Positions 1 to 64,000 of a stretch of DNA of 64,000 nt are shown piece after piece. The notes beneath the pieces are model-generated. The model did no database searches and was not told where the DNA came from. It saw nothing but the letters and a program-made list of their open reading frames with translations. The number at the start of each line of letters is the position of its first letter. The first letter of the stretch is position 1. Source of the stretch: a virus; IMG/VR virus record IMGVR_UViG_3300020186_000396, positions 1 to 64,000 of that record; one strand, given 5' to 3'. The translations under genes and the position numbers were made by a program.

Positions 1-562
1 TAGTCTTACCGGTCTTTGGAAGGAGTTTTTCCAAAACTCCTTCGCAAGAAAGTATAATGAAGAAAAGATCTCCTTCCTTCTTTATCTGAATTGTCTTACA
101 TCGTCCTTCAAAAGGACGATGCATATTGATTTTAATGTCTCCAGGTATTCCTCTGATATTCAGCTTGCCATTCGGGAGGAGCTTCGCTCCTCCGGTCTTG
201 AGATCACATTGAGGAAAGCATATTGATTTAAATCGATCAATCGATTTAAATCTAGGAAACCCTGGAGTCTCTCCGCTTTTAATCCTTCTGAAGAAGGATT
301 TAAAAGAGTTATCCAGAGTCTTCAGAACATACTGAAGACTCTGAGAATGTATATTTTGCGTCTCTTTTTCAAAGAGACGCTTTAGTTCTGGTAGTTGATT
401 TGCTTGATCAACATATGATTTTGATTTAGCATATCTTTTGTAAAAAGATATGCGTTCTTCAAGAGCAGCATTATAAAGATTCTTACAGAAATGAAATGAA
501 TTAACCAGCGCTTCGCGCTGGTTTTTATTCAAATAAATTCTATACTTATAGGATCTTCTCAT
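1..562 (-). CDS. tnpB: TnpB RNA-guided nuclease, N-terminal part (runs off window)
   Basis: Open for 187 codons from ATG at 560-562 to the window edge with no stop. The protein starts MRRSYKYRIYLNKNQ, followed by the TnpB helical region (HFCKNLYNAALEER) and GFPRFKSIDRFKS. It then continues in the correct order through GDIKINMHRPFEG, IKKEGDLFFIILSCEGV and LEKLLPKTGKT, the strand just before the RuvC-I Asp. The Asp itself would lie beyond position 1. TnpB is the omega-RNA-guided nuclease of IS200/IS605 elements that helps element retention. Many codons sit in short palindromes. Whether this copy is full length cannot be seen. Confidence 0.8.
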   Translation of the reverse strand, partial: MRRSYKYRIYLNKNQREALVNSFHFCKNLYNAALEERISFYKRYAKSKSYVDQANQLPELKRLFEKETQNIHSQSLQYVLKTLDNSFKSFFRRIKSGETPGFPRFKSIDRFKSICFPQCDLKTGGAKLLPNGKLNIRGIPGDIKINMHRPFEGRCKTIQIKKEGDLFFIILSCEGVLEKLLPKTGKT

Positions 563-648
563 TGCTACTCTATATAACGCATTATATTTTTCTGGAACAA
601 AAATTCATCCCCTCCCTAAAGGGAGGGGGTATTCTTTTTGGAGATCGA
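1..648 (-). mobile_element. IS200/IS605-type tnpB element, copy A, cut by window edge
   Basis: Minus-strand element whose left end lies at 648 and directly abuts TTAT (ATAA at 649-652 on the plus strand). The left end holds the family signature: CTCC, A-run, GAATAC, then the hairpin CCCTCCC-TTTA-GGGAGGG. A tnpB gene starts at 562 and runs off the window at position 1. Compared with the complete copy at 13837-15005, the stretch 1-100 is in the opposite orientation relative to the rest. Here the order is the one expected for TnpB, so this copy shows the ancestral arrangement. Flanked to the right by a terminator. Confidence 0.85.
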
Positions 649-664
649 TAAATGATTTGTACGA

Positions 665-694
665 AAGGCTCGGGAGAAATCCCGGGCCTTTTTG
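665..694 (+). terminator. Rho-independent terminator
   Basis: Stem of about 11 bp, AAGGCTCGGGA / TCCCGGGCCTT with one G-T pair and a GAAA loop, followed by TTTTTG. It lies between element copy A and the first plus-strand gene. It may end transcription entering from the left on the plus strand. Confidence 0.7.
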
Positions 695-742
695 TTTTAT
701 TCAAATATGTAAAAATTACTGTACCTTTAACTGCATCTATTT

Positions 743-1315
743 GTGAGGTTCCGCTCCCTGCAAGAACTAATCAACTCGAAGCAACACTGCCCTATTTGTG
801 AGCGAAATCTATTCTTAGGCTTCAATATCGTAAATGATAAAGCCTACATCAAATATAAACGTCAAGACGAGGACGTTTTCATGATTGTAAACACCGTGTC
901 GAACGACGTAACGTACACGGCGTTCAAACGGCCAATATATAAAGAAAAACCTCTGTATAGAGAGGAAAATGTATTCCTAGCCAATTGCAAGAAGCGCGAG
1001 GTACATGTTCATAACAACAAGGTCGTTCACTCTAACTATGAGTATACGATAAGTTTCTCGCTGAATTTAGATAGCAAGAACCAAAATGTACAAGAAGTAG
1101 AACTTCTCAATGAGAGGTTTTTCATTATTGACAAAGGTATCGTTCACGATGTCACGATCAATTACAAAACGAACGAAACATATATTGCCCTGTTAGAGGA
1201 TTCTGTTTCTAAAGAACATATAATATTCACGCCTATATCATTCATTAGCGTAGATAAGAATTTCAACAGAGAGTATCTAATAAAGAAAATTAGAACCGTA
1301 TCTTTGCTTTCGTAA
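743..1315 (+). CDS. Unknown protein with N-terminal CPIC motif
   Basis: A 190-residue protein starting at GTG. A CPIC pair lies near residue 16 and a further Cys in ANCKKRE, after which the chain is predicted to be mainly beta strands. I do not recognise the family. The layout (short helix, CxxC, then long beta-rich part) resembles the gene at 4230, so the two may be distant paralogues. It begins a run of closely spaced plus-strand genes that extends to 5946. Single CxxC pairs of this sort usually bind zinc with a second pair, which is not obvious here. Confidence 0.6.
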   Translation: MRFRSLQELINSKQHCPICERNLFLGFNIVNDKAYIKYKRQDEDVFMIVNTVSNDVTYTAFKRPIYKEKPLYREENVFLANCKKREVHVHNNKVVHSNYEYTISFSLNLDSKNQNVQEVELLNERFFIIDKGIVHDVTINYKTNETYIALLEDSVSKEHIIFTPISFISVDKNFNREYLIKKIRTVSLLS

Positions 1316-1320
1316 TCACC

Positions 1321-1923
1321 ATGAATTTGATGATACCAACCCTCTTTGAGCGTTTCAAAAAACTTCCTATTAGGTTTTATAATACTGGCCCAGGCGTCAG
1401 GACTGAGCGCTTCCGTAAATTCAAATTATGTAAATCGGTATACGATACCGACATCGACTCATTCGGAACGCAGCGCATTCGCATTAACGGCATGGAAGGT
1501 AACCTGCTTAATGATTCTGGGGAGGCGATGATGTACCTCCATGGCAAAGAACGAAGGATTATGCCTGAAGATACGGTTCAATCGTTCACTCCGTGTATAA
1601 TTCGGGAAGACTTCGTTATAGAGGTAGCTGACTTCGTCTACACACCATACAGGGGCCTCGACTTAGTCAATTACAGAATCGGAGAAATACCAGAAGAATT
1701 ACGACAGTTAGGGATCGATGTTTATCGCAATAATTGGAGTTTCTTTTATTACGATAGATTCGTTTCTCTTAGATTAATCCTTGGTAATAGGAATGATTCT
1801 TGGGAATCAAAAAATTCTGAATTCCAAAAAATAGTACCTAGGAGATACCATCATGTCGAATCAGAATCTTGGTTATCGAAGCCTCGCGTTAAGATATGGG
1901 TAAAGAAAATATGCGAACAGTAA
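1321..1923 (+). CDS. Unknown protein
   Basis: 200 residues, starting at ATG 5 bases after the preceding stop. Rich in Arg, Tyr and Phe. No signal peptide, membrane segment or known motif was seen. Its 3' end overlaps the next gene by 28 bases, so the two are probably translated together. Function unknown; it is called real because the frame is open, on strand with its neighbours and fills the space between them. Confidence 0.6.
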   Translation: MNLMIPTLFERFKKLPIRFYNTGPGVRTERFRKFKLCKSVYDTDIDSFGTQRIRINGMEGNLLNDSGEAMMYLHGKERRIMPEDTVQSFTPCIIREDFVIEVADFVYTPYRGLDLVNYRIGEIPEELRQLGIDVYRNNWSFFYYDRFVSLRLILGNRNDSWESKNSEFQKIVPRRYHHVESESWLSKPRVKIWVKKICEQ

Positions 1924-2456
1924 GGGTAGGAGCAGAAAGTTTTGAATTGGAAGGAGAACCGCCAACATTGGGTGGTTTACTTAATTACTCTTTCATTCTT
2001 CCTGACGCTAGGGGGCCTAATCACATACTAACTCCTAGTATAACAGAAGCTGATTTGAAAAAAGGACTGGTAATCATATCTACATTGCCGAATATTCAAA
2101 AGCAACATTGTTTACAACAGATTAAAGAACTAGAATCTCTTACGTATAAGCTTTTGCCTCGGAGCACGAAAATATTCCACGTTTCGGCCGATGATAGATC
2201 TGACTGGAAAAAAGCCGAAGAACATCTGGCAAGTGTGCGGTTTCATGCGTATACTCTAGCAGATGCCGCAGAAGAAAGTGTCGTGTCATTCAAGGCCGCT
2301 TTCGGAATTGGTGTAAAAGGCACGCATCGAATAGCTCACGGATTGTTCGCGTTGTTGAATGGAAAATTCATCAATCTTCAAGTGCCGGATGATCAGCTTG
2401 GTGTGCCTAATGTTCCATTGTTCTTGAAAGAAATTCTCGATGTCAAATTCGCGTAA
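1896..2456 (+). CDS. Thiol peroxidase-like (redoxin-fold) protein
   Basis: 186 residues from ATG 1896; an alternative ATG at 1911 gives a start at MRTVRVG. The order of elements recalls Tpx/AhpC redoxins: a short N-terminal beta region, VIISTLPNIQKQHC where these enzymes carry the peroxidatic Cys loop, KIFHVSADD, then FKAAFGIGVKGTHRIAHGLF and a C-terminal FLKEILD helix. The usual TPVC sequence is replaced by LPNI with a Cys four residues later, so peroxidase activity is uncertain. A degenerate or non-catalytic redoxin fold is equally possible. It overlaps both neighbours. Confidence 0.45.
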   Translation: MGKENMRTVRVGAESFELEGEPPTLGGLLNYSFILPDARGPNHILTPSITEADLKKGLVIISTLPNIQKQHCLQQIKELESLTYKLLPRSTKIFHVSADDRSDWKKAEEHLASVRFHAYTLADAAEESVVSFKAAFGIGVKGTHRIAHGLFALLNGKFINLQVPDDQLGVPNVPLFLKEILDVKFA

Positions 2457-2709
2457 AGAATTAACTCTTGATGAAATACGGGTTCGCGAGAAGTCACTTG
2501 AAGAGTTCGATGTCTATTTTAAAGAATCTATGTCTTTTCATAGGCACGTGATTATAAGGACCGTTTACCAAGGTTTAGTAAAATACAATTGTGACAAATG
2601 TGATGGGCAAATTACTTTTCGTGTAATTCCTAGTTCGATTAAATATTCGTTTGTCGAAATGCAATCTAACATGCACAGGCGATGCAAGCGTTTTGATATT
2701 CTACTATGA
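2440..2709 (+). CDS. Small unknown protein with CDKC motif
   Basis: 89 residues. A CDKC pair lies near residue 52 and a third Cys in RRCKRFD near the C terminus, which suggests a metal knuckle. The N-terminal half is charged and helical. It overlaps the redoxin-like gene upstream by 17 bases and the phosphoesterase downstream by 4 (ATGA), so it sits inside the same transcription unit. Family not recognised. Confidence 0.6.
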   Translation: MSNSRKELTLDEIRVREKSLEEFDVYFKESMSFHRHVIIRTVYQGLVKYNCDKCDGQITFRVIPSSIKYSFVEMQSNMHRRCKRFDILL

Positions 2710-3392
2710 CACGTATTGCTCACATATCAGACAATCATGGTTGGCTGTACCATGACTTTGAAGATGCCGATATAATTGTGCATTCTGGAGATTTCCTTCC
2801 GAATAGTGTGGCTCGTGGCCATGGGCCAGTGAAGCAGGAAATTCAATATCAGACGCGATGGTTGATCGATAACAAAGATGCTCTCAAAGCTTGGATTAAA
2901 GATAAACAATTTCTGTTTTGCCGTGGCAACCATGATTTTATGAATCCGGTTCCGCTGATGCAGAAATTTGGCATCGACGCGATCGACATCACTGAAGATA
3001 TTTACTGGGTCGACGATTTGGCTTTTTATGGATTTCCATACATTCCATGGACAGGCGGAGGGTGGAGTCAAGAGCTTCTACCTCCTGAAATGTCGACCAA
3101 ACTTGATACGGTAGTGAAATATATAAATGATGGTATGGTAAATGTTCTGGTCGCCCACTGTCCTATTTATGGAATCTTAGACAAAGGACATCAAAGCATT
3201 GGTCAGCGGTGGGGTAATAACGCTCTAAAAACAGCGTTTGATTACAAAATCAAAACTCTACCAAAGGCTTTGCTGTGTGGTCACGTCCATGAGGACCACG
3301 GAATGGCTACTTATCCTCCCGATCCTAAACCTGAAGATCAGGTAACTATTATCTCTAACGCCGCAACTACGGTACACTTTATTACTATTTGA
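2706..3392 (+). CDS. Calcineurin-like metallophosphoesterase
   Basis: 228 residues with the standard metallophosphatase motifs in order: DNH (Asp9, His11), GDF (Asp29), GNHD (Asn75, His76), VLVAHCP, and a C-terminal CGHVHE. These residues bind two metal ions in phosphoesterases that cleave nucleotides, RNA/DNA ends or phosphoproteins. The closest general type is the small single-domain phage and bacterial form. Substrate cannot be told from sequence. It overlaps the genes on both sides by 4 bases. Confidence 0.85.
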   Translation: MTRIAHISDNHGWLYHDFEDADIIVHSGDFLPNSVARGHGPVKQEIQYQTRWLIDNKDALKAWIKDKQFLFCRGNHDFMNPVPLMQKFGIDAIDITEDIYWVDDLAFYGFPYIPWTGGGWSQELLPPEMSTKLDTVVKYINDGMVNVLVAHCPIYGILDKGHQSIGQRWGNNALKTAFDYKIKTLPKALLCGHVHEDHGMATYPPDPKPEDQVTIISNAATTVHFITI

Positions 3393-4240
3393 GTATAGTG
3401 GTAATGTCTACTGGTCCAGATCTATCAGATATCGATGGGACTTTTGAGCAAATGGATAGGCTGCTATCTGTTTTTCAAGAGAAAGGTAGCGCTGCTACCG
3501 AAGCTGATTTGCAAAAAGCTATGCAGGGAACGTCGGTCGCGCCCGTGCAACCCGTACAGCCAGGGCCAACTGGACCGGATAAAAGTCATTTCCTGAAGCT
3601 AGACTTTCCAAATGGGCCACAATCAGCTTTAGCACCAGCTCCAAACACAGCAGTTAAGGTTGTGACTTCTCCTCGCACACAGCAGCAGCTAGAAGGCGTC
3701 GGACTGGCTGGCAAGCCAATGGAGTTCAAACAACCTATAAGAGGCTCCTGGTCGAACCAGGGCCCCTTCACAACGACCCCTTTCCAACGCCCCATTGACG
3801 GACCTGGAGCTAAACCACGCAATCACCTCGGAATGGATATGGCCGCTCCTGGCGGGACGCCTATTTATTCAATAGCTGACGGTGTCGTTTCGCAGGTAAC
3901 ATACGAAGCGGATCCGTCTAACCTAAATACTTTGGGCGGAACATCTTTGTTGATAAAACATTATGATGGAAAGATCGTTTCATACTACGGCCATTTAGAC
4001 AACGTCATGGTTCGTCAGGGCGAGCAAGTAACGATCGATACACAAATAGGAACGTGCGGCAGAAGCGGAAATGCCAGAAAGTCATCCACACACCTTCATC
4101 TTGGTGTTAGCATTAATGGTCAGTGGGTCGACCCGGCCAGCTTCATAGGTAACGCTCCAAGCTCACAAAAATTCGTTCATGCCAGCAGAATACACGCTCT
4201 AGTAAGCCTAGCAGCTAGGATCGAGAGTCGTGGCAAGTAA
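3389..4240 (+). CDS. M23 (LytM-type) peptidoglycan endopeptidase
   Basis: 283 residues; start TTG 3389 or ATG 3404. Residues 1-110 are low-complexity (Pro, Gln, Thr) and probably disordered. The catalytic domain follows: HLGMD supplies the zinc ligands His146 and Asp150, then GTPIYSIADGVV, SYYGHLD, and THLHLGV with His235/His237. M23 enzymes cut peptide cross-links of the cell wall. No signal peptide is seen, so in a phage this is more likely a virion- or tail-associated wall hydrolase than a secreted one. Overlaps its downstream neighbour by 11 bases. Confidence 0.88.
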   Translation: MSIVVMSTGPDLSDIDGTFEQMDRLLSVFQEKGSAATEADLQKAMQGTSVAPVQPVQPGPTGPDKSHFLKLDFPNGPQSALAPAPNTAVKVVTSPRTQQQLEGVGLAGKPMEFKQPIRGSWSNQGPFTTTPFQRPIDGPGAKPRNHLGMDMAAPGGTPIYSIADGVVSQVTYEADPSNLNTLGGTSLLIKHYDGKIVSYYGHLDNVMVRQGEQVTIDTQIGTCGRSGNARKSSTHLHLGVSINGQWVDPASFIGNAPSSQKFVHASRIHALVSLAARIESRGK

Positions 4241-4844
4241 AGCTGTGCAATCTCTGAACGAGATTGCCTCGGCAATCGAGTGCTCTGTATGTGGAGATAA
4301 GGCCACTCTATCCGTTCATGTTGATGGGCTTACCAACTATGAAGGCTCAAACATAACACCATCTAATTTAAACATCATTTTGATGAAACCAGATTTCATC
4401 GTCGACTCATATTCAATTGATGTGAATACAGGATTGATCAAAATCAATTCTATGGATCGCAGTCGTTCTAACAAGAACATAAAGAAAATTTCAGGAAAAG
4501 AGCTTCTACGCGCAATATCTAAATTTAGATTGAGAGCTGGGTATTGCACGCGTAACTGGAATGGCGAAAACGATGTTTATTACGATCATGTCATATATGA
4601 TTATGATTGCAAAGTGGATATTGACAACAGCAAATTACTTGACATTGAATACGTAGGGTTTACGATCTCTGACATTAATAATGATGGAATCTATCGGCGC
4701 ATTCAAACGACCGAGACATCAACGGAAATTCGAGTTGGTCATTGCGGACAACCGCCACCGGTCACATCATTGAAAATCAAAGCCTTGTCTTTGTCAAAAT
4801 GTGTCGAAATACTTCGTAACGATAAATATCTGAATTTTTTATAG
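4230..4844 (+). CDS. Unknown protein with N-terminal CSVCG motif
   Basis: 204 residues from a GTG start that overlaps the M23 gene. CSVCG lies near residue 19, and isolated Cys residues occur later (GYCTRNW, VGHCGQ). The rest is rich in Asp, Asn and Ile, and probably beta-stranded. Its layout resembles that of the gene at 743. No function is assigned. Confidence 0.55.
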   Translation: MASKAVQSLNEIASAIECSVCGDKATLSVHVDGLTNYEGSNITPSNLNIILMKPDFIVDSYSIDVNTGLIKINSMDRSRSNKNIKKISGKELLRAISKFRLRAGYCTRNWNGENDVYYDHVIYDYDCKVDIDNSKLLDIEYVGFTISDINNDGIYRRIQTTETSTEIRVGHCGQPPPVTSLKIKALSLSKCVEILRNDKYLNFL

Positions 4845-4863
4845 CTACATAAAGGTCAGTAAT

Positions 4864-5946
4864 ATGACGGTGCTGAAAAGAATTGTTGAGGGCGCTCAGA
4901 CGGTTGAGTGGCTGGAAGATCGGACCATCTTCCTTACTCGTCACGGTTCGGTCGCGTACGGAACCAATACGCCCTCTTCTGATGAGGACTTCCGAGGCAT
5001 TGCCATTCCTCCAAGGGAATACTTCTTAGGTTTCGCCAAGAAGTTCGAACAGTTGGTGAAGAAAGACCCGGATGCTCAAATCTTTGACATTCGGAAATTC
5101 ATGATGTTGGCGTTTCAAAACAACCCCAATATCCTTGAAGTTCTATTCACCGACGAGAGTGACCATCTTCTTGTGACTCCAGCTGGACGAGAGCTTCTTG
5201 ATCATCGTGAGGAGTTCATCTCCAAAGCGGCCAAAGCTCGATTCCTCGGGTACGCCAAGCAGCAGGCGCACCGTATCAAGAACCATCGCAGGTGGCTTTT
5301 TGACCCGCCGAAGGCTCCGCCGCTCCGGTCGGATCTTGGTCTGCCTGAGAAGCCTGTCTTCAAGAAGCAGGATAAAGAGGTCATCTTCTCTCAGATTCGG
5401 AAACAGTTGGATTCGTGGAATCTCGATTTCGATCCGTTCAACGACATCCAGAAGATTTACCTCCATGATAAACTTGGAGATATTCTCGCTGACATGAAGC
5501 TGTCTTCCGATGCTAAATGGGAAGCGGCAGCTCGAACTCTGGGGGTTCAGGAGAACTTCATCAAAAGCCTGATCGATGAAAAGGCTTTTGATACCCGTCA
5601 AGAAGACTGGGAAAGCTATCAGGGTTGGTTAAAATCTCGGAACCCGATTCGTGCTGCTTTAGAAGCGAAGTTCGGATACGACACGAAGCACGGTGGTCAT
5701 CTCGTACGATTGCTTCGTATGGGTTTGGAGATCCTTGAAGGCAAGGGCGTCATCGTTAAGCGTCCAGATTTCAAGTACTTGCTTGAGGTTCGAAACGGGC
5801 TTCTGGCGTATGAGGATTTGATTTCTTATGCCGAAGAGATGGAAGCCAAGATCAACGCTATCTACTTGACTTCAAAAATCCGAGCAATGCCTGACAATAA
5901 AAAACTCGACGCGCTTTGCGAGAAGTTAGTGTTCGAGAGCTTCTAG
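4864..5946 (+). CDS. RlaP-type predicted nucleotidyltransferase
   Basis: 360 residues. The N terminus carries the DNA-polymerase-beta-fold signature GSVAYGTNTPSSDEDFRG with metal-binding Asp40 and Asp42, typical of the COG3541/RlaP group found in large phages and bacteria. The rest is helical: NNPNILEVLF, a long KQQAHRIKNHRRW segment, and KHGGHLVRLLRMGLE, all conserved in this group. These enzymes are thought to transfer a nucleotide to RNA or protein. Their substrate is not settled. It begins 19 bases after the previous gene, with a weak AAAGGT upstream. Confidence 0.85.
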   Translation: MTVLKRIVEGAQTVEWLEDRTIFLTRHGSVAYGTNTPSSDEDFRGIAIPPREYFLGFAKKFEQLVKKDPDAQIFDIRKFMMLAFQNNPNILEVLFTDESDHLLVTPAGRELLDHREEFISKAAKARFLGYAKQQAHRIKNHRRWLFDPPKAPPLRSDLGLPEKPVFKKQDKEVIFSQIRKQLDSWNLDFDPFNDIQKIYLHDKLGDILADMKLSSDAKWEAAARTLGVQENFIKSLIDEKAFDTRQEDWESYQGWLKSRNPIRAALEAKFGYDTKHGGHLVRLLRMGLEILEGKGVIVKRPDFKYLLEVRNGLLAYEDLISYAEEMEAKINAIYLTSKIRAMPDNKKLDALCEKLVFESF

Positions 5947-5952
5947 TATCAC

Positions 5953-6019
5953 AAATGCTCGAATGACGAGTGCGCGACTACCGCGCATTTTCATCTTTGA
6001 TGTCGTCATTCGAGCATTT
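5953..6019 (+). terminator. 17-bp stem-loop between RlaP gene and next ORF, followed by T-run
   Basis: Perfect arms AAATGCTCGAATGACGA (5953-5969) and its complement (6003-6019), followed by TTTGTTTTTTG. The 33-base loop holds GCGCG and CGCGC, which can pair again. It looks like a terminator for the RlaP gene. The right arm also begins at the second codon of the ORF starting at 6000, so it could hide that start. Confidence 0.6.
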
Positions 6020-6320
6020 TGTTTTTTGCTGTCTGGCTTTCTGGACGCTCTTGAAGCTGATAGGCGTATTCTCGTTCATTCAACGGGTGTGGCTTCATCG
6101 CGAGGCGAAGCGTTCCTATGAGAACCTGGCCCGGTTCGAGCTGAACGTCGGTTCAGAGAATGAGCTTCGAGCCCTAATCAAGGATGCTCGAAACATGCTT
6201 ACCGACAAAACGATCGATTTAATCATCGTTAAGCTGAACGACATTTCAGTTGAAAAAGCTGAAAAGGCCAAGCTCGCGGAATCGAATAAGATATTGCATC
6301 TACGCAGACCTATCAATTGA
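6000..6320 (+). CDS. Small membrane-anchored unknown protein
   Basis: 106 residues from ATG 6000; a GTG at 5970 would extend it into the hairpin. Residues 5-28 (HFVFCCLAFWTLLKLIGVF) form a likely membrane segment, followed by a charged helical domain with coiled-coil character (ENELRALIKDAR, KLNDISVEKAEKAK). The predicted topology is one pass with a soluble tail. Family unknown. The T-rich hairpin at its start makes expression uncertain unless it has its own promoter. Confidence 0.5.
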   Translation: MSSFEHFVFCCLAFWTLLKLIGVFSFIQRVWLHREAKRSYENLARFELNVGSENELRALIKDARNMLTDKTIDLIIVKLNDISVEKAEKAKLAESNKILHLRRPIN

Positions 6321-6353
6321 TTTGATAGCGAGGGCGCAGCGCAATTTTTTTAT

Positions 6354-6540
6354 CATTCTCCAAAAGAATACCCCTCCCTTTAGGGAGGGGATGAATTTTT
6401 GTTCAGAAAAATATAATGCGTTATATAGAGTAGCAATGTCAACGTGAGTTCATCGTGAACTACCTCGCCCTAGGGCAAGGCTTCTGAAAGTATCCGGCGA
6501 ATTTATTTCGCCGGATATCGCAAGGCTCGTCCCGAGCCCC
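6354..6540 (+). mobile_element. Miniature tnpB-family element, copy B, right half inverted
   Basis: The left end (6354-6438) abuts TTAT at 6350-6353 and matches the other copies through the GAGTAGCAATG start-codon region. From 6439 the sequence is inverted: 17 bases of apparent flank, then the right end read backwards (6456-6540, TGAACTACCTCGCCC to GAGCCCC). Turning 6439-6540 round recreates the miniature arrangement seen at 50352 and 18542. No tnpB coding sequence remains. Confidence 0.8.
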
Positions 6541-6594
6541 ACTGTTCATACGTGTGGTTACTTAACTAAATGTCACTTACTTTAGGGGTTCCTC

Positions 6595-7002
6595 ATGTCG
6601 AATGGCGACGCAGCGGCAACATTCTTCAATCTCGTATTGAACATGAATCCGTCATTGCGATTTGATGATAGGGTCAGCGTGAAAATGGTGTCCCGACTCT
6701 TGTCTACATTTGAGCTTGAGATTAAGGACAAAAAAATAATCGACTATGATTGGTTGCTAGAAACGGTGGCGGGCGCTTTACAGCTTCCTGCACGAGTAGT
6801 CGAGCCATTTGTGGAAATGTATGCTACGGCGTATGTAGCAATCAACGGTCGAAAATTCACCAAAATGTGTTACAGTTGTAGGCGTAGTCACAATCTCGAT
6901 GAGATCCAGCAATGCGGGATGCGAGATAGTAGCGTAGTGAAAACTGCAATCGGGTTAGTCGTAGTGGACGATAACGAGAACATTTCCTCTGTAAAAAACT
7001 AA
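6595..7002 (+). CDS. Helical protein with C-terminal Cys knuckle; paralogue of 7339 gene
   Basis: 135 residues. The N-terminal two thirds are helical and end in LPARVVEPFVEMYATAY, followed by CYSCRR and a further Cys. The gene at 7339 has the same order (LSVAVVTPVVQMYVKNR then CTNCGF), so the two look like paralogues. Known family not recognised. Start ATG 6595 lies after AGGGGTTCCTC, a fair ribosome-binding site. Its promoter may lie in the short stretch right of element B. Confidence 0.6.
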   Translation: MSNGDAAATFFNLVLNMNPSLRFDDRVSVKMVSRLLSTFELEIKDKKIIDYDWLLETVAGALQLPARVVEPFVEMYATAYVAINGRKFTKMCYSCRRSHNLDEIQQCGMRDSSVVKTAIGLVVVDDNENISSVKN

Positions 7003-7057
7003 CATTAACGACAGGCAGGGATATTCCTGGGGCATTCATTTGTCCTAGGATTTTTCT

Positions 7058-7216
7058 ATGAAAAATCATCGTGCGTTAATCTTTAATCTTATGCTGGTGG
7101 TACTTGTACTATTAGGCATACTTTTAGTTTCTGTCGTTGGAATGAGTAAATGCCGGGCCAGCACTACTCCTTTTATGATCTGCATAATCGAATCGATTAA
7201 AAAATCGTCGAACTAA
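7058..7216 (+). CDS. 52-residue membrane protein
   Basis: Short ORF beginning MKNHRALIFNLML. Residues 7-28 (IFNLMLVVLVLLGILLVSVVG) are a strong membrane segment, followed by a Cys-containing tail ending SIKKSSN. It fills the gap between the two CxxC paralogues on the same strand. Small single-pass phage proteins often act on the host envelope, but nothing shows a specific role here. Confidence 0.5.
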   Translation: MKNHRALIFNLMLVVLVLLGILLVSVVGMSKCRASTTPFMICIIESIKKSSN

Positions 7217-7338
7217 ATTTTCGTTTTTGAACGGCTGTCAAAGTAATCAACTCTTCCATTTATCGAGATAGGCTTGATTGGGATTTGCTACTTCAGTGTA
7301 ACAAGTAGTTAGCTTGTACATTAAAGGAGCTTAACCAA

Positions 7339-7626
7339 ATGTCCCCAGATACAGCACAACGCATCTTTCAGGCCGCAGACACGATTCTCGAAGAGCTGAA
7401 CAACGTCGAGCGCTTGACGTTAAAAGACGTCTCAACACGGATTGCTACCTCGACTGGTCTATCAGTCGCTGTCGTTACACCGGTTGTTCAGATGTACGTC
7501 AAAAATCGAAGTGACCTTATCCTTCGTAAGGGTCGTGGCGGTGGTATTCGTCGTCGCAAGGCAGAAGCAGATACCGTTACGACTAAAGTCGCTCGAATCT
7601 GTACTAACTGTGGTTTCGACGTCTGA
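7339..7626 (+). CDS. Small helical protein with basic stretch and CTNCG end
   Basis: 95 residues with a good Shine-Dalgarno (AAAGGAGC) 8 bases before ATG. The N-terminal helices contain LTLKDVSTRIATSTGLSVAV, followed by a basic patch (RKGRGGGIRRRK) and a terminal CTNCGFDV. The helical part matches the gene at 6595. The helices and basic patch would suit nucleic-acid binding, but this is inference. A strong terminator follows directly. Confidence 0.65.
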   Translation: MSPDTAQRIFQAADTILEELNNVERLTLKDVSTRIATSTGLSVAVVTPVVQMYVKNRSDLILRKGRGGGIRRRKAEADTVTTKVARICTNCGFDV

Positions 7627-7631
7627 TCGTC

Positions 7632-7672
7632 ATGGCCTCGCTAAATAAACTTTAGCGAGGCCATTTTACTTT
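7632..7672 (+). terminator. Strong Rho-independent terminator
   Basis: 14-bp perfect stem ATGGCCTCGCTAAA / TTTAGCGAGGCCAT with loop TAAAC, followed by TTTACTTTTG. It begins 6 bases after the stop of the gene at 7339. Confidence 0.85.
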
Positions 7673-7707
7673 TGTCGATTTGATCAGATTTATTGTCATC
7701 CTAATAG

Positions 7708-8469
7708 GTGACTAAAAAAGAGGAAATCGAAAAAGCAAATCAATACAATGCAGCTCGAAAAAAACTGCAAGTATCAATTCAAGATGTATACACTACCTTT
7801 TGGTCATTGTTTGACAATACCGATAGTATCATTGAGAATGAAATTGATTTACAATCAGGTTTAGAAAAAAAGATTTTAGACCTCTTCAAATTAAGCGCTT
7901 ACGAGGGTCGTAAAGTTTTTTCTCGTATTGTTTATCGCCAAGTTAGTCAAAAAATATACGCGTCCGACGCAGGTAAATCAGTAAATTGGTTACTTAAATT
8001 CAGCAATCAGTTACCTGACCCAATGATCCAGAAAATATTAAGTCGTTCAATTATTCTTCGCGGCAACATCAATATGTTATCGCAACTCGCTTCAGTTCGA
8101 ACAAAAATTCCAGTAGATCTTTGTGATAAAGCAAGTATCACGAAAGACCACGTGAAATGTTTGAAATTGGTTATCATGCACATGGGAATGCACGATATCA
8201 ATGCTGATTTTCGTTACAGTAAAAATCTCATTCACATAGCTTCTATTAATGAAGAATTAGCGACAACCCTCGAAGAGCATATGCTCAAAAAGGCGCGTCG
8301 CTATAAAAATTTCTACCATCTGGTTGGGTACATGGAAAGTTGCCCGACAGTAGATAAAAGAAAATTCTTCGTTGAGATTTTCAAACATAAAACACACTAT
8401 AATGCCAGGATCGCAATCGAACGCCTGAAAAAACATCCAGAGCTACATAAGTACTTCAATCTTACTTAG
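7708..8469 (+). CDS. Unknown helical protein
   Basis: 253 residues from GTG. Nearly all predicted helix with regularly spaced Lys/Arg and aromatic residues (FSRIVYRQVSQKIYA, HLVGYMESCPTVDKRKFFV), which suggests an alpha-helical repeat or solenoid. It resembles in style the C-terminal part of the 9654 product and the 16736 repeat protein, but a clear repeat length was not found. No catalytic motif. Confidence 0.6.
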   Translation: MTKKEEIEKANQYNAARKKLQVSIQDVYTTFWSLFDNTDSIIENEIDLQSGLEKKILDLFKLSAYEGRKVFSRIVYRQVSQKIYASDAGKSVNWLLKFSNQLPDPMIQKILSRSIILRGNINMLSQLASVRTKIPVDLCDKASITKDHVKCLKLVIMHMGMHDINADFRYSKNLIHIASINEELATTLEEHMLKKARRYKNFYHLVGYMESCPTVDKRKFFVEIFKHKTHYNARIAIERLKKHPELHKYFNLT

Positions 8470-8474
8470 ATTGA

Positions 8475-8480
8475 TATAGT
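8475..8480 (+). promoter_or_regulatory. TATA box 12 nt before start of 8487 gene
   Basis: GATATAG with TATA at 8475. There is no Shine-Dalgarno between it and ATG 8487. It belongs to a set of similarly placed boxes, and the spacing suggests transcription starting at or next to the start codon. Confidence 0.35.
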
Positions 8481-8486
8481 TCATAC

Positions 8487-9632
8487 ATGGCCAATAAGTA
8501 TGCGCTGATCTTATCCGGAGGGGCTGCCAGAGGCGCATACGAAGTAGGTGTTTTGAAATACATATTCCAGGAGTTGCCGTTGATTTACGGTAAAATGCCT
8601 GAATTTCAAATCATTTGTGGAACATCTGTCGGAGCTATTCATGCGTGTTTTCTAGCGGCGCACCTATCGAACGTGACGGTAGAGCTGGATCGCCTGGAAA
8701 AATTATGGACAGAGCTATCTCCTAGCAAAGTCGTAACCGTTGATTTTAGGCAGCTATTTAGAATTAAAGAATTGTTATTGGGAGGAAATCGTGGCGTTGG
8801 TCTATTGGATGTGAATCCATTGGCAACTCTACTTACTCGTGAAGGTAGTTACGATAAGATTTCCGGCACCATTAACTCTGGTAAGCTGGATACTCTATGT
8901 GTGTCGACGACATCTGCTAGAACAGGTCAGACCATTGTTTTCAGCGAGTCGAAGCAACCTTTACCTAATCCTGTTTTCAGAACTGAGTTCAGGTCTGCCG
9001 ATATAACTCTTCAGCATGCATTAGCCTCTGCATCGATACCAATTCTGTTTGCTCCAATTCAGATTGGTGGCGAATGGTTTACTGATGGCGGAGTTAGGCA
9101 AAACACCCCTATGGTTCCGGCTCTCGGGTACGGAGCAACTCATACGCTATCTATCGGATTATGGCATAACAAAAAATATAATTCATCTCCACGTATAGAT
9201 GACTCGCCAAGTATAGGTTGTCTTCTAGGTAAAATATTCAATTCATTTTTCATCGATCATGCTCATGTGGACGTTCACAGTCTTGAGCACATAAATAACA
9301 TAATTGGTGAAGGCGTAAAAAAATACGGTGTTGAGTTTGCAGAGCACATGGCCAATCAATCAAGGCCATATAAATACATCAACTCTTGTTCGATTAGCCC
9401 ATCAATGGATATTGGTAGAATTGCTGCCACTTATCTTTCCAAAGCCACGATCAAGAAAGATAAGATCTACAAGAACCTTCTCAAACTGATCGACCTCGGA
9501 ACCATAGAGGCAGATTTAGCTAGTTATCTGCTTTTTGACGGAGAGTTTTCCAAATTGCTAATCGAGCTTGGTTTCCAAGATGCTCGGGCAAGACAGCATG
9601 AATTAGCGCAATTCCTTGGAATCGACGAATGA
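8487..9632 (+). CDS. Patatin-like phospholipase
   Basis: 381 residues. The oxyanion loop GGAARGAY (residues 11-18), nucleophile elbow GTSVG with Ser47, and the dyad Asp in FTDGG (Asp200) are all present and correctly spaced, so the protein should be an active acyl hydrolase. The family removes acyl chains from phospholipids. Bacterial members include RssA/YchK and secreted toxins. The region after about residue 225 is not part of the usual patatin core. There is no signal peptide. A phage could use this to remodel or break the host membrane (inference). Confidence 0.9.
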   Translation: MANKYALILSGGAARGAYEVGVLKYIFQELPLIYGKMPEFQIICGTSVGAIHACFLAAHLSNVTVELDRLEKLWTELSPSKVVTVDFRQLFRIKELLLGGNRGVGLLDVNPLATLLTREGSYDKISGTINSGKLDTLCVSTTSARTGQTIVFSESKQPLPNPVFRTEFRSADITLQHALASASIPILFAPIQIGGEWFTDGGVRQNTPMVPALGYGATHTLSIGLWHNKKYNSSPRIDDSPSIGCLLGKIFNSFFIDHAHVDVHSLEHINNIIGEGVKKYGVEFAEHMANQSRPYKYINSCSISPSMDIGRIAATYLSKATIKKDKIYKNLLKLIDLGTIEADLASYLLFDGEFSKLLIELGFQDARARQHELAQFLGIDE

Positions 9633-9640
9633 GCGGGTGA

Positions 9641-9646
9641 TATATG
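9641..9646 (+). promoter_or_regulatory. TATA box 13 nt before start of 9654 gene
   Basis: GATATAT with TATA at 9641. No ribosome-binding site precedes GTG 9654. Same arrangement as at 8475. Confidence 0.3.
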
Positions 9647-9653
9647 AGCCCAT

Positions 9654-10556
9654 GTGAAGAATCAACAAGATTATTTTTATGGGTTGAATGCCAGCGATAA
9701 CTCCAACGCGAACGGTGTAACTGGTATTTCTGGGGCTATCAATGGACCACTTACTCAGCCTAGTATGCCGATAACTGGTAGCGGTATGGTTACTGTTGGA
9801 GCTACATCGATAACAAACCCTCCTTGGATTACAACTACTAACACTACGCTTCCGTACTATGGCGACCTAACTGGGGCCTGGACTACAGCTGGTGTGATGT
9901 GGCCCGGGATGGCTGGTCAACTTTACGAGGGCAAACCATCCTGGTTAGAAAAGTCTATCGATAAAAAGTACATCAAAATTTTGGTAGAAGCCAAGAATTA
10001 CAATATTCTTTGCAACATCGCAGATATTGTTATTAGATCGCATAGATCCAGTTTTCATTTATTAGAAAAAAGTATTCTTAGATCCAATGACTTTGAAGTG
10101 ATCGGTCTTTACATGAAATCTGTAAAGAACATCGGTGTAAAACATTTAACAAAGAATTTTCTACAGGCCTACAACTCTTCTACCGAAGAGCGTAAATCAG
10201 AAAGATTTACGAATATGGCTTATGAGTCACGTAGCAAATTAGATTTGAAAACCTGCTTCAAGTTCGCAATTAAAAAGAAGGATCCGATATACGTTCAATG
10301 GTTAATGTCGAGTCCTTATTATCACGAGTTTGATACTGATATGATAGATTCTAAAATTTCTAATAAAAACATTGATGCATTAGTTTCTATGTGTGGAGAT
10401 ACAAATCTTCTTTTTACTTTGGCTAACATTTCCAAAATGGTCAACAAAGAAAAAATCTATAGAAAAATTCGCAACCTTGGTGATTTCGATTTGGCCAGAA
10501 AGATGGTCGATAGTTCTGACGAAGATTGGGCCAAGAAGCTAGTGCATATGAAGTAG
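9654..10556 (+). CDS. Unknown protein with Gly/Thr-rich N terminus and helical C terminus
   Basis: 300 residues from GTG 9654. The preceding ATG at 9651 is out of frame. Residues 1-95 are rich in Gly, Thr, Asn and Pro, without charge. From about 100 on it is helical and charged (KKYIKILVEAKNYNILCNI, FARKM type helices), similar in style to the 7708 product. A TATAT box lies 13 bases upstream. Two-part proteins of this kind can be structural, but no family was recognised. Confidence 0.55.
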   Translation: MKNQQDYFYGLNASDNSNANGVTGISGAINGPLTQPSMPITGSGMVTVGATSITNPPWITTTNTTLPYYGDLTGAWTTAGVMWPGMAGQLYEGKPSWLEKSIDKKYIKILVEAKNYNILCNIADIVIRSHRSSFHLLEKSILRSNDFEVIGLYMKSVKNIGVKHLTKNFLQAYNSSTEERKSERFTNMAYESRSKLDLKTCFKFAIKKKDPIYVQWLMSSPYYHEFDTDMIDSKISNKNIDALVSMCGDTNLLFTLANISKMVNKEKIYRKIRNLGDFDLARKMVDSSDEDWAKKLVHMK

Positions 10557-10595
10557 AAGTCGAGAGTCTTGTTAAGCATTCAGCAATTTGAGTAC

Positions 10596-10685
10596 GGAGA
10601 TATGGCCGAGCGGTTTAAGGCACCTGTTTTGAACACAGGCGAAGGTGAAAGCCTTCCGGGGGTTCGAATCCCTCTGTCTCCTCCA
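10596..10685 (+). tRNA. tRNA-Ser (anticodon UGA)
   Basis: Acceptor arms GGAGATA and TGTCTCC pair with one G-T. The D-arm contains GGCCGAGCGGTTTAAGGC. The anticodon stem CCTGT/ACAGG holds loop TTTGAAC, giving anticodon TGA. A long variable arm (GAAGG...CCTTC) marks it as class II. The T-arm contains GGTTCGAATCC. CCA is encoded at the end. The base in the discriminator position is T, unusual for serine tRNA. Confidence 0.93.
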
Positions 10686-10704
10686 TTCTTAAATTGGTGA
10701 TAAA

Positions 10705-11613
10705 ATGCAACGAGTATATGTTCTTCGTGGTCTTCAGGCGTCAGGTAAAAGTACTTTTGCCAAAAACTTAATCAAAACCGATTCTAACAGCTGGAAGCGG
10801 ATTAATCGAGATCTCATGAGAGAGATGCTTGATGATAGCGTTTGGTCTGCAAAGAATGAAAAGTTCGTTGTAAAGACGCGCGATTTCTTGATTGTTGAAG
10901 CGCTACGCAAAGGTCACAACGTCATTGTGGACGATACCAATCTTACTCCTAAGAATTTTGATGACATATGTAAACTGGTAGAAGATACCAATCTAGACGT
11001 CATTGTAACGGAAAAGAATTTTCTCGTTGATTTGGAAGAGGCGATCGTTCGTGACGCTGCACGAGCCAAACCGGTTGGTGAGGCAGTTATACGCGCAACG
11101 TACAAACGGCACGGAGTGAAGTACGACAAAGGCTACAACTGTCGTAGTAAAACGTTCACGAAGAAAATTCTTCAAGCGGCATACGCATTCGATCCGAAAC
11201 TGCCATCAATCGTTTTGTGCGATCTTGACGGAACGCTCGCCATCATCGGCGCTCGTAACGTTTACGACGCAGAGAAATGTGATGAGGTCGATATCCTGAA
11301 TGAACCTGTCGCAGAGACGGTTCTGAAGTACCATGCCGCTGGATACAAAATCGTTTTCTTATCTGGTCGCAAAGATACTTACGAGGCCGCAACGCGTCGT
11401 TTCATCGATAAACATCTTGGCATCCCGTACGAGCTGTACATGCGCAGCGCAAGCGATAGTCGTAAAGACTCGATTACGAAGGTGGAACTGTTCGATCAGC
11501 ACATTCGCGGCAAATACAATCCGTTCTTTGTGCTTGACGATCGTGATCAGGTTGTTCGTGTTTGGCGTGATCTTGGCCTGACCTGCTTTCAGGTCGCAGA
11601 TGGAAATTTCTGA
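10705..11613 (+). CDS. pseT: Polynucleotide 5'-kinase / 3'-phosphatase
   Basis: 302 residues, T4 Pnkp layout. The N-terminal kinase domain has the P-loop GLQASGKST (residues 9-17) and the DDTN motif of this kinase family. The C-terminal HAD phosphatase domain has DLDGTLA, LSGRKD and LDDRDQVVRVWR. In T4 this enzyme heals RNA ends left by anticodon nucleases (removes 2',3'-cyclic phosphate, phosphorylates 5'-OH) so RNA ligase can seal them. Two RNA ligases, a macro-domain protein and a Thg1-like enzyme lie within 10 kb, which supports tRNA repair. Confidence 0.93.
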   Translation: MQRVYVLRGLQASGKSTFAKNLIKTDSNSWKRINRDLMREMLDDSVWSAKNEKFVVKTRDFLIVEALRKGHNVIVDDTNLTPKNFDDICKLVEDTNLDVIVTEKNFLVDLEEAIVRDAARAKPVGEAVIRATYKRHGVKYDKGYNCRSKTFTKKILQAAYAFDPKLPSIVLCDLDGTLAIIGARNVYDAEKCDEVDILNEPVAETVLKYHAAGYKIVFLSGRKDTYEAATRRFIDKHLGIPYELYMRSASDSRKDSITKVELFDQHIRGKYNPFFVLDDRDQVVRVWRDLGLTCFQVADGNF

Positions 11614-11615
11614 TC

Positions 11616-12002
11616 ATGTGGCCTAGACGTTATTACAGACGCCGTAGTGGAACGATGGTTCGTTACGAATGGCTTGCTGCCATTAAAGAGAAGAAGATAA
11701 AAATAGCTGCACCTTGGGTTCGCGTCGATAACCCAAAATATCGCCTATCGGTAATTAAGTACACTCGTTGTAATTACGAGAAGCATGTATCTTTCAATAT
11801 CAGGGCCGAGGTCTTCAGAGTTCGCGGAACAACGCGCTGGCGCTATATTGTTGGGTACAGGAATCACAGTGCGCGAGCTTATTATCGTGGTTTTTGTTAT
11901 TCCAAAAAAGCTGCCTTTAAAAAAGCAGACAAGCTTCTTGCAAAACACAACGTGCGAGGCATTGATGAAAAAGGCCTTGCCAGAATCAAGTTATTTACAT
12001 GA
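11616..12002 (+). CDS. Small basic unknown protein, paralogue of next gene
   Basis: 128 residues, very rich in Arg, Lys and Tyr (WPRRYYRRRSG at the N terminus). The segment TTRWRYIVGYRNHSARAYYRG followed by a FCYSKKAAFKKADKLLAKH helix resembles KRWNYSIEFRDSEAQ ... FTFSEEKSKAIVDEF in the next gene, so they are probably paralogues. The strand-then-helix order with basic residues would suit RNA or DNA binding, but this is inference. Overlaps the next gene by 4 bases. Confidence 0.55.
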   Translation: MWPRRYYRRRSGTMVRYEWLAAIKEKKIKIAAPWVRVDNPKYRLSVIKYTRCNYEKHVSFNIRAEVFRVRGTTRWRYIVGYRNHSARAYYRGFCYSKKAAFKKADKLLAKHNVRGIDEKGLARIKLFT

Positions 12003-12361
12003 TTGGTCGATTAGATCGAATGTTGGTTACACCTTGGCAGGCTTGTGGCTATCGAGGCAAGGCTTGTCGCAGGCGACAACTTCTACTAGAGAATTCATCA
12101 AATTACTTAAACGTAAGTGTACATAAATACACTGGCGGTAAACGCTGGAATTATTCAATTGAGTTCCGTGACAGCGAAGCGCAAGCAAGCGGCGGAATAA
12201 TCATTGGAACATATTGCGCTAAAGGTAAAGCGGCTCGGTTTAATGGCTTTACGTTTTCTGAAGAAAAAAGTAAAGCGATAGTTGATGAATTTCTTACTAC
12301 CGTTCTTAAAATGGAACTTATTACTTTAGAACAAATGAAACGCTATAAGGTGATGTCATAA
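11999..12361 (+). CDS. Small basic unknown protein, paralogue of preceding gene
   Basis: 120 residues, ATGA overlap with the previous stop. The conserved part begins near residue 37 (LNVSVHKYTGG) and includes KRWNYSIEFRD and FTFSEEKSKAIVDEF. The first 35 residues are Arg/Cys-rich and do not match the paralogue, so a later start is possible. No known family. Confidence 0.5.
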   Translation: MIGRLDRMLVTPWQACGYRGKACRRRQLLLENSSNYLNVSVHKYTGGKRWNYSIEFRDSEAQASGGIIIGTYCAKGKAARFNGFTFSEEKSKAIVDEFLTTVLKMELITLEQMKRYKVMS

Positions 12362-13189
12362 ATGAAGCTATTGCCTGTTGTATTGGGCTTGTTAGTTATT
12401 ACTTCGTGTGCTGCTCAAGTGCAGACGCAGCGTATCGAGCTTGATACGGCTCCGTTACCGGCGTTACCGCCAACTGCCAGTAAAAGCACACCTTTCTGTC
12501 CTGAAGGGATGATTCACGTCAATGGTGAATTCTGTCCGGCTGTAGAACAGAAATGTTTGCAATGGACAGATAAGAACCAATCTGCCGGAGCGAATTCTGG
12601 AATTGGGCCGATGCGATGCGCTGAATTTGAGCCATCGAAATGCTTGGCGGCGCGCGAGCACAAACGCTTCTGCATCGATAAGTATGAGTGGCCAAACAAA
12701 GAGGGAGAGCTTCCGCCTGTCAGCATGGATTGGCATGAAGCGAAACAATCTTGCCAAAAAGTTGGCAAGCGTCTTTGCACAGCCACAGAATGGACTTTCG
12801 CATGCGAAGGCGAGAGCATGAAGCCGTATCCTTACGGCGATGGATTGCATCGGGATGCTACGGCTTGCAACATTGACCGTGAGTCAATGAATCCGTCGTT
12901 GCCGAGGTCAGAATGGCCGAAACACTACAAAGGCGTGCCTTCTGGCAGCATGAAAGCCTGTGTTAGTCCTTTTGGTGTGTTCGACATGACCGGAAACGTT
13001 GATGAGTGGGTTGTTAATGTTGGCGGAAGAACTGATGGAGACCCATACGTCAGTGGTTTGAAAGGCGGTTACTGGGGCCCGATAAGAGCGCGTTGTCGAA
13101 CGATGACAACCGTACATGGGCCTCTTCATTCGTTCTATCAGAATGGCTTTCGTTGTTGCTCGAATGCTCCGGAATTAAAATCGTTCTAA
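12362..13189 (+). CDS. Lipoprotein with formylglycine-generating-enzyme-like (SUMF1) domain
   Basis: 275 residues. A signal peptide with lipobox VITSC (Cys16) is followed by a Pro/Ala linker and then an FGE-sulfatase domain: CIDKYEWPN, PPVSMDWHEAKQSC, GKRLCTATEWTFACEG, YPYGDG, FGVFDMTGNVDEWV, GLKGGYWG and GFRCC. The domain is used in sulfatase maturation and, more often in bacteria, as a ligand-binding or C-type-lectin-like module. Many extra Cys residues suggest disulphides, so an extracytoplasmic location fits. A phage lipoprotein of this type may change the host surface (inference). The lipobox argues for a Gram-negative host. Confidence 0.85.
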   Translation: MKLLPVVLGLLVITSCAAQVQTQRIELDTAPLPALPPTASKSTPFCPEGMIHVNGEFCPAVEQKCLQWTDKNQSAGANSGIGPMRCAEFEPSKCLAAREHKRFCIDKYEWPNKEGELPPVSMDWHEAKQSCQKVGKRLCTATEWTFACEGESMKPYPYGDGLHRDATACNIDRESMNPSLPRSEWPKHYKGVPSGSMKACVSPFGVFDMTGNVDEWVVNVGGRTDGDPYVSGLKGGYWGPIRARCRTMTTVHGPLHSFYQNGFRCCSNAPELKSF

Positions 13190-13199
13190 TGAAAGATAC

Positions 13200-13436
13200 A
13201 TGATCAAAAAAAGCTTATGGAAACTCGACTTAGTCCCGGCTAAGTTTGCTGATGTTACTGGCGAGCTTGAAAAAACTAATGTCAGGGTTGTCGATTCATT
13301 TCATTCAGAAGAGAACAGTAACATTAAGATCAAAGTTACGCTGATTGAGCTTGATTCTATTCTAAATATTGATGGCGTTGAAGGGGCTACGTATGTTCGA
13401 GACCAACAAAAAGGCAGTGGAAAAAAGAATCTTTAA
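13200..13436 (+). CDS. Small unknown protein
   Basis: 78 residues, starting 10 bases after the lipoprotein gene's stop. A ferredoxin-like alternation is suggested (KKSLWKLDLV, helix, RVVDSFHSEENSNIKIKVTL, helix). No known family. Its end overlaps the next gene by 44 bases. Confidence 0.5.
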   Translation: MIKKSLWKLDLVPAKFADVTGELEKTNVRVVDSFHSEENSNIKIKVTLIELDSILNIDGVEGATYVRDQQKGSGKKNL

Positions 13437-13632
13437 TGATAGCAGTCGTCTATCTGAACATGGTGAGATTGTAACCGGTTACGTTAACCGGGAAGTACAT
13501 AACATGTTCAAAAATGTCGAAATTGATTCTTTAAGCTCAGCTGAGCTTAGAACACTTGAATCGTGTTTAAAATCAATGATTGCCGATATCTTCTGCGAGA
13601 AAATTGTTGAAAAGCTCAACGAGGGGAAGTAA
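13393..13632 (+). CDS. Small unknown helical protein
   Basis: 79 residues from ATG 13393 (MFETNKKAVEKR). An upstream start at 13369 is possible, but it would deepen the overlap. Mostly helical, ending KIVEKLNEGK. The stop overlaps the ATG of the next, interrupted gene by one base (TAATG), so the three small genes are probably co-transcribed. Confidence 0.5.
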   Translation: MFETNKKAVEKRIFNDSSRLSEHGEIVTGYVNREVHNMFKNVEIDSLSSAELRTLESCLKSMIADIFCEKIVEKLNEGK

Positions 13633-13836
13633 TGGATGTTCTTTACTACGAGAGTCACGTAACGGTCGAACCAGTGTTCGATGAACGTCTCGAAAAATTC
13701 AAAGAGATCTGTGCTCCTCACACGTTCAAGCCTGCTAAACTTCTAATGAAGAAGCGTAGCTTTGATACTCCCGTTCGTTCTGAGTATGATACGTTTTGTA
13801 CTGGTAAGAACAAAAACGAAGAGAAGCTTCGGTTAT

Positions 13837-15005
13837 CAATCTCCAAAAAGAATACCCCTCCCTTTAGGGAGGGGATGAATTTTTGTTCCAGAAAAATATA
13901 ATGCGCTATATAAGAGCATAGCCATGAGAAGATCCTATAAATATAGAATTTATTTGAATAAAAACCAGCGCTTCGCGCTGGTTAATTCATTTCATTTCTG
14001 TAAGAATCTTTATAATGCCGCTCTGGAAGAACGCATATCTTTTTACAAAAGATATGCTAAATCAAAATCATATGTAGATCAAGCAAATCAACTACCAGAA
14101 CTAAAGCGTCTCTTTGAAAAAGAGACGCAAAATATACATTCTCAGAGTCTTCAGTTTGTTCTGAAAACTCTGGATAACTCTTTTAAATCCTTCTTCAGAA
14201 GGATTAAAAGCGGAGATACTCCAGGGTTTCCTAGATTTAAATCGATTGATCGATTTAAATCAATATGCTTTCCTCAATGTGATCTCAAGACCGGAGGAGC
14301 GAAGCTCCTCCCGAATGGGAGACTGAATATCAGAGGAATACCTGGAGACATTAAAATCAATATGCATCGTCCTTTTGAAGGACGATGGTTTAGGATGATG
14401 GAACTTCGTTCCATCATCCGTGGTAATGAAAGAGGTTATGCCAAGATCAATTCCGGTAGTCTTACCGGTCTTTGGAAGGAGTTTTTCCAAAACTCCTTCG
14501 CAAGAAAGTATAATGAAGAAAAGATCTCCTTCCTTCTTTATCTGAATTGTCTTACATATAATAAGATAGCCAATCAGAGATCTGATTGGCAACATAAAGT
14601 TGCCAATCAATTAGTTAAGGACAACGATGTAATCGTTGTCGAGGATTTAAATGTTAAAGGAATGCTCGAAGCCAAAGGCTTCGAGGTATCTAAAGGAAAT
14701 ATAGCGGATGCATCTTGGGGCAACTTTGTTGCCCTCGTAACCTACAAGGCTGAAAGTGCTGGTAGGATCTTGATCAAGGTGAATCCAAAGAACACGTCGA
14801 AGACGTGTTCTTATTGCGGGAATATTAATAAGCTCTTAACCTTACGGAATAGAGTTTACGATTGCGATGCCTGCGGCATCGCCATCGATAGAGATATTAA
14901 TGCGGCAATAAATGTTAGAAGGCTCGGGACGAGCCTTGCGATATCCGGCGAAATAAATTCGCCGGATACTTTCAGAAGCCTCGCCCTTTAGGGCGAGGTA
15001 GTTCA
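13837..15005 (+). mobile_element. IS200/IS605-type tnpB element, copy C (1,169 bp), internally inverted
   Basis: The left end abuts TTAT (13833-13836). The right end is GTAGTTCA at 15005. Boundaries are fixed by restoring the interrupted host gene. It contains tnpB only; no tnpA is present. The ends carry hairpins (CCCCTCCC-TTTA-GGGAGGGG near the left; AAGGCTCG, ATCCGGCGAA and CCTCGCCC stems at the right). The right-end block probably corresponds to the omega-RNA region, with the guide taken from sequence after 15005. The segment about 14388-14555 is inverted relative to copy A, and sequence after it appears deleted. Confidence 0.9.
13924..14991 (+). CDS. tnpB: TnpB, open frame but RuvC-I motif inverted (probably inactive)
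   Basis: A 355-residue open frame. The N-terminal region, RuvC-II (VIVVEDLNVKGML), zinc finger (CSYCGN...CDACG) and RuvC-III (DRDINAAINV) are intact. Between GDIKINMHRPFEG and KIANQRSDW the sequence is not TnpB-like. The reverse strand of this stretch encodes the missing part, including GIDLGITSF with the RuvC-I Asp. About 40 further residues usual after RuvC-I are absent. The inverted stretch happens to remain open on the plus strand. With no RuvC-I Asp it should not cut DNA, though it might still bind omega-RNA. Confidence 0.88.
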   Translation: MRRSYKYRIYLNKNQRFALVNSFHFCKNLYNAALEERISFYKRYAKSKSYVDQANQLPELKRLFEKETQNIHSQSLQFVLKTLDNSFKSFFRRIKSGDTPGFPRFKSIDRFKSICFPQCDLKTGGAKLLPNGRLNIRGIPGDIKINMHRPFEGRWFRMMELRSIIRGNERGYAKINSGSLTGLWKEFFQNSFARKYNEEKISFLLYLNCLTYNKIANQRSDWQHKVANQLVKDNDVIVVEDLNVKGMLEAKGFEVSKGNIADASWGNFVALVTYKAESAGRILIKVNPKNTSKTCSYCGNINKLLTLRNRVYDCDACGIAIDRDINAAINVRRLGTSLAISGEINSPDTFRSLAL

Positions 15006-15077
15006 TAGATAATGGGTTCGACGTTTGGCGCTATAAAATTGAGGCCATTCTTCTTGACGTTAAGGTGAAAAAAGACA

Positions 15078-15395
15078 ATGCACTTCTGCGCTGATGAACT
15101 ATTTGGTTTGATGATGATCATTCCATTCTTAGGAGCCTTTGTTCATAAGATTCATGCATGGTACTTGAGAAAGTTTCCAAAGCATGGGCGCGTCTGTCAC
15201 GACCATCGTGAGCCTCGCGAATGCCCGGCTGAAATAGTTGAGACTGACGAGGAGCGACACGAACAAATTGCAATATCCAATGCCGAGTCTGAGGGCTTGG
15301 AAGCACCAGTACATCATAAAGATAAGATGTATGACGAACTAGTTAGACCAGAAGATCTTCCCTGGAAATTCTATAGCAAAAACGATAAAAAATAA
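15078..15395 (+). CDS. Small membrane-associated unknown protein
   Basis: 105 residues. The N terminus is hydrophobic (LFGLMMIIPFLGAFVHKI) and the rest is hydrophilic and charged, with CHDHREPRECP. It overlaps the end of the split gene by 17 bases, so it belongs to the same original gene run. A single N-terminal membrane anchor with a cytoplasmic tail is likely. Function unknown. Confidence 0.5.
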   Translation: MHFCADELFGLMMIIPFLGAFVHKIHAWYLRKFPKHGRVCHDHREPRECPAEIVETDEERHEQIAISNAESEGLEAPVHHKDKMYDELVRPEDLPWKFYSKNDKK

Positions 15396-15441
15396 CACTG
15401 TATCTGTCGATAGGGCATGACCGGAAAACCGCTCATGCCTT

Positions 15442-16695
15442 ATGATTTTATTGGTACAGGATTTTCTGCGTACGCAAACCTTTCTTGCTTTGGAGCAGCT
15501 CCATGGCGTTGAGATGTCAGTTGATCGTAGATTTGGTCATAAGTTCAGCTTGAACTACAATCAGATTACGTCTACTGATTCGGATCCGTTAGCGCAACAG
15601 TGCCGTGGGCTAATTTTGTCTAATGGCTCTTCGTTGTTAGAAAATTCAAAAATGGTAGATGGTCGCGCGAATTTCTCGCACATATGTCCAGGTAGCACTA
15701 AAATACTTGCGTATCCGATGGATCGATTTTTCAATTATGGTCAGGGCAGTTGCGCTCCTATCAATTGGAACGACCCGGAGTTGAAAACGTTCGAGAAGCT
15801 TGACGGTACGTTGTGTATCGTTTATTTCGACTCAATCATTAATGAGTGGCATGTCGCGACACGTTCAGTGCCGGAGGCGGACATTCCACTTCTGAATCCC
15901 GAGTACACATTCAGAACTCTTTTCGAGAGAGGGCTGAAAAACGTGGGCAATGTTTCGTTTTTTGAGTTTGTTCGTGGGCTCGATCCAGAGAAAACTTACT
16001 GCTACGAGCTAACGTCGCCGTGGAATCGTGTCGTTGTTCGTTACGACGATACCAAAATTACACTCTTGGCTGTCCGTAATAATGTAACTAAATTGGAAAG
16101 CCTTCCGGAGAAGGAAGGCGGGTCTTTCGTTTATGTCCCGGTAGTACAGTACTACGACCTCGGAACCATTGAAAAGGTTGTAGATTTCGTTAATTTGCAA
16201 AACCCAATGGATCACGAAGGTATTGTTCTTCGTGACTCAAAATACAATCGTATCAAAGTAAAGAATGCCTCGTACGTTGCGTACAGCAAGGCGCGCGACT
16301 CCTTAGCAAAATCACCAAGGGCCTGCCTTGAGCTTGTCATTAATGAGAAGGCTGACGATGTCATGCCTTACATGCCTAACGAAATCGCTGAAAATCTCAA
16401 GAAGATTCAGTTAGCGCTTGCTAACTACTTGCGCACTTATGATCTTAGCTATCAGCTTCTTGATATGACAGTGCAAAACCGCAGACTAACAGATCCTTCC
16501 GTTATGGGTTGGAGCGATCAGAGACTATTTGCAATATGTACTGAGGAAATGGATATATGGAAGGGCCCGTGCTTTGCTATCCGTTCTGGCAAGGCGAAAA
16601 ATGCGCTCGACTACATTCATAAATCCAAAAAACTTGGAAGCTATACAAATGGTTTTCTGGACAATCTATTAAAATTGATAGGTTGCTATACATAA
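15442..16695 (+). CDS. RNA ligase, T4 Rnl1 type
   Basis: 417 residues, close in length to T4 RNA ligase 1. Adenylyltransferase motifs appear in order: KLDGTL (motif I, Lys119 the AMP acceptor), FEFVRG and CYELTSPWNRVVVRY (III/IIIa), HEGIVLRD (IV) and RIKVKNASYVAY (V), then a helical C-terminal domain. The enzyme seals 5'-phosphate to 3'-OH RNA ends, the step after the kinase/phosphatase at 10705. T4 uses this pair to undo anticodon-nuclease cuts. Confidence 0.92.
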   Translation: MILLVQDFLRTQTFLALEQLHGVEMSVDRRFGHKFSLNYNQITSTDSDPLAQQCRGLILSNGSSLLENSKMVDGRANFSHICPGSTKILAYPMDRFFNYGQGSCAPINWNDPELKTFEKLDGTLCIVYFDSIINEWHVATRSVPEADIPLLNPEYTFRTLFERGLKNVGNVSFFEFVRGLDPEKTYCYELTSPWNRVVVRYDDTKITLLAVRNNVTKLESLPEKEGGSFVYVPVVQYYDLGTIEKVVDFVNLQNPMDHEGIVLRDSKYNRIKVKNASYVAYSKARDSLAKSPRACLELVINEKADDVMPYMPNEIAENLKKIQLALANYLRTYDLSYQLLDMTVQNRRLTDPSVMGWSDQRLFAICTEEMDIWKGPCFAIRSGKAKNALDYIHKSKKLGSYTNGFLDNLLKLIGCYT

Positions 16696-16735
16696 TATTG
16701 TCGATAGTGCCTTACTCCATAGTTACCCATAAACT

Positions 16736-17419
16736 ATGGAGTATTGGCGTAATTTTGGTTTTGCGGTTAAAGACTACAAAAACCCTGATTATCAGAATAA
16801 TCTAAAATATATTGCAGATAAGATTCTTGATTTAAAGAATCCGTCGCTAGCTTATATGTTTTCTTTGGACGCCAAAGATTTCGATCTATCTCCTATGCAA
16901 GAGTTGATTATCAACTCAGGCAGCATACGATTTACGTATTTATATGCAATCAATATTGTCGGAGCCGATGTAGCTAGATTACAAGAGATAATTCTTGCAT
17001 CAAAACAAACGCGATACATTGTTAATTTCGCTTGCAGAGTTAAAAACATTGATGTTCGTAGGTTTGAGAAGATTGTTGCGTCAGCGAATTGTGCCAAATT
17101 TTCTTATTTGTTTCTTAGATATGTTGCGAAGACAAATGTAAGAGTTTTTAGAAAAACGTTATTCGAATCGAAACGTTCTAAATACTTATATGAATTGGCA
17201 AAGCATACCAAATCGAAACAAGAGCTAAAGAAAATAGAAGCTATTATCATTAAAAACAAAAGCAATCTTTATGTGCGTTTGTTCGCACAACATATACCTG
17301 GAGCGGATATAAAGTCTCTTGAGCGAAGGATTGTAAGGTCAAGAAACAAAACGCAAATTGAACGCTTTGCGAAAAACGTAAAGGGAGCAACCTGCGGTCG
17401 TCTCTTATCCCTCGCCTGA
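16736..17419 (+). CDS. Alpha-solenoid protein of seven 28-residue repeats
   Basis: 227 residues, of which about 24-222 are tandem repeats of 28 (one of 29) residues. Consensus: LExxIxxSxxxxYxxxFAxxVxGADVxx. Examples are LQELIINSGSIRFTYLYAIN, LQEIILASKQTRYIVNFACR and IEAIIIKNKSNLYVRLFAQH. Each unit would form a helix pair, giving a solenoid likely to serve protein-protein contact. No catalytic motif. It lies between Rnl1 and an HNH gene. The proteins at 7708 and 9654 may be more diverged relatives. Confidence 0.75.
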   Translation: MEYWRNFGFAVKDYKNPDYQNNLKYIADKILDLKNPSLAYMFSLDAKDFDLSPMQELIINSGSIRFTYLYAINIVGADVARLQEIILASKQTRYIVNFACRVKNIDVRRFEKIVASANCAKFSYLFLRYVAKTNVRVFRKTLFESKRSKYLYELAKHTKSKQELKKIEAIIIKNKSNLYVRLFAQHIPGADIKSLERRIVRSRNKTQIERFAKNVKGATCGRLLSLA

Positions 17420-17425
17420 GTAAAT

Positions 17426-17914
17426 ATGGCGAGTCGAATAAGAAGAATGAAGGGCGCTCGCGGAACGCCAGCTCCTAGGGGACCGAATGGTGAGCCGCTT
17501 TGCCGATGGTGCAAAGGACCGGTAGTTCCACCTAGAAGTACTTTTTGTTGCAACGAATGCGTTCATGAGTGGCGTATCAGAACAAGTACAAGTTACGCTC
17601 GTCGTTGCGTCAGGTTGCGCGACAAAGGCATTTGCTCTAAATGTGGTATCAATACGTATACTCTCAGTCGAGGCCTTAGGAAGCCGCTTCCAGGCGAAAC
17701 AAAGGCACAATGGATCAGACGTGTAAAAGCGCTACGTAAAAAGTATAATTTGGGTCCTAAAAGAGTTACTCTTTGGGATTTAGACCACATAATTCCTGTT
17801 GTGGAAGGCGGCGGTCTGTGTGGCCTTAGCAATATGAGAACACTATGTGTTGTATGTCACCGTAAAGAGACCGCTGCTCTTAGAAAACGTATGGCCAAGA
17901 AAAAAGACAAATGA
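17426..17914 (+). CDS. HNH endonuclease with zinc fingers
   Basis: 162 residues. A basic N terminus is followed by CRWC...CCNEC and CSKC zinc pairs. The HNH core is DLDHIIPVVEGG, GLSNMRTLCVVCH and a basic tail. The metal-binding His residues and the second Cys pair are present, so a nicking or cutting activity is plausible. HNH proteins in phage genomes are often free-standing homing nucleases, but some take part in packaging or repair. Start 7 bases after the previous stop. Confidence 0.88.
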   Translation: MASRIRRMKGARGTPAPRGPNGEPLCRWCKGPVVPPRSTFCCNECVHEWRIRTSTSYARRCVRLRDKGICSKCGINTYTLSRGLRKPLPGETKAQWIRRVKALRKKYNLGPKRVTLWDLDHIIPVVEGGGLCGLSNMRTLCVVCHRKETAALRKRMAKKKDK

Positions 17915-18128
17915 TACATATGCATTCCGAACGGCAAATGATGAGTATGAGGAAGATGAACATCCTCTGACCGAGGAGGAAAAAGCTTATTTCGCCGAGA
18001 TGGAACAGCTAGAGGCTGAAAACCAAAAGAAGCTCGACGCCATGAGTCCAGAGGACAAAGCAAATGCTGAGTATGGCCCATCGCATCTTCCAGCAGACGT
18101 TGATCCGGATCCAGACAACGAGTATTGA
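17847..18128 (+). CDS. Small acidic protein, start uncertain
   Basis: The frame 17847-18128 is open for 93 codons, but the first 68 bases overlap the HNH gene and there is no later start codon in frame before the acidic region. The unique part (EYEEDEHPLTEEEKAYF, MEQLEAENQKKLDAMS, DPDPDNEY) is strongly acidic and helical. It could start at a non-ATG codon, or be expressed by frameshifting from the HNH gene. A DNA-mimic role is possible from charge alone, but nothing else supports it. Confidence 0.4.
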   Translation: MLYVTVKRPLLLENVWPRKKTNDTYAFRTANDEYEEDEHPLTEEEKAYFAEMEQLEAENQKKLDAMSPEDKANAEYGPSHLPADVDPDPDNEY

Positions 18129-18530
18129 TCAGGGTGTGATTCTAGGACCGCACGAACGAATCATTCCACCAAATGCCGATTCGCCAATTTTACAATCCCA
18201 GTTATTATCCTTAGCATGAAGCGGGTCGTGGTCTTCCGCATCAGGCACGAAAGCTACCTGGACTGGCTTCGGTGCAGTTAATGTGCTACGTTGATTTGAT
18301 TTCTGGAACCTTCGACCTACAATAACTACGGTGTCGACATTTATAACCGGGTCTGAAACAGATTTCGTTTCAAATGGCTTAAACGGTTGAACTGTTACCA
18401 TTTCAGTTGATTGCGCAACGGCCGGTAGTGCCGAAGACATCGATAACACATACTTGGTAGCCGAATATGTGCATGAAAGAGTTCCGATAACAGTCACGAC
18501 GCCAATTGCAAGTATTTGAAATTTATTCAT
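18129..18530 (-). CDS. Secreted or lipid-anchored small protein
   Basis: 133 residues on the minus strand, ending back to back with the plus-strand acidic ORF. The N terminus LAIGVVTVIGTLSC (Cys20) reads as a signal peptide with a poor lipobox, or as a membrane anchor. The mature part holds TVVIVGRRFQKSN and two Cys residues (WDCKIG, RSCGPR) that may form a disulphide. No family recognised. Element copy D sits right before its start and separates it from its original upstream sequence. Confidence 0.5.
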   Translation of the reverse strand: MNKFQILAIGVVTVIGTLSCTYSATKYVLSMSSALPAVAQSTEMVTVQPFKPFETKSVSDPVINVDTVVIVGRRFQKSNQRSTLTAPKPVQVAFVPDAEDHDPLHAKDNNWDCKIGESAFGGMIRSCGPRITP

Positions 18531-18541
18531 TACATCTTATG

Positions 18542-18714
18542 TGAACTACCTCGCCCTAAAGGGCGAGGCTTCTGAAAGAATCCGGCGAATTTATTTCGCC
18601 GGATATCGCAAGGCTCGTCCCGAGCCCCATTGCTACTCTATATAACGCATTATATTTTTCTGGAACAAAAATTCATCCCCTCCCTAAAGGGAGGGGTATT
18701 CTTTTTGGAGAATG
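18542..18714 (-). mobile_element. Miniature tnpB-family element, copy D (173 bp)
   Basis: Minus-strand copy with TTAT (ATAA at 18715-18718) at its left end. It keeps the left end through the tnpB start codon, then joins directly to the last 85 bases (GGGGCTCGGGACGAGCC to GTAGTTCA). The junction ATG-GGGCTCGGG is identical to copy F, so both come from one deletion ancestor. It holds no gene. It lies in the 5' region of the minus-strand gene ending at 18530. Confidence 0.88.
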
Positions 18715-18740
18715 ATAACATTCACCAAGATAGTCGACAA

Positions 18741-19397
18741 ATGAAATACCCGCGCACATTTCACTTTCCATGGTCCGAAGGTGCTACCTCCGATGACAAA
18801 ATCGCCAAAGATGTATCTCGACTAATCAAAACTGGTATCGTCGTGACAGAAAAGGTCGACGGATCAAATACGTGTATGACACGTGACGCTTGTTTCTCTC
18901 GTTCTCATGCTGGCCCCCCAACGCACGCTAGTTTTGATGCGTTTAAAGCAATGCACGATTACGTAAAATATGAGATTCCAGAAGGAGTCGAAGTGTTCGG
19001 AGAATGGTGCTTCGCACTTCACTCGATTCCATATCACAACCTACCTGCTTATTTCATGGTCATCGGAATCCGCGAAGGTAACCGTTGGTGGGCTTGGCGC
19101 GACGTGGCAAAATTCTGCGGTATGAATGGACTTGCATCCGTTCCAGAATTGTTTTTTGGGTCGGTTGATAATGAAGCCCAGCTGTTAGAGCTGACTATTC
19201 GTGATGCCAGCGCTCAATCTCATATCGGAGCGGCGCCAAAATGGGAACGCGAAGGCGTTGTTGTTCGAGTATTGGAATCTTTTGATGATTCAGATTTTTC
19301 CAAATGCGTTATGAAATGGGTTCGAAAGAATCATGTTCAGACTAGTGAACATTGGAAGAATCAAACGATCGTTAAAAACAAAATCAAAATTCCTTGA
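18741..19397 (+). CDS. RNA ligase family protein (Rnl2/Rnl5-like)
   Basis: 218 residues from ATG 18741 (MKYPRTFHFPW). The open frame extends upstream to 18630, but that part lies in element D and is not counted. Ligase motifs: EKVDGSN (I, Lys38), VFGEWCFALHSIPY (III), EREGVVVRV (IV), VMKWVRKNHVQ (V). It is a minimal adenylyltransferase domain. A second ligase beside the Rnl1-type enzyme may seal different break types, such as nicks in duplex RNA. Directly followed by the macro-domain and Thg1 genes. Confidence 0.85.
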   Translation: MKYPRTFHFPWSEGATSDDKIAKDVSRLIKTGIVVTEKVDGSNTCMTRDACFSRSHAGPPTHASFDAFKAMHDYVKYEIPEGVEVFGEWCFALHSIPYHNLPAYFMVIGIREGNRWWAWRDVAKFCGMNGLASVPELFFGSVDNEAQLLELTIRDASAQSHIGAAPKWEREGVVVRVLESFDDSDFSKCVMKWVRKNHVQTSEHWKNQTIVKNKIKIP

Positions 19398-19429
19398 CGA
19401 GTTTTTGCTAACGTGTTGCGCCTCATTAA

Positions 19430-19933
19430 ATGCAAGAATCATATAAAGATCTTTTCAGTTTGGTAAACGAATTCGATGCACTTTGTATAACTACAAACGG
19501 TATCGTTAAGTCTTCTGGCGCGGCAGTGATGGGCGCTGGTGTGGCGAAGACTTGCGCCCAGTTGTGGCCGCAGACACCTCTCATTCTAGGAGAGCTGCTG
19601 GTATCGAGCGGGCGCAACATACCATTCCATCTAGGAAATGTAACAGATGGGAATTTTTGGACAGAAACAAATCCAGAAACAGAAGAGACTTTGCATTTCT
19701 GTCGCATTTTCAGTTTTCCAACAAAACATCATTACTCAAATCCATCTGATATCGATCTCATTAAAGAATCGTGTCATCATATGGTTGTGTTTGCTGACCA
19801 GCTGAAAATGAAGAGCATAGCTCTATCTCGGCCTGGTTGCGGGAACGGCGGGTTGTCCTGGAATGATGTCAGGCCCATTGTTGGTAAAATTTTAGACGAT
19901 CGTTTTCACGTAATAGAGCGTAAAGGTAATTGA
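19430..19933 (+). CDS. Macro-domain protein (ADP-ribose processing)
   Basis: 167 residues. ITTNGIVKSSGAAVMGAGVA matches the macro-domain ADP-ribose loop, and IALSRPGCGNGGLSW matches the second phosphate loop, as in the Poa1/ADP-ribose-1''-phosphatase and DarG-like groups. Such enzymes hydrolyse ADP-ribose derivatives. Placed between an RNA ligase and Thg1, it may remove ADP-ribose 1''-phosphate from 2'-phosphate RNA repair, or remove ADP-ribose placed on nucleic acid by a host toxin. The sequence does not decide between these. Confidence 0.82.
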   Translation: MQESYKDLFSLVNEFDALCITTNGIVKSSGAAVMGAGVAKTCAQLWPQTPLILGELLVSSGRNIPFHLGNVTDGNFWTETNPETEETLHFCRIFSFPTKHHYSNPSDIDLIKESCHHMVVFADQLKMKSIALSRPGCGNGGLSWNDVRPIVGKILDDRFHVIERKGN

Positions 19934-19934
19934 G

Positions 19935-20687
19935 ATGCCTACTGAAGTAGATTTGAAAATGAGACGCCTCGAAGCGTTCTCAACGATGCGCGTTCTTGAT
20001 GACGCGTGGTTTGTAGTTCGACTTGATGGCAGAAATTTCAGCAAGCTTACCAAAAAAGAATTCATCAAGCCATTCGACATCGGCCTGCAAGAGATGTTTG
20101 CTAAAACAACCACCATGTTAATGGAGGAATTTTCTTGCGCATATGGCTACGCCATTAGCGATGAAATCTCGTTGCTGTTTCAAAAAGACTTTAAAGTTTT
20201 CGATCGTCAGGTTGAGAAGATTGTTTCATTAACTGCCGCTGCCGCTTCGTCGCAAATGTCTATGCTGACTGGTAAACGAATGCAGTTTGACAGTAGGGTT
20301 GTAGTTCTTCCAGGCGATAAAAACGTTTTAGAATATTTTCGATGGCGCCAGGATGACGGATTCAGAAATGCACTCAGTGATTTGTGTTACTGGACTCTAT
20401 TAAAAAGCGGTAACGGTATGACTGAAGCAAAAGCTCAGACTGAATTGAATGGTCAAAGTTTTGAAAAAAAGATCACGTTATTGTTTTCACACAACGTGGA
20501 TTATTTCAAAATGCCAAGTCAGTTCCGGCGCGGAGCCGGTTTTATCTGGCAAAACTTTCAGAAAGAAGGCTTCAATCCACAATTGAACCAATCAGTAACG
20601 GTGGATCGGCGGCGCATTGCTAGTGTGTATGACCTTCCGGCAGGTACTGAGTACGAACAATTCATTACTAGTCAGCTAACGAAATGA
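19935..20687 (+). CDS. Thg1-like 3'-5' RNA polymerase
   Basis: 250 residues starting just after the macro gene stop. Catalytic elements are RLDGRNFSKLTKK (Asp31) and YAISDEISLLF (Asp76, Glu77), positions that match the metal ligands of Thg1 and its bacterial TLP relatives. YFRWRQDDGFRNALSDL and FSHNVDYFKMP agree with the family C terminus. The family adds nucleotides to the 5' end of RNA in a 3'-5' direction. TLPs repair truncated tRNA 5' ends. In this RNA-repair neighbourhood that role is likely. Confidence 0.9.
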   Translation: MPTEVDLKMRRLEAFSTMRVLDDAWFVVRLDGRNFSKLTKKEFIKPFDIGLQEMFAKTTTMLMEEFSCAYGYAISDEISLLFQKDFKVFDRQVEKIVSLTAAAASSQMSMLTGKRMQFDSRVVVLPGDKNVLEYFRWRQDDGFRNALSDLCYWTLLKSGNGMTEAKAQTELNGQSFEKKITLLFSHNVDYFKMPSQFRRGAGFIWQNFQKEGFNPQLNQSVTVDRRRIASVYDLPAGTEYEQFITSQLTK

Positions 20688-20693
20688 TATAGC
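20688..20693 (+). promoter_or_regulatory. TATA box 12 nt before start of 20700 gene
   Basis: GATATAG with TATA at 20688, inside the end of the Thg1 gene. GTG 20700 follows without a Shine-Dalgarno. Identical in sequence and spacing to the box at 8475. Confidence 0.35.
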
Positions 20694-20699
20694 TTATGA

Positions 20700-21299
20700 G
20701 TGGCCAGCATAGTTAACATATCGAATCTACTCGATGAAATACAGCAGCCACTTTATATTCATGCTACCAATGCACGAACAAATAAGCTAATCGCCATTCA
20801 AAAAGCAGCGAATGAGTTACGCAAAGCGCAACTAGAGTGCGTTGGGCGTAAATACGTTTATAAACTTATGACCGGCGTAAGGTTTGGTCGTGTCAATTAC
20901 AGAACGTTTTATAAACTCGTAGACATTTTACGAGTGCATGAAACATCTGCGTACTTCATCTTGCATCATAAGATCTTAGATTTCGTTACAGTAAACAAGT
21001 ATAAAGCTCGGTGGTTCATCGTATTCTTGATGAAACTACGTCACAAACGAGATGGCAACACAAAACATATCCAAGATGTATTCATCAAGCGCTATCTATC
21101 ACCTAAAAATGATTTATCAGCAAGGATCGACTCAACGTTTCTGAATATGTTTGTTCAAGAGTACCCTTCATTTGATCGTACTAAGCTATTTCGACATCTA
21201 GTTAACTATAAAAATGCAAAAGATAGCTACGGCAAGAACGTATTATCTACATTTTTTGAGATATGTCCTGAGTACAGTAAGTACGCGATACTAGAATAA
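20700..21299 (+). CDS. Unknown helical protein
   Basis: 199 residues from GTG 20700. The nearby ATG at 20696 is in another frame and stops after six codons. Rich in Lys, Arg, Tyr and Phe (YRTFYKLVDILRVHE, KARWFIVFLMKLRHK), predicted all-helical. It resembles the 7708 product in style, but no repeat or motif was found. Unknown function. Confidence 0.55.
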   Translation: MASIVNISNLLDEIQQPLYIHATNARTNKLIAIQKAANELRKAQLECVGRKYVYKLMTGVRFGRVNYRTFYKLVDILRVHETSAYFILHHKILDFVTVNKYKARWFIVFLMKLRHKRDGNTKHIQDVFIKRYLSPKNDLSARIDSTFLNMFVQEYPSFDRTKLFRHLVNYKNAKDSYGKNVLSTFFEICPEYSKYAILE

Positions 21300-21340
21300 G
21301 AACTAGCTTTGTGGGGTGACCTTAACAACGAGACTAACAT

Positions 21341-21665
21341 ATGAAACTATTCTATCAGTTGTCCAGTAAACAGCAAGACGCCGCCATCGAACATTGTGCA
21401 GATCTAGTTGAAAACGCGCGAAGATAAGCTTCAGTTCTTGATGGACGACGAAGTGTTCTCAGATACAATTTTTGAATTAGCTTCTGAGATGGCTCACAAC
21501 GCATTTTATCACGACAATGATGAGCTTGTGGTATTTACAGATGCGCTTGATTCACGTGTAGCGTCTAACGACGACGAAGACGAAGCTGCTGATGATGAAG
21601 CTGATGAAGATATCAAGACGGTTGAAGATTTGGTCCGCCCACACTTAAAGAAACTTCTTAATTAA
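21341..21665 (+). CDS. Small acidic protein in two frames (frameshift, natural or error)
   Basis: ATG 21341 opens MKLFYQLSSKQQDAAIEHC and stops at 21427. The second frame is open from about 21408 to 21665 (REDKLQFLMDDEVFSDTIF, AFYHDNDELVVF, acidic D/E run, HLKKLLN). Joining them by a +1 shift near GCGCGAAGAT gives one continuous protein of about 107 residues. The first frame gives the sort of N terminus seen in small phage proteins (QLSSKQQDAAIEH), and the second lacks a good start (TTG only). It may be a real indel, a programmed shift or a sequencing error. Confidence 0.5.
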
Positions 21666-22959
21666 ACGATAGCACCTTGAAGCCCATGCTTGTGAAGTCT
21701 TTGACTGACAAACAGTTGCGGGCATCAAAGATCATTTGTTGGTGCATGGTTTGACCAAGCTGAAACCAATCTATATCAAAATACTCTGGCCACTCTGTGC
21801 AAAAAATAATTATGTCAGTATCTTTAAACAGATCGTAAACAGATTCGCAATATTCAACTGCGAAGTCTGGAAATTTCATTGGCATTTTGAAACTAGCTAC
21901 TGGATCGTGAGCTTTAATAATTGTTCCGTGCTCTAATAGCACTCTAATTATATCGACCGAAGGTGAGTCGGTAAGGTCATCAGTAAATGGTTTGTATGTT
22001 AAACCCATTATACCGATTGTTTTTCCATTCAGCCCACCTAATTCATTAGCTATTTTATGAATCAGAATATCGCGTTGGTTATAGTTAGATCGTAGTGCGC
22101 TATCAATTATCGGTACTTCGATGTTTGAGGAGATAGCAATATCGTTTAGCATCTCGAAACTTTCGCCGTATTCTTTGCGGCTCCATCCAAGGCCATACTT
22201 GATATTTAGTGAGTTGATGCCGGTTGCCTTGAGTACTCTAATGACTTCGTCAGTCTTTGCTCCGTTTTGATTAGCAAGATTGTTAATCTCATTCAGAAAT
22301 GATGATTTTACGCCTTTAAATATCTTTTCAGCATGGTAGGCCAATTCAGCTGAACCGATATCAGTAATGATCAATTGACCATCTTGTCGATGCGGTTGTG
22401 GAAGGTAATCAGGCAGAATTATAGATTTTTCTATGATTGGGCGATACAATCCGTCAAGAATAGATGCTGCGCGTAGATTGTTAACCCCAACAACAATTTT
22501 TTCGGGGTAAAACGTATCGATGATAATCGAGCCGGTAGTTATTCCGGGCATTTCATATGCTACGGCGAAGTTATCGCTCTTTTCGCGTATTACTTTGCCA
22601 GCTTGAACAGTAAGCCCTAGTTGGGTAGGTGATTTGTTTACAAGAATTCTGAATTTAGACTTAATCGTCTCGGAAAATACAAGAGCAACTTCCATCAGGT
22701 TATAACCTGCATCCGAAGTAAAGAACACGACATCACTCTGTTCGATCGCGCTTGTAACGTTTGTCGTATAGTATAAACTGCTATTTACTATTTTAATCGA
22801 GTCGTTCAGATACGGTTCGTAAAAATGCAATGAATTATTGCGTAATAGCTCTATTTTTGTTTGGTTGTCGTCCACGATGATCACAAAATGATTCATGTAC
22901 GCTAACAAAATAGCAGTGGAAAGACCGATTTCGTCGGTCCCGATTACGGCGATGTTCAT
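21658..22959 (-). CDS. UDP-glucose/GDP-mannose dehydrogenase-like protein lacking catalytic Cys
   Basis: 433 residues, full length for the family. Overall layout is kept: N-terminal Rossmann domain (IAVIGTDEIGLSTA), AELAYHAEKIF...FLNEINNLA central helix, and C-terminal domain (GIMGLTYKPFTDDLTDSPS). Key residues differ: the GGSCFPKD-type loop with the catalytic Cys reads GLGWSRKEYGESFEML, the usual Lys of AELxKYA is absent, and GxGxxG has Asp in place of the second Gly. It is probably not a normal two-step dehydrogenase. It starts the glycan island and is convergent with the preceding gene. Confidence 0.8.
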   Translation of the reverse strand: MNIAVIGTDEIGLSTAILLAYMNHFVIIVDDNQTKIELLRNNSLHFYEPYLNDSIKIVNSSLYYTTNVTSAIEQSDVVFFTSDAGYNLMEVALVFSETIKSKFRILVNKSPTQLGLTVQAGKVIREKSDNFAVAYEMPGITTGSIIIDTFYPEKIVVGVNNLRAASILDGLYRPIIEKSIILPDYLPQPHRQDGQLIITDIGSAELAYHAEKIFKGVKSSFLNEINNLANQNGAKTDEVIRVLKATGINSLNIKYGLGWSRKEYGESFEMLNDIAISSNIEVPIIDSALRSNYNQRDILIHKIANELGGLNGKTIGIMGLTYKPFTDDLTDSPSVDIIRVLLEHGTIIKAHDPVASFKMPMKFPDFAVEYCESVYDLFKDTDIIIFCTEWPEYFDIDWFQLGQTMHQQMIFDARNCLSVKDFTSMGFKVLSFN

Positions 22960-23016
22960 CTACGGATATATTGTTTTATTATAAGGTCGGAAAAAGCAGT
23001 TTTTCCGCATAAAGAC

Positions 23017-24726
23017 ATGCCAGACAGAGATTGGATACAGAAAAGAATACAAGCCGTGATTAATTTCTACGGTTCTGATTTCTTCATAGGTAAAAAAATA
23101 CTTGATGTTGGCTCTGGCAATGGAACTGTAGCCAGAGCCTTTGTTGATATGGGAGCTAAAGTTACGTGCCTTGATGCTAGGAAAACGGCACTAGACGCCA
23201 TTCATAATTCAAATCCGTCTATTCGTTGTATCAAAGCCGATCTTGATCAAGAGTGGCCATTTCATAATGATTATTATGACCTAACACTACATCTAAGTAC
23301 GCTTAATCATTTGACATACGTGGAAAAGCATCTGCAATTCTTATGTCAGATTACAAATTACATGGTTTTGGATGTTCAGGTATGCGACTCGACCAGTCCA
23401 GCTAAATACATTCTTGTAAAAGAGAATCGTACAAACGTCAACCATTCTTTTAATGGTGTTGGTTGTCGCCCGGCGCCTGCGTTTATTGAACGCATTTTGA
23501 CAAACAATGGTATGGAATTTGAAATGTTGCAGGACAGCAGCTGCAACAGCGGTCGTTACGTATACGATTGGGTTGGTAAAAATTCAAATTCTATCCAACA
23601 AGGATTGAGCAGGATGTGGTTTGCAAAGCGCCACTCGCTCCGAGCCATCGTTGAACCAGAAACGATTATAGGGCCAAGCAGGACTCCTAAACAACGAATC
23701 TTTCCAGCACCTGTCCTACCGCCATTCCAAATCACGGAACCAAACAACAACAGCACTGATGGAATCTTTACCGGTTCAATAAGTGGTGTCGGGAACTATC
23801 CGGCTCCGTACTCGTATTCTTCTTCGGCAGTTGATACGATCAAACGCGACAGTCGAGATTTTGGTTTGATTACGCCGGAAACGTTCTCGCCAAAAGAAAC
23901 ATTCAATACCATTGGTAATATATTACCAATAAGCTCAAGCTCTCGTTTGTGGGTTAAAAAAATCGAGCCATTTTTCCCAAACATAACGGTTCATCACTTA
24001 GCGCATTCAATGCGTGGGTTTAAAAAATCTTCAACAGCTCCTAGCGTTGTTATGTGTTCAATTGATAGAATCTATCAATGCAACAGAATTTGGATTGAAG
24101 AATGGCTCAATTACGAATTAACAGATAGCGATATCGCAATTTTAAGTAGCTGTGGAACAATAATGACGCCATCCATGCTTAATGCTCAGGCTATTTTGAA
24201 TAAAATTCCAAATGCTAATGTTCAAAATGTTGAGAGGCCTTGGCCTTCAATCAACGTTGTTGCGCATCCCGGAGATTATTATCTATATTTTGAAAAGAAT
24301 CCGCAAGCTACTAAAAATCTATTAAATGCTTGGGATGCCTATTTTGGCAAGATACTAATTGTAGATACTAAGTCTAAATTACCTGAGCTGGCCAGTTATC
24401 TTTCAGATTGTCTACCGTACGATACACTTTTCAAATATATTATCGGAGCCAAAGCCATTATAGACTTACCAGAAAATAACTATTACATGTCTGGATTATT
24501 AAATACGGCTAAACGTATTGGTGTTCCAGTGATAACTAATAATAGTTATGAAGTTGATTTTGGAAATCATACCTTAATTTCACAAGATAAAGCTTTTTCA
24601 AAATTCCCAGGACCAGATAACATTCGTAAGGCAATGAATAACTTCAAAAACAAAATTCAAACATCTAGACGTACCTCTGATAATGCACACGTTGTTAGCG
24701 CTGTTGAAAAGCTGATTGGCATGTAA
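23017..24726 (+). CDS. Class I methyltransferase fused to glycosyltransferase-like domain
   Basis: 569 residues. Residues 1-160 are a SAM-dependent methyltransferase: ILDVGSGNGTVARAF (motif I), VTCLDAR (acidic end of beta2), IKADLDQEWPF and YDLTLHLSTLNHL. A Pro/Asn/Ser-rich linker follows (about 215-255). The C-terminal part (about 310-569) alternates helices and strands, with KRIGVPVITNNSYEVDFG and an AHPGDYYLYFEK segment. That suggests a GT-B-like glycosyltransferase, though without a clear signature. It overlaps the next glycosyltransferase gene by one base. Confidence 0.7.
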   Translation: MPDRDWIQKRIQAVINFYGSDFFIGKKILDVGSGNGTVARAFVDMGAKVTCLDARKTALDAIHNSNPSIRCIKADLDQEWPFHNDYYDLTLHLSTLNHLTYVEKHLQFLCQITNYMVLDVQVCDSTSPAKYILVKENRTNVNHSFNGVGCRPAPAFIERILTNNGMEFEMLQDSSCNSGRYVYDWVGKNSNSIQQGLSRMWFAKRHSLRAIVEPETIIGPSRTPKQRIFPAPVLPPFQITEPNNNSTDGIFTGSISGVGNYPAPYSYSSSAVDTIKRDSRDFGLITPETFSPKETFNTIGNILPISSSSRLWVKKIEPFFPNITVHHLAHSMRGFKKSSTAPSVVMCSIDRIYQCNRIWIEEWLNYELTDSDIAILSSCGTIMTPSMLNAQAILNKIPNANVQNVERPWPSINVVAHPGDYYLYFEKNPQATKNLLNAWDAYFGKILIVDTKSKLPELASYLSDCLPYDTLFKYIIGAKAIIDLPENNYYMSGLLNTAKRIGVPVITNNSYEVDFGNHTLISQDKAFSKFPGPDNIRKAMNNFKNKIQTSRRTSDNAHVVSAVEKLIGM

Positions 24727-25703
24727 TGTTAAAAGTACTTTATTTACCATTAAATAGTCCGGAAGGCGTGCAGCAAGGAATGTATGACGCTTGGAATAAT
24801 ATAAATGTAAAGTTTGAAATTTTCGATTTCTATATGAACTATCTTAGAAGTAGTAAAAATCTTAGTGTTGTACGTAGTCAGTTTCTTAAACAGGTGGATA
24901 AATTCAAACCAGATTTGATCCATATGCAGTTGCAGTTTACTGACATCATTGATAATGCAACGCTAAAAAAGGCCAGAGCGCTTTCTCCAAATGTAATTAT
25001 AACAAACTGGTCAGGCGATATCCGAGCTACAGCTATACCTAATTTTATAAATCTAAGCAATGCGCTTGATTACAGTTTTATTTCTAGTACTGGTCAGCTT
25101 GAGATGTATCGCAAAGCAGGTTGCAATAATGTTCGGTACTGGCAAATCGGATACGATCCTAAAAATAGTTATCCTGTAAACAATAAAACATTTAAGTATG
25201 ATGTAACGTTTATCGGAAACAACTATGGAAATACTTTTCCGGACGGATACATCAGGCTAGAGGCTGCAAACAAATTAAGAAACGCATTCGGCGCTAAATT
25301 TGGAATATTTGGCGGGGGCTTTCCGAAACCTTGGAACACACCAACATGCAATCCAACAGAAGCAAATGGACACTACAACAATAGTATTTGTGCATTAAGC
25401 ATAAGTAATTTCAATAGTGTTAGTCATTATTTTTCGGATAGACTTTTATATTGTGTAGGCTCTGGTCGCCCAACAATTTCTTGGTCCTTTCCAGGTGGTG
25501 ATAGTTATTTTGCTGATGGTAGTGAAATACTGTTTGTACATACATACGAAGAATTAATTAACGCGGTTAAATTTTGTAAAGACAATCCAGATAAAGCAAA
25601 TCAAATCGGTAAAAATGGACAGATGCGCGCGTTCAAAGAGCATACTAATACATCCAGAATTCTTGAGTTGCTTCACATCACTAAATTGATATCGAAAGTC
25701 TAA
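24726..25703 (+). CDS. CgeB-like glycosyltransferase
   Basis: 325 residues with GT-B style features: KPDLIHMQLQFTD and ITNWSGDIRA in the first half, YDVTFIGNNYG at the domain join, and DRLLYCVGSGRPTISW followed by FVHTYEELINAVKFC at the C terminus, as in CgeB/GT4-type proteins where the later segment binds the sugar nucleotide. Start and stop overlap both neighbours by one base. The stretch 24.7-26.3 kb looks more AT-rich than its neighbours, which may mark separate acquisition. Confidence 0.75.
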   Translation: MLKVLYLPLNSPEGVQQGMYDAWNNINVKFEIFDFYMNYLRSSKNLSVVRSQFLKQVDKFKPDLIHMQLQFTDIIDNATLKKARALSPNVIITNWSGDIRATAIPNFINLSNALDYSFISSTGQLEMYRKAGCNNVRYWQIGYDPKNSYPVNNKTFKYDVTFIGNNYGNTFPDGYIRLEAANKLRNAFGAKFGIFGGGFPKPWNTPTCNPTEANGHYNNSICALSISNFNSVSHYFSDRLLYCVGSGRPTISWSFPGGDSYFADGSEILFVHTYEELINAVKFCKDNPDKANQIGKNGQMRAFKEHTNTSRILELLHITKLISKV

Positions 25704-26266
25704 TGATTAGATTAATGTACAACTACTATAAAGACAAGGTTCCTGCACGAAAACAGGAGATTGACTTCTGCTTAAATAAAAATCTTGCCAATAACCATAT
25801 GAATATGGTTATTCTAGAATCTAGCGCAAAACCAACGTATGATTATTTTTTTGAGAAAATAAACTCGTTAACGGGGCCTGATGATATTAATATCATTTGC
25901 AATTCTGATATATTTTTTGATAACACAATTGCATTAGTAAATAAAATCAAGCATGGAGAAATGTGGGCACTTACTCGTTGGGAATGGCAATCACCTAATA
26001 AAATAAAGTTTTTCAATCGTGCTGATAGTCAAGATGTATGGATCACCAGAGGAAAAATTAACAACGTGTATGGCGATTTCACTCTTGGCATTCGTGGATG
26101 TGACAACCGCATCGCACATGAATTTCAAAAGGCCAACTATAAAGTTAGTAACCCTAGCCACTCTGTTAAAACATATCACGTTCATAACTGCGGAATTAGA
26201 AATTACACCATGGCCGATGTTGTTTCTCCTCCATATTTAATTGTTCCGCCTATCACTTTGCCATGA
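25703..26266 (+). CDS. Probable small glycosyltransferase (GT-A-like)
   Basis: 187 residues. INIICNSDIFFDNT has the look of the metal-binding NSDI/DxD strand of GT-A transferases, followed by WALTRWEW, DVWITRG and SVKTYHVHNCGIRNY near the C terminus. It is much shorter than ordinary GT2 enzymes. It overlaps the genes on both sides and so belongs to the 23017-27180 operon. The exact family is unclear. Confidence 0.6.
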   Translation: MIRLMYNYYKDKVPARKQEIDFCLNKNLANNHMNMVILESSAKPTYDYFFEKINSLTGPDDINIICNSDIFFDNTIALVNKIKHGEMWALTRWEWQSPNKIKFFNRADSQDVWITRGKINNVYGDFTLGIRGCDNRIAHEFQKANYKVSNPSHSVKTYHVHNCGIRNYTMADVVSPPYLIVPPITLP

Positions 26267-27180
26267 GTAGAATAGTATTCTTCAACCATTTTCATAATGG
26301 CGACCTACATATTTCTAGAGGAATCGTTAGTAAAATAATTGATAAGGTTCGACAAATAGATCCGACTACACAATTTTCTTACGCGCACGTTAACGATCGT
26401 GGTTTGGTTTCTGATATTTCAAACCTATCTTTTGATCCGATCAGCATGCGTACGATCGATCAATTTGAAAACTTGCAAACCAGAGGCAACGCAACGTACA
26501 TAAATACTTGGTATGCTCAGCAGCATCATAAATACATGAATCGTCACGGCATGACCATCGATTGCTTGTACGAGGCACTTGATGATACATGCAAAACTCA
26601 CTGGAATTTTTCACTGTCGGACATATCTTCTGATCTGTCTTCGTTCTATCCGTCGATCGATTACTCTAAATTCTATATCCAGAATGTGAAAGATTGGCTA
26701 GTAGCTTACCCTCAGCAGAAAGTATTCGTATCGAACGGACTTGCCATGTCTGGACAAGCCGTTAACTTTCAGATGACTCCGATTATTGCTGAGCTGGCCA
26801 AGAGGCACTCGGAGAAAATTTTTATCCTATCTAACGACGAAGGTAACTTCCCGTTACCATCAAACGTATTCTACTCTAAAGACATAATCAAAAAACAATC
26901 CGGCTCTGATCTGAACGAGAACTCATTCATCACAACTTTTTGTGACTTGATCATAGGCCGAGCCTCTGGAGCGTTCTCTTACGCATGGACTCGCCAGAAC
27001 ATGATTGAACGCAACACGAAATTTTTATGTTTCTGCGGCCCCGGCGTAGTTGTCTACCCACCGCATCAATTTTGGACACGCGGCATCTTCAGCGATAAAA
27101 TAAAATACTCAGCGGAGTTCGTAGTCTCATCTGAGACAGATGCGAACGCTGTAAAGAATATTATCGAAAATCATCTGTGA
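26263..27180 (+). CDS. Glycosyltransferase-like protein
   Basis: 305 residues. The N terminus IVFFNHFHNGDLHISRGI matches the start of heptosyltransferase/GT9-like proteins (a Gly-Asp loop near the donor site). Later segments KVFVSNGLAMSGQ, IFILSNDEG and LIIGRASGAFSYAW agree with a GT-B fold. Ends convergent with, and overlapping by 10 bases, the minus-strand gene at 27171. Last gene of the rightward glycosyltransferase operon. Confidence 0.65.
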   Translation: MSRIVFFNHFHNGDLHISRGIVSKIIDKVRQIDPTTQFSYAHVNDRGLVSDISNLSFDPISMRTIDQFENLQTRGNATYINTWYAQQHHKYMNRHGMTIDCLYEALDDTCKTHWNFSLSDISSDLSSFYPSIDYSKFYIQNVKDWLVAYPQQKVFVSNGLAMSGQAVNFQMTPIIAELAKRHSEKIFILSNDEGNFPLPSNVFYSKDIIKKQSGSDLNENSFITTFCDLIIGRASGAFSYAWTRQNMIERNTKFLCFCGPGVVVYPPHQFWTRGIFSDKIKYSAEFVVSSETDANAVKNIIENHL

Positions 27181-27845
27181 TTCAAATGATTACAGTGCAA
27201 TCCTGCGATTTTGTCGTGCGAAATGTTGAACGTTTTAAACATTTCGTATAGTACGGTCTCACCGCAGAAAATTCCATCTTGCGTTTCTCTGTAAGCATGG
27301 ATGTGATCTAGTAGATTAAATCCGCCACAGTATACGTTCATAAGTTGATTGGAAGCAAAAGCAAATCGATCATCAACCATTTCGAGTGGTAAATCTGGAC
27401 GTTCCGCTGTTTGAACAATATTTCTGTCAAACTGTGAACATTTAATCGGTTTTGTATATGTAATATCAAAACGAGCACGAATGACGTAGTCGTACGCGAC
27501 GTTATGCTCTAGGCGGTGATGTTCTTTCAATAGATTTACCTGAAGCAGGCTATACCACATGCTATAGACCATCTCTACAAACTTCTCTTGCTTGTAGCTT
27601 CTGCCGTGCGACACCATCATGCGATCCAGGGCCATATGGGTGTTGTGAATGATTTTAGGAGGTTCGACCTTCATCATTTTGGGCGCGAACAGTTTCTGTA
27701 TCTTGGCCTCCATAGGATCGCCAGGATTCATCCAAGTATGAATGAAGATGTCCGGGTTGTTCGGCCTGATTAAACAATCACGAATCGATGCAAACCCTTC
27801 GTCAACGCACCTAGGCAATCCTGAAATGAGGAGCGCTGTCTTCAT
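27171..27845 (-). CDS. Probable glycan-modifying protein (glycosyltransferase-like)
   Basis: 224 residues. The start ALLISGLPRCVDEGF is typical of a family in capsule and O-antigen loci, as is YDYVIRARFDITYTKP, with Arg and Asp in the place of a nucleotide-sugar site. DRFAFASNQLMNVYCGG follows. Enzymatic role not proven. It is the last gene of a leftward operon that begins at the divergent promoter near 34.29 kb, and overlaps the gene upstream by 4 bases. Confidence 0.6.
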   Translation of the reverse strand: MKTALLISGLPRCVDEGFASIRDCLIRPNNPDIFIHTWMNPGDPMEAKIQKLFAPKMMKVEPPKIIHNTHMALDRMMVSHGRSYKQEKFVEMVYSMWYSLLQVNLLKEHHRLEHNVAYDYVIRARFDITYTKPIKCSQFDRNIVQTAERPDLPLEMVDDRFAFASNQLMNVYCGGFNLLDHIHAYRETQDGIFCGETVLYEMFKTFNISHDKIAGLHCNHLNHR

Positions 27846-28324
27846 GGCTCTTTTAGTTCAGAAATAAAATCAGAACAAACCCCGTAGACGTGTTTGAGTC
27901 TTGCAGCAGAGAATCCGGGATACACATCGTTCTTTGCATCTGTAATATCCTGTAACGAGATCAATGGCACAACCGAGCGGCTGTCCGCTTCCATTAGATT
28001 ATGAGACCAAATCATATTGCAATGATTGATAATGGTATGTTCTTCTTTTTGGTGAAAAAATACCCTAAGGTTAAGCTCTATTAGGAAGCTTAGAGCTGCA
28101 TAGTTCTTAGTATGAATCCAAAGACTGTGTTTACGCTCGATAAGCCATGACAGTTCGATGGCATACTCTGGCTGGTCGTGGCCAAGATACAAAATTCCGT
28201 TGATGTATCGAACATCGATCTCGACGTCGTAACCGGCATCGATGGCTTCTTGAATATACATTTGACTGTTTTCGCGTTCTGGTATAACAGCGCTAATATT
28301 CCCTCGGTGGCTAATTAGTTTCAT
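27842..28324 (-). CDS. Glycerophosphodiester phosphodiesterase-like protein
   Basis: 160 residues, short for the family (usually about 240 or more). LISHRGN, ENS and YDVEIDVRYINGILYLGHD give the catalytic His, the Glu-x-Asp metal ligands and the second His of GDPD enzymes. The C-terminal half is reduced (WSHNLMEADSR, VYGVCSDF). It could act on a glycerol- or polyol-phosphate sugar intermediate. Co-transcribed with a HAD phosphatase and a nucleotidyltransferase in 4-base overlaps. Confidence 0.75.
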   Translation of the reverse strand: MKLISHRGNISAVIPERENSQMYIQEAIDAGYDVEIDVRYINGILYLGHDQPEYAIELSWLIERKHSLWIHTKNYAALSFLIELNLRVFFHQKEEHTIINHCNMIWSHNLMEADSRSVVPLISLQDITDAKNDVYPGFSAARLKHVYGVCSDFISELKEP

Positions 28325-28671
28325 ATTTCCTCTATCCTTTTTGCTTTGTCATCGATGACGAGATCATACATCGGTTTTTTATCGCCAAGCTCTAGTCTAT
28401 CAAACAACGCTCCCCATGTTTTTAGTTGGGTGAGAGTTAGATGGCGCAGATATTCTAAACGCTCTATGTTATCGGTTTGCGAGCTACCTCTGGCAGTCCA
28501 ATACACAATTATCCAACCTTCGTTAAAAAGCCGGTTAATCTTGGCGATGTTTTTAGCATTTGGTATGGCGTTTTCGTAAACGCGATCTCCGTCATAAAAA
28601 CATATCGTTTCGTCAATATCAACGAATGCCGTTAGTGTTTCATTGTTTTTATTGTGAATTTCGTTTTGCAT
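28321..28671 (-). CDS. Small HAD-family phosphatase
   Basis: 116 residues. Motif I AFVDIDETICFYD (nucleophile and acid Asp), motif II YWTARGSS, and motif IV YDLVIDDKAKR are visible. No cap domain, so it is a compact phosphatase like the capsule-locus HAD proteins. Its start overlaps the nucleotidyltransferase gene by 23 bases, and the two are likely successive steps in building an activated sugar or polyol. Confidence 0.85.
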   Translation of the reverse strand: MQNEIHNKNNETLTAFVDIDETICFYDGDRVYENAIPNAKNIAKINRLFNEGWIIVYWTARGSSQTDNIERLEYLRHLTLTQLKTWGALFDRLELGDKKPMYDLVIDDKAKRIEEI

Positions 28672-29485
28672 TATAAGCTGCCCAGTACCTGTAGCTTTTA
28701 ACTAGATCTTCTTCATTTTTGACCTGGGTACTGTTTAGTAAAGTTTGCCACGCTTCAAAATTTTCTACTTCTTCGGGAGTACCGAAGACCGTCACGTGAT
28801 CGGTCGGAAAACATGTGACCTTTAATCCGTCTTTGATTAGTAGATTGTACACCAGCGTTACGTAGTGCTCGCCGTTGTAGTTCACGTTCTGATCGATGGC
28901 GGCCTGGAAATACTTCTTAACGTCAGAACCCCTTCTGAAATAGTATGTGCCGGTACTTGCCTGCTCATTCATCGGATTGTTCGTGTACGGCTCTTTCTCT
29001 TTGATTTCGGAGACGACGAGGTACTGTTCTTTGATGTGAGCCATGAACGTCGGGCTCAATCGATGAGGATGAAACCCGCCGTGACTCAGAATACAACCAT
29101 CGCTACCCATTCTCTTAACCCAAATTTTGAACTGTTCGTAGTCCCAAAGATATGGATTATCACAGTAACAGATGATTACCTCCTCATCGTCCTTGATGTA
29201 CGATTCGTAATCGGTAGTCATGACCGTATGAATCGGGCCTTTCTTGTGATTTGGAATCGAGAAGATGGTGCAGCCAGGAGCCATTTCTGTAAGGACAGCA
29301 TGCATGTCCGTAGTGTGCAGATGCGTATCGTTGCAGATGAACACGAACTCATCTGTAGGGTCGAACATTTCGTAGATGTATTGGATGATACGTTTACCGT
29401 TTACTTTTATCAACGGCTTTGGGTCAGTGTACCCGGCACGCACAAAACGATCGCCAGTTCCGGCCATCGGTATTACTATTTTCAT
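28649..29485 (-). CDS. Sugar nucleotidyltransferase
   Basis: 278 residues. VIPMAGTGDRFVRAGYTDPK holds the nucleotide-binding GxGxRF-type loop and the catalytic Lys of the NTP_transferase fold. ICYCDNPYLW supplies the metal-binding Asp. GTYYFRRGSDVKKYF and NGEHYVTLVYNLL are typical of the small capsule-type members that also act on polyol phosphates. It lies between the kinase-aldolase fusion and the HAD gene, which suggests a pathway of phosphorylation, activation and processing. Confidence 0.85.
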   Translation of the reverse strand: MKIVIPMAGTGDRFVRAGYTDPKPLIKVNGKRIIQYIYEMFDPTDEFVFICNDTHLHTTDMHAVLTEMAPGCTIFSIPNHKKGPIHTVMTTDYESYIKDDEEVIICYCDNPYLWDYEQFKIWVKRMGSDGCILSHGGFHPHRLSPTFMAHIKEQYLVVSEIKEKEPYTNNPMNEQASTGTYYFRRGSDVKKYFQAAIDQNVNYNGEHYVTLVYNLLIKDGLKVTCFPTDHVTVFGTPEEVENFEAWQTLLNSTQVKNEEDLVKSYRYWAAYNAKRNSQ

Positions 29486-30945
29486 AATGCTTTCCTATAC
29501 TTCTCTGACTCTAGGTTTTTTAAGAAATGAACTTGTTCTGCCGTAAGATATCGTATCGTACCAACTTCGTGTCCGATTAACCCTATATAGTTATGAGCTG
29601 CTCGTATTTCCTTTTTGGATTCCTCGTTTAAAAAAACCGTAGCATCTGGAAAGAGATATTCTGGTGACTCGATGATATCGTCATTAAATTTCAAATCGAA
29701 TTCACCATAGTGTTCGATAACCTTCTCTAAACAGTTCTTTGCCCTAGTGGTTATGTCAGCCAATAACGTTTGAGCTTCTTGCGGGTCATTCGACGAAATG
29801 ATGATTCCGTGGTTCTCAAGGAAGAAAATCTTTTTAGCCAGGTCGCATGTTTTAATCGCTTCGAATAAACTGTAGCCAGGATGAGAGTATGGAATGTACT
29901 CGTAATCATATTCTGAATACAACTGTTTCATTAACTCTTTTGAGTTCTCAAGACACAAAAGCGTTGTTAAATAAATAGGATGAACGTGTATGACGTATTT
30001 GTCCAGTAAAGAGTGGAAACCGGTCTCCATAGATGGTCGTTTGTACTTTTCTGAAACGACGCTGCCGATTACCAATTCATCGAAAATTTCGGCAGATGAC
30101 AACGCAAAAATGTTTGGCCTAACAACAGAGTATCCGCCTAATTTGTAAACATCTTTAAGATTGAATCCGGATGATTTGATGACCATATAGTCCTGAACCT
30201 TGACGGATATGTTTCCTCCGCCGTTCTGACACATGTTAAGATCTTTTCCTATCGTTTCTGAAAGGTAAACGAACTTATTAAATTCAGCTATGTACGTCTC
30301 TATAAATGCAAACAGTTCTTTATTCACTTCATTGTTGAAGTGGATCTGGGTAACCAGTTTGATCTTTTCGTTTCGATTACCGATGTGTGTAATCGGGCGT
30401 TCGGTTGTCAGCCTGATGACAACGTCAGCTATGGCCATCTGGGCCTGTCTTATTTTGTAGCTGTCTACTCGGCGTTTGTTGATGGCATCGAGAGCAGAAT
30501 TGTACGTGTAACCGCGCTCCTCGGTATCTCTGATAATTTTCCAGTGAACTCGTAGCGTCTCATCTGTGTCGACAAAGATTTTTAATCCAAGAAGATCTTT
30601 ACTTGTTTCTGTGTAAAATGCGTGAAGCCCTTCAATAATTACCGTGGCTTTAGGAATGATTTTAGTGGGCGGATCGAAATGGCCCGTCTTATGATTGTAG
30701 ACCGAGCGGTAGATCGGTTTCCCTTGTGCCAGATCGGCCAAGTGCATATCACCAAGCTCCAGGTTATTAGCGTCTGGATTAAGATGCGTTATTTCATTCC
30801 ACATCTTACTGGTGCGCTCCCACTTATGCAGGTCGTCGGTACTTAGTATCGTCGTTTCCTGAACACCAAAAAACAGAGACACTATCTCTGCTATATTTGA
30901 TTTACCAACACCTGATTCTCCAGCAATGCCAATGATATTAATCAT
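29482..30945 (-). CDS. Fusion of uridine-kinase-like P-loop kinase and class II aldolase
   Basis: 487 residues. Domain 1 (about 1-205): GIAGESGVGKSN P-loop, STDDLHKWER, IIEGLHAFY, as in uridine kinase/phosphoribulokinase. Domain 2 (about 215-430): class II aldolase/epimerase with GGGNISVKV, VIKSSGFN, the zinc ligands of VIHVHPIYLT and LENHGIIISS. Each part looks complete, so the protein should phosphorylate a small sugar or polyol and cleave or form a carbon bond, or epimerise a phosphosugar. The overlap with both neighbours places it in the activated-sugar operon. Confidence 0.85.
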   Translation of the reverse strand: MINIIGIAGESGVGKSNIAEIVSLFFGVQETTILSTDDLHKWERTSKMWNEITHLNPDANNLELGDMHLADLAQGKPIYRSVYNHKTGHFDPPTKIIPKATVIIEGLHAFYTETSKDLLGLKIFVDTDETLRVHWKIIRDTEERGYTYNSALDAINKRRVDSYKIRQAQMAIADVVIRLTTERPITHIGNRNEKIKLVTQIHFNNEVNKELFAFIETYIAEFNKFVYLSETIGKDLNMCQNGGGNISVKVQDYMVIKSSGFNLKDVYKLGGYSVVRPNIFALSSAEIFDELVIGSVVSEKYKRPSMETGFHSLLDKYVIHVHPIYLTTLLCLENSKELMKQLYSEYDYEYIPYSHPGYSLFEAIKTCDLAKKIFFLENHGIIISSNDPQEAQTLLADITTRAKNCLEKVIEHYGEFDLKFNDDIIESPEYLFPDATVFLNEESKKEIRAAHNYIGLIGHEVGTIRYLTAEQVHFLKNLESEKYRKAL

Positions 30946-31849
30946 CTTGCTGTTTTCTAAATGGGCAGCAGTTTAATAAATCATCTATACTAATAGATAA
31001 TTTATGAACGAATGCTAATTTCATTAGTTCGTTTTTTGTTAGAGGAAGGCTCCACCCAGGATATACTTCGCTCACCATTTCTCTTAAATCAATTTGTTGG
31101 TATTGCTTCTCGGTACAGCTTAAAAAATCCTGGTACTTAAATCCGTCGCCAACCATTTTATTAGAAAATTTAACTGAAACGGTTGGTATGCCGTAGGCAA
31201 CGGCAGCCACTAATCCGTGCAGCGTACTGGTAATTAAAGTTTCGCATTCACAAATTCTATTGATGATATTTTCTATGTCTCCCATGCTATTTATGATCGT
31301 GATACCATCATCCTCTGAGTAAGCCTCAGATACTAAATAATAATCGACCCAAGATACCATTATTCCTACGTCGTATTTTTTAGATACATTAGGAGTATAG
31401 AATCTTGGTAGTAAGAGGCCTGGGTCGCCGATTGCGACCGGTTCATGTCCGCTTAGTTTAACTAAGTTTTTTGAAAGCAGGCCGCGCGTAGCGATGATAC
31501 GAAAATCCTCCGAAGGAGGGGAAAATCGCGTAGGGTCTAAATCTGATGTGAATGCGCTACCGCTTCCCCATACGATTCCGCTTTTAACATTATAACTTAG
31601 AAGGCTGCCCGTTACCATAACCAATGATGGGTCAGAATTGTCGGGCACAAACTTTGCTTTTTCTCCGCTTATTTTTTCAATTAAATAAGGCGTAAGAGCA
31701 TCTCCAAAATTCGTACAATGATGCCAGTAAGATTTGATTGATTTCAAATCTTCTACTACGGCTTCTGTGGATACGGCTTCTGTGGATACGGCTTCTGTGG
31801 ATACGGCTTCTGTGGATACGGCTTCTAAATCGGTGATAACATCACTCAT
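30938..31849 (-). CDS. Polysaccharide pyruvyl transferase family protein
   Basis: 303 residues. YWHHCTNFGDALTPYLIEKI at the start of the domain, RIIATRGLLSKN, AIGDPGLLLP and TLITSTLHGLVAAVAYGIP are the classic motifs of this family, which transfers pyruvate (or another group) to a surface sugar. The first 35 residues are an added tail of VSTEA repeats encoded by a 15-bp DNA repeat. It is followed 7 bases later by the kinase-aldolase gene in an overlapping reading. Confidence 0.85.
   Translation of the reverse strand: MSDVITDLEAVSTEAVSTEAVSTEAVSTEAVVEDLKSIKSYWHHCTNFGDALTPYLIEKISGEKAKFVPDNSDPSLVMVTGSLLSYNVKSGIVWGSGSAFTSDLDPTRFSPPSEDFRIIATRGLLSKNLVKLSGHEPVAIGDPGLLLPRFYTPNVSKKYDVGIMVSWVDYYLVSEAYSEDDGITIINSMGDIENIINRICECETLITSTLHGLVAAVAYGIPTVSVKFSNKMVGDGFKYQDFLSCTEKQYQQIDLREMVSEVYPGWSLPLTKNELMKLAFVHKLSISIDDLLNCCPFRKQQDD
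31758..31826. repeat. 15-bp tandem repeat, about 4.6 copies
   Basis: Unit ACGGCTTCTGTGGAT repeated four times exactly, plus a partial copy. It lies in the pyruvyltransferase gene and encodes (minus strand) the pentapeptide VSTEA. Being a multiple of three, changes in copy number would alter length but not frame. Confidence 0.95.
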
Positions 31850-31863
31850 ATCAAAATGGCGTT

Positions 31864-33075
31864 TTATCCTATAATTTCAAACTTCGGACAAGGAACAATA
31901 AACTTTCCGCCATTTTGGAGATAGTCTTGTTCGCGACTGACGAATTCATTAATAAAATGCCAAGGAAGAACTAACAGATAATCTGGCCTAGCTTTTCTCA
32001 TTTCGTCTTCTGAGAAGATCGGAATATTGGTTCCGACTGTCTTGAGGCCAAATTTGTACGGACTGCGCTCAGCAATACCATCAATCAACGTATGATCGAG
32101 TCCGAAAAATTGCAGAAGCGTGTTACCTTTGGTCGAAGCGCCATAGCCCCAAACGGTTTTGCCCTTAGCTTTAGCTTCTTTGATGAAGGCAACGGTAGTG
32201 TATTTTAGTTCTTCGATTTTTGAATAGAACTCATCCCAAGTGTAAAAGCTATCTAGGCCCTGCGTTTTCTCATAAGCTAACAAAGACGCTACCCTCATGT
32301 TACAAACATCTCGATGAGGCTGGGATGCAAACTTTTTGACGTCTCCGATCGTCTTCATCGCATAAACTCTGAACGAACCGCCGTTGATGTCGTTGAGTTG
32401 ACAGTCTACAATCTTGAATCCGTTTCGCTCGAACAGTGATTTCAAATTGAACAAAGAATAGTAATAGATGTGCTCGTGACAGATATTGTCAAATGCCATT
32501 TGTTTAATCATCAGCGGAGTATAGCTGAGCTGCAATACCCAAAGCCCATCATCTTCTAGAACTTCGGCTACGTCTTTAATGAAAACGTCTGGCTGATCTA
32601 GATCGTAAAACATCGCTATAGATGTAACTACTTTGGCCTTTAGATGGCCGAATTTAGATTCCTTGAATACTTTGGCTCCGAAATAATTCTGAATTACGTA
32701 ATCGCAATGTTTCTCGGCCTCATGTTTGAAAGAATCATCGGCCGGGTCAATACCGATCTTCTTCATGTCTGGGAGAAAACTAAGCAGCGTTCCGTCGTTG
32801 CTGGCGATATCAATCCAGAGGTCTTCCTTATTGACCTTGACAACTTTCATGATGGAATCGACGATGTCTTTTAGCTCGTTCTTCATCGTTGCGTTGATAC
32901 CAGATCTGTACCAATACTTTCCGTACATCGTGTCCATCGGAGCACATTTCTCTAATCGAACGGCACCGTGATCATCGAGCAATAGTTTCATTTCAACTTT
33001 GTCGTTTCGAGGTTCCTCGTTTGGCGCAAGGAAATCTGAAACGTATAGCTCGCCTAAAGTAAACAATTCTTTCAT
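31864..33075 (-). CDS. Sugar C-methyltransferase (SAM-dependent)
   Basis: 403 residues from ATG at 33075, which overlaps the stop of the next minus-strand gene by ATGA; a longer frame reaching 33132 is unlikely. DLWIDIASNDGTLLSF is motif I. AKVVTSIAMFYDL, HEHIYYYSL and GGSFRVYAMK are typical of the TylC3/NovU C-methyltransferases, as is the C-terminal VWGYGASTKGNTLLQFF Rossmann-like domain. The N-terminal zinc-binding Cys cluster common in the family is missing. It probably methylates a deoxysugar nucleotide made in this island. Confidence 0.85.
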   Translation of the reverse strand: MKELFTLGELYVSDFLAPNEEPRNDKVEMKLLLDDHGAVRLEKCAPMDTMYGKYWYRSGINATMKNELKDIVDSIMKVVKVNKEDLWIDIASNDGTLLSFLPDMKKIGIDPADDSFKHEAEKHCDYVIQNYFGAKVFKESKFGHLKAKVVTSIAMFYDLDQPDVFIKDVAEVLEDDGLWVLQLSYTPLMIKQMAFDNICHEHIYYYSLFNLKSLFERNGFKIVDCQLNDINGGSFRVYAMKTIGDVKKFASQPHRDVCNMRVASLLAYEKTQGLDSFYTWDEFYSKIEELKYTTVAFIKEAKAKGKTVWGYGASTKGNTLLQFFGLDHTLIDGIAERSPYKFGLKTVGTNIPIFSEDEMRKARPDYLLVLPWHFINEFVSREQDYLQNGGKFIVPCPKFEIIG

Positions 33076-34013
33076 TTTTCGTCCTTCATCATTATCGATA
33101 TCAAATCTTCGACCGAGTGTTTTGGTGTCCACTTTAGCTCTCTGGTAATCTTATTTATGTCAGCTCTCAGTATTGGGCGTTCTGGTCTAAGCAGCGTATT
33201 ATCAATGTCTATATAATCGGCGAAATTCAAATTCACATGCTCAAACGACCTTTGAATGAATTCTTTCGTAGAAGTTAGTGCCCCAGTACCTATAACGTAG
33301 TCGGTCGGATAACGGTTAGTCATCATTAAATGAACTGCTTCCATAAAGTCTGGAGCATAACCGTAATCCCTCATATCAAAAAGATTACCTATCTTCAGTC
33401 TTTCTTTGCTTCCGGCACTTATTTGTTTAGCGATTGTAGTTACCTTCTTGGTAAAGAAACCGCTACCTCGGCGTGGGCTTTCATGATTGAAGAATATTCC
33501 AGAGCAACAAAACATTCCAAATGTCTCGCGAAAGGCTCTCACCATATTGTCAGCATAAAGTTTTGCTGCGCTGTATGGTAATGTAGGTCTCGGATAAGTC
33601 ATTTCATCTTGCCATCCGGAACTATCATTGCCAAAAATCAAACACGATGATGCCTGAAAATACTTAATTTCTTTATTTACTTTCCGTATCGTTTCCATTA
33701 TAATTTGTGGAACATTAGCATTAAGCTGAAATGTTTGTTCAACATCTGTCCACGGATCGAAAATATTCGTAACTCCAGCAAAATTGTAAATCTCATCTGG
33801 TGAATGAGTTTTAATATAAAAATCCCAATCTACTGGGTTTGAAATGTTCATTGGTAAAATTTGAATAGATGGAACAAGGCTTTTCAGCCAGGCAATCTTG
33901 TTTGGGTCACTGTTGTATTTAACTACTCCGTACACTTCATAATTTTTAGAATCTAATAGTTCAGCTAGGTAGCTACCATCCTGGCCTAATGCTCCAACTA
34001 TGAACGCCTTCAT
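33072..34013 (-). CDS. GDP-mannose 4,6-dehydratase-like SDR, catalytic Glu lost
   Basis: 313 residues, extended SDR fold. GALGQDGSYLAELL binds the nucleotide cofactor, YSAAK keeps the Tyr-Lys pair, and FFNHESPRRGSGFFTKKV matches the GMD substrate region. The catalytic segment, TSELYG in ordinary GMD, reads SSCLIFG here, so the Glu used in water elimination is replaced. The gene at 34311 encodes a GMD with SSEMFG intact. This one may be an epimerase or reductase on a GDP-sugar instead. Confidence 0.85.
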   Translation of the reverse strand: MKAFIVGALGQDGSYLAELLDSKNYEVYGVVKYNSDPNKIAWLKSLVPSIQILPMNISNPVDWDFYIKTHSPDEIYNFAGVTNIFDPWTDVEQTFQLNANVPQIIMETIRKVNKEIKYFQASSCLIFGNDSSGWQDEMTYPRPTLPYSAAKLYADNMVRAFRETFGMFCCSGIFFNHESPRRGSGFFTKKVTTIAKQISAGSKERLKIGNLFDMRDYGYAPDFMEAVHLMMTNRYPTDYVIGTGALTSTKEFIQRSFEHVNLNFADYIDIDNTLLRPERPILRADINKITRELKWTPKHSVEDLISIMMKDEK

Positions 34014-34267
34014 TTTTTGCCGTACATCTTCGTGGACCCTTGCTTGTAAAGCTTCTGTACGGATCCTGTCTTCACCATTTCGTTTATCGACTCATCTATT
34101 TCTTGAATCAGATCATTACGTTGCGAATTAGCAATATTTGTTAGGCGAGTGGCGTCTGCTATCTGTTTATCGGTAGCGTCTGCATTTCTTTTAATGTCTT
34201 CAGCCATCCAGATTCTGATGTTAACAATTGTTAAAGAGTCTATCAAATTTCCTATCGAGATTTTCAT
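34010..34267 (-). CDS. Small unknown protein at head of leftward glycan operon
   Basis: 85 residues from ATG 34267 (MKISIGNLIDSLTIVNIRIW). A longer frame up to 34339 would run into the divergent gene and is unlikely. All helical, with QIADATRLTNIANSQRNDL. Similar short helical proteins occur in capsule and O-antigen loci, but I cannot name the function. Overlaps the next gene by ATGA. A TATA box lies 13 bases upstream on the minus strand. Confidence 0.6.
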   Translation of the reverse strand: MKISIGNLIDSLTIVNIRIWMAEDIKRNADATDKQIADATRLTNIANSQRNDLIQEIDESINEMVKTGSVQKLYKQGSTKMYGKK

Positions 34268-34310
34268 ACAGTTGAATATAACGATCTTAGATGTTGTTAT
34301 AATGTTATGT
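34268..34310. promoter_or_regulatory. Divergent promoter region of glycan operons
   Basis: Forty-three bases between divergent starts at 34267 (minus) and 34311 (plus). The plus strand has TATAAT at 34298-34303, 13 bases before the ATG. The minus strand has TATATT beginning 13 bases before its ATG. No Shine-Dalgarno is seen on either side. Both operons of the island appear to fire from here. Confidence 0.55.
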
Positions 34311-35312
34311 ATGAAGACAGCGTGCATTACTGGAATCACTGGACAAACAGGCTCTTATATATGTGAATTGCTTTTGGCTAAGGGTTATAAGGTCCACGGA
34401 TTAAAAAGACGAAGTAGCTCTCTTAATACCGAACGTTTAGACCACATTTACCTGGATCCGCATCAGGGCTCGAATTTAGAGTTGACTTATGGTGATTTGG
34501 CTGATTACTCTTCACTATCTAGCTGGGTTGGCGATATTAAACCGGATTTATTCTTTAACATGGCCGCTCAAAGCCACGTCCGTGTAAGCTTCGATGTCCC
34601 TGAATATACGATGGATGTAACTGGCACTGGCGTTATGCGCGTGCTAGAAGCCATTCGCAAGTACAGCCCTAAAACTAGATTTTTAACAGCATCTAGTTCT
34701 GAGATGTTCGGATCATCCCCTCCGCCTCAAAATGAGGACACTAAATTTAGGCCGCGGTCGCCATACGGAGTAGCTAAGGTCGCCGGTTACTACGCCACTG
34801 TAAATTATCGAGAGGCTTACGGGTTGCACGCTTGTAACGCCATTTCTTTCAATCACGAGTCAAGCAGACGTGGTGAGACCTTTGTTACGCGTAAAATCAC
34901 AAGAGCCGCGACGCGAATCAAACTAGGCCTTCAACAGAAGCTGTACCTCGGTAATATGGATTCCAAACGCGATTGGTCTCATGCGTTCGACGTAGCTGAC
35001 GCGATGTACAAAATCATCAGCGCCGATAAGGCTGACGACTTCGTCATCTCAAGCGGAGAGATGCACTCTGTTGAAGAGTTCGCGCAGGTTGCCTTCGACA
35101 AATTTGGACTGGACTATAACGACTATATCGAATTCGATGCGCGGTACCTACGTCCATCTGAGGTCGACGCGTTGCTCGGCGATTCTACAAAACTTAGAGA
35201 TGAGCTTGGTTGGAAGCCCAAATACAATTTCAAATCATTAGTTGACGAGATGCTCGAAGGCGATATGGAACTTGCGCGGCAGGAGCTGGTTTTGAAAGAA
35301 AACGCCAAATGA
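34311..35312 (+). CDS. gmd: GDP-mannose 4,6-dehydratase
   Basis: 333 residues from ATG 34311; upstream ATG 34302 would add three residues. GITGQTGSYICELLLAKGY (NADP loop), TASSSEMFGSS with the catalytic Glu, SPYGVAK with Tyr and Lys, NAISFNHESSRRGETFVTRK and LGNMDSKRDWSHA are the standard GMD motifs. It converts GDP-mannose to GDP-4-keto-6-deoxymannose. The next gene, GDP-fucose synthase, uses that product, so the phage encodes the route to GDP-L-fucose apart from GDP-mannose itself. Confidence 0.93.
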   Translation: MKTACITGITGQTGSYICELLLAKGYKVHGLKRRSSSLNTERLDHIYLDPHQGSNLELTYGDLADYSSLSSWVGDIKPDLFFNMAAQSHVRVSFDVPEYTMDVTGTGVMRVLEAIRKYSPKTRFLTASSSEMFGSSPPPQNEDTKFRPRSPYGVAKVAGYYATVNYREAYGLHACNAISFNHESSRRGETFVTRKITRAATRIKLGLQQKLYLGNMDSKRDWSHAFDVADAMYKIISADKADDFVISSGEMHSVEEFAQVAFDKFGLDYNDYIEFDARYLRPSEVDALLGDSTKLRDELGWKPKYNFKSLVDEMLEGDMELARQELVLKENAK

Positions 35313-36232
35313 AGATTTTAGTAACGGGTGCCGGTGGATTTTTAGGACATCATTTGCTTAAAGAGCTGAGGGCAGTTAATCCTAAAACTTTTATATTATC
35401 GCCTCGAAGTGCTCAATTAGATTTACTAGACAGAGATTCTACATGCGATTATGTGGGCGCACGCGCGCCTGATGTTATACTTCACATGGCCGCTCTATGC
35501 GGAGGAATTTTAGCAAACCAGAATAGCCCGGCAGATTTTCTTCATGCTAATGTGGATATGGCAACAAACATTTTTTATGCCGCTAAAGAGTCGGGCTGTA
35601 AATCTGTGTACAGTCTTGGTAGCGTATGTGCCTATCCTAAATTCTGCCCAGTGCCATTCAAAGAGGATAATCTATGGGATGGATACCCTGAAGAGACCAA
35701 CGCTCCGTACGGAATGGCTAAACGTCTTCTTATGATGCTAGGACAGACGTACCGACAGCAGTATGGATTCACTGGTGCGCATTTCATTCCAGTAAACATG
35801 TATGGCGAACACGATCATTTTGATTTGGTAAACAGTCATGTTATTCCGGCATTGTTAAACAAATTCGTTACCGGAGTTAAAAATAACTCTGCTTACGTTG
35901 AATGTTGGGGTACCGGAGAAGCTACGCGCGAATTCCTTTACGCGGGGGATTGTGTACAGGCCATTGTTCAAGCGGTGACGACCGGATTTGATTGTGCTGA
36001 GCCGATCAATCTCGGAACCGGGCAAAACATCTCGATACGGGATTTAGCATATTTAATTAAAGACATTACTGGATTCACAGGAGAAATTGTTTTTAATGGA
36101 ACGGTATCTGACGGGCAACCAAAACGTATGCTTGACGTATCAAGGGCTCATAAATATCTGAGCTGGAATGCCACAACAACATTACGTGAAGGCATCAAAA
36201 AAACTTACGAATGGTATAAGGCTACACGATGA
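35309..36232 (+). CDS. fcl: GDP-L-fucose synthase
   Basis: 307 residues. ILVTGAGGFLGHHLL nucleotide loop, LHMAALCGGI, SLGSVCAYPK with catalytic Ser, APYGMAKR with Tyr/Lys, and NMYGEHDHFDLVNSHVIPAL match GDP-fucose synthase (3,5-epimerase/4-reductase). Begins with an ATGA overlap after gmd, giving the usual gmd-fcl pair. Fucose could go on to phage proteins, DNA or a host surface glycan. Confidence 0.9.
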   Translation: MKILVTGAGGFLGHHLLKELRAVNPKTFILSPRSAQLDLLDRDSTCDYVGARAPDVILHMAALCGGILANQNSPADFLHANVDMATNIFYAAKESGCKSVYSLGSVCAYPKFCPVPFKEDNLWDGYPEETNAPYGMAKRLLMMLGQTYRQQYGFTGAHFIPVNMYGEHDHFDLVNSHVIPALLNKFVTGVKNNSAYVECWGTGEATREFLYAGDCVQAIVQAVTTGFDCAEPINLGTGQNISIRDLAYLIKDITGFTGEIVFNGTVSDGQPKRMLDVSRAHKYLSWNATTTLREGIKKTYEWYKATR

Positions 36233-37023
36233 CAGATGGAGATGCTGATGGTATCAGACAGCCTGACCCTAACTATGTCTGGCCGCCAGACCATGATGGC
36301 ACGGCCATCATGATGGTCACGTATAATCGTTTAGAGTTAACGAAGAGAATGCTTAATTCTCTTTTCGCTAATACTCACGGCCCTTATAGATTGATTGTAG
36401 TTGACAATGGATCAACAGACGGAACTGTTGAATGGCTAAAAGAATGTAAAGAGGGGGGCAGTGTTTTTTGGGATCTTCAATTGAATCCTAAAAACATGGG
36501 TATCGCTATCGGTCGCAACCAATGTTTGCAGCTTGCTAAGAAATACAATTCTGCCTACTTATCAACCGTTGACAATGACGTAGAGTTTCCTGAAGACTGG
36601 CTTAGAAAATGTGTGGATGTTATTAAAGCAAATCCAAATTTTGCAATTGGATTGAACATGGAAGGAATAAAGTATCCGCTCATAACCTTAAAACAAAAAC
36701 AGTTCCAGTTAAAAAAGCATGGTAATCTAGGAACAGCCTGTACTGTTTTCCATAGAGAACTGCATGATAAGATTGGTTATTTTATAACTGAATTTGGTTT
36801 GTATGGCGAAGAAGACGCCGATTTCTTTTATAGGGCACGCATCGCTGGATTCAAGATGGGCTATCTTTTAGAGATGGGCACGCATTTCGGTGAAGGTGCA
36901 TTGGATGAGGGTACTTATCGTGCGTTTAAAAGTGAAAACCATCGTAAAAATTTACCCAAATTCAGATCTAATTGTGCGGAATATTCAAGCGGGAAACGAC
37001 CCATCTACATAAAATTCGGATGA
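36229..37023 (+). CDS. Family 2 glycosyltransferase
   Basis: 264 residues. GTAIMMVTYNRLELTKR, LIVVDNGSTDGTVEWL and STVDNDVEFP (DxD metal site) give the GT-A/GT2 core. YGEEDADFFYRARIAG is the acceptor-side ED motif. It overlaps fcl by ATGA and so is probably a fucosyl- or deoxysugar transferase, an inference from position. Confidence 0.9.
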   Translation: MTDGDADGIRQPDPNYVWPPDHDGTAIMMVTYNRLELTKRMLNSLFANTHGPYRLIVVDNGSTDGTVEWLKECKEGGSVFWDLQLNPKNMGIAIGRNQCLQLAKKYNSAYLSTVDNDVEFPEDWLRKCVDVIKANPNFAIGLNMEGIKYPLITLKQKQFQLKKHGNLGTACTVFHRELHDKIGYFITEFGLYGEEDADFFYRARIAGFKMGYLLEMGTHFGEGALDEGTYRAFKSENHRKNLPKFRSNCAEYSSGKRPIYIKFG

Positions 37024-37057
37024 CGAGTTGCTTAGTTTACAATCACAACAAGCTTTT

Positions 37058-37387
37058 ATGATCGCGCCACGTTTAACCCCATGGGAAAAGTACAGCGCTC
37101 GCGAATGGCGCCGAAGCGTCGTTACCGAATACGGTAACGTACCGCTCGTCCGTTGTTGGGGTCGCAACAAGCACGGTGTGGCCGAGTGGACCTGGGCAAC
37201 GTTGACGCCTGGATTTCAGGCTATCCCTCCGGAATATTTCAAATCCAAAGTCTCCAAATTTTTGACGCCGTATCATGTGAAAAACACCGTCTTCGTACGT
37301 AAATGTGATGCATTGATTCAAGCCGATGACCTCATGAGAGGTGCCGGGCTTTTGTTATTAAAAAATAAACACTTAGCATTCCTATGA
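37058..37387 (+). CDS. Unknown small protein
   Basis: 109 residues from ATG 37058 (MIAPRLTPWEKYSAREW); an in-frame start at 37028 exists. Trp- and Arg-rich N-terminal half (YGNVPLVRCWGRNKHGVAEW). The last third lies over a hairpin with T-run (about 37318-37357), so the true end of the transcript is unclear. No family recognised. Overlaps the next gene by ATGA. Confidence 0.45.
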   Translation: MIAPRLTPWEKYSAREWRRSVVTEYGNVPLVRCWGRNKHGVAEWTWATLTPGFQAIPPEYFKSKVSKFLTPYHVKNTVFVRKCDALIQADDLMRGAGLLLLKNKHLAFL

Positions 37388-37836
37388 AATTAACTTTGGA
37401 CTTGGTACCATCTTCGTCTTGGTTTAATAATGTACGCGCAGTTGTAACTGTACAGCAGTGGGATACTTTAAGACATAAAGTCTATTCAAAAGCTGCTAGT
37501 GTTTGTGAAATTTGCGGTGGTGTTGGTAGAAATCATCCAGTTGAATGCCATGAAATTTGGCATTACGATGACGTTAAATTAATCCAGCGTCTAACTGGTA
37601 TGATTGCTTTATGTCCCAATTGTCACATGGTAAAACATTTCGGCCTTGCTCAGATTCAAAATCGGGAAGCCCAAGCACTTAGACATTTAATGCGTGTTAA
37701 TAACATTACACGCACTGAAGCCGAAGCTCATATAAATGACGCCTTTCAAATTTGGCAAAACCGAAGTTCCAAATCTTGGACATTAGATATTCTTCATTTA
37801 GAAGAGTATGGAATTGATATTAAAACATTACGATGA
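37384..37836 (+). CDS. HNH-type nuclease
   Basis: 150 residues. CEICGG and CPNC zinc pairs surround VECHEIWHYDD, and LTGMIALCPNCHMVKH carries the second His pair. This is a zinc-containing HNH fold as found in many phage proteins. The last 60 residues are helical. It lies between the glycan genes and a Thg1-like gene, and may be a stand-alone homing endonuclease. Confidence 0.8.
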   Translation: MKLTLDLVPSSSWFNNVRAVVTVQQWDTLRHKVYSKAASVCEICGGVGRNHPVECHEIWHYDDVKLIQRLTGMIALCPNCHMVKHFGLAQIQNREAQALRHLMRVNNITRTEAEAHINDAFQIWQNRSSKSWTLDILHLEEYGIDIKTLR

Positions 37837-37842
37837 TATACT
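37837..37842 (+). promoter_or_regulatory. TATA box 12 nt before start of 37849 gene
   Basis: GATATAC with TATA at 37837, then CTCTACGT and ATG 37849. No Shine-Dalgarno. Same spacing as the boxes at 8475 and 20688. Confidence 0.35.
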
Positions 37843-37848
37843 CTACGT

Positions 37849-38637
37849 ATGGCCATTCATACCTTAAAAGATAGAATCAACAGCTATCGCGATGCTTGCT
37901 CTCAGAAGCTTTTGCGTCGATTGCCTGTTGTCATCAACGTGAATGGTAGGGGTTTCCGCAGAGTTACGTCAATGATTGAGAAACCGTTCTCTGCCGATTT
38001 GGCAAACGTGATGTGCGCAACAGCTGTCAAACTCTGCCACGAGATTGATGGCGCTGTGTTTGCTTATACGTTCAATGATGACATCACAATCATTACTAGA
38101 AACGATCAGTCTTATGAAACGCAACCGTGGTTTCAGAATGATGTACAAAAAATTGTATCGGCCGCGTCATCTATTGCAACGCTTGAATTTAGCAATGCAG
38201 CCAAAGAAGTGGGTCTTGGCTCGCTTGCTGAAGCTATGTTCACCTCTCATGCGTTTACAGTTCCGTCGCTCACCGAGGCAATCAATGTGCTGATTGCCAA
38301 GCAACAGTTGGCGTCTCAATCGGCTCTTAACTTTTCTGTATTCTATGAGTTGACAGAAAAGTACGGTGATGATGCGATTGAGATTTTGCAAAACAGAACG
38401 CCAGATGACAAAGAAGAACTTCTTGAAGAGTGTGGAAGAAGCTTCAGTGCATACCCGGCTCCATTCAGACGAGGAGTGGCGTGTTATCGCTCACCTACTC
38501 TGGTAAACTCAAAAGATGGTGGCATTATCAAAAACAAATGGGTAATCGATCCTGATCTTCCGCTGTTTTCTAAAGACCAGGCCTTTCTTACAAATATATT
38601 TAAAACCGGCTCTGACATCATCAGAGCTGGACACTAA
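37849..38637 (+). CDS. Second Thg1-like protein with altered active site
   Basis: 262 residues. VVINVNGRGFRRVTSMIEKP aligns with the Thg1 segment RLDGRNFSKLTKK, but the metal-binding Asp is Asn32. AYTFNDDITI stands where SDE occurs, keeping the Asp but changing Glu to Asp. DVQKIVSAASSIATLEF matches the helix after the palm. The C terminus (PAPFRRGVACYRSP) also agrees with Thg1. The enzyme may be inactive or use other chemistry, or may work as a subunit with the intact Thg1 at 19935; Thg1 proteins are tetramers. Confidence 0.8.
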   Translation: MAIHTLKDRINSYRDACSQKLLRRLPVVINVNGRGFRRVTSMIEKPFSADLANVMCATAVKLCHEIDGAVFAYTFNDDITIITRNDQSYETQPWFQNDVQKIVSAASSIATLEFSNAAKEVGLGSLAEAMFTSHAFTVPSLTEAINVLIAKQQLASQSALNFSVFYELTEKYGDDAIEILQNRTPDDKEELLEECGRSFSAYPAPFRRGVACYRSPTLVNSKDGGIIKNKWVIDPDLPLFSKDQAFLTNIFKTGSDIIRAGH

Positions 38638-39365
38638 GGCTTCTTCTTCATAAAAAAACTTAGCAGCATCATGAGGAAGTTGTAAAGCTGACCCACCATT
38701 CCTTGCTGAATAGGTCCGTCATCTACCTCGCCAAGCTCGCGCGGTTCAAATTCTACGAAGGAATGAACAATTGGCATGTCCAACGGGGCTTCGAATTCAA
38801 CGTGGTCGTCAGTAAAGTTTTCGGCAGTTACATTAGCTAGTGCTTGTTCGAATAGTGTTACCTTCATAAAAGCATCTGAATATGCGGTCACGGCGCGCGT
38901 ATAATCGGCTTCAGGGGCAGTGTAATACCCTTGTTGTCTCAGGAGCTTAGAGAATCCAGAAGGGCTTCCTGCCTCAACCTGGGCCCAAGCAATGGTGTAC
39001 CGTTTGTTACGAAGTAAATTAAAATGGTGTTCAACGCCTAAGTCAAGGGTCGGGAAAGATCGAAACCATGAACCTGGATTTTCTGATTTTAGCTCTACTC
39101 GCTTACCGTTGATAATCTCCCACACGCCATTGAGTGCGCAGTACTCGATGATTTGACCTGCAACATCTGCCGCCTTGGAATTACCTATGTTATTGTTCCA
39201 ACAATAGGTTCCTTGACCAGTTTCAATTGACCATTGGGCAAAGATAATAGATATTTGTTTCTTGTTCGGGTAGGCGTCGTACGATTCCTTCCAAGCATGA
39301 ATCATAGCTTCTACAAAATCTAGTTTAGTAAATGTTGATCTAACCGTAGGAACTCTTTTAAGCAT
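38634..39365 (-). CDS. Glucosaminidase-like cell-wall lysin with membrane tail
   Basis: 243 residues from ATG 39365. IIFAQWSIETGQGTYCWNNN, followed by IGNSK, resembles the catalytic Glu region of FlgJ/AtlA-type glucosaminidases (ETGWG...NxxGIK). WFRSFPTLDLGVEHHF and YYTAPEADYTRAVTAYS match the later repeats of that fold. The last 20 residues (LYNFLMMLLSFFMKKKP) look like a membrane anchor. It is probably the endolysin or a related wall hydrolase. It is on the opposite strand to its neighbours, convergent with Thg1-like 2 and divergent from the 39390 gene. Confidence 0.8.
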   Translation of the reverse strand: MLKRVPTVRSTFTKLDFVEAMIHAWKESYDAYPNKKQISIIFAQWSIETGQGTYCWNNNIGNSKAADVAGQIIEYCALNGVWEIINGKRVELKSENPGSWFRSFPTLDLGVEHHFNLLRNKRYTIAWAQVEAGSPSGFSKLLRQQGYYTAPEADYTRAVTAYSDAFMKVTLFEQALANVTAENFTDDHVEFEAPLDMPIVHSFVEFEPRELGEVDDGPIQQGMVGQLYNFLMMLLSFFMKKKP

Positions 39366-39376
39366 ATCAATGGTGA

Positions 39377-39382
39377 TATAAC
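39377..39382 (+). promoter_or_regulatory. TATA box 13 nt before start of 39390 gene
   Basis: GATATAA with TATA at 39377, between divergent genes. The complement GTTATATCAC lies 15 bases before the minus-strand lysin start, so the box may serve both. Confidence 0.35.
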
Positions 39383-39389
39383 AAAGACG

Positions 39390-39995
39390 ATGGAAGAGAA
39401 AAGCATAATAAGAATTGAAGACCAGATTCAGTTTGCGTTTGAAAATTTCGGTGATTTCCCGCCTGAACAACAAAAAAAACTAATAGAAATTGTTCAAACT
39501 AAATTCAAAGTGGAGCAAATGAGCTGGCAGCTACGCGAGCCCGTGTTCTACGGTTTTGTTGCTTACTCTCTTCCGGTTGAGAACTACCCAATCAGGACAA
39601 TGGTTACTTCTTTGCTTTCTGAAGATCTATTTGGAAGACATTTAAAAGAGAACATTAACGAAGCAAAAATAGCTTTATTGCAAAACTTTACTACGCTTAT
39701 GAAATTCTATACCGGTGCTTCTGATATGAAATGGCAAAAGAATTTTGCCTTTCTTGATACAAGATTAGGCAACGCGTTAATCAACGCGCATTTAACTGAT
39801 ATCAAAAAAGAGTTACAAAACAGATATTGTTCTGATTATCGCCTTGATGGCTCAATCAGGCAGGTACTAGACCTATACCATGTTACAGGTTTAAAACTTG
39901 GAGATTTGGTTTTAACATTCAAATCCAGACCTAAACAGTTGGAACTTATTACAAAAGTTGTGCCAGAGGCTGCTAAATACGTCACCATGATCTAG
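39390..39995 (+). CDS. Unknown helical protein
   Basis: 201 residues. Fully helical in appearance (EDQIQFAFENFGDFPPEQQK, KIALLQNFTTLMKFYTG, GSIRQVLDLYHVTGLKLGD). No motif found. Divergent from the lysin gene and followed by tRNA-Arg. Confidence 0.55.
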   Translation: MEEKSIIRIEDQIQFAFENFGDFPPEQQKKLIEIVQTKFKVEQMSWQLREPVFYGFVAYSLPVENYPIRTMVTSLLSEDLFGRHLKENINEAKIALLQNFTTLMKFYTGASDMKWQKNFAFLDTRLGNALINAHLTDIKKELQNRYCSDYRLDGSIRQVLDLYHVTGLKLGDLVLTFKSRPKQLELITKVVPEAAKYVTMI

Positions 39996-40036
39996 TTGCC
40001 GATGGTGCTAAGAAGCTATACAGTACAGTAACACAT

Positions 40037-40110
40037 GCGCTCGTAGCCTAATGGATAAGGCCCCAAACTTCTAATTTGGTTTTTTGCAGGTTCGAGCCCT
40101 GCCGAGCGCG
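40037..40110 (+). tRNA. tRNA-Arg (anticodon UCU)
   Basis: Acceptor arms GCGCTCG and CGAGCGC pair perfectly. D-arm GCCTAATGGATAAGGC. Anticodon stem CCAAA/TTTGG with loop CTTCTAA, giving TCT. T-arm GCAGG-TTCGAGC-CCTGC. Discriminator G. CCA is not encoded, unlike the tRNA-Ser. It would read AGA codons, common in AT-rich phage genes. Confidence 0.95.
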
Positions 40111-40162
40111 CTATATCGATACGATTTCGGACGGTTAAAAGCGAGCGGTTATATACCGCTTT

Positions 40163-40726
40163 ATGAAGATTCGCAATTTACTTCCGTTTTTATTTCCACT
40201 CGTTCTCCTGTCTTCCGGATGCTCTCCGTCGAAGGTAGTCACCCCGCCAGTTGCGGCCCCGATACCGGCAGCAAGTCCGGTTAAACCTGCATTTGTTCCA
40301 CCAACTGGCTGGAAAACTGTTAGCGGTAAAGGTTTTGCTTTTGCTGTTCCAAAAACAGTTAGCGAGGTCAAAGGCGCACCAGGCGAAGAGTTTGCTAAGT
40401 TTGCTGCCAAATCTGAGGATAATAATTTTCTATTGGGATTTGATTACAAAGATAATATCAAAACAGTTAATCGAATGTCAAAGCAGATTATGGAATCTTT
40501 AGCTGATATCGATGCTGAGGTTCAACAAATCAAACAGGTAGAGGTGGACGAATATGATGGAGCAGTGTTTCTAGCCGTGCACGGCAACCATGTGTTTATG
40601 GTATATGTTTTTGTTAAAGATCAAATAGGGTATCAAATTTCATGCGGCACTCCGGATAAATCTGAAGCTCAGAAAATGGTCGATGCCTGTGAGGCCATCG
40701 TCGATACTTTCAAATTTACTAAATGA
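40163..40726 (+). CDS. Lipoprotein of unknown function
   Basis: 187 residues. Signal peptide LLPFLFPLVLLSSGC with lipobox SSGC (Cys20), then a Pro/Ala linker and a globular domain beginning GWKTVSGKGFAFAVPKTV and including FLAVHGNHVFMVYVFVKDQ. This domain resembles the small alpha/beta lipoproteins often annotated as unknown in Gram-negative bacteria. Overlaps the next gene by ATGA. Confidence 0.75.
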   Translation: MKIRNLLPFLFPLVLLSSGCSPSKVVTPPVAAPIPAASPVKPAFVPPTGWKTVSGKGFAFAVPKTVSEVKGAPGEEFAKFAAKSEDNNFLLGFDYKDNIKTVNRMSKQIMESLADIDAEVQQIKQVEVDEYDGAVFLAVHGNHVFMVYVFVKDQIGYQISCGTPDKSEAQKMVDACEAIVDTFKFTK

Positions 40727-41457
40727 AAATTCGGCAAGGTATTTTACTAGCGGCAGGAACAGGTTCACGCCTGCACCCATTAACGCTAACAATGAACAAA
40801 CATATGATTCCGGTCTACGACCGTCATATGATAGAGTACCCTATCGAAACGCTTCGTCAGCTTGGTTGTGAGACAGTCACGATCGTTATAGGCGGGGACC
40901 AAATAGGATTTGGTCAAATCGTATCCTTCCTAAAGGATGGCGAACAATTTGGAATGAAATTCAATTATGTTTATCAGATGAAGCCTTCTGGTATTGCTCA
41001 GGCCATTAATCTTTGCGAGGACTACATTAAAGATGATAAGTTCGCAGTCATTCTTGGCGACAACATATATGAAAAGAAAATCAACTTCACCAATCCTAAG
41101 CCTGGCGCTCAGATCGTTTTGTGTCAGCACCCAGAGATCAATCGCTTTGGAGTCGCTTCTATTTTAAACGGCTCGATCGTTAACATTGTGGAAAAGCCAC
41201 AAATTATTGATGAAACGTTAGATAATTTTGCAATCACTGGCCTTTACATATTTGATCAAAACTACTTTTCTTTTTATCCTCAGTTGAAACCATCATCTAG
41301 AGGTGAATATGAAATAACGGACATGATGAAAATTTACCATCGAGACAAAGACCTTTACTATACAATAAGTAATGGGTGGTGGTCTGATACCGGTACATTT
41401 GAATCTATACAGTCAGTTAGCAATAGAATCAGAGAAAAAATCATTTTAGCCAAATGA
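40723..41457 (+). CDS. Glucose-1-phosphate thymidylyltransferase-like (RmlA family)
   Basis: 244 residues. GILLAAGTGSRLHPLTLTMN is the nucleotide-binding loop, MIPVYDRHMIEYPIETL the next helix, AVILGDNIYEKK the metal site and WWSDTGTFESI the sugar-binding end. Standard RmlA is about 290 residues; the C-terminal allosteric part is missing here, as in many capsule-locus versions. The product would be a dTDP- or similar nucleoside-diphosphate sugar. Confidence 0.88.
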   Translation: MKIRQGILLAAGTGSRLHPLTLTMNKHMIPVYDRHMIEYPIETLRQLGCETVTIVIGGDQIGFGQIVSFLKDGEQFGMKFNYVYQMKPSGIAQAINLCEDYIKDDKFAVILGDNIYEKKINFTNPKPGAQIVLCQHPEINRFGVASILNGSIVNIVEKPQIIDETLDNFAITGLYIFDQNYFSFYPQLKPSSRGEYEITDMMKIYHRDKDLYYTISNGWWSDTGTFESIQSVSNRIREKIILAK

Positions 41458-41472
41458 TTTGAACTGGATCGA

Positions 41473-41478
41473 TATACG
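41473..41478 (+). promoter_or_regulatory. TATA box 12 nt before start of 41485 gene
   Basis: GATATAC with TATA at 41473, then GATATGT and ATG 41485. No Shine-Dalgarno. Matches the box at 37837 exactly in sequence and spacing. Confidence 0.35.
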
Positions 41479-41484
41479 ATATGT

Positions 41485-42360
41485 ATGCGAACAGTTGTCA
41501 TAGGAAAAGGTTTCATTGAGTCTCATATAAGTGCATCTGACTTTGGGCAGCGGCCGGGGTACAAAGCTTGCGACTATAGATTCGAGCCCTCTAAAGAGAG
41601 CATCGAACGCTTCATAGATAAAGCCAAGCCTGACGTAGTCATCAACTGTTTAGGTAAAACAGGACGACCTAACGTCGACTGGTGTGAGACTCATAAGGAT
41701 GATACGATGATCGCGAATGTGACGATCCCGACGCTTTTAGCTGAGGTCACGCATCGTCACGGAATACAGCTCGTCCATATCGGTTCGGGTTGTATTTTTT
41801 ACGGACTGTCTCCTAACGCAGGAGACCCAATGGACCGAGACTTTAGAGGCGATCCTGGCTGGAAAGAAACTGATTTTGCAAATTCTAAATCTTATTATTC
41901 GAAATCAAAATATTCGTGTGATTTAGCAATCTCGGATTTTGATAACGTTTGCATTTTGCGCATCAGGATGCCAGTCTCTGCTAGTTTCGTACCACGCAAT
42001 TATATCACTAAAATATTAGGGTACTCCTCTATTATTGGAGCTTCAAACTCCGTTACATTTATGGATGATTTCGTCAAAGCTGCGGCGTGGACGATTGACA
42101 AGTCGAAACGAGGGGTTTACCATGTTACCAACCCAGATCCCGTTACTCCGATGGATTTCCTGTCGGAATACCAGAAGTACGTACCTGGGCACACATATAG
42201 CGTGATTAATGAGAAGCAGCTCGATGCGCTCACTATAGCCCCAAGGTCTAATTGTATAATTGATAGCTCAAAAATCATCGGTGAAGGTTTACGACTATCA
42301 TCCTCAAAAGATCTAATTGAGGATTACATGAAACGTTTCGTTACATCAATGGAGCATTAA
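41485..42360 (+). CDS. RmlD-like sugar-nucleotide reductase/epimerase (SDR)
   Basis: 291 residues. VVIGKGFIESHI is a worn-down nucleotide loop. KPDVVINCLGKTGRPNVDWCE matches the RmlD pattern (NCAAYTAVDKAE-like), LVHIGSGCIFYG the Ser of the triad, and YYSKSKYSCD the Tyr-x-x-x-Lys. Likely a 4-keto reductase that completes a deoxysugar begun by the RmlA-like neighbour. It is the last glycan gene of the island. Confidence 0.8.
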   Translation: MRTVVIGKGFIESHISASDFGQRPGYKACDYRFEPSKESIERFIDKAKPDVVINCLGKTGRPNVDWCETHKDDTMIANVTIPTLLAEVTHRHGIQLVHIGSGCIFYGLSPNAGDPMDRDFRGDPGWKETDFANSKSYYSKSKYSCDLAISDFDNVCILRIRMPVSASFVPRNYITKILGYSSIIGASNSVTFMDDFVKAAAWTIDKSKRGVYHVTNPDPVTPMDFLSEYQKYVPGHTYSVINEKQLDALTIAPRSNCIIDSSKIIGEGLRLSSSKDLIEDYMKRFVTSMEH

Positions 42361-42639
42361 ATGGCTAGCGAAAAGCTCTCTATACCTCTTACTGCAACGC
42401 AGGACCGCAATGGTAAAAAGTATTACATGGGACGCGTTCAATTTCCGGGGACACTGAATCTCCGACGTGGTGCCGTGTTCTGGGTGTTCACCAGTGAGTC
42501 AGGTCAGGAAGAAATCCAGATCGGTGTCATGGACAAGAAGAAGGACAAAGAGCGTCAAGCCAAACGCTTAGAGAGAGAAGCTGTCTCGGGTGAATCTGCG
42601 CCAGATGTCTCTAGACGTGGTAACCAAGGTAATTACTAA
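42361..42639 (+). CDS. Small unknown protein with basic tail
   Basis: 92 residues, ATG immediately after the previous stop. Residues 1-60 look like a small beta fold (YYMGRVQFPGTLNLRRGAVF). The tail is highly charged (KKKDKERQAKRLERE). Possibly nucleic-acid or DNA-protein binding by charge. Family unknown. Confidence 0.55.
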   Translation: MASEKLSIPLTATQDRNGKKYYMGRVQFPGTLNLRRGAVFWVFTSESGQEEIQIGVMDKKKDKERQAKRLEREAVSGESAPDVSRRGNQGNY

Positions 42640-42962
42640 TGAAACATTTCGAAAACTTATGGGATGACGCCGAAAAAATAAAAGGTCCGTCTGATCGAGA
42701 TGAAATTTCGGCTAAAATCAAAAAGTTACTTGATACTTACACTGGTATACATAGAAGCGGTGGAGGTACTCATATCGGCTACCCTGTTGGCTTCACAGAA
42801 GCTGCTAAACAGAAAGCAATGGGCGACATATTGTTTCTGCTTGCAAACCTATCTGCAATGGACACGATAGACGTCTACAAAGCCTTATCAGAGGCAATTG
42901 AACGCGCCGATATTAGATCTCTAGGTGTTCCTGATGAAAAACATAAAAGTATTGATTCTTAG
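42639..42962 (+). CDS. Small unknown helical protein
   Basis: 107 residues, one-base overlap with the previous stop (TAATG). A GGGTHIGYPVGFTEAAK loop is the only marked feature. The rest is helical. Function unknown. Its end overlaps the secreted metalloprotease gene by 29 bases. Confidence 0.55.
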   Translation: MKHFENLWDDAEKIKGPSDRDEISAKIKKLLDTYTGIHRSGGGTHIGYPVGFTEAAKQKAMGDILFLLANLSAMDTIDVYKALSEAIERADIRSLGVPDEKHKSIDS

Positions 42963-43626
42963 CGCTATTTATTCTGCTGTCATGACTTTTGGCCACGAGG
43001 CCATCGCAAACCCACCAATTGCGTTACCGCTGGCTTCCGAGAAGCTAGGTAAACCTATTCAGCTGTCAGGGTGCCCTGGTTTGCGCGTTGTGGAGTGGCG
43101 AGCCAGTCAAGAGTGGTCGTACACGTCGCAGAGTGACGATGGCGTAAAGGTTATGGAGAAAGCGTGCCAAACCACATTGGTGCGCTATCCAGAATTTCTG
43201 CGTTCTAAAAAATTAGAATTCAAACAGGAATCATTCTCTGTCGATATGGCTCTTATTCCAGCCAACACTATTGGTGATGGTAAAGAGTCACGAAACATGA
43301 ATGACGTTAACGGTCGATTTCAAATCGTACAGCCTAATTGCTGTTCGTGGGGAATTTATGATTCCCAATTATCGTTCCTATTTCTTCGTAATGACCCCAT
43401 CTCAATTCATGGTGGGAAGAGCGTTACGAACAAGTATTTCGTCAGAACGTTCTTTCACGAGTTGGGGCACGTGCTGAATCACAAGTGGCACGTCAAAGAA
43501 CGTTATTTTCCTAACAATCCGTCAGAGGACGAGAAGCTCGTTGAAGAGTGGGTTTCGTACCTTGGGATTACGTTCGCCACCGAATCTTCATCTGAAGATT
43601 GGATGATGAAAAAACGTAGCCAATGA
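42934..43626 (+). CDS. Secreted zinc metalloprotease (HExxH)
   Basis: 230 residues from ATG 42934. Signal peptide MKNIKVLILSAIYSAVMTFG, probable cleavage after AIA (near 25). FFHELGHVLNHKW carries HExxH plus a downstream His, and EEWVSYLG may give a third Glu ligand. Several Cys residues (GCPG, NCCSW) fit an oxidising location. It is probably exported to the periplasm or outside to cut host envelope proteins (inference). Overlaps the next small gene by ATGA. Confidence 0.82.
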   Translation: MKNIKVLILSAIYSAVMTFGHEAIANPPIALPLASEKLGKPIQLSGCPGLRVVEWRASQEWSYTSQSDDGVKVMEKACQTTLVRYPEFLRSKKLEFKQESFSVDMALIPANTIGDGKESRNMNDVNGRFQIVQPNCCSWGIYDSQLSFLFLRNDPISIHGGKSVTNKYFVRTFFHELGHVLNHKWHVKERYFPNNPSEDEKLVEEWVSYLGITFATESSSEDWMMKKRSQ

Positions 43627-43775
43627 AACATTACGCTAAACGGAATCGGCACATTTGTTATAACATGCGTTACAACAGTTACACGGCTTGGGTCGCTTAT
43701 CAAACGGCGGAAGAACACCAGCCAGTGGGCACTTATGTTGGTTTGTACCGCTGCTTCCGCAGCGGCAAACATTAG
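43623..43775 (+). CDS. 50-residue basic protein
   Basis: Short ORF starting MKHYAKRNRHICYNMRYNS and ending FRSGKH, overlapping the protease gene by ATGA. Tyr, His and Arg rich. Unknown. It ends just before element copy E, and its stop lies close to the former stop of the Dps-like gene on the other strand. Confidence 0.45.
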   Translation: MKHYAKRNRHICYNMRYNSYTAWVAYQTAEEHQPVGTYVGLYRCFRSGKH

Positions 43776-43802
43776 CTACATCGAGTAGCTTTTTGGTTTT
43801 AT

Positions 43803-43993
43803 TTTTCTCCAAAAAGAATACCCCTCCCCTTACGAGATAGAGTTTATAATTGCGATGCCTGCGGCATCGCCATCGATAGAGATATTAATGCAGCAATAAA
43901 TGTTAGAAGGCTCGGTACGAGCCTTGCGATATCCGGAGAAATAAATTCGCCGGATACTTTCAGAAGCCTCGCCCTTTAGGGCGAGGTAGTTCA
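43803..43993 (+). mobile_element. Miniature tnpB-family element, copy E (191 bp)
   Basis: Abuts TTAT (43799-43802). Only about 28 bases of the left end remain (TTTTCTCCAAAAAGAATACC...), joined directly to the 3' part of tnpB. The retained part encodes RDRVYNCDACGIAIDRD (zinc finger second half and RuvC-III) and the complete right end. The deletion differs from that in copies D and F. The right end lies against the Dps-like gene and supplies its stop codon. Confidence 0.85.
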
Positions 43994-44443
43994 CTTTTCT
44001 TCATGCAACGTTCGTTTTAGATGGTAACAGGCGCTTTCGCGATTGTTTGCGATGCCCATGATCATATCATCCAGACCGTCTGTCATTTCTTTTTCATGTT
44101 CTTCTTTGAGAATACTGAAGAAATTTTTAGAATACGCCAAGAATTTTTCTTCTAAAGCTAGCGATTTGGAAACGATATTATCGTCATCATCCATTGAGGT
44201 AAGTACCTGATATTGTAATTCTATTTGTGCTTTCGTATCAAGGCACTCATCTCCGAATAGGCTTACGAACTTTTCTGACGCTTCATCTGCATCGTGTTCA
44301 GCTGATTTGTACAGCTTCTCAAACATTAAATGTAGTGCGTAGAAATTTGGGCCTGATGCAATCCAATGATGCTGCTGATGTAAAAAATACAACGCCCTGA
44401 GATACGAAACATAAATACCAATAGATTTATTGAGTTTTTCCAT
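43991..44443 (-). CDS. Dps/ferritin-like protein, C terminus changed by element E
   Basis: 150 residues. LRALYFLHQQHHWIASGPNF, followed by YALHLMFEKLYKSAEHDADE, is the Dps signature (HWxxxGPNF...H..FE..Y......D), with the ferroxidase His, Asp and Glu. The helical bundle length fits Dps. The last codons now read HEEK then TGA, where the stop is made by the terminal TTCA of element E. Without the element the frame would continue IKPKSYSM. Dps proteins bind iron and protect DNA. Confidence 0.8.
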   Translation of the reverse strand: MEKLNKSIGIYVSYLRALYFLHQQHHWIASGPNFYALHLMFEKLYKSAEHDADEASEKFVSLFGDECLDTKAQIELQYQVLTSMDDDDNIVSKSLALEEKFLAYSKNFFSILKEEHEKEMTDGLDDMIMGIANNRESACYHLKRTLHEEK

Positions 44444-45069
44444 TATAGCTCGCCATTCAAAAATTCTTCTACACCGCGCTCATTTACATTCAGTATTATT
44501 GGCTTGTCTTGATGCCCAACCAGACAGCAATGTTGATTGTATTTAATCGTGTCGGAGTAATTTTCTGAGCTGATTACGAATCCGAATCTGCCGTTGTACT
44601 CCGCTGCCCAGTTTATATCATCTCGTTCGTGAGCTAGCGTAATTTCAGTTTTTTGTTTTTCCCAATTTTTAATGGTGGGTAAAACCGCTCCACCAACGAT
44701 TGTGTATTTGGTCATCGCAGAAAATGTAACGGTTGCTGAAATGTATTTTTCTTTCAGCCATTGAATCGTTTCAAATGCTTCTGGATTGAAACCACAAGCA
44801 TCGGCGTACATCAAATCTTTGTACGAATACACATACACATATTTTTCGGAAAGCGTTCTAGCTAATGCAGTTTTCAACTGCATATCAGCGGTGCTTCCGG
44901 TTCTGGCCATCCCGCCGAGTAATATGCAAAGATCATGCTCTTTGGTGTTTTCTAACACATAATCCGGATCGTTAAAGAATCCGGTTACAACTGACATCTT
45001 TCCATTAAGCTTATTGACATCGAATGACTTCATAAAGCATTGATGCTTTAAATATTCATCTATCGACAC
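44443..45069 (-). CDS. Unknown protein
   Basis: 208 residues from GTG 45069. DLCILLGGMARTGSTADMQL is glycine-rich and could be a phosphate-binding loop. YVYVYSYKDLMYADACGFNP and RFGFVISSENYSD follow. The alternating strand-helix pattern suggests a Rossmann-like or NTPase-like fold, but no established motif was found. It overlaps the Dps-like gene by one base. Confidence 0.55.
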   Translation of the reverse strand: MSIDEYLKHQCFMKSFDVNKLNGKMSVVTGFFNDPDYVLENTKEHDLCILLGGMARTGSTADMQLKTALARTLSEKYVYVYSYKDLMYADACGFNPEAFETIQWLKEKYISATVTFSAMTKYTIVGGAVLPTIKNWEKQKTEITLAHERDDINWAAEYNGRFGFVISSENYSDTIKYNQHCCLVGHQDKPIILNVNERGVEEFLNGEL

Positions 45070-45520
45070 CGACGATGTCTGAGGTTTTTTCCTAAAAGCT
45101 TTAGGTCCAAACCCGGCGTCCGGTAGCCTAGTAGGCCTGTTGAGATTTTGCAGGGCCGTTTACGGCGGATTAAAGCGGTGTTTCAAACAAGACCATCACG
45201 TAGCCCGTTGGTTTCTAAATGCAATGAACCGACGATGTTATTGTGAAAGTCGAGATCGACATCAGGATCGATTCGGTTTACAACACTCGACATTTATCCT
45301 GAAAACCTATAGGAAAGATATACAGGAGAGAGATCTCTCTGATATAAGAGATCTCTGAGATCCTCTCTCTGTACCTCTCTCGCTTTCTCTTTCGTACCTC
45401 AGAGAAAGCTCCGCGATTTCGCCCCGCCCTGTCGGGGTTTTCTTTTTGGCGTTTAATGCCTTTCAACCATTTTGTCGAGATCGTCACCGACAACACATAA
45501 AATCTTTTCGAGAGCTAACT
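45070..45520 (+). other. 450-base gene-free region with structured segment
   Basis: No convincing gene. 45321-45361 is built of repeated AGAGATCTCT palindromes with a GATATAAG inside. 45386-45410 forms a stem (CTTTCTCT / AGAGAAAG). A terminator follows at 45422. A short structured RNA of about 90 bases starting near 45350 and ending at the terminator is possible. The left part (45070-45300) shows GCCGTTTACGGCGG-type small hairpins only. A 72-codon open frame at 45140 is judged accidental. Confidence 0.4.
45422..45447 (+). terminator. Rho-independent terminator
   Basis: Stem CCCCG / CGGGG with loop CCCTGT, followed by TTTTCTTTTT. It closes the structured segment upstream of the HU-like gene. 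Confidence 0.7.
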
Positions 45521-45832
45521 GTGAAATCGATCAATTTTGGAAACAATCGTGAAGATCTTGCCCGACTCATTGCGAAACACTTTCCAATTCAGATTAAAAG
45601 CATCGACTCGATTGTTACCAGGATTCATGAGCAATATCCTACCGTTGACCGTTCAGTGATCTCGACTGTGGTGGCTTCATTTTTTACCGTGCTACGCACA
45701 GAACTTTTGGACGGAAAGCTTATTAACTTCGTTAAGTATTTGCCCTCGATGGGCATTTTCGTTTACGAAAGAAACAATGCTTTGGTTATAAAACCGAAAC
45801 TTAAAACTCCCGAATCGCTGAAGGCAAAATGA
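45521..45832 (+). CDS. HU/IHF-like DNA-binding protein 1
   Basis: 103 residues from GTG 45521; the frame is open upstream but that part lies over the terminator. NREDLARLIAKHF, TVDRSVISTVVASFFTVLRT and INFVKYLPSMGIFVYERNNA follow the HU order of two helices then a beta region, ending in VIKPKLKTPESLKAK. The central beta-arm RNPxTG is not conserved. It probably binds or bends DNA. Another HU-like gene lies at 47284. Confidence 0.65.
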   Translation: MKSINFGNNREDLARLIAKHFPIQIKSIDSIVTRIHEQYPTVDRSVISTVVASFFTVLRTELLDGKLINFVKYLPSMGIFVYERNNALVIKPKLKTPESLKAK

Positions 45833-46176
45833 AAGAATTAGAACTCGATCTAATCGACGATATTGAAGACGACCTTAACGACGATCTCGGCGACGATACG
45901 GAAGAACCTGATCTGTTAGAAAACAACGTTGATTTCACTGCGGAGTTACAGGATACGTTTTCAACGAATCTTTGTGACGTCATTATAACGTTTCGATATC
46001 TTGGTGTGTTTAAAGCCCGAGCAATTGCGTGCATGAAAGAACTCGCGCAACGTCGGGCAAATGGCGATACGTTTGAATTTGAGGAATACATTCAGACTCA
46101 GATGAAAACGATGCCGAATATAAACGCCGCCATTCCGAAATATTCTTTGCCGCTTAGCGGATTGTTTAAGAAATGA
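45829..46176 (+). CDS. Acidic unknown protein
   Basis: 115 residues, ATGA overlap with the HU-like gene. The first 35 residues are almost all Asp, Glu and Leu (LDLIDDIEDDLNDDLGDD). The rest is helical (CDVIITFRYLGVFKARAIACM). It may partner with the basic neighbour. Family unknown. Confidence 0.55.
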   Translation: MKELELDLIDDIEDDLNDDLGDDTEEPDLLENNVDFTAELQDTFSTNLCDVIITFRYLGVFKARAIACMKELAQRRANGDTFEFEEYIQTQMKTMPNINAAIPKYSLPLSGLFKK

Positions 46177-46664
46177 ATCAACTTCAAGTCGAAATCATTC
46201 GACGCGTATTTCATGATTTTGGAATATCGATCGTCAATGCTAAACCGATTCACGATTTGGTGATGAACGACGAAACTCTTTGCAAGTTTACATTGCCGCT
46301 GGAGGTAGACGGAACTCCTACTCAAAAACTTATATGGTCCGCGCAGTTAGAGGTTGCGGGCACTTTGGTGCGAGTCATAATGTCAGATGTGTCAGATGAC
46401 GACTTTTGTGAGATTGTTCTTGCATTGTCTGCGACAGACCTGCCACTATATGGGATTCGACTTTCCAACGATCCGGAAGATGAAGGCATCTTTAGTGTGC
46501 GGGCGGGGAATGAATGGGTTCCGGTAACGATTGGGATTCAGGCTAGCGTACTGAGCGGAATCGAAGGGCTCGACTCAATCGCAATGAATTGGAAGCCCTG
46601 CGAAAACACAGAAGATTTACACGAAGCACTTATAAGTTTAATGAACGAGGGAGATGCGGAATGA
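46173..46664 (+). CDS. Unknown protein
   Basis: 163 residues, ATGA overlap with the previous gene. Probable alpha/beta fold (QVEIIRRVFHDFGISIVN, LVRVIMSDVSDDDFCEIV, GNEWVPVTIGIQ). No motif. It overlaps the next gene by 4 bases. Confidence 0.55.
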   Translation: MNQLQVEIIRRVFHDFGISIVNAKPIHDLVMNDETLCKFTLPLEVDGTPTQKLIWSAQLEVAGTLVRVIMSDVSDDDFCEIVLALSATDLPLYGIRLSNDPEDEGIFSVRAGNEWVPVTIGIQASVLSGIEGLDSIAMNWKPCENTEDLHEALISLMNEGDAE

Positions 46665-47119
46665 GGGGAAAAAGCGTTGATATTGATTTCATTTCCGTCT
46701 TCGTTGAAGAATGTGTTGCCAAAGAGATGGCAACTCCCTCAGATATTGCTTCTGAGGCCAAGATTCGAATCAACAACATTGATCACGAGATTCGACGTAT
46801 CGAGACGCTTAAGAACGAGCGCTCTAAACTGGTCGACGTGGTCAACAGCTTCGATTCTGTTGATGAGGAAGCTGAGGACGAAAACAGCGTGTTTGCCACC
46901 GATGACTGCCTCTCAGACGACTTCACCAACCAGATTGCCAAATACATCGGCGCGAACCTAGCGGGCGTTTCGATCAAGCAGATCCTCCTTCAGTTCGGCG
47001 GAGACTCTCTGAAAGAGCAGATCTTTTTCTCCGTCAAGAAGCTGGCCGAGAGCGGGCTGACTGTTAGGAACACAGATCGGAATTTCGTTCCTGGTCCTAA
47101 ATGGAAGATGTCCGCGTAG
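46661..47119 (+). CDS. Unknown protein with coiled coil
   Basis: 152 residues from ATG 46661. The upstream in-frame start at 46589 is not needed. Residues 35-65 (AKIRINNIDHEIRRIETLK) form a coiled coil, followed by an acidic link and a C-terminal domain (FTNQIAKYIGANLAGVSIKQ). The base composition here is higher in GC than its neighbours. Unknown function. Confidence 0.55.
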   Translation: MRGKSVDIDFISVFVEECVAKEMATPSDIASEAKIRINNIDHEIRRIETLKNERSKLVDVVNSFDSVDEEAEDENSVFATDDCLSDDFTNQIAKYIGANLAGVSIKQILLQFGGDSLKEQIFFSVKKLAESGLTVRNTDRNFVPGPKWKMSA

Positions 47120-47123
47120 ACGG

Positions 47124-47129
47124 TATATG
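47124..47129 (+). promoter_or_regulatory. TATA box 12 nt before start of 47136 gene
   Basis: GGTATATG with TATA at 47124, then TTACGT and ATG 47136. No Shine-Dalgarno. Confidence 0.3.
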
Positions 47130-47135
47130 TTACGT

Positions 47136-47300
47136 ATGCTTCCAGATAATATTGACGAACAGATAGCGAAGTTACGTAAACGCAGAAGCGAGCTTGTTAA
47201 ACAGATTTGGGATATTGAGAGCGATATCATTTGTTTGAGAGAAATTAAGCTGAAGCACGCAGAAGTCGAACGACTCAAAGGCGATGTCGAGCAAAAATAA
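47136..47300 (+). CDS. 54-residue coiled-coil protein
   Basis: Starts MLPDNIDEQIAKLRKRRSE and ends HAEVERLKGDVEQK. Heptad-like Leu/Ile spacing over most of its length suggests a single long coiled coil. Overlaps the HU-like gene by 17 bases. It has the TATA-12-ATG arrangement. Unknown function. Confidence 0.5.
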   Translation: MLPDNIDEQIAKLRKRRSELVKQIWDIESDIICLREIKLKHAEVERLKGDVEQK

Positions 47301-47625
47301 AGCCTATGCCAAACTTATTAAACGTTTAGTAAGTATTGATAAGGATAAGTTTTGCCGAATGCTTGCTGCTAAAACTAATGTACCGTTTGATCATGTGTAT
47401 GCGATTGTGAATCTATTGCTGGACGAAATGCAGAGAGAGTTTAGGAACGCACATTCTGTGAATGTTGTTAACTTTGGTAAATTCGAACTGATTCAACAGA
47501 AACCTAAAAAGATACTAAATATCAATACTGGTGCTCACCAAGTTGTCGAGCGCACGAAGCGATTGAAGTTTGTACTAGATCGCGCTCTTTCTTCTTTTAT
47601 TTCTAAATTCGTAGATATGGAGTGA
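47284..47625 (+). CDS. HU/IHF-like DNA-binding protein 2
   Basis: 113 residues. KDKFCRMLAAKTNVPFDHVY, VNLLLDEMQREF and VNVVNFGKFELIQQKPKKIL follow the HU/IHF pattern including the conserved FGxF turn. TGAHQVVERTKRLKFVLDRAL covers the beta-arm return and last helix; the usual RNP tip is replaced by NINTG. It should bind DNA as a dimer, perhaps with the other HU-like protein. Overlaps the next gene by ATGA. Confidence 0.8.
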   Translation: MSSKNKAYAKLIKRLVSIDKDKFCRMLAAKTNVPFDHVYAIVNLLLDEMQREFRNAHSVNVVNFGKFELIQQKPKKILNINTGAHQVVERTKRLKFVLDRALSSFISKFVDME

Positions 47626-47627
47626 AC

Positions 47628-48059
47628 ATGGGACGTCGCGGACCTCGTCAAGTAGTTTTTGTTTGTAGCGCTGTTCTGAATAACAAGCTCGTCAGTGAAA
47701 TGATTGAGCAGGAGACCTCAGATGAGGCGACAAAGCGTTTTGTTGCTAAGCACAACAGTAACCCCGAATCGGTATTAGGACCATTCTATCGCAAGCGTAC
47801 TGGCGTTCTATTGAACAATCAGGCTCAGGTTCGTTTTACAGGGAAGTCTCGCACTGCCGTATTTAACGAATGGTATGTAAAAGCGATGATTTTGGAGCTT
47901 CCGGAAGATTGCGTCTGGGTTTTCTTTGATGCCCGCGTTGACGGTAAGAAGCAGCCGAAACCGCAGTCTTTCATTATGAAAACTGAGGAAATCACCTTCC
48001 TTACTCAGGATGAGGAACTTAAATATAAAGCGATGATTACCGGACAAGTTTCCGTCTAA
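47628..48059 (+). CDS. Unknown protein
   Basis: 143 residues from ATG 47628 (MGRRGPRQVVFVCSAVLNN); an in-frame ATG at 47622 is also available. Possible ferredoxin-like or RNA-binding shape, but no motif found. Its stop overlaps the next ATG (TAATG). Confidence 0.55.
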   Translation: MGRRGPRQVVFVCSAVLNNKLVSEMIEQETSDEATKRFVAKHNSNPESVLGPFYRKRTGVLLNNQAQVRFTGKSRTAVFNEWYVKAMILELPEDCVWVFFDARVDGKKQPKPQSFIMKTEEITFLTQDEELKYKAMITGQVSV

Positions 48060-48424
48060 TGGAAGATATTATGAATAAAACCTTACTTAAAAAAGCGGAA
48101 TCAATTCTTGAGGATCGCAAAACAAAGATTCTGTCCAAAACAAACATCAGTCTCGATATAGATATTGAAGGTGATGAGACAGACGAGATTCAGGGTAAAA
48201 ATATTGCGTTGGTAAACAATCATATTCTTACACGAGATAAAGAGCGATTACACAAGATTGAAAGGGCGCTTACAAAGATCAAGGGCGGCACATTTGGAGA
48301 TTGTGAAGACTGCGAAGAACCAATTGAGGAAAAAAGGCTTTTAGCCAATCCTGAATTTAGTATTTGTATCTCTTGCGCATCCATGATCGAATTGAGAGCC
48401 AAGAGGTCAAGAGGGCATAATTGA
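48059..48424 (+). CDS. DksA/TraR-type zinc-finger protein
   Basis: 121 residues. A helical coiled-coil N-terminal part is followed by the C4 zinc finger FGDCEDCEEPIEEKRLLANP and SICISC, which is the DksA/TraR signature. These proteins enter the RNA polymerase secondary channel and alter transcription start. A phage copy could redirect host transcription. An alternative ATG is at 48071. Ends with a TTGA overlap with the next gene. Confidence 0.9.
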   Translation: MEDIMNKTLLKKAESILEDRKTKILSKTNISLDIDIEGDETDEIQGKNIALVNNHILTRDKERLHKIERALTKIKGGTFGDCEDCEEPIEEKRLLANPEFSICISCASMIELRAKRSRGHN

Positions 48425-49005
48425 ACACGGTCATAACTGAAAAAACAGCTACTGGAGATATTTCATACGATGTATTTTCAAAGTTAACGAACGACCGAAT
48501 TATATTCCTATCGGATTATATTGATGATGAGGTTGCTACAGATATTGTAGCGACCTTGTTGTATTTGGATAGCGTAGATCATACTGCCCAAATATCTATT
48601 TATCTTAATTCTGAAGGTGGCGATATTAGAAGTGTTTTCATGGTTTACGATGTTATCCAACTTTTGCGAGCACCAATTCAGACCATCTGTTTAGGTTCTG
48701 CTACGTTTGCGTCTGCAATCATTCTAGCTGCCGGTACTAAGGGCCTGCGTAGTGCTACAAAAAGTTCTGTCATATGCGTTAGTCAATTATCTTCTGACGG
48801 AGTAACGTACGGTGATATGACTGGAATCAGAATATCTTTCGAGCAGATGAAGAAAGATAATAAGAAATTGATTGATATCATAGCTAAGCTTACCGGCAAA
48901 ACCGCTGCTAAGGTCACTAAAGACTGTGAACGAAAATTATTTATGACTCCATTGCAAGCCAAAAAATACGGTATCATCGACCGTGTGTTGGAATGGAATA
49001 AATGA
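48421..49005 (+). CDS. ClpP-like protein, catalytic triad lost (ClpR-like)
   Basis: 194 residues from TTG 48421, which overlaps the previous stop. The ClpP fold is clear: DRIIFLSDYIDDEVA, IYLNSEGGDIRS, APIQTICLGSATFASAIILAAG and MTPLQAKKYGIIDRVL. Compared with ClpP, Ser of QAASMG is Phe, His of IMIHQ is Ser (ICVSQL), and the third-residue Asp is Lys (ERKLF). All three catalytic positions are changed, so it should have no peptidase activity. It lies directly before an intact ClpP gene and probably forms mixed rings with it. Confidence 0.88.
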   Translation: MNTVITEKTATGDISYDVFSKLTNDRIIFLSDYIDDEVATDIVATLLYLDSVDHTAQISIYLNSEGGDIRSVFMVYDVIQLLRAPIQTICLGSATFASAIILAAGTKGLRSATKSSVICVSQLSSDGVTYGDMTGIRISFEQMKKDNKKLIDIIAKLTGKTAAKVTKDCERKLFMTPLQAKKYGIIDRVLEWNK

Positions 49006-49598
49006 TTAAAAAACCGATAAAGAAAATGCAAGACCTAGAAGGGCTGAACTCATCATCTAGAAATCTAGAAATCTATTCAAGGTTAGCTAAGGATCGAATT
49101 ATATTTCTAACAGAGGATGTTACAAAAGAAACAGGAAGTTCTCTTTCAGCTTTGCTTTTGTATTATGACTCAGAGAATCACGATAAAGATATAAAAATTT
49201 ACATCAACTGCAATGGTGGTGATGCTACAGCTTTATCTAATATCTATGACGTCATGCAAATGATAACTGCACCTATACAAACCGTATGTCTTGGTAAAGC
49301 TTATTCGGCTGCTGCTATTTTGCTTGCAGCTGGCGCTCCAGGTAAAAGGTTTGCCACGAAGCATTCTGATATTATGATTCACGGAATACAAGCTCAGTTT
49401 CCGTTTACCGATAATGCAGATAAGATCGATTCAGAAATCGAAATGAAGATGCTTCAAGATCATAACGATATGATTATGAAGATCCTTGCCAAGCATACAA
49501 AGAAAACGTTCAAGCAGGTTGCTAAGGACTGTGAACGAGATTTGTACATGGATGCCAAAGAGGCATTTGATTATGGGATGATCGACGGTGTGTTATGA
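49002..49598 (+). CDS. clpP: ClpP-like serine protease, triad intact
   Basis: 198 residues, ATGA overlap with the previous gene. DRIIFLTEDVTKE, IYINCNGGDATA, CLGKAYSAAAILLAAG with the catalytic Ser, SDIMIHGIQAQ with His, and DCERDLYMDAKEAFDYGMID with Asp are all present. It lacks a long propeptide. ClpP works with a Clp ATPase; none is seen in the window, so it may use the host's ClpX or ClpA. Phage ClpP-like proteins also act as head maturation proteases, but no capsid gene lies nearby. Confidence 0.9.
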   Translation: MIKKPIKKMQDLEGLNSSSRNLEIYSRLAKDRIIFLTEDVTKETGSSLSALLLYYDSENHDKDIKIYINCNGGDATALSNIYDVMQMITAPIQTVCLGKAYSAAAILLAAGAPGKRFATKHSDIMIHGIQAQFPFTDNADKIDSEIEMKMLQDHNDMIMKILAKHTKKTFKQVAKDCERDLYMDAKEAFDYGMIDGVL

Positions 49599-49954
49599 AC
49601 GATGATGAAAGTAGACAAGCAAAAGTTATAAACGTTTTACGGTCTCAGTTAGATCAAATGACCGAAAAATATAACAATGAGCGCCTTCGTGCTCTTCGGG
49701 CCGATAAGCATCTTAATGATGTCGATCGTATTGCACTGAGAGCGGAGCGACTTCTTCAGAGTTACGCTTGGTGTAAGCTTGCCAAGAAGCAAACTCCAGA
49801 TAAGGCTTATTCAAATAGAGAGCCAAGAACGTACGATCAAGAACAGGCTGACGCTTTAGCTAAAAAGATTCATGTAGTAATTTCCCATCGTTCAGATGTA
49901 GTAGACGAGGAGGGAAATGATGTTTGGTTGGGATCACGTACTAAAAGCCGTTGA
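49595..49954 (+). CDS. Unknown coiled-coil protein
   Basis: 119 residues, ATGA overlap with clpP. Residues 8-55 are a charged coiled coil (VINVLRSQLDQMTEKYNNER, ADKHLNDVDRIAL). The C-terminal part has RTYDQEQADALAKKIHVV. Unknown function, perhaps part of the Clp-DksA transcription unit. Confidence 0.55.
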   Translation: MNDDESRQAKVINVLRSQLDQMTEKYNNERLRALRADKHLNDVDRIALRAERLLQSYAWCKLAKKQTPDKAYSNREPRTYDQEQADALAKKIHVVISHRSDVVDEEGNDVWLGSRTKSR

Positions 49955-50192
49955 TTTTGTTTTACGTCGAAAAACTATACTAATACCGATTACTATCGAA
50001 GACACCGATAGTGCTGCCGAAATAGTTTCTGCTAAAACCATTCTAATGGCAAGACCCGATGAATCACTTTCTTCTGCTGCTAAAAGAAACGTTGATGAAA
50101 TTATACGCTTGGATCGCGAGGTCCGACAAATGCGATACGAAATTTTTGAACTCAAAAGAACCAGAACGAAGAAGAATAAGATCGGTCGCTGA
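49917..50192 (+). CDS. Small unknown protein with basic end
   Basis: 91 residues from ATG 49917 (or 49920). Membrane-like or beta-rich start (KAVDFVLRRKTILIPITIED), then a helical coiled-coil tail with LDREVRQMRYEIFELKR and a basic end. Overlaps the previous gene by 38 bases. Unknown function. Confidence 0.5.
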   Translation: MMFGWDHVLKAVDFVLRRKTILIPITIEDTDSAAEIVSAKTILMARPDESLSSAAKRNVDEIIRLDREVRQMRYEIFELKRTRTKKNKIGR

Positions 50193-50351
50193 TCCTTATC
50201 GTTCGGCTATGCCGGTTCATAATGACGCACAACATTATTGTACTGTTATGTAGAGGTTAATCATCACGAACCTGCGCCGATGTTCAATAAGTTGTATTCG
50301 CCGTGCCCGTATGGCGCGCCTCGCCCAGGCCCGTTGTGTATCGAGTGTTAT

Positions 50352-50519
50352 CATTCTCCAAAAAGAATACCCTCCCTTTAGGGGGATGAATTTTTGTTCA
50401 GAAAAATATAATGCGTTATATAGAGTAGCAATGGGGCTCGGGACGAGCCTTGCGATATCCGGCGAAATAAATTCGCCGGATACTTTCAGAAGCCTTGCCC
50501 TTTAGGGCGAGGTAGTTCA
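50352..50519 (+). mobile_element. Miniature tnpB-family element, copy F (168 bp)
   Basis: Abuts TTAT (50348-50351). The left end runs to the tnpB start codon, then the junction ATG-GGGCTCGGG to the last 85 bases. Same deletion as copy D. The left hairpin has lost a few bases (CCTCCCTTTAGGGG). The short frame from its ATG encodes the TnpB C-terminal end (LAISGEINSPDTFRSLAL). Downstream lies the gene at 50551. Confidence 0.88.
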
Positions 50520-50537
50520 CAGACGCTATCAATAAAC

Positions 50538-50543
50538 TATAAT
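50538..50543 (+). promoter_or_regulatory. TATAAT box 13 nt before start of 50551 gene
   Basis: TATAAT at 50538-50543, then AGTATTG and ATG 50551. No Shine-Dalgarno. Element F has been inserted immediately upstream. Confidence 0.4.
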
Positions 50544-50550
50544 AGTATTG

Positions 50551-51897
50551 ATGCCGCCTCCAACTAAAAAGCGCCCAAGAAAGCCAAATAAGAACAAGGA
50601 TATTGAGGCTCTCCTTCAATTGAAGGATAGAACAAATGTTCAAACATCGATGTTCATCTGGGATCTTATTGCTCTGAAGAAGGGTTTGAATGGTCGCGGT
50701 GACGTAGATCATCGCCTTCCACCATCACGAATTCATCAAAAACTGGATGCCAGCATTACCAGCCTCATCAGCAAGCTCACTGGTCAGTATAGAGATCTCG
50801 CGCAAAATTCTTTACAAATTGTAAAACAGCAAGAGCAGCTGGCGGACACACTTTCTAAGAAAAAATCTGAGAAAAATAAAAACCAGACAGAGCCTCAAGC
50901 AGCTCCAGTGTCTACTCCGGCGGGCCCATCTTCTATGTTCGGTAATTTGGCTCCGGAACAAAAATCCGCGTCCGAGAACGTTGAATTTGTTACCGAGGCG
51001 ACCAATCCATTTTCTCGTAGTTGGTACCGCATGAAGGCGCCTTTTACTTCATCGCCAGGTGCGCGTTTACTTGAAGGTATTCTTTTTCGCCTTCTTGACC
51101 TGAAAAATGAAACGGAAGAGATGCAAGACGCCTGCGTCTCTACCAGCGCAAACGATGTTAATCGCCTGGTACAATCCAAAGAAAATTTCAATTATCATTT
51201 AGCTGCCGTTAACAAACAATATCTTCAGTATGCTAAAGAAACTGGGCAAACACCAAGCGGCGAAAATTTAGGCAACGAGTACGGGGCTATTCAATCTAAG
51301 TTTGACAATTACATGGCAGAGTTCCTGATTGCAAACTCTATAGCTGGTATCAGCGGCTCGTTCAAGCATAGGTTTAAAGAGTTAGCAACCGTTTTTAAGA
51401 GTTCTCAAAATGATACTGATAGAAACGATATCCTCCAAAAAATGGATATCGTATACAAACAGCTTATAGCTTACATTAGATCTGAATTTCAGCTCAGTGT
51501 AAATAAGCCTTGGTCGACCATTAAAGAAGTTTACAGTTTAGGCCCAGTACCAATTCCTAAAGATATGGGAATGGCTAGTGATCCGGTATTAACTGGAAAC
51601 GAAGATCAACTACAAACTCTTGCACATAATATTTTAAGTCGTCTTTTGAAAAAGAAAAGAATGGAACTTCCATTCTCTGACGCGAACGCTGGTATAAGAT
51701 TGAAAGTTTTTCAGGTGCTAACAACTACAAGAAAATTGATCATTGACGTGATGAATAAGATTGAAAAGGGAGAACCAGAAACGCTTGGAAATTATATTCA
51801 ACAGTTGAAATCCAAGAACGACGAGATAACCCGTTTAGTGACTACTCTTGCGGAATCAGTATCAAAAATTAATGTAAAAGAAAAGAAGAAAAAATGA
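50551..51897 (+). CDS. Large unknown helical protein
   Basis: 448 residues from ATG 50551; a TTG at 50548 is in frame. Basic, Pro/Lys-rich N terminus (PPPTKKRPRKPNKNKDIEAL), long helices, a disordered segment near 110-150 (Gln, Ala, Pro, Ser), and a lysine-rich end (KEKKKK). Could be a structural or scaffolding protein, but no family is recognised. Its stop overlaps the next gene by ATGA. Confidence 0.55.
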   Translation: MPPPTKKRPRKPNKNKDIEALLQLKDRTNVQTSMFIWDLIALKKGLNGRGDVDHRLPPSRIHQKLDASITSLISKLTGQYRDLAQNSLQIVKQQEQLADTLSKKKSEKNKNQTEPQAAPVSTPAGPSSMFGNLAPEQKSASENVEFVTEATNPFSRSWYRMKAPFTSSPGARLLEGILFRLLDLKNETEEMQDACVSTSANDVNRLVQSKENFNYHLAAVNKQYLQYAKETGQTPSGENLGNEYGAIQSKFDNYMAEFLIANSIAGISGSFKHRFKELATVFKSSQNDTDRNDILQKMDIVYKQLIAYIRSEFQLSVNKPWSTIKEVYSLGPVPIPKDMGMASDPVLTGNEDQLQTLAHNILSRLLKKKRMELPFSDANAGIRLKVFQVLTTTRKLIIDVMNKIEKGEPETLGNYIQQLKSKNDEITRLVTTLAESVSKINVKEKKKK

Positions 51898-52085
51898 TTC
51901 TATCGCAGGATCCATTAGTTCTAAGGTCACGATTCATAGCGTCACTTCCTAATGATCCTGATATGAGATTAAAGTTCAATGACAAACTCATCACTGTGTT
52001 TGTTACTAGTCAAGAAAAGGCTAAATTGATACCATCTATTTTTGATAATTTCGTAGTTAGAGTAATTTGCATATTAGGCCACTGA
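51894..52085 (+). CDS. Small unknown protein
   Basis: 63 residues, ATGA overlap. FIASLPNDPDMRLKFNDKLI, followed by VFVTSQEKAKLIPSIFDNF, gives a small alpha/beta pattern. The stop overlaps the next ATG (TGATG). Unknown. Confidence 0.5.
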   Translation: MILSQDPLVLRSRFIASLPNDPDMRLKFNDKLITVFVTSQEKAKLIPSIFDNFVVRVICILGH

Positions 52086-52474
52086 TGAATTTACTTGTTA
52101 TCGGAGAACGAACATTTCCAACTATACTTGCTATCACACCGATGGAACAAGCTCAAGGGTTAATGTATGTTAAAGCTAATCCTCCGATCATGTCGTTTGT
52201 ATATGATGAACCAGAAATGAATAAGATCTGGATGAAGAATACCTTTGTTCCTCTTGATGTCATCTTCTGTAGGGCCGGTAAGATCGTTGCAATCTCCAGA
52301 GGAGAACCGCACTCTGAGGATCTGTTCGGTCCCGACTATCCAACGGATCTGATAGTAGAGATGCCTGAAGGAAGTGTGGAAAAGTACGATATCTGCATCG
52401 GAAACGACGTAAGACTTAAGTACGACGTCGCTAGTTTCGGCAAAAAGCTGTCCGCAAGATATCTATTGACGTAG
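52085..52474 (+). CDS. DUF192 family protein
   Basis: 129 residues from ATG 52085 (MNLLVIGERTF); the frame is open a little upstream. EQAQGLMYVK, IWMKNTFVPLDVIFCRAGKI and VEMPEGSVEKYDICIGNDV are the conserved parts of DUF192 (UPF0127), whose members are small beta-barrels of unknown role, often secreted. There is no signal peptide here, so the phage copy is probably cytoplasmic or in the virion. Confidence 0.85.
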   Translation: MNLLVIGERTFPTILAITPMEQAQGLMYVKANPPIMSFVYDEPEMNKIWMKNTFVPLDVIFCRAGKIVAISRGEPHSEDLFGPDYPTDLIVEMPEGSVEKYDICIGNDVRLKYDVASFGKKLSARYLLT

Positions 52475-52532
52475 CAAATTCTTTGAACTTCTTAGGGGTT
52501 GCGTGAAGTCAGATAGCTGTTAGGTTAGAGTC

Positions 52533-53585
52533 ATGCTCGATAGCGACTCCCTGATTGAAGCGGTCTCCAAAAACACTCCCGAGATTGAGGTCCTTAATCG
52601 CATTCTCTTCGGTTTAAAGATCCGCGCTAAGTGTACGGCTTATCGCCGCTGCCGCAACATCGACCTATATGACATCGTTCTTGGTGATGGCGCCCGAGTG
52701 CGTCAGATTGAGCGCTTCACACAGGAGATCGGTCTTAGCCTTCGTGCCAAGGCTCCGCCGATCGTTCGCCTCCTCCTTCAGGAGGGTATCGTTCGTCTTC
52801 AGGTGATCGCGACCGAGCCTGAGATCGTCGACTTTTGTGCTCGACGCAATGCGCTGCCTATGCCGAAGGCGTCTCTTCCATTCTATCTTGGAGAGACGCT
52901 CGACGACGGACCGCTTTGGCTCGACGTGCATACAGCACCGCACATTTTAGTTGCTGGAACTTCCGGTTCGGGCAAGAGCACGATCCTGCATTCTATCATC
53001 GGTAATGCGTTGTCGAATGATAACGTAGACATCTATCTGATGGATACGAAGAACATCGAATTCTCTTCGTACGCTGATCTCGAACGATATAACATCAATA
53101 TCGATACGACGTATCAGGAGTGCCTGGAAACTCTCCAGAAGGTGTACCTCCAGATGGAGGAGACGTACGTGATGATGCGCGTGAACGGATTGCCTAGCAA
53201 TTACTTTGCCAATGCAAACTGTAAACATTCGTACAAGTTAATTGTGATTGATGAATTTGCTGATTTAATCATGCAGGATAACAACGACGAGCTTCACGAT
53301 TTGGTTTGCAAGATTGCTCAGAAAGGCCGCGCCGCTGGAATTCATTTTGTGCTTGCTACACAACGTCCTTCTGTCGAGATCCTGCGTGGTACAATCAAAG
53401 CTAACTTCCCCACTCGCATTTCCTGCCGAGTTGCGTCTCGCGTAGATTCCAATGTTATTATCGACAGCCCCCAAGCTCACGCTCTACTTGGCAAAGGTGA
53501 TGCGCTGATTAAGTCAGCTACGCATGACCTTGTTAGATTTCAGGCGGCGTACGCGACTGCCGAAGCAAATATCGAGAACACATGA
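52533..53585 (+). CDS. FtsK/SpoIIIE-like DNA translocase
   Basis: 350 residues. After an N-terminal domain (1-130), PHILVAGTSGSGKSTILHSI gives Walker A. KLIVIDEFADLIM is Walker B, and GIHFVLATQRPS with IKANFPTRISCRVASRVDS and LLGKGDAL are typical FtsK segments. It lacks the long membrane and gamma regions, so it is a compact motor. FtsK-type motors pump DNA; in phages they may act in DNA segregation or packaging. The GC-rich start contrasts with its neighbours. Overlaps the next gene by ATGA. Confidence 0.9.
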   Translation: MLDSDSLIEAVSKNTPEIEVLNRILFGLKIRAKCTAYRRCRNIDLYDIVLGDGARVRQIERFTQEIGLSLRAKAPPIVRLLLQEGIVRLQVIATEPEIVDFCARRNALPMPKASLPFYLGETLDDGPLWLDVHTAPHILVAGTSGSGKSTILHSIIGNALSNDNVDIYLMDTKNIEFSSYADLERYNINIDTTYQECLETLQKVYLQMEETYVMMRVNGLPSNYFANANCKHSYKLIVIDEFADLIMQDNNDELHDLVCKIAQKGRAAGIHFVLATQRPSVEILRGTIKANFPTRISCRVASRVDSNVIIDSPQAHALLGKGDALIKSATHDLVRFQAAYATAEANIENT

Positions 53586-55051
53586 AAGATGTAGTCGAAA
53601 AACTAAAAGCCAAAGGTAATTTAGTAAATTACAATGATATCGACGCGGTCATTGTTCGTTTTCTAGAAGTTAGAAGCGATACCGTTTCTTTTTTCTGTCG
53701 TAAAGCTTACAATGATGTGAATCCTGTTTCCCTTGCGGCATTCAAGGAGGTTCTCAAAGAGGACCTCCGTAATGCTCTCATTTCGTTTATCAACGCAGGC
53801 CATGGCATTACGCCGGATGGCGTGCGCAGCTATTTGTCGCTGTGCGTCAAAAGCGCCGCGACCAAGGCAGCTTCCGAAAACAAACGGACAATTCACATTT
53901 GTCCGGGATGTAAATACCTTGGGCGAACTCAATCGGTTGAATACAGAGATAAGTTTTTCATCTGCCATACTTGCCAATCGGATTTGGTATCTGGTGAAGA
54001 CAAACAACGTCTGAATATGTACAAGACGTTTTCGGTTCATTCCAAAAAGGGATACCGATGTTTGGATTGCGATCGGTTTATTCCGCAATCGCAAGAAGGC
54101 ATCACTGTTGTTACATGCCCGTATCCCGATTGTATCTACACTGGAAAAAGCTCTGAACTTGAGCCGATGAGGCATCCTTCTATCAAGGGATCTGCTGATT
54201 CGATGGAATCGCTTTGTCTTGATTCTCCAGCGATGGGCGGAGGTCAGGACAACTCCTCGATCATGAAGGACTTGTTAACCGACTCTGGCGCCCGCTCTGG
54301 CTCACGCGGCGAACGAATGGGCCAGACTTACGCGCTGAAAGACAGCGTTGTAAGCAGCTCTATGCAGGTGAAAGAAGATATTCAAACTCAGATGAATATC
54401 CTTCTCAAAACGATCGCCGATCAGAAGAGCGCTCTTGCGTATCGTAGTAATGACTCGACTCTTCTTCTGAAGACACTGATGTACAACGCGTACGAAAACA
54501 TCATTGCGGCTAACCCCGAAGAGATGATTGCGTATCTCGTGCATGAGAACCGCAATGGTGGTTTTCAGCATAAGATTTTTCAAGAATTCATCAGCCTGCT
54601 CGACAAGAGTTTACCGTTCAAATTCGTTAAGAACGGAAAGCATTTCGAAATCAAGACGTTACTTGATCCGAGCCTATGTATTTTCCCGGGTGAAAGCGTT
54701 TTCACTACGGAGGTTACGAACGAAGCGATCATAGAAAACAAAACTGAAGAGCTATACGTGGGAGCCAGAAAGGGTTTCTACTGCAAGTCGTATTACATTG
54801 GTAAGCTGCTTGATGTAAAGATCGCCGCTACCGATGAAGATGTGACGAAGCACGTTAAAGAATACACATTCTTTCGCATTATGTTGAACAAGGGTGCCGT
54901 TCCGACAGGAACCAGCGTTCGTGTCCGGCATTTACGCGTTCCTCCGCACTATCAGATGGGTGGGATGGTTCACCTCAATCGTATTCGGCGCAACATCGTT
55001 GACAAGGTTTTCCTGACTCTGAACGGCAAGAAGAGGGAGCCGAAGCGATGA
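53582..55051 (+). CDS. Large unknown protein with two zinc ribbons
   Basis: 489 residues. A helical first 120 residues are followed by CPGCKYLG...CHTC and CLDCDRF...CPYPDC zinc pairs (about 128-205), then a Ser/Gly-rich link and a C-terminal domain with FFRIMLNKGAVPTGTSVRVR. Zinc ribbons suggest nucleic-acid or RNA-polymerase contact. Co-transcribed with the FtsK-like gene. No family recognised, and it could be a replication or transcription factor. Confidence 0.6.
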   Translation: MKDVVEKLKAKGNLVNYNDIDAVIVRFLEVRSDTVSFFCRKAYNDVNPVSLAAFKEVLKEDLRNALISFINAGHGITPDGVRSYLSLCVKSAATKAASENKRTIHICPGCKYLGRTQSVEYRDKFFICHTCQSDLVSGEDKQRLNMYKTFSVHSKKGYRCLDCDRFIPQSQEGITVVTCPYPDCIYTGKSSELEPMRHPSIKGSADSMESLCLDSPAMGGGQDNSSIMKDLLTDSGARSGSRGERMGQTYALKDSVVSSSMQVKEDIQTQMNILLKTIADQKSALAYRSNDSTLLLKTLMYNAYENIIAANPEEMIAYLVHENRNGGFQHKIFQEFISLLDKSLPFKFVKNGKHFEIKTLLDPSLCIFPGESVFTTEVTNEAIIENKTEELYVGARKGFYCKSYYIGKLLDVKIAATDEDVTKHVKEYTFFRIMLNKGAVPTGTSVRVRHLRVPPHYQMGGMVHLNRIRRNIVDKVFLTLNGKKREPKR

Positions 55052-55278
55052 GCGCATTTACGAATGAACTTCTGAAAAAAGCAAACCTCGAACTAGCTAA
55101 GCTAAAAGATGTTTTAGCAGACCACGGTATTAATCATTGCTTTTGCGGAGAGTATGAAAAATCTAGTGAACTCGATGAGGATGGTGAACCGGAACGCAGC
55201 GAGTTTGATAGAGGTTGGGTAAAGTATTTCCATCCAAAATGCTATAAAGCTAATGGCGGTATTAAACCTAAAGATTGA
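55048..55278 (+). CDS. Small protein with Cys/His zinc site
   Basis: 76 residues, ATGA overlap. INHCFCGEYEKSS followed by WVKYFHPKCYKANGG gives CxC, His and Cys ligands for zinc. Helical first half. Its end overlaps the opposite-strand gene by 37 bases. Unknown function. Confidence 0.55.
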   Translation: MSAFTNELLKKANLELAKLKDVLADHGINHCFCGEYEKSSELDEDGEPERSEFDRGWVKYFHPKCYKANGGIKPKD

Positions 55279-55673
55279 GGTGCCATTGCCGTTTTAGTTT
55301 GTGTTACGAGATACTGGTAATTATCTGACAGTTCCTCAAACAGTCGCCATTTGCGACTGATGAGTGTGTAGCATCGATAATAAGAAGATCTCGCTAACGT
55401 GTGATAATAGTCTTCAGACGCCCCATTCAGGGAGGCGGGGAACATGCTTTCTGAAAAGAAAAGCCAGTCCCCTATGTTCTGGAAGCCCGAGAAGTCCTGA
55501 CGCTCCCTCGCTTCGGCGTAGAGGAGCGTCACGCTTTCTTGTGAAAAGTCAAACTCGGCAGACGTGTATCTTTTAAAGATGCTCGTAATATAGGCTTTCG
55601 TGTCGTTCTGGCACGAAACGGTCTCTAGTTTTTGGTTAAGAAAGTCTAATAGATTTATTTTTGTAATGAGCAT
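55242..55673 (-). CDS. Unknown protein on minus strand
   Basis: 143 residues from ATG 55673. FQNIGDWLFFSESMFPASLN, EDYYHTLARSSYYRCY resembles a widespread bacterial family of unknown function in which a GDxxLFxxGxFxxSL segment precedes a DYY..MG..AY motif. That, and the protein-like base pattern, support it although it is alone on its strand here. Function unknown. Confidence 0.6.
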   Translation of the reverse strand: MLITKINLLDFLNQKLETVSCQNDTKAYITSIFKRYTSAEFDFSQESVTLLYAEARERQDFSGFQNIGDWLFFSESMFPASLNGASEDYYHTLARSSYYRCYTLISRKWRLFEELSDNYQYLVTQTKTAMAPQSLGLIPPLAL

Positions 55674-55757
55674 GGCGTAAGTTGTCGAGTAGGAAATTGT
55701 GGGAGCCAGCTTTATCGTTCGACATTAATATACATTAATAATGCAAGGACCAACGCT

Positions 55758-57497
55758 ATGAAAACTTTAGTAATTGTGGAATCGCCAGCAAAAGGTAAAA
55801 CGATTTCCAAATACCTCGGCCCTGATTATACAGTCATCGCTTGTTATGGTCACGTCGTTGACCTTGCTAAAGGTGGGAAGTTCGGTATCGGTGTAGATTT
55901 ACTAAATAATCTAGCTCCTCGATACATGATTATGGATGATAAGAAAGAAGTTTTCGACAAGATCGTTAACGCTAGTGAGACATGCGATCAGATTTATCTC
56001 GCATCCGACCCTGATCGTGAAGGTGAAGCTATTGCTCAGCATTTGTTCACGCGTTTGGCGTCGACTGGAAAACCAATTAAGCGTATTGCATTCCATGAAA
56101 TAACAAAGACCGAAATCCTTAAAGCCGTTGCAGCGCCACGTGACATCGATTTGAAATTGTTTAAGGCACAGCAGGCTCGCCGCATTCTTGATCGCCTCGT
56201 TGGATTTATGGTGTCGCCATTTTTGATGAACGTGTTCGGTCAGACCATGTCAGCCGGGCGAGTTCAATCAGTAGCGGTTCGCATGATTGCCGATCGTGAA
56301 ATCGCAATAAAGAATTTCGTGCCGGTTGAGTTTTGGAATGTATTTGCAGACCTGACCACACCAGCTGGCGAAAAGATGCGCGTCAAGTATGCCACGGCAT
56401 TAGGTAACAAGGCCGATACCGATGCGGTCCTGGCAAAGCTTACAGGGCATCCGTTTGTGGTCAGCGCTGTCATTCGCAAGCCTAAGAAGGAAAGTCCACC
56501 GCCACCGCTGACAACCCTAATGATGCAACAGATCATGTCTAAGAAACATGGGTTCAGCGCCGAACAAACGATGCAGGCTGCACAAGCGTGTTATGAAAGC
56601 GGGTATACGACTTACATTAGAACCGACTCTGTTAGACTCGGCGACGATGCTGTAAAATCCATTCGACAATACATCAAAACAACCGGATACTCGCTACCAG
56701 CCAAGGCTATAGTTTATGAGTGCAAGACTACCGCCGCTGACAGCCATGAAGCTATTCGTTGTACGAACGTCAACACTGATCCGGCAACGTGCATGCTTAC
56801 CGGTAACGATAAAATTCTGTACGACGTAATCTGGAGATATTCCGTGGCTTGCCAAATGGAACAGGCCGTGTTCGATACGATGGAAGTACAAGTTACTTGT
56901 AATGGCGAACTGTTTAAGATTACTGGTAAAACACTTTCTACTAAAGGATTTTTCGAAGTCCTAGGCCTTCCTCCGAAGGATAAGTTCGATATTCCTAACC
57001 TTAATAAAGGCGATTCATTTACCTTGAATAAGGTCGTGCCAGAACAAAAAGCAACTCAGCATCCGCCTCGTTTTACAGAAGCTAACTTGATCAAAGAGCT
57101 TGATGCAAGACAGATCGGCCGCTCATCTACGATGGCAACTATTCTGAAAAACATCAACGCTCGCAATTACGTTGTCAAGAATGGTAATACGTATCATCCG
57201 ACCGACCTAGGACTTCAAGTAACGGCAATGCTAAACAAATCGTTTGGATTTGTTAATTTTGATTACTCAGCCGCTATGGAAGCTAATCTTGATAAGATTG
57301 CGGCCGGTGAAGCCGATTACGATACTGTTATGACTGAGTTCTTTTCTTTATTCTCTAAAGAATTGAAGTCAGCAATAAACGGCGAGAATAAGATATGTTG
57401 TGAACGGTGTAATGGAATAATGGTAGAGCGTGATGGTTCTCGCGGTAAATTCCTATCATGTGCAGGTTGCAGAAACAGTCAGAACATTGCGGCGTGA
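55758..57497 (+). CDS. topA: DNA topoisomerase I (type IA)
   Basis: 579 residues, short for bacterial TopA (about 700-860) because only one zinc finger is kept. TOPRIM: VIVESPAKGKTISKYL and DPDREGEAIAQ. AQQARRILDRLVGFMVSP and SAGRVQSVAVRMI form the gate domains. SGYTTYIRTDSVRL carries the active Tyr. FTEANLIKELDARQIGRSST and a C-terminal CCERCNGIM...CAGC finger follow. It relaxes negative supercoils. A TATA box lies at 55729, although here the start (55758) is farther than in the other cases. Confidence 0.95.
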   Translation: MKTLVIVESPAKGKTISKYLGPDYTVIACYGHVVDLAKGGKFGIGVDLLNNLAPRYMIMDDKKEVFDKIVNASETCDQIYLASDPDREGEAIAQHLFTRLASTGKPIKRIAFHEITKTEILKAVAAPRDIDLKLFKAQQARRILDRLVGFMVSPFLMNVFGQTMSAGRVQSVAVRMIADREIAIKNFVPVEFWNVFADLTTPAGEKMRVKYATALGNKADTDAVLAKLTGHPFVVSAVIRKPKKESPPPPLTTLMMQQIMSKKHGFSAEQTMQAAQACYESGYTTYIRTDSVRLGDDAVKSIRQYIKTTGYSLPAKAIVYECKTTAADSHEAIRCTNVNTDPATCMLTGNDKILYDVIWRYSVACQMEQAVFDTMEVQVTCNGELFKITGKTLSTKGFFEVLGLPPKDKFDIPNLNKGDSFTLNKVVPEQKATQHPPRFTEANLIKELDARQIGRSSTMATILKNINARNYVVKNGNTYHPTDLGLQVTAMLNKSFGFVNFDYSAAMEANLDKIAAGEADYDTVMTEFFSLFSKELKSAINGENKICCERCNGIMVERDGSRGKFLSCAGCRNSQNIAA

Positions 57498-57532
57498 CGA
57501 TATAGATCATCCTGTAAGGATGGGTATGTAAG

Positions 57533-58159
57533 ATGAGTAATATTCGTATGAAAAAGCCCACTATGGAAGAGCTAGATAAACAGGAGAGTTTAACGCCTGA
57601 ACGGCTAAAAAGCCTAACTAGTACCGCTGTAGTGGCAGTACGCGTCGCCGGTCCATTTTCTGCGGAGGTAACTCCGCAACCTAAGTCAGGAATCGCTGCA
57701 TTAGTAAACTGGACGCATGATAATTTTGCGTATACGTACCTTCAACACGTTGATAAAAATATCAAGCTGATCAATAACAGAATTGTTATTGATGGGCAGT
57801 TTATGCACTTCTGTGATATCAAGAAATTAAAAGTAGAATGTATTCATACAGATGCTCTTATCTCTTGGCGGTCAGAAACTGGTGTTGAAAAATTCCTAGC
57901 TCAGGGTGTTTTTAAAATTTCAGCTAAAGGCTTTTCTTTCTTACATGGAGCACTGTTTAATAACGGAGTTCAGACAGAAGAAGAAGAAGTGTTTCATTTC
58001 GTCATTGTTAATGAACGTGACATGTATAAGTATTTGAAATTACGAAACGATTTTGACAGCTGGATAAAGGAGAGAGAGGGACTTCAGGAGAAGTCTGCTA
58101 ATGGGAGCATGAGGAAGATTGCAGGTCTAGATCGTTACGCCGCAAAAATAAAAAAATAG
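57533..58159 (+). CDS. Unknown protein
   Basis: 208 residues. N-terminal disordered stretch, then WTHDNFAYTYLQHVDKNIKL and FHFVIVNERDMYKYLKLRND. No motif recognised. A GATATAG lies 34 bases upstream, and GTAAGG a few bases before the ATG may be a ribosome-binding site. Confidence 0.55.
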   Translation: MSNIRMKKPTMEELDKQESLTPERLKSLTSTAVVAVRVAGPFSAEVTPQPKSGIAALVNWTHDNFAYTYLQHVDKNIKLINNRIVIDGQFMHFCDIKKLKVECIHTDALISWRSETGVEKFLAQGVFKISAKGFSFLHGALFNNGVQTEEEEVFHFVIVNERDMYKYLKLRNDFDSWIKEREGLQEKSANGSMRKIAGLDRYAAKIKK

Positions 58160-58217
58160 CGGCTGATATAGATCAGTGTGGGTGCTCATTGAGCATTGAA
58201 CGAGGTTATTGTTACGT

Positions 58218-58580
58218 ATGAAAAATAATAATAGGCAAAACGGCAGAAACAACAAATATAACCCGAAGGGAGGTGAAATTATTGCGAACTCGTCACGCAG
58301 CTATCCGACAGACGCTGTCCAAGCAATCCCGTTAGAGGTAACGGTATACAACAACTTTGACAAAGCGTTTAGAGCTTTTCGTGCTCTTGTCCAGAAAGAG
58401 AGGATTCTTTCTCTCTACAAGGAGAAGCAGTCGTTCGAGAAGCGTTCGGATAAACGCCGCAGGAAGCGCAATGAAATGCGCCGTAAGATGTTTGAGATCG
58501 AAATGAAACAAAACCGCCCGGCCGAAGAGCGAAAGCCCCGTAAGCGTGACGGTGAGACAGAAGAAGAAACGGTAAGATAA
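58218..58580 (+). CDS. rpsU: Ribosomal protein bS21-like
   Basis: 120 residues from ATG 58218. Residues about 38-98 align with bS21: IPLEVTVYNNFDKAFRAFRA (compare FDVALRRFKR), then a RILSLYKEKQ helix and SFEKRSDKRRRKR where bS21 has YEKPTTERKRAK. It carries an extra N-terminal disordered segment and C-terminal tail not usual in bS21. Large phages are known to carry bS21 homologues, thought to displace the host copy and favour phage mRNA. Supports a translation-takeover role. Confidence 0.75.
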   Translation: MKNNNRQNGRNNKYNPKGGEIIANSSRSYPTDAVQAIPLEVTVYNNFDKAFRAFRALVQKERILSLYKEKQSFEKRSDKRRRKRNEMRRKMFEIEMKQNRPAEERKPRKRDGETEEETVR

Positions 58581-58581
58581 T

Positions 58582-59070
58582 ATGGTTCAGCGCGTCAGAA
58601 ATCCAAATCGAAATTTACCACGGCCTCAAGTTCCGTATATCCCGGAATACCGTCGCCATGGCGTGCGCCCTGTGCCGATTGATGAGCAAGGGCGTGTCGA
58701 CGAAGAACAATTGGAATATGACGATGAGCCTGCCTCGTTCCGAGGCGGGCTCCCGCTGAGCGTTGGTGATCATAATGAAGCATCTTTTTTGGTTGATGGA
58801 AATAATGAATCTGAGTACGAAGTACCAGAGCCGGTCCCTCAGCGCCAACGTGGACCTAGACAATCTCATTCACGAAATTCTCCAAAGACACCGGGCCAAA
58901 TAGCCCCAGGTGAATATCTTTTACTAGTGAACGGACAAGTCGTCGGTTCTGGTTCAGAAGAACACGTGAAGAAAGCCGTTACATCTCTGATTTATAATCA
59001 ATCGCTGAATCCTAGTGACATGATTGTATTGAAGCGCATGGAGGTTGATTTTGGTGTCACCCTCAAATAA
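58582..59070 (+). CDS. Unknown Pro/Arg-rich protein
   Basis: 162 residues, 2 bases after the bS21-like stop. The first 100 residues are disordered (Pro, Arg, Glu, Gln: PVPQRQRGPRQSHSRNS). The last 55 form a small fold (GEYLLLVNGQVVGSGSEEHV). Could be a ribosome- or RNA-associated protein from its position. Overlaps the next gene. Confidence 0.5.
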   Translation: MVQRVRNPNRNLPRPQVPYIPEYRRHGVRPVPIDEQGRVDEEQLEYDDEPASFRGGLPLSVGDHNEASFLVDGNNESEYEVPEPVPQRQRGPRQSHSRNSPKTPGQIAPGEYLLLVNGQVVGSGSEEHVKKAVTSLIYNQSLNPSDMIVLKRMEVDFGVTLK

Positions 59071-59713
59071 TTGTATCTGCGCAAACGATCCTAATCAAGG
59101 TATGGTTGAGGGCTGCCCTCAGCACGACCCGCCAGCAGTTCCTACTCGTAAAGCTTCTGACGTTATATTGTCAATCGAGCGTCGATTCGACGTTCTGCTG
59201 CAAACAGCGACTAATTCGGACAACAATACCAAACTTCTTCTTGGTAGAATGAATCGGATTTGCTCGTTATTGGAAAGCATTGATACCCAATTAAAGTTGG
59301 GTAACGGAGCAGAGCCAGAACCTGAAATAGATCATCTTTCATATCTTCCAGAAATCGAAGTAGAAACGTCTCCTAAGGGTTATCGCCGAACAGCCAGGCC
59401 AGAGACATATTCTGATGAAAAGTCAGCTAGGGTCATACCAACCCAACAGAAGATATTTGATCCGAGCGGTAAGTCTGTGTATATGGCAGAAGTTGAAATT
59501 TTCAATGCCGCAGATCGCTCTTTAGTAACAAAGTTGCGATCTACTGCTGGGGGTAAATGGCAATTACCGTTAGCTCCAGGCGATTATATTGTTACGATTT
59601 TGAAACGTCCAAACGGGACTCGTAATAAGATGACTTATTCGAATAATTTTTCCGTAAAAGAAACGGACGGACCTATAGAACTAGAGTCAGCCAAATTAGA
59701 GCTTGAAAAATGA
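59045..59713 (+). CDS. Unknown protein with C-terminal beta-sandwich
   Basis: 222 residues; start TTG 59045 or GTG 59054. CICANDP and GCPQHDPP give scattered Cys residues near the start, then a helical region (RRFDVLLQTATNSDNNTKLL). The C terminus IFDPSGKSVYMAEVEIFNAA ... LAPGDYIVTILKRPNG resembles a carboxypeptidase-regulatory/CNA-B-like sandwich, found in surface or virion proteins. Overlaps both neighbours. Confidence 0.55.
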   Translation: MILVSPSNNCICANDPNQGMVEGCPQHDPPAVPTRKASDVILSIERRFDVLLQTATNSDNNTKLLLGRMNRICSLLESIDTQLKLGNGAEPEPEIDHLSYLPEIEVETSPKGYRRTARPETYSDEKSARVIPTQQKIFDPSGKSVYMAEVEIFNAADRSLVTKLRSTAGGKWQLPLAPGDYIVTILKRPNGTRNKMTYSNNFSVKETDGPIELESAKLELEK

Positions 59714-60039
59714 CAGACGGTTACGGCTCTAGGGAATTATTGGATTTAGTTATTGAGCAAACGAAAATTGTTCAGAGACTGTCTGATATTAATGAAGAGA
59801 TTAGTAATTTGCCAAAGATTCCTAAAGACATGGGATCATGGATGGACTCTCTCCCCGATTTGGATGCTCCAGCTAGTGAACGATTCAAAATTACGGATTT
59901 GAAAAAGCTTACTAAGCTGACCAAAGAATATAATAAGTTAAAGCTCAAGGAAGAAAGCAATACTACAAAGCTGCGTTTGGCCCTCATAGATAACGCGCTG
60001 CTTACGACAAACGAGTGCCTTAAGGATAAAGATGTCTAA
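59710..60039 (+). CDS. Small unknown helical protein
   Basis: 109 residues, ATGA overlap. Two coiled coils (LLDLVIEQTKIVQRLSDINE and LKKLTKLTKEYNKLKLKEES) joined by a Pro-rich turn. Overlaps the methylase gene by 8 bases. Unknown. Confidence 0.55.
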   Translation: MTDGYGSRELLDLVIEQTKIVQRLSDINEEISNLPKIPKDMGSWMDSLPDLDAPASERFKITDLKKLTKLTKEYNKLKLKEESNTTKLRLALIDNALLTTNECLKDKDV

Positions 60040-60736
60040 GTTTCAAGTTATAGTTGCGGACTGTCCGTGGGAATTAAATGATTCGTTGACGATGTCAACG
60101 ACCCCACGAGGGGCATCTTCTAATTATCCATTGCTAGATACCACGGAACTTTGCAAGCTTAGAGTTAAAGATTTATCTGATCCTAGTGGGTGCGTTTTAG
60201 TTTTGTGGTCTCTCGGCTCGATGCTGGAAGATGCAATGAAGGTTATGAAGTCGTGGGGTTTTACGCAGAAACAAATTTTTGTTTGGGTAAAGACCAAGAA
60301 ACAGCCGCTTCAAAGTTTGAAAAAGAATTTGCGAAAAAGCAAAAAGCTTACCGGTGCTGAAGTTATCAGTAATGTTCAAAAAGAAATAGACGCATTCAAT
60401 GTAAATGACGTGCTGGCCTTTGGGATGGGTCGCCTATTTAGACAGACACACGAGATATGTTTAATCGGTATCAACTCGACTAAGATTTACAAATCATTAA
60501 AGAACAAGTCGCAACGATCGGTAGCGTTTCATCCAAGTACAAAGCATTCGAAAAAGCCGGAAGATCTTCAAGACTATCTTGAAACGATGTTTCCAAATAC
60601 AACGAAGCTAGAAATGTTTGGACGTAGATTGCGCCCTAACTGGACCGTTGTAGGTAATGAAGTATGCAAGGGCGAGGATATAAGAGATTCTATAGAAAGA
60701 CTCATAAAATCTAATGTACCAGGCGTTACTACTTAA
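60032..60736 (+). CDS. MT-A70-type adenine methyltransferase
   Basis: 234 residues. ADCPWELND stands for the DPPW catalytic motif (here DCPW). VLVLWSLGSMLEDAMKVMKS and GFTQKQIFVWVKT match the MT-A70 core, and HSKKPEDLQDYLETMFPN, KLEMFGRRLRPNW are its C-terminal motifs. The family methylates N6 of adenine in DNA or RNA. A phage copy could protect phage DNA from restriction or mark RNA. A basic insert of about 40 residues (KNLRKSKKL...) lies after the WVKT strand. Confidence 0.88.
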   Translation: MSKFQVIVADCPWELNDSLTMSTTPRGASSNYPLLDTTELCKLRVKDLSDPSGCVLVLWSLGSMLEDAMKVMKSWGFTQKQIFVWVKTKKQPLQSLKKNLRKSKKLTGAEVISNVQKEIDAFNVNDVLAFGMGRLFRQTHEICLIGINSTKIYKSLKNKSQRSVAFHPSTKHSKKPEDLQDYLETMFPNTTKLEMFGRRLRPNWTVVGNEVCKGEDIRDSIERLIKSNVPGVTT

Positions 60737-61223
60737 TCTAAACTATCAAGTTTTAGAAATCATTCCTGAACGAAGAGCTATTAAACTTTATATCAAAGAT
60801 AAGGTGGAAGTTTTGTCTGTTTGGGATGACCAATATAGTTATTTATCTTCAAAGACTAACTATCCAGCAGTGTTGCGTTTACGTTATCTTATAAAACGTC
60901 CAATCAAAGAACTTGCGTTCAGTCGTTATGCCGTGTTCCGAAGAGACAGTTACATATGTCAGTATTGTGAAACTGGATTGACTTTACGCGATATTACGAT
61001 CGATCACATTACCCCGCGTACCGCAGGGGGAAAAACTACCTTTATAAATTGTGTTGCATCTTGCTATCCGTGCAATAACAAGAAAGGTGGTCGAACGCCA
61101 GAACAGGCAGGAATGAAACTTCGTCAGAAACCATTCGTACCTACTTCTAATGTTCAGGGAGCGGATAGTTTTAACCAAACATTATGGCATGACTCTTGGC
61201 AGTTTTATCTTCAAAACCGCTAA
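60714..61223 (+). CDS. HNH endonuclease
   Basis: 169 residues. RRDSYICQYCE, ITIDHITPRTAGGKTTFINC and SCYPCNNKKGGRTPEQAGM give a complete HNH site with paired Cys. The C-terminal residues RQKPFVP are typical of this stand-alone family common in phages and bacteria. Overlaps the methylase gene by 23 bases, so the two may be translated together. Confidence 0.9.
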   Translation: MYQALLLNLNYQVLEIIPERRAIKLYIKDKVEVLSVWDDQYSYLSSKTNYPAVLRLRYLIKRPIKELAFSRYAVFRRDSYICQYCETGLTLRDITIDHITPRTAGGKTTFINCVASCYPCNNKKGGRTPEQAGMKLRQKPFVPTSNVQGADSFNQTLWHDSWQFYLQNR

Positions 61224-61275
61224 TAGTTTGCTATATAAGATCTAGTCGTAATTGACTGCGAAGGAGATGATTCAC

Positions 61276-61362
61276 ATGGCGAGTAAAAAGAAACCAGCGA
61301 AGAAGCCAGCGAAGGCACCTGCAAAGGCACCTAAGAAGGCTCCCGCTAAGAAAAAGAAGTAA
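61276..61362 (+). CDS. 28-residue Lys/Ala/Pro peptide
   Basis: Short ORF with a strong Shine-Dalgarno (GAAGGAGATGA) 6 bases before ATG. It consists only of Lys, Ala, Pro plus an initial Ser, in KKPAK/APAKAPKKAPAK repeats like a histone H1 tail. It is followed at once by a strong terminator, so it is likely to be a real, separately expressed gene. It would bind DNA or RNA by charge. Confidence 0.65.
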   Translation: MASKKKPAKKPAKAPAKAPKKAPAKKKK

Positions 61363-61383
61363 GTTCGCAGGAACAAACTTAAG

Positions 61384-61411
61384 AAAAACGCGGCGTAAGC
61401 CGCGTTTTTCG
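61384..61411 (+). terminator. Strong Rho-independent terminator
   Basis: AAAAACGCGGC / GCCGCGTTTTT, loop GTAA. Directly follows the Lys/Ala peptide gene. It could act in both directions. Confidence 0.88.
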
Positions 61412-61453
61412 TTTGGAGAATGAAATGTTTAATGATCCTGATCGATTGATTAT

Positions 61454-61498
61454 CATTCTCCAAAAAGAATACCCCTCCCTTTAGGGAAGGGATGAATG
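61454..61498 (+). mobile_element. Solo left end of tnpB-family element, copy G
   Basis: TTAT at 61450-61453 is followed by CATTCTCCAAAAAGAATACC, the hairpin CCCCTCCC-TTTA-GGGAAGGG and GATGAATGTTT. No right end follows within the next 200 bases. A remnant. Confidence 0.75.
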
Positions 61499-61528
61499 TT
61501 TAATTCGTGCTGGTGTGGCTGGAAACAA

Positions 61529-61678
61529 TCAGAATAACTCGATTATTATGACGCCACGCTCTTCTTTTTCTTCAATCTTTGGTGCGAATGATGGAGGTGG
61601 TTGCGGTAGGTCAATGTAAAGTGGGAGTGGTTCTGGCTGAACTTCTTTAACTTTAGGTTTGATCCAAAATGGTAGCAT
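61529..61678 (-). CDS. 49-residue Pro-rich protein on minus strand
   Basis: ORF from ATG 61678 with SD TAGGAGG 5 bases upstream (on the minus strand). Protein: MLPFWIKPKVKEVQPEPLPL, then YIDLPQPPPSF and KIEEKEERGVIIIELF. Pro- and Glu-rich. The strong ribosome-binding site is the main argument that it is real. It lies between two plus-strand genes. Unknown function. Confidence 0.5.
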   Translation of the reverse strand: MLPFWIKPKVKEVQPEPLPLYIDLPQPPPSFAPKIEEKEERGVIIIELF

Positions 61679-61713
61679 CGTAGCCTCCTATAGGTATTAG
61701 ATAATATTGATTT

Positions 61714-61917
61714 ATGTTGTGCAAATCTTGTGAAAAACTAGGATTCAGAGAACGTCAATTGCCATGCAAAATGTGCAAAGGAACTGTGCAGTTCAACCTC
61801 TATAAGGTATGTGCTCAATGTTCGGAGCGCAAGAAGATTTGTGCCGTGTGTTTGAAAAAGATGACGAGAGCCCTAATACCCTCAGACCCAAATGGGTGCC
61901 CAAGTTGTGGTGGGTGA
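61714..61917 (+). CDS. Small zinc-ribbon protein with four CxxC pairs
   Basis: 67 residues. CKSC, CKMC, CAQC, CAVC and CPSC pairs make up a double zinc-finger protein, with no other domain. Such proteins act as adaptors for RNA polymerase, ribosomes or nucleic acid. The start is ATG 61714. Overlaps none. Confidence 0.6.
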   Translation: MLCKSCEKLGFRERQLPCKMCKGTVQFNLYKVCAQCSERKKICAVCLKKMTRALIPSDPNGCPSCGG

Positions 61918-61923
61918 TATATT
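61918..61923 (+). promoter_or_regulatory. TATA box 13 nt before peptide deformylase start
   Basis: GATATAT with TATA at 61918, then TGGATTAG and ATG 61931. No Shine-Dalgarno. Confidence 0.35.
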
Positions 61924-61930
61924 GGATTAG

Positions 61931-62449
61931 ATGCTGATAACAAACGACGAGAATGCTCTACGCGTTGATTGTACTGATGTTCAGCCAGAAGAGCTGGCAT
62001 CAATCAAAGAGGCGTTAGAACGCGAACTGGAGCGATGTGAACGACTCGGAAGGCCAGGCGTCGGGTTAGCTGCACCGCAGATCGGGATCGCTAAAAAAAT
62101 GGCTATCGTTAGAGTCGGTAACGTATCAATAGATCTAGTGAATGCCAGGATTGTGAACGGTTACGATCCACAGACGTTTACCGATGAAGGGTGTCTATCT
62201 TTTCCTGGTCGTGTGGAAAATACAACTAGGTTTCAGGAAATACACGTTTCTAACAATTTAGTTTATCCTGAAGGGTTTGTAGCGACGGGATTGATTGCGG
62301 TTGTGTGTCAACACGAATTGGATCATTTGAATTCTAAACTGTTTTTTGACTATGCAATTCCGAAGAAGCCAAAGGTTGAAAAGGTAGGCCCCAACGAGCA
62401 ATGCCCTTGTAAATCGGGCCGTAAATACAAGAAATGTTGTGCGAGGTAA
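61931..62449 (+). CDS. def: Peptide deformylase with C-terminal SEC-C zinc motif
   Basis: 172 residues. GVGLAAPQIG, EGCLSFPG and QHELDHLNSKL are the three PDF motifs with the metal ligands Cys, His and His and the catalytic Glu. The last 25 residues, PNEQCPCKSGRKYKKCC, form an SEC-C zinc motif, like the SecA C terminus. PDF removes the N-formyl group from new proteins at the ribosome exit. The SEC-C tail may tether it to ribosome or chaperone. PDF occurs in other phages; the SEC-C fusion is notable. Confidence 0.92.
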   Translation: MLITNDENALRVDCTDVQPEELASIKEALERELERCERLGRPGVGLAAPQIGIAKKMAIVRVGNVSIDLVNARIVNGYDPQTFTDEGCLSFPGRVENTTRFQEIHVSNNLVYPEGFVATGLIAVVCQHELDHLNSKLFFDYAIPKKPKVEKVGPNEQCPCKSGRKYKKCCAR

Positions 62450-62460
62450 TATGAAAAAAA

Positions 62461-62670
62461 ATGGGTGGCGACGCAACTAACCTTCTAATCGTAGAACTTA
62501 CACTTCGTATATCGGCTATTAAATCTCTTATGGTAAAGAAGGGTATTTTTACTGAATCTGAATTCGATGCCGAGATTGATGAAATACAACTAAAAATTAA
62601 GGACATGTTTACTGGCTCTGAAAGCCTCACGTCGGAGTTTCCGACCAAAAACAAACCACCATCTAACTGA
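62461..62670 (+). CDS. Small unknown helical protein
   Basis: 69 residues from ATG 62461. ATG 62451 is out of frame. Helix LLIVELTLRISAIKSLMVKK, then FDAEIDEIQLKIKDMF. Looks like a small helical hairpin. Overlaps the next gene by one base. Unknown. Confidence 0.5.
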   Translation: MGGDATNLLIVELTLRISAIKSLMVKKGIFTESEFDAEIDEIQLKIKDMFTGSESLTSEFPTKNKPPSN

Positions 62671-63014
62671 TGATATCTATACTGGACGAATTAGATCTAA
62701 GGGATGTGCCTAACAATCACGTATTGTATTTTTATGCTAACTGGGTTCCTAAATCTATAGCTGGTCATATGCACCGTATGGCGGCAAAGGCAGAAGAATT
62801 TGGAGTTCCGGTCTATGCAATAGATGTTGAAGCATTCAAATCACAGGTTAAAAAGAACGATGTTATACGCGTCCCTACGCTTCTATTTTTTGTTGACGGA
62901 TCTCTATCAAAGAAAATAGAAGGTTATATATTAACAGCAACGTACAAAGCTGTATTACGAGAATTGTACAAAAAAGAAATTGAAGGATTAGATGAAAAAA
63001 GAAGAAGCAGTTAA
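62670..63014 (+). CDS. Thioredoxin-fold protein without active-site Cys
   Basis: 114 residues. VLYFYANWVPKSIAGHMHRM corresponds to the FWAxWCGPCK region of thioredoxin, but the CxxC is VPKS. VYAIDVEAF and IRVPTLLFFVDGSL with the conserved cis-Pro keep the fold. With no redox Cys, it probably serves as a structural or processivity-type partner, as thioredoxin does for T7 polymerase. That function is inference. Confidence 0.75.
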   Translation: MISILDELDLRDVPNNHVLYFYANWVPKSIAGHMHRMAAKAEEFGVPVYAIDVEAFKSQVKKNDVIRVPTLLFFVDGSLSKKIEGYILTATYKAVLRELYKKEIEGLDEKRRSS

Positions 63015-63255
63015 GCAGCCGCCGAGTGTAAGTGACCAAATTTGGGCAGAAATTCGAGGAGTTGAAGCACCAATGTATGCGCTTCCAGCTAAAACAGTTG
63101 AGACGTTTTGTACCCGTCTTGATGTAGAGCCTTCTAAGGTGTATCTGAAACTTAATGCCCCAGCATTACTTCCAATGCTAGAGCAACTTTTTGCCAACAA
63201 GTACGATATTCAAATGGGAAAAATGTACTGCGAAATTTCACGCAAAGAGGAATAA
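62992..63255 (+). CDS. Small unknown protein
   Basis: 87 residues, overlapping the thioredoxin-fold gene by 23 bases. IWAEIRGVEAPMYALPAKTV and LNAPALLPMLEQLFANKYDI suggest a helical domain. No family recognised. Confidence 0.5.
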   Translation: MKKEEAVKQPPSVSDQIWAEIRGVEAPMYALPAKTVETFCTRLDVEPSKVYLKLNAPALLPMLEQLFANKYDIQMGKMYCEISRKEE

Positions 63256-63256
63256 G

Positions 63257-63757
63257 ATGGCGATTAAGCCTAAGCCGAAAACTCCGGCACCATTTGGTGA
63301 CGACGAGGACGATATTGAAGACGAGCCAAGTACTAATCGGATAAAAATTAAAGGTAAAGAAGTACAAAGCCCTTTACGTCAGTCTCAAGAATTTCAGGGA
63401 GCCGCCGCTGAGGCGCATGAGCGTTCTATGGAATACAAAAATCGAGCCTATACATTGGGTAAGAATTTCATAGAATTGATTACGGATAAGACGCTCATCG
63501 AGAATAAAGGCTCGATTGCTCTGCATGCAGAGAATCAAGTTGTAAGCGACTTGGCTAAACTTGCCATCGATATGAACAACGATGAAACCCAGGATGAGGG
63601 AATGGGCTCGATCGGGCTGCTGGTCTTGATGTTTAAGACAGCACTTTCACAAAGAAACAGGATAAATGCGTTAGAGTATAAACTCCAAAAGCTGGAGAAA
63701 AATCCCTCAAGTGTACAGAGTCGAGATCCAGAAGTTGTAACTTCTCCTCAGAAATGA
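63257..63757 (+). CDS. Unknown protein, acidic N terminus
   Basis: 166 residues from ATG 63257 (MAIKPKPKTPAPF), one base after the previous stop. An acidic disordered start (GDDEDDIEDEP) leads to a helical domain with GLLVLMFKTALSQRNRINAL and a coiled-coil end. Unknown; might be structural. Confidence 0.5.
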   Translation: MAIKPKPKTPAPFGDDEDDIEDEPSTNRIKIKGKEVQSPLRQSQEFQGAAAEAHERSMEYKNRAYTLGKNFIELITDKTLIENKGSIALHAENQVVSDLAKLAIDMNNDETQDEGMGSIGLLVLMFKTALSQRNRINALEYKLQKLEKNPSSVQSRDPEVVTSPQK

Positions 63758-63767
63758 TTCTTTCGAT

Positions 63768-63938
63768 ATGAAGACCGTAACGCGCGAGCAAGTTTTGGTT
63801 CTTCTGACTGAAGAATTGGAAAAATGGAACGAGTACTCAACACTATGCAGCCACTTCCTGATAGCACCGGATCCGATAGCGGCAGCCAGACACCGGGGGA
63901 AGGTGGAGGTTTTTCGGACCCTACTGGGCGAAAAGTAG
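63768..63938 (+). CDS. 56-residue unknown protein
   Basis: Short ORF from ATG 63768: MKTVTREQVLVLLTEELEK, ending VEVFRTLLGEK. Helical, with a conserved-looking EELEKWNEYST segment. It overlaps the partial ORF from 63824 in another frame, and overlaps of this size are unusual, so one of the two may be spurious or start later. Confidence 0.5.
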   Translation: MKTVTREQVLVLLTEELEKWNEYSTLCSHFLIAPDPIAAARHRGKVEVFRTLLGEK

Positions 63939-64000
63939 ATCTTCGCAGTCTGATCAATCAGGCTAACTCAATACCGATTTCTACAATCGTTACTTCGTAT
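63824..64000 (+). CDS. Unknown protein, N-terminal part (runs off window)
   Basis: Open from ATG 63824 to the window end without a stop. A second start at ATG 63845 would reduce overlap with the 63768 gene. Residues: Gly/Ser/Pro-rich start (PDSTGSDSGSQTPGEGGG), then GRKVDLRSLINQANSIPIST. The low-complexity start before a folded part resembles virion proteins. The rest lies outside the window. Confidence 0.45.
   Translation, partial: MERVLNTMQPLPDSTGSDSGSQTPGEGGGFSDPTGRKVDLRSLINQANSIPISTIVTSY

Follow-up and report, generated by a model that had tools for sequence, protein, structure and literature searches.

A phage IS200/IS605-type tnpB gene filled with short perfect palindromes, probably written by repeated template switching

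The element and its tnpB gene

The window analysed here (64,000 nucleotides) is the first part of a 100.7-kb virus record, IMGVR_UViG_3300020186_000396 (G000), and contains an IS200/IS605-type element whose only cargo is tnpB.

13837..15006 (ends approximate), + strand: IS200/IS605-type element, copy c1, placed by the aligned ends of several copies and a search of its own record
13924..14991, + strand: tnpB reading frame, 355 aa, from Pfam matches and the ORF list
14388..14557, - strand: inverted block of about 170 bp, whose minus strand reads CKTIQIKKEGDLFFIILSCEGVLEKLLPKTGKTTGIDLGITSFITTDDGTKFHHPK, the middle of TnpB that is missing from the + frame

Alignment of copy ends places the left boundary of c1 at about 13837, after a TTAT-like target, and its right terminus, ...GTAGTTCA, at about 15006. 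The left end was defined by other copies in the record, in which the hairpin CCCCTCCCTTTAGGGAGGGG follows the TTAT-like target. The ends, with subterminal hairpins on both sides, no terminal inverted repeats and a fixed left target, are those of a tnpB-only (IS1341 type) member of the family. No match to PF01797, and hence no Y1 TnpA, was found in the source record or in a sister record, IMGVR_UViG_3300020192_000010 (G001). The presence of several copies implies that the element has moved, putatively as single-stranded DNA (ssDNA) through a Y1 TnpA, which is presumed to act in trans.

The frame encodes an N-terminal HTH, a partial OrfB and C-terminal TNB/zinc-finger domains. PF07282 (E 2.8e-23) and PF12323 (E 2.5e-7) match above the cut-off and PF01385 (E 1.3e-6) is divided between the + and - strands. 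The + frame of c1 lacks the catalytic RuvC-I motif GIDLG, which is encoded on the minus strand of 14388-14557, reading ...LPKTGKTTGIDLGITSFITTDDGTKFHHPK; the minus-strand ORF of this block gives a weak PF01385 match (E 0.0017). Downstream of the block approximately 37 codons have been deleted (profile gap 200-236), and when the pieces of c1 are rejoined in TnpB order they fit the family profile end to end, minus these 37 positions. The left breakpoint of the inversion is the exact end of the palindrome at 14365-14387, and in a second long copy (c2) HRPFEGR is followed by the block in its normal orientation. Copy c1 has undergone an inversion plus a deletion, and is predicted to be nuclease-dead because GIDLG lies within the inverted block and about 37 codons are missing; its + frame nevertheless remains open. 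Decayed copies are common in the IS200/IS605 tnpB family.

An array of perfect palindromes

The following hairpins are found in the element, those within the inverted block being given in the TnpB sense.

13855..13874, + strand: left-end hairpin CCCCTCCCT-TT-AGGGAGGGG; loop AA in the G001 copy L089
13963..13983, + strand: arm 9, loop TTC; loop GAA, the exact reverse complement, in c2
14033..14057, + strand: arm 11, loop TAC
14106..14128, + strand: arm 10, loop GAA
14143..14172, + strand: quasi-palindrome, arm 12, loop 6; one mismatch in c1 (14166 A), perfect in c2 (G, synonymous)
14186..14205, + strand: arm 9, loop TC
14234..14261, + strand: arm 13, loop TG
14293..14311, + strand: arm 8, loop GAA; contains GCGAAGC
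14365..14387, + strand: arm 10, loop TTG; borders the inversion on the left
14393..14419, - strand: arm 12, loop GAA in the TnpB sense; encodes DDGTKFHHP
14475..14499, - strand: arm 11, loop GGA in the TnpB sense
14569..14590, + strand: arm 10, loop GA
14583..14609, + strand: arm 11, loop 5; overlaps the palindrome at 14569-14590
14620..14640, + strand: arm 9, loop GTA
14665..14685, + strand: arm 9, loop AAA
14718..14734, + strand: arm 7, loop TTT
14788..14812, + strand: arm 11, loop GAA; encodes KNTSKTCS, a conserved zinc-finger stretch
14864..14882, + strand: arm 8, loop TGC; encodes CDACGIA; one base breaks the L089 version
14919..14937, + strand: arm 8, loop GGA; kept in short derivatives
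14942..14968, + strand: arm 11, loop 5; L089 and the 43.8-kb copy have one synonymous mismatch (GGA)
14979..14998, + strand: right-end hairpin CCTCGCCCT-TT-AGGGCGAGG

A previous sequence-only reading had described a tnpB gene filled with palindromes and listed 17 of them; all 17 were re-detected at essentially the same positions, together with further hairpins at 13855-13874, 14186-14205 and 14583-14609 and the one at 14143-14172, which is imperfect by one base. When perfect inverted repeats are defined by an arm of at least 7 and a loop of at most 5, the tnpB frame (13924-14991) contains 18, with arms of 7-13, compared with a mean of 0.52 and a maximum of 4 in codon-shuffled versions (n=1000); permutation of synonymous codons with the protein kept gave a maximum of 6 (n=2000). 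At the stricter cut-off of arm >=8 and loop <=5, the frame retains 17 repeats, equivalent to 15.9/kb, against 0.51/kb for the rest of the window, a remainder that still includes deletion derivatives of the element; the density in G001 is 0.25/kb (arm >=8, loop <=6). Of 219 other tnpB coding sequences, all distinct and taken from viruses or GTDB genomes, 195 have no repeat with an arm >=8, 20 have one and four have two. The hairpins span the whole element, one per approximately 50 nt, and when folded as DNA, 13924-14387 has a z-score of -11.0 (relative L002: -2.0). As the sequence-only reading had noted, neighbouring phage genes carry no such excess, and this suggests a cause peculiar to the element. 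One candidate palindrome-rich relative, L043, was rejected since its repeats represent a TA repeat outside tnpB.

Arms, loops and coding constraint

All 170 arm pairs in the perfect hairpins are Watson-Crick pairs, with no wobble. Allowing G-T pairs extends one hairpin by a single pair and adds two chance matches. The arms are all-or-none, the sole near-miss being 14143-14172. Loops are mostly of three bases, as had been noted before: 13 of the 18 have 3 nt, three have 2 nt and two have 5 nt, and there is no tetraloop. Triloops are far more frequent than among hairpins of other loci (36/281; p=6e-8). The loop sequences GAA and TTC, previously singled out, are indeed common without being universal; ten of the 13 array triloops are GNA or its complement TNC, compared with 15 of 36 elsewhere (p=0.05). 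GNA triloops form extra-stable DNA minihairpins (Yoshizawa 1997, as cited in PMC6479982).

The palindromes were also said to spell normal TnpB residues, which holds in general, with the exception of the inverted stretch 14388-14557. Both arms encode residues that remain family-like, for example in the zinc-finger stretch KNTSKTCS and in CDACG, and no left/right asymmetry in residue typicality, which would mark an overwritten arm, was seen. Columns occupied by arms are less conserved than the others (0.41 vs 0.64 bits). Repeats in codon phases 1, 2 and 3 number 7, 9 and 3 respectively, 14143-14172 being counted, so that phase 3, the most constraining kind (PMC6649704), is the least populated, albeit on small numbers.

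Other copies and derivatives

Further copies, none of them remarked upon in the sequence-only reading, which had likewise passed over the internal inversion, are present in the same virus.

1..645, - strand: second long copy c2, cut off by the contig end; middle block in normal orientation
6354..6538, + strand: derivative in which the right end is turned around with respect to the left end, a further product of rearrangement
18542..18714, - strand: PATE-like derivative in which deletion of the tnpB core has joined the left end to the right, from a search of the own record and end alignment
43806..43993, + strand: deletion derivative in which tnpB, starting at 14840, directly follows half of the left-end hairpin
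50352-50523, and record position 89435-89608: similar PATE-like derivatives

The metagenomic contig of the record begins inside c2, which is 97% identical to c1 over q3-551 and 100% identical over the block part. In the 43.8-kb derivative the junction falls inside the left-end hairpin, and the PATE-like derivatives, consisting of both ends only (the name is taken from PMC3119063), are scattered across the virus. Sister record G001 contains one deletion derivative (L089) and two end fragments. The tetranucleotide profiles of the two records are similar (r 0.81-0.87), so G001 may belong to the genome of the same phage.

Two differences between copies are exact inversions of a loop: c1 has TTC at 13972-13974 where c2 has GAA, and in the left-end loop (13864-13865) it has TT where L089 has AA. 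Both flips occur against an overall divergence of only about 2-3%, and exact reverse complementation of a loop between close copies is a mark of template switching. When the flipped loop is excluded, eight of the ten c1/c2 differences in the N-terminal coding part are at third codon positions, a sign of past purifying selection on TnpB. The two copies differ at 1 of 182 arm positions and at 10 of 341 spacer positions; the lower value for the arms is not significant (p=0.11). At three arm sites one or another of the copies departs from perfect pairing, which is therefore not enforced all the time. Three clustered c1/c2 differences (14319, 14321 and 14322) create a 5-bp hairpin, CTCCC-GAAT-GGGAG, at 14312-14327 in c1 only, possibly a fresh template-switch event.

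Searches for relatives returned little. DNA-level searches of phages and plasmids gave no match, a scan with the N-terminal half of c2 gave no relative, and the element was absent from 28 viruses, most of which share the terminase. End-hairpin patterns and the unique palindromic KNTSKTCS pattern recovered only G001 and one unrelated end from viral contigs. The best protein relatives in viral contigs and GTDB genomes show only 29-47% identity. Neither a pre-palindrome ancestor nor a close outgroup was found, the close copies being confined to the source record and G001 and all of them palindromic.

Several other genes of these records may be mentioned. An SbcD/Mre11-like phosphoesterase adjoins an SbcC/Rad50/SMC-like ATPase (record G000 64454-67803; L090:454-3803). 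In bacteria the SbcD and SbcC pair cuts DNA hairpins, and the phage pair is relevant because the same genome carries a hairpin-filled element. The terminase large subunit is split by an intein with a LAGLIDADG endonuclease (record G000 95112-97799; L091:12112-14799), and relatives are found in viruses with contigs of up to 435 kb. A type IA topoisomerase is encoded at 55758-57494 of the window, and in G001 a TubZ/FtsZ-like tubulin gene (L089:5154-6491) adjoins the deletion derivative.

Origin of the palindromes

Two readings had been offered on the basis of the sequence, selection for folded ssDNA or RNA and template-switch repair, and the data favour the latter. We consider it probable that repeated fold-back template switching at DNA minihairpins wrote and perfected the palindromes, under selection on the protein. 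According to this model the element, carried by a large phage, would still be active or have been so recently, and would pass through an ssDNA stage, presumably as an excision circle or as lagging-strand template while the phage replicates. Short seeds of stems that enclose a stable loop of three bases (GNA-type) or two would snap back, and the growing or complementary strand would use one arm as the pattern for its partner before rejoining its template. The outcome would be perfect arms of 8-13 bp, flipped loops and occasional longer inversions or deletions, of which only TnpB-compatible changes would survive; this protein filter would leave arms where the alignment columns are tolerant and the codon phase is 1 or 2. 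Template switching is favoured because the arms are Watson-Crick without wobble and all-or-none, because loops flip exactly between copies, because the copies differ by the inversion of a 170-bp block that breaks where a palindrome ends, because triloops are in excess (13/18 vs 36/281), and because arms lie in less conserved columns with phase 3 the least used. Against it stand the lack of a pre-palindrome ancestor, the absence of TnpA from both records, the non-significant difference between arms and spacers, and the arm sites that are imperfect in some of the copies. Most of the 219 other tnpB genes have presumably also moved as ssDNA and are without an array, so an ssDNA stage alone is insufficient; our guess is that some feature of how this phage replicates, together with many ssDNA cycles, sets this element apart.

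The hairpins might instead have been selected as DNA structures, the covered strand resisting nucleases, coating by SSB or RecA, or reannealing, and thereby aiding survival of the ssDNA or excision. The coverage of the whole element at about every 50 nt and the folding z of -11 agree with this, as do the loop length and, on the coding sense, the largely GNA type, which match very stable DNA minihairpins as described in the work cited in PMC6479982. Such selection should however permit G-T pairs and mismatches, yet the arms are all-or-none, the copies tolerate changes that break arms, and the array is missing from the other IS200/IS605 tnpB genes (219); we therefore regard selection on DNA structure as possible but unlikely. 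A shade less likely still is the stronger proposal of a coding strand armoured along its entire length with DNA minihairpins that are kept because they aid a single-stranded life cycle, with simultaneous selection on protein and ssDNA folding. Selection on the mRNA or guide RNA, through slower translation, a block to ribonucleases or extra guide-RNA scaffolds, fits poorly because wobble pairs are lacking and the loops are of 2-3 bases. In its favour, the usual site of the guide-RNA scaffold in TnpB systems is overlapped by the three right-end hairpins, which are kept in the short derivatives. There are, however, zero G-U pairs among 170 arm pairs and no tetraloop, loops of two bases suit RNA poorly, and no Rfam family matched at its curated score, the sub-threshold matches being chance ones only. 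This RNA-level explanation is disfavoured and appears improbable.

Two further explanations have very little to recommend them. Small palindromic insertions comparable to the Rickettsia palindromic elements, which occur inside genes (as cited in PMC6649704), are already largely refuted: those elements are inserted and mutually related, whereas the palindromes described here are unlike one another in sequence and the TnpB profile alignment has no matching insertions, except a short one at 14293. Equally implausible is an origin by chance, composition bias, or an assembly or amplification artefact. The source is a metagenomic contig that starts within a copy of the element, but shuffles fail to reproduce the array, the neighbouring genes are normal, and the array is present in independent copies and in a second contig, with differences that are biased to third positions.

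Comparison with known systems

The nearest precedent is provided by mitochondrial genes of Nematomorpha (PMC6649704), which, like tnpB here, contain perfect coding inverted repeats in which both arms encode normal residues, which are all-or-none and in which phase 3 is disfavoured; the authors of that study likewise favour conversion or template switching. The Nematomorpha repeats are longer (mean 43 bp, arms of up to 142 bp) and genome-wide in the mitochondrion, whereas those of the phage tnpB have arms of 7-13 bp and loops mostly of 3 nt and are confined to one mobile element; with a longest arm of 13, the array contains none of the arms >15 bp that would be Nematomorpha-like. In yeast genes, ten spacer inversions, several with the same letters as ours, have been attributed to template switching (PMC8604942). 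These resemble the phage tnpB in their TTC/GAA and AA/TT flips, perfect 10-11 bp repeats, 2-5 bp spacers and location in coding DNA, but are isolated sites spread over many genes rather than about twenty sites in one. Template switching has also been described as making RNA hairpins with perfect stems in a single event (PMC8794818), as proposed here, although that work concerns RNA genes and not a transposon reading frame.

Known IS200/IS605 tnpB elements and PATEs (PMC3119063, PMC8612924) share with this element the tnpB gene, subterminal hairpins, the lack of terminal inverted repeats and short two-end derivatives. Their hairpins lie near the ends, and a tnpB-wide array was seen in 0 of the 219 genes examined. 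The earlier suggestion that internal hairpins are undescribed for tnpB is supported only by their absence from these genes and from the open-access literature.

Significance

Coding palindromes are already known from Nematomorpha mitochondria (PMC6649704), as is template switching from yeast and RNA genes (PMC8604942, PMC8794818). If the template-switching explanation is correct, the phage tnpB would be a natural record of the process acting repeatedly on one gene, with about twenty hairpins, loop flips and an inversion in a 1.07-kb frame whose residues remain family-like. It is a candidate test bed for the origin of palindromes and for the tolerance of proteins to them, and could allow a test of the link, suspected for a long time, between the formation of palindromes and transposition through single strands.

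Follow-up and report, generated by a model that had tools for sequence, protein, structure and literature searches.

A 64,000-nucleotide stretch (the window) of a tailed phage record of 100,668 bp encodes, on the minus strand, a single protein in which a kinase is joined to an aldolase. The best explanation of this fusion as a whole, to which we give even confidence, is a bifunctional enzyme whose N-terminal part is a phosphoribulokinase (PRK)-type kinase and whose C-terminal part is a zinc-dependent aldolase of class II acting on ketose phosphates; its gene would belong to a cassette of phage genes that makes a glycan precursor. The original prediction had described a complete uridine-kinase-like P-loop kinase fused to a complete class II aldolase with its HxH zinc site, beside a pyruvyltransferase, a nucleotidyltransferase, a HAD phosphatase and a GDPD-like gene, and had pointed to capsule loci as the place to look for it. 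The fusion was confirmed as one 487-aa frame with Pfam matches to PRK/uridine kinase and class II aldolase, the active-site residues proved to be kept on alignment with no loss, and all four neighbours are present at the locus. The gene context is also of the glycan type, but the sequence is that of a phage. The features of the locus, all on the minus strand, are as follows:

27171..27845 (-), putative glycosyltransferase-like protein, phrog_13607, with a weak DUF7796 match; the label is our own reading
27842..28324 (-), GDPD-fold protein, 160 aa, from predicted fold and residues
28321..28671 (-), small HAD phosphatase, 116 aa, phrog_1238, nearest solved chain 9iqw
28649..29485 (-), nucleotidyltransferase, 278 aa, phrog_3980, PF12804
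29482..30945 (-), kinase-aldolase fusion, 487 aa (with stop), a single open frame
29485..30300 (-), class II aldolase domain, about residues 216-487, from Pfam PF00596 and fold
29809-29811 (-), H379, predicted third zinc His, invariant in 17 fusions
29980..29988 (-), H320-x-H322, predicted zinc ligands, invariant in the 17 fusions and 8 bacterial aldolases compared
30025..30027 (-), E307, predicted catalytic acid/base equivalent, invariant in 17 fusions
30331..30945 (-), phosphoribulokinase-type kinase domain, about residues 1-205, from Pfam PF00485, with PRKs as best solved sequences
30814..30828 (-), H40-R44, ribulose-5-phosphate site motif (D37 just before), from residue comparison
30898..30921 (-), P-loop, residues 9-16, with G9, G14 and K15 in 17/17 aligned fusions
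30938..31849 (-), polysaccharide pyruvyl transferase family, PF04230, 44.7 bits
31864..33132 (-), C-methyltransferase type protein, PF08484
33072..34013 (-), GDP-mannose 4,6-dehydratase family, from family models

The plus-strand frame across 29482-30945 contains many stops, and the AlphaFold2 model of the fusion is confident over both domains (mean pLDDT 88.8). Since both domains lie in one frame in all 63 viral contigs found to carry both, the fusion is neither chance nor an assembly slip, and an artefact from a lost stop codon is likewise ruled out. When BFVD was looked up with the fusion, the top matches appeared to be proteins of one domain, headed by a class II aldolase from Bodo saltans virus. 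The fold look-up list for the fusion was mostly filled by its kinase half, and no conclusion is drawn from families absent there.

In the kinase domain, residues 4-181 match Pfam PF00485, the family of PRK and uridine kinase (E 5.8e-36, 124.6 bits, above the cut-off of 22). Its residues were compared with those of kinases from eight bacterial gene clusters, seven PRK rows and two uridine kinases; as controls, the six genome PRK rows all pass the cut-off of a PRK model, the seventh row being 6hzk, and both uridine kinases pass that of a uridine kinase model. Nine residues (H40, R44, Y83, H85, K136, R139, R144, R158 and Q169) are present in 17/17 viral fusions, 8/8 bacterial cluster kinases and 7/7 PRK rows. 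Six of these, H40, R44, H85, K136, R158 and Q169, are replaced in both uridine kinases, which have Y, S/E, Y, R, V and T/A where the fusion has H, R, H, K, R and Q, while Y83, R139 and R144 are common to the PRK-type kinases and both uridine kinases. PMC5241800 gives the roles of PRK residues in ribulose 5-phosphate binding, the binding types being His45, Arg59/Tyr98/His100 of MhPRK, Lys165 and Arg168. The fusion carries this set as H40, R44, Y83, H85, K136 and R139 in 17/17 rows, with positions mapped through the seven aligned PRK rows, MhPRK and RsPRK themselves lying outside the alignment.

Sequence models rank the kinase in the same direction. The top NCBIfam match of the fusion is the PRK subfamily NF005655, and since its 195.3 bits fall short of the curated cut-off of 236, we name the kinase PRK-type and do not file it as a PRK; udk TIGR00235 scores 86.7 bits, below its cut-off of 220.3, and curated cut-offs are missed for every NCBIfam model matching the fusion. 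The five best-matching solved sequences for the kinase are PRKs, the fifth, 9qkn, being labelled uridine kinase but titled PRK. The top fold match is also a PRK, 9qkp (Z 23.5, 2.2 Å over 200 residues), but fold alone is not a deciding test because the two kinds are mixed in the list, with uridine kinases (Z up to 21.7) placed above the PRKs 5b3f (20.4), 1a7j (18.5) and 6hzk (18.2). A uridine kinase identity is rejected from site residues and model scores, and the earlier uridine-kinase-like label gives way to PRK, put first by substrate-site residues, sequence models and best solved sequences. That the substrate site, and with it the kinase type, is of the phosphoribulokinase kind is well supported by these comparisons, and the kinase is predicted to phosphorylate ribulose 5-phosphate.

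Compared with PRK itself (Synechococcus 6HZK, cyanobacterial 9QKO/9QKP), the fusion kinase shares the fold, the P-loop, the position of the catalytic Asp and the ribulose 5-phosphate-holding His/Arg/Tyr/His/Lys set, but it spans only ~200 residues, is joined to an aldolase and scores below the PRK model cut-off. Its setting also differs, as the photosystem protein PF00124 was found in 0/44 fusion-bearing records searched, versus 3/3 cyanophages. Against the reading stands that E105, a Walker-B type Glu, is Q or V in 3/17 fusions and S or C in 8/8 bacterial kinases. A kinase tree of 34 rows, made to see whether the viral kinases form one group apart from the bacterial ones, places the class I PRKs, which have long branches, between viral rows, and two changes are needed for the viral rows.

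The C-terminal domain matches Pfam PF00596 at residues 235-402 (E 2.3e-14, 54.2 bits, above the cut-off of 22.2), and its fold aligns with 3m4r (Z 20.6, 2.4 Å, 188 residues) and with the L-fuculose-1-phosphate aldolase 2opi (Z 18.6, 2.4 Å, 175 residues). By equivalence to FucA, we take E307 to be the catalytic acid/base and H320, H322 and H379 to be zinc ligands; the GGN-S motif is also invariant across the 17 fusions. The best NCBIfam neighbours are the bifunctional rhamnulose-1-phosphate aldolase/SDR (TIGR02632, PRK08324) and FucA, at 55.5 and 22.5 bits, whose zinc and Glu residues match the domain in most rows compared, but the domain lies far below the cut-offs of both models and its fusion partner differs. 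The haloarchaeal ribulose-1-phosphate aldolase model NF053831 (cut-off 300 bits) gave no match at E 0.01 to the fusion, nor to the aldolase of an E. coli plasmid described below. Among 16 compared, the nearest aldolase from outside the clusters (86 bits) has as neighbours genes for an ABC transporter, an FGGY kinase, an SDR and a HAD, a setting expected for a ketose-1-phosphate aldolase. Judged by family and residues, the aldolase domain would split ribulose 1-phosphate or invert C4 by retro-aldol chemistry.

Around the fusion, the nucleotidyltransferase start overlaps the fusion end by 4 bases, and its NTP_transf_3 match (PF12804) reaches 32.3 bits, above the cut-off of 27. The small HAD phosphatase has as its nearest solved chain 9iqw, a 'Capsule biosynthesis protein' (E 7.8e-9), and an NCBIfam search with it gave no match, including to the RuBP 5-phosphatase model NF053830. 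An open-access literature search for 9IQW and 4EVW turned up one paper, which deals with crystallization prediction. The GDPD-like protein has no Pfam match; its predicted fold is nearest to GDPDs (Z 10.4, 3.4 Å over 146 residues), which make up most of the top-ranked chains, and H6, R7, E35, D37, H49 and D50 (HR, ExD and HD types), invariant in 20 rows, are presumably residues of the GDPD active-site type. Its gene is in turn overlapped by that of phrog_13607 by 4 bases.

Viral relatives were found with nucleotidyltransferase and alignment queries, whereas the window protein alone as query confirmed none. The nucleotidyltransferase is present on 61/63 viral fusion contigs and the GDPD-like gene on 60/63; the window-type HAD is on 30/63, and part of the remainder carries HADs of other types. 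A scan with the fusion alignment placed the nucleotidyltransferase in 60 of 66 loci, and the available DNA ends right behind the match in five of the six others. The proposed link to the neighbours holds for the nucleotidyltransferase and the GDPD-like gene, as a tight conserved cassette, and less strictly for the HAD. The locus L025/L105 carries kinase, nucleotidyltransferase and GDPD without the aldolase in the stretch covered, and several cyanophages carry nucleotidyltransferase and GDPD without kinase and aldolase; because the genes come apart in these cases, the fusion product is not necessarily required by nucleotidyltransferase and GDPD. Among prokaryotes, a scan of 84,980 genomes with two short motifs from viral rows, which diverged fusions could escape, gave no fused copy (three matches, all partial), and neither did an alignment search of 398 Pseudomonadota genomes in which four first-look candidates were scored per genome. 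No paper on the fusion or its gene set was found in the open-access literature.

The same enzyme types do occur unfused in bacteria. Eight clusters from two phyla group kinase, HAD, GDPD and GT2, and seven of them add aldolase and nucleotidyltransferase in the same locus; the outcome that would have refuted the original prediction, separate and functionally unlinked homologues, did not emerge. For the HADs of all eight clusters, the best NCBIfam model is RuBP 5-phosphatase NF053830 (168-191 bits, leading the next model by 54-107 bits and in every case below the cut-off of 330 bits); as the window HAD has no NCBIfam match, this RuBP-phosphatase evidence comes from bacterial HADs that belong to another subfamily. 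The loci of E. coli plasmid NZ_CP145712.1, Azospirillum NZ_CP032350.1 and Hirschia NC_012983.1 resemble the window in enzyme types, with identities between the E. coli plasmid and the window of 42% for the nucleotidyltransferase, 39% for the kinase and 31% for the aldolase. Unlike in the fusion, the bacterial kinase lies at the C-terminal end of a protein of at least 660 aa, the N-terminal half of which looks membrane-bound by eye, and these loci have a tandem nucleotidyltransferase and a HAD of another subfamily. No tblastn match was obtained between the bacterial-cluster GDPD and that of the window, and no published function for the unfused loci was found in the open-access literature.

We consider it evenly balanced whether these genes form a pathway running from ribulose 5-phosphate through ribulose 1,5-bisphosphate (RuBP), ribulose 1-phosphate and an aldol step to a nucleotide-activated glycan unit, of which we infer the product and the steps after the kinase. 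The kinase domain, on its observed site residues, would convert ribulose 5-phosphate and ATP to RuBP. By analogy with the HADs of the bacterial clusters, the HAD phosphatase may then take the 5-phosphate off RuBP to leave ribulose 1-phosphate, which the aldolase domain would cleave to dihydroxyacetone phosphate (DHAP) and glycolaldehyde, or invert at C4. The nucleotidyltransferase would activate the resulting small sugar unit, the GDPD-fold protein may act on a phosphodiester at some stage of the route, and glycosyltransferases of the island would attach the unit to a glycan. Ketopentose-containing O-antigens were considered as products, and a literature search on their biosynthesis found nothing usable.

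The conversion of RuBP to ribulose 1-phosphate and on to DHAP and glycolaldehyde is shown for haloarchaeal enzymes in PMC9700705, and the proposed route resembles that non-carboxylating pentose bisphosphate pathway in its RuBP phosphatase (HAD) and zinc-dependent FucA-type aldolase steps; the bacterial cluster HADs are closest to the RuBP phosphatase model of that pathway. The haloarchaeal route is catabolic and obtains RuBP from ribose 1-phosphate via ribose 1-phosphate kinase and R15P isomerase, whereas entry here would be by a PRK-type kinase, the genes lie with a nucleotidyltransferase, a GDPD and glycosyltransferases, and building is proposed. The presence of the fusion in a group of bacterial viruses, beside genes for making activated sugars, suggests that in these viruses a common pentose phosphate is diverted into a surface sugar. 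It stays plausible, as put forward in the original prediction, that an unusual activated sugar is made, but with a different kind of kinase.

The kinase could instead act on another ketose or polyol (or its phosphate), and the aldolase could build, joining DHAP to an aldehyde to give a longer or branched ketose that is activated via HAD and nucleotidyltransferase. This reading, close to the earlier one, suits the glycan gene setting, the presence of W42 in 17/17 fusions and 8/8 bacterial cluster kinases but 0/7 PRK rows, and the reversibility of class II aldolases, which accept several aldehydes (haloarchaeal enzyme, PMC9700705). We consider it unlikely: both the kinase site for the phosphate of ribulose 5-phosphate and the resemblance of HADs to RuBP phosphatase speak for ribulose 5-phosphate and RuBP. 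Less likely again is a metabolic shunt during infection from pentose phosphate, for example from degraded host RNA, to DHAP and glycolaldehyde for central metabolism, with glycan neighbours present by chance or shared island transfer. The same chemistry does serve haloarchaeal nucleoside breakdown, according to PMC9700705, but the nucleotidyltransferase lies directly behind the aldolase (gap <=50 bp) in 48 of the 58 pairs that share a strand in the fusion scan, GT2 accompanies the bacterial clusters in 8/8 cases and a GtrA match in 6/8, and neither nucleotidyltransferase nor GDPD is needed for DHAP alone.

A HAD step between the two fused domains would make them non-consecutive, unless the aldolase takes RuBP directly. 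The products would then be DHAP and glycolaldehyde phosphate, and the HAD would have its role at a later step, with the C2 fragment or the sugar phosphate that the nucleotidyltransferase uses as its substrate. Although the invariable fusion of the domains (63/63) and the variable HAD type, sometimes fused to the nucleotidyltransferase (L058), would fit, the bacterial HADs are closest to RuBP 5-phosphatase, which would remove RuBP, and we find this version quite improbable. Scarcely credible is a fusion in which a kinase for uridine or nucleosides and an unrelated aldolase share no pathway: the Pfam family is common to PRK and uridine kinase, but six uridine-kinase positions carry PRK residues and the cassette is conserved in 63 contigs. 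A part played by the fusion in RNA repair was also considered, since the window contains many RNA repair genes, but these are located outside the cassette.

The proposed route from ribulose 5-phosphate can also be compared with cyanophages, whose hosts make RuBP by their own PRK. The glycan islands of Bellamy and S-SM2 resemble the window in bringing together nucleotidyltransferase (in tandem), aldolase, window-type HAD and GDPD, but there the aldolase stands alone, and no match to a PRK-type kinase was found in either phage. These lone aldolases are distant from the fused one (30% and 26% identity over matched parts), the fused-aldolase profile gives 41-44 bits on cyanophage aldolases, no better than on unrelated class II aldolases, and NF053831 scores 59.7 bits on the Bellamy aldolase, as second-best model and far under its 300-bit cut-off. 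Tentatively, and with more doubt than belief in all parts jointly, RuBP, known as the photosynthetic CO2 acceptor, may also be a surface-sugar precursor in bacteria of two phyla and many phages, where a PRK-type kinase working outside carbon fixation, a RuBP phosphatase and a ketose-phosphate aldolase would lead to an undescribed nucleotide-activated unit; phages of non-photosynthetic hosts would bring the fused kinase, and some cyanophages would lack it since their host provides the RuBP. The boldest form of this reading has the GDPD-fold enzyme shift a phosphate onto the anomeric carbon in a ketopentose, which would yield a ketofuranosyl donor. Were the reading true, a metabolite associated with carbon fixation and nucleoside salvage would also feed surface glycans, phages would carry this branch as a compact cassette, and a new nucleotide-activated sugar could alter phage receptors on the host. 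The reading also provides a testable substrate, ribulose 5-phosphate, for enzymes labelled 'uridine kinase', 'class II aldolase', 'HAD' or 'GDPD' in polysaccharide loci.

The kinase-aldolase fusion is a single gene within a glycan island:

29482-30945, minus strand, kinase-aldolase fusion of 487 aa in a single open frame

Its PRK/uridine-kinase domain (PRK, phosphoribulokinase) and its class II aldolase domain each lie well over the Pfam cut-off, which confirms the original prediction of both enzymes in one 487-residue frame. The island holds a pyruvyl transferase, a C-methyltransferase and a GDP-mannose dehydratase on one flank of the fusion and a nucleotidyltransferase (NT), a small HAD phosphatase, a GDPD-like gene and a glycosyltransferase-like gene on the other, so that every neighbour previously claimed (pyruvyltransferase, NT, HAD and GDPD-like gene) is present. 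From the pyruvyl transferase through the glycosyltransferase-like gene, each gene shares 4 to 23 bases with the next, an operon-like arrangement. The full virus record, of which the window is one part, is 100,668 bp and belongs to a tailed phage, as is clear from genes elsewhere in it for a portal protein, the large terminase subunit, a DNA polymerase and a UvsX-like recombinase.

In the NCBIfam ranking of the fusion, a PRK subfamily comes first (195 bits) and udk second (87 bits), and the closest sequences with solved structures are those of PRKs. By fold, the top matches are cyanobacterial PRKs (Z 23.5, 2.2 Å over 200 residues), but because uridine kinases (Z 21.7) rank ahead of other PRKs (Z 18.2–20.4), the fold leaves the choice between PRK and uridine kinase undecided. 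The discriminating test is provided by the substrate-site residues. For the M. hungatei PRK, PMC5241800 describes how ribulose 5-phosphate is held at its phosphate by Arg59, Tyr98 and His100, with His55 and Lys151 also binding the substrate, and these residues are matched at equal spacing in the fusion by R44, Y83 and H85, and by H40 and K136. All five are kept in 17/17 fusions, 8/8 kinases of the bacterial clusters described below and 7/7 PRK rows of the alignment, whereas both uridine kinases carry Tyr for His40, Ser or Glu for Arg44, Tyr for His85 and Arg for Lys136, with Tyr83 common to both groups. Among the control rows, three PRKs pass NF005655 (280–383 bits, cut-off 236), three pass NF011997 (480–503 bits, cut-off 362), and both uridine kinases pass NF004018 (326 and 191 bits, cut-off 180). 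Judged by its sequence, the substrate site of the fusion kinase is of PRK type. The earlier description as uridine-kinase-like therefore holds for the shared Pfam domain, but not for the substrate site or the NCBIfam ranking. We use ‘PRK-type’ rather than PRK because a Walker-B type Glu is replaced in 3/17 fusions and in all eight bacterial cluster kinases, and because the fusion falls below the cut-off of the NCBIfam PRK model.

Viral loci were collected by two scans, one with the NT alone (43 loci) and one with the alignment of 17 fusions (66 loci), which combine to 75 contigs. Both domains occur on 63 contigs and share one frame in all of them, alongside the NT (61/63), the GDPD (60/63) and a HAD of the window's type (30/63), which marks the fusion as an enzyme conserved among viruses. 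Loci from the NT scan contain the kinase in 36/43 cases and the aldolase in 37/43, and those from the fusion scan contain the NT in 60/66. In five of the six fusion-scan loci lacking the NT, the available sequence stops just behind the match, four times at the contig's end. The sixth (L095) carries a composite frame:

L095 7986-8669 (from IMG/VR 3300049217_000071, 268 kb), kinase/glycosyltransferase-like frame

This frame opens like the kinase (68% over residues 4–170 of the window's fusion) and closes like the glycosyltransferase-like protein (62% over that protein's residues 159–223), resembling the outcome of a natural deletion inside the cassette. Where the small HAD is missing, other types are sometimes present: L058 has a HAD fused to the NT, and L082, L091 and L105 each have a small HAD gene further upstream; a simple motif search in 11 inspected loci found no HAD near the cassette in L010, L024, L030, L036, L038 and L072. 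The locus L025/L105 has the kinase without the aldolase within the sequence examined. In L105 (7971-8657, IMG/VR 3300025437_000011) the kinase stops at the aldolase's expected start and the NT and GDPD come next, so that this variant of the cassette has only the kinase half of the fusion. In BFVD, the viral structure that matches the fusion best is A0A2H4UUW4, a class II aldolase of Bodo saltans virus.

Beyond viruses, the searches turned up no fused copy: a two-motif scan of 84,980 genomes yielded three matches, none over both domains, and seven of 398 Pseudomonadota genomes (four candidates scored per genome) match the fusion alignment, each time within the kinase half only. In a phage collection, all six matching records cover a single domain. 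What is new is the combination; PRK, class II aldolase and phage-borne NDP-sugar genes are each already known.

An E. coli plasmid carries, in one run, tandem NT, GtrA, GT2, GDPD, a longer protein ending in the kinase, HAD and aldolase; this cluster is present in 2 of 5,426 E. coli genomes by megablast, both times on plasmids. Similar gene sets lie on Azospirillum and Hirschia plasmids, in 4/398 Pseudomonadota genomes (G010, G018, G065 and G083) and in a Lachnospiraceae genome (G002), giving eight clusters with kinase, HAD, GDPD and GT2 together, so bacteria of two phyla hold these enzymes together without fusion. The aldolase and NT share the locus in seven, the exception being G065, in which other contigs carry an NT and a similar aldolase, and GtrA is matched in six. 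A related arrangement, likened by description only, appears in Campylobacter coli, where PMC3928612 lists a ‘Haloacid dehalogenase-like hydrolase domain/phosphoribulokinase domain protein’ followed by two putative capsular polysaccharide biosynthesis proteins.

All eight bacterial cluster HADs resemble ribulose 1,5-bisphosphate (RuBP) phosphatase, having as best NCBIfam match the RuBP 5-phosphatase NF053830 at 168–191 bits, which is 54–107 bits over the next model and below the cut-off of 330 bits. According to PMC9700705, a haloarchaeal RuBP phosphatase turns RuBP into ribulose 1-phosphate (Ru1P), from which a FucA-type zinc aldolase yields DHAP and glycolaldehyde; the bacterial kinase, HAD and aldolase can thus be placed in a single reaction series. 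In the phage, the window's HAD has no NCBIfam match and the Ru1P aldolase model does not match the fusion in the NCBIfam search, so that roles as RuBP phosphatase and Ru1P aldolase would be assigned by analogy with the bacterial cluster. We infer the reactions as well as the route into the glycan.

The fused aldolase keeps its HxH, third His, Glu and GGN-S motif on alignment, which bears out the expectation of a complete enzyme with an HxH zinc site. Its profile scores 65–126 bits on the eight aldolases of the cluster genomes, of which one is truncated where the locus stops and one lies on a separate contig, and under 50 bits on 15 of 16 other class II aldolases, four of the 15 giving no match. 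The sixteenth, from genome G024, reaches 86 bits; its neighbours, an ABC transporter, a HAD, an SDR and an FGGY sugar kinase, are those expected of an operon for ketose breakdown.

The GDPD-like gene of the window has no Pfam match. The structure predicted for its product (mean pLDDT 95) comes closest to those of glycerophosphodiester phosphodiesterases (Z 10.4, 3.4 Å, 146 residues), and its HR, ExD and HD residues are unchanged across 20 rows. The bacterial cluster GDPD is longer; since no bacterial locus is among the matches listed for tblastn with the window's GDPD, the two may belong to separate subfamilies. To give it a part in handling a cyclic phosphate or in moving a phosphate would be speculative.

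In cyanophages Bellamy and S-SM2 the glycan island includes tandem NT, aldolase, GDPD and a window-type HAD, but none of 16 cyanophage records with GDPD matches the PRK-type kinase. Cyanobacterial hosts produce RuBP themselves. The photosystem gene PF00124 was found in 0/44 fusion-bearing records (44 of the 63 fusion contigs searched, many of them fragments) versus 3/3 cyanophages. These observations would fit a model in which phages encode the kinase only for hosts without RuBP. Among Synechococcus phages, tblastn finds the aldolase only in Bellamy, S-SM2 and S-SCSM2R (in the last away from the glycan genes), so the remaining cyanophages that carry NT and GDPD lack both kinase and aldolase. 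These phages, together with L025/L105, argue against a strict dependence of NT and GDPD on the kinase and aldolase. Three cyanophage aldolases score 41–44 bits on the fused-aldolase profile, inside the range of unrelated comparison aldolases, and close kinship with the fused aldolases is therefore unsupported. Bellamy gp206 (locus L003, 7136-8293) joins an NT to a ribose/galactose isomerase (LacAB_RpiB) domain, adjoined by a weak PfkB-type match, which makes it a further fusion linked to pentose phosphates among the glycan-island genes of a phage.

Elsewhere in the record, the terminase large subunit (896 aa; locus L117 11112-13799, record 95112-97799) contains a LAGLIDADG endonuclease-like stretch at residues 225–405, perhaps an intein. 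RNA repair genes are abundant in the window, comprising RlaP, a PNKP-type gene, two RNA ligases, a macro domain and two Thg1-type tRNA-His guanylyltransferases:

4864-5946, 10705-11613, 15442-16695, 18630-19397, 19430-19933, 19935-20687 and 37849-38637, RNA repair set

The window also holds a patatin-like phospholipase (8487-9632), a TnpB/Cas12f-like gene of IS605 type (13924-14991) and, judged by eye, two ClpP-like protease genes side by side (48421-49598).
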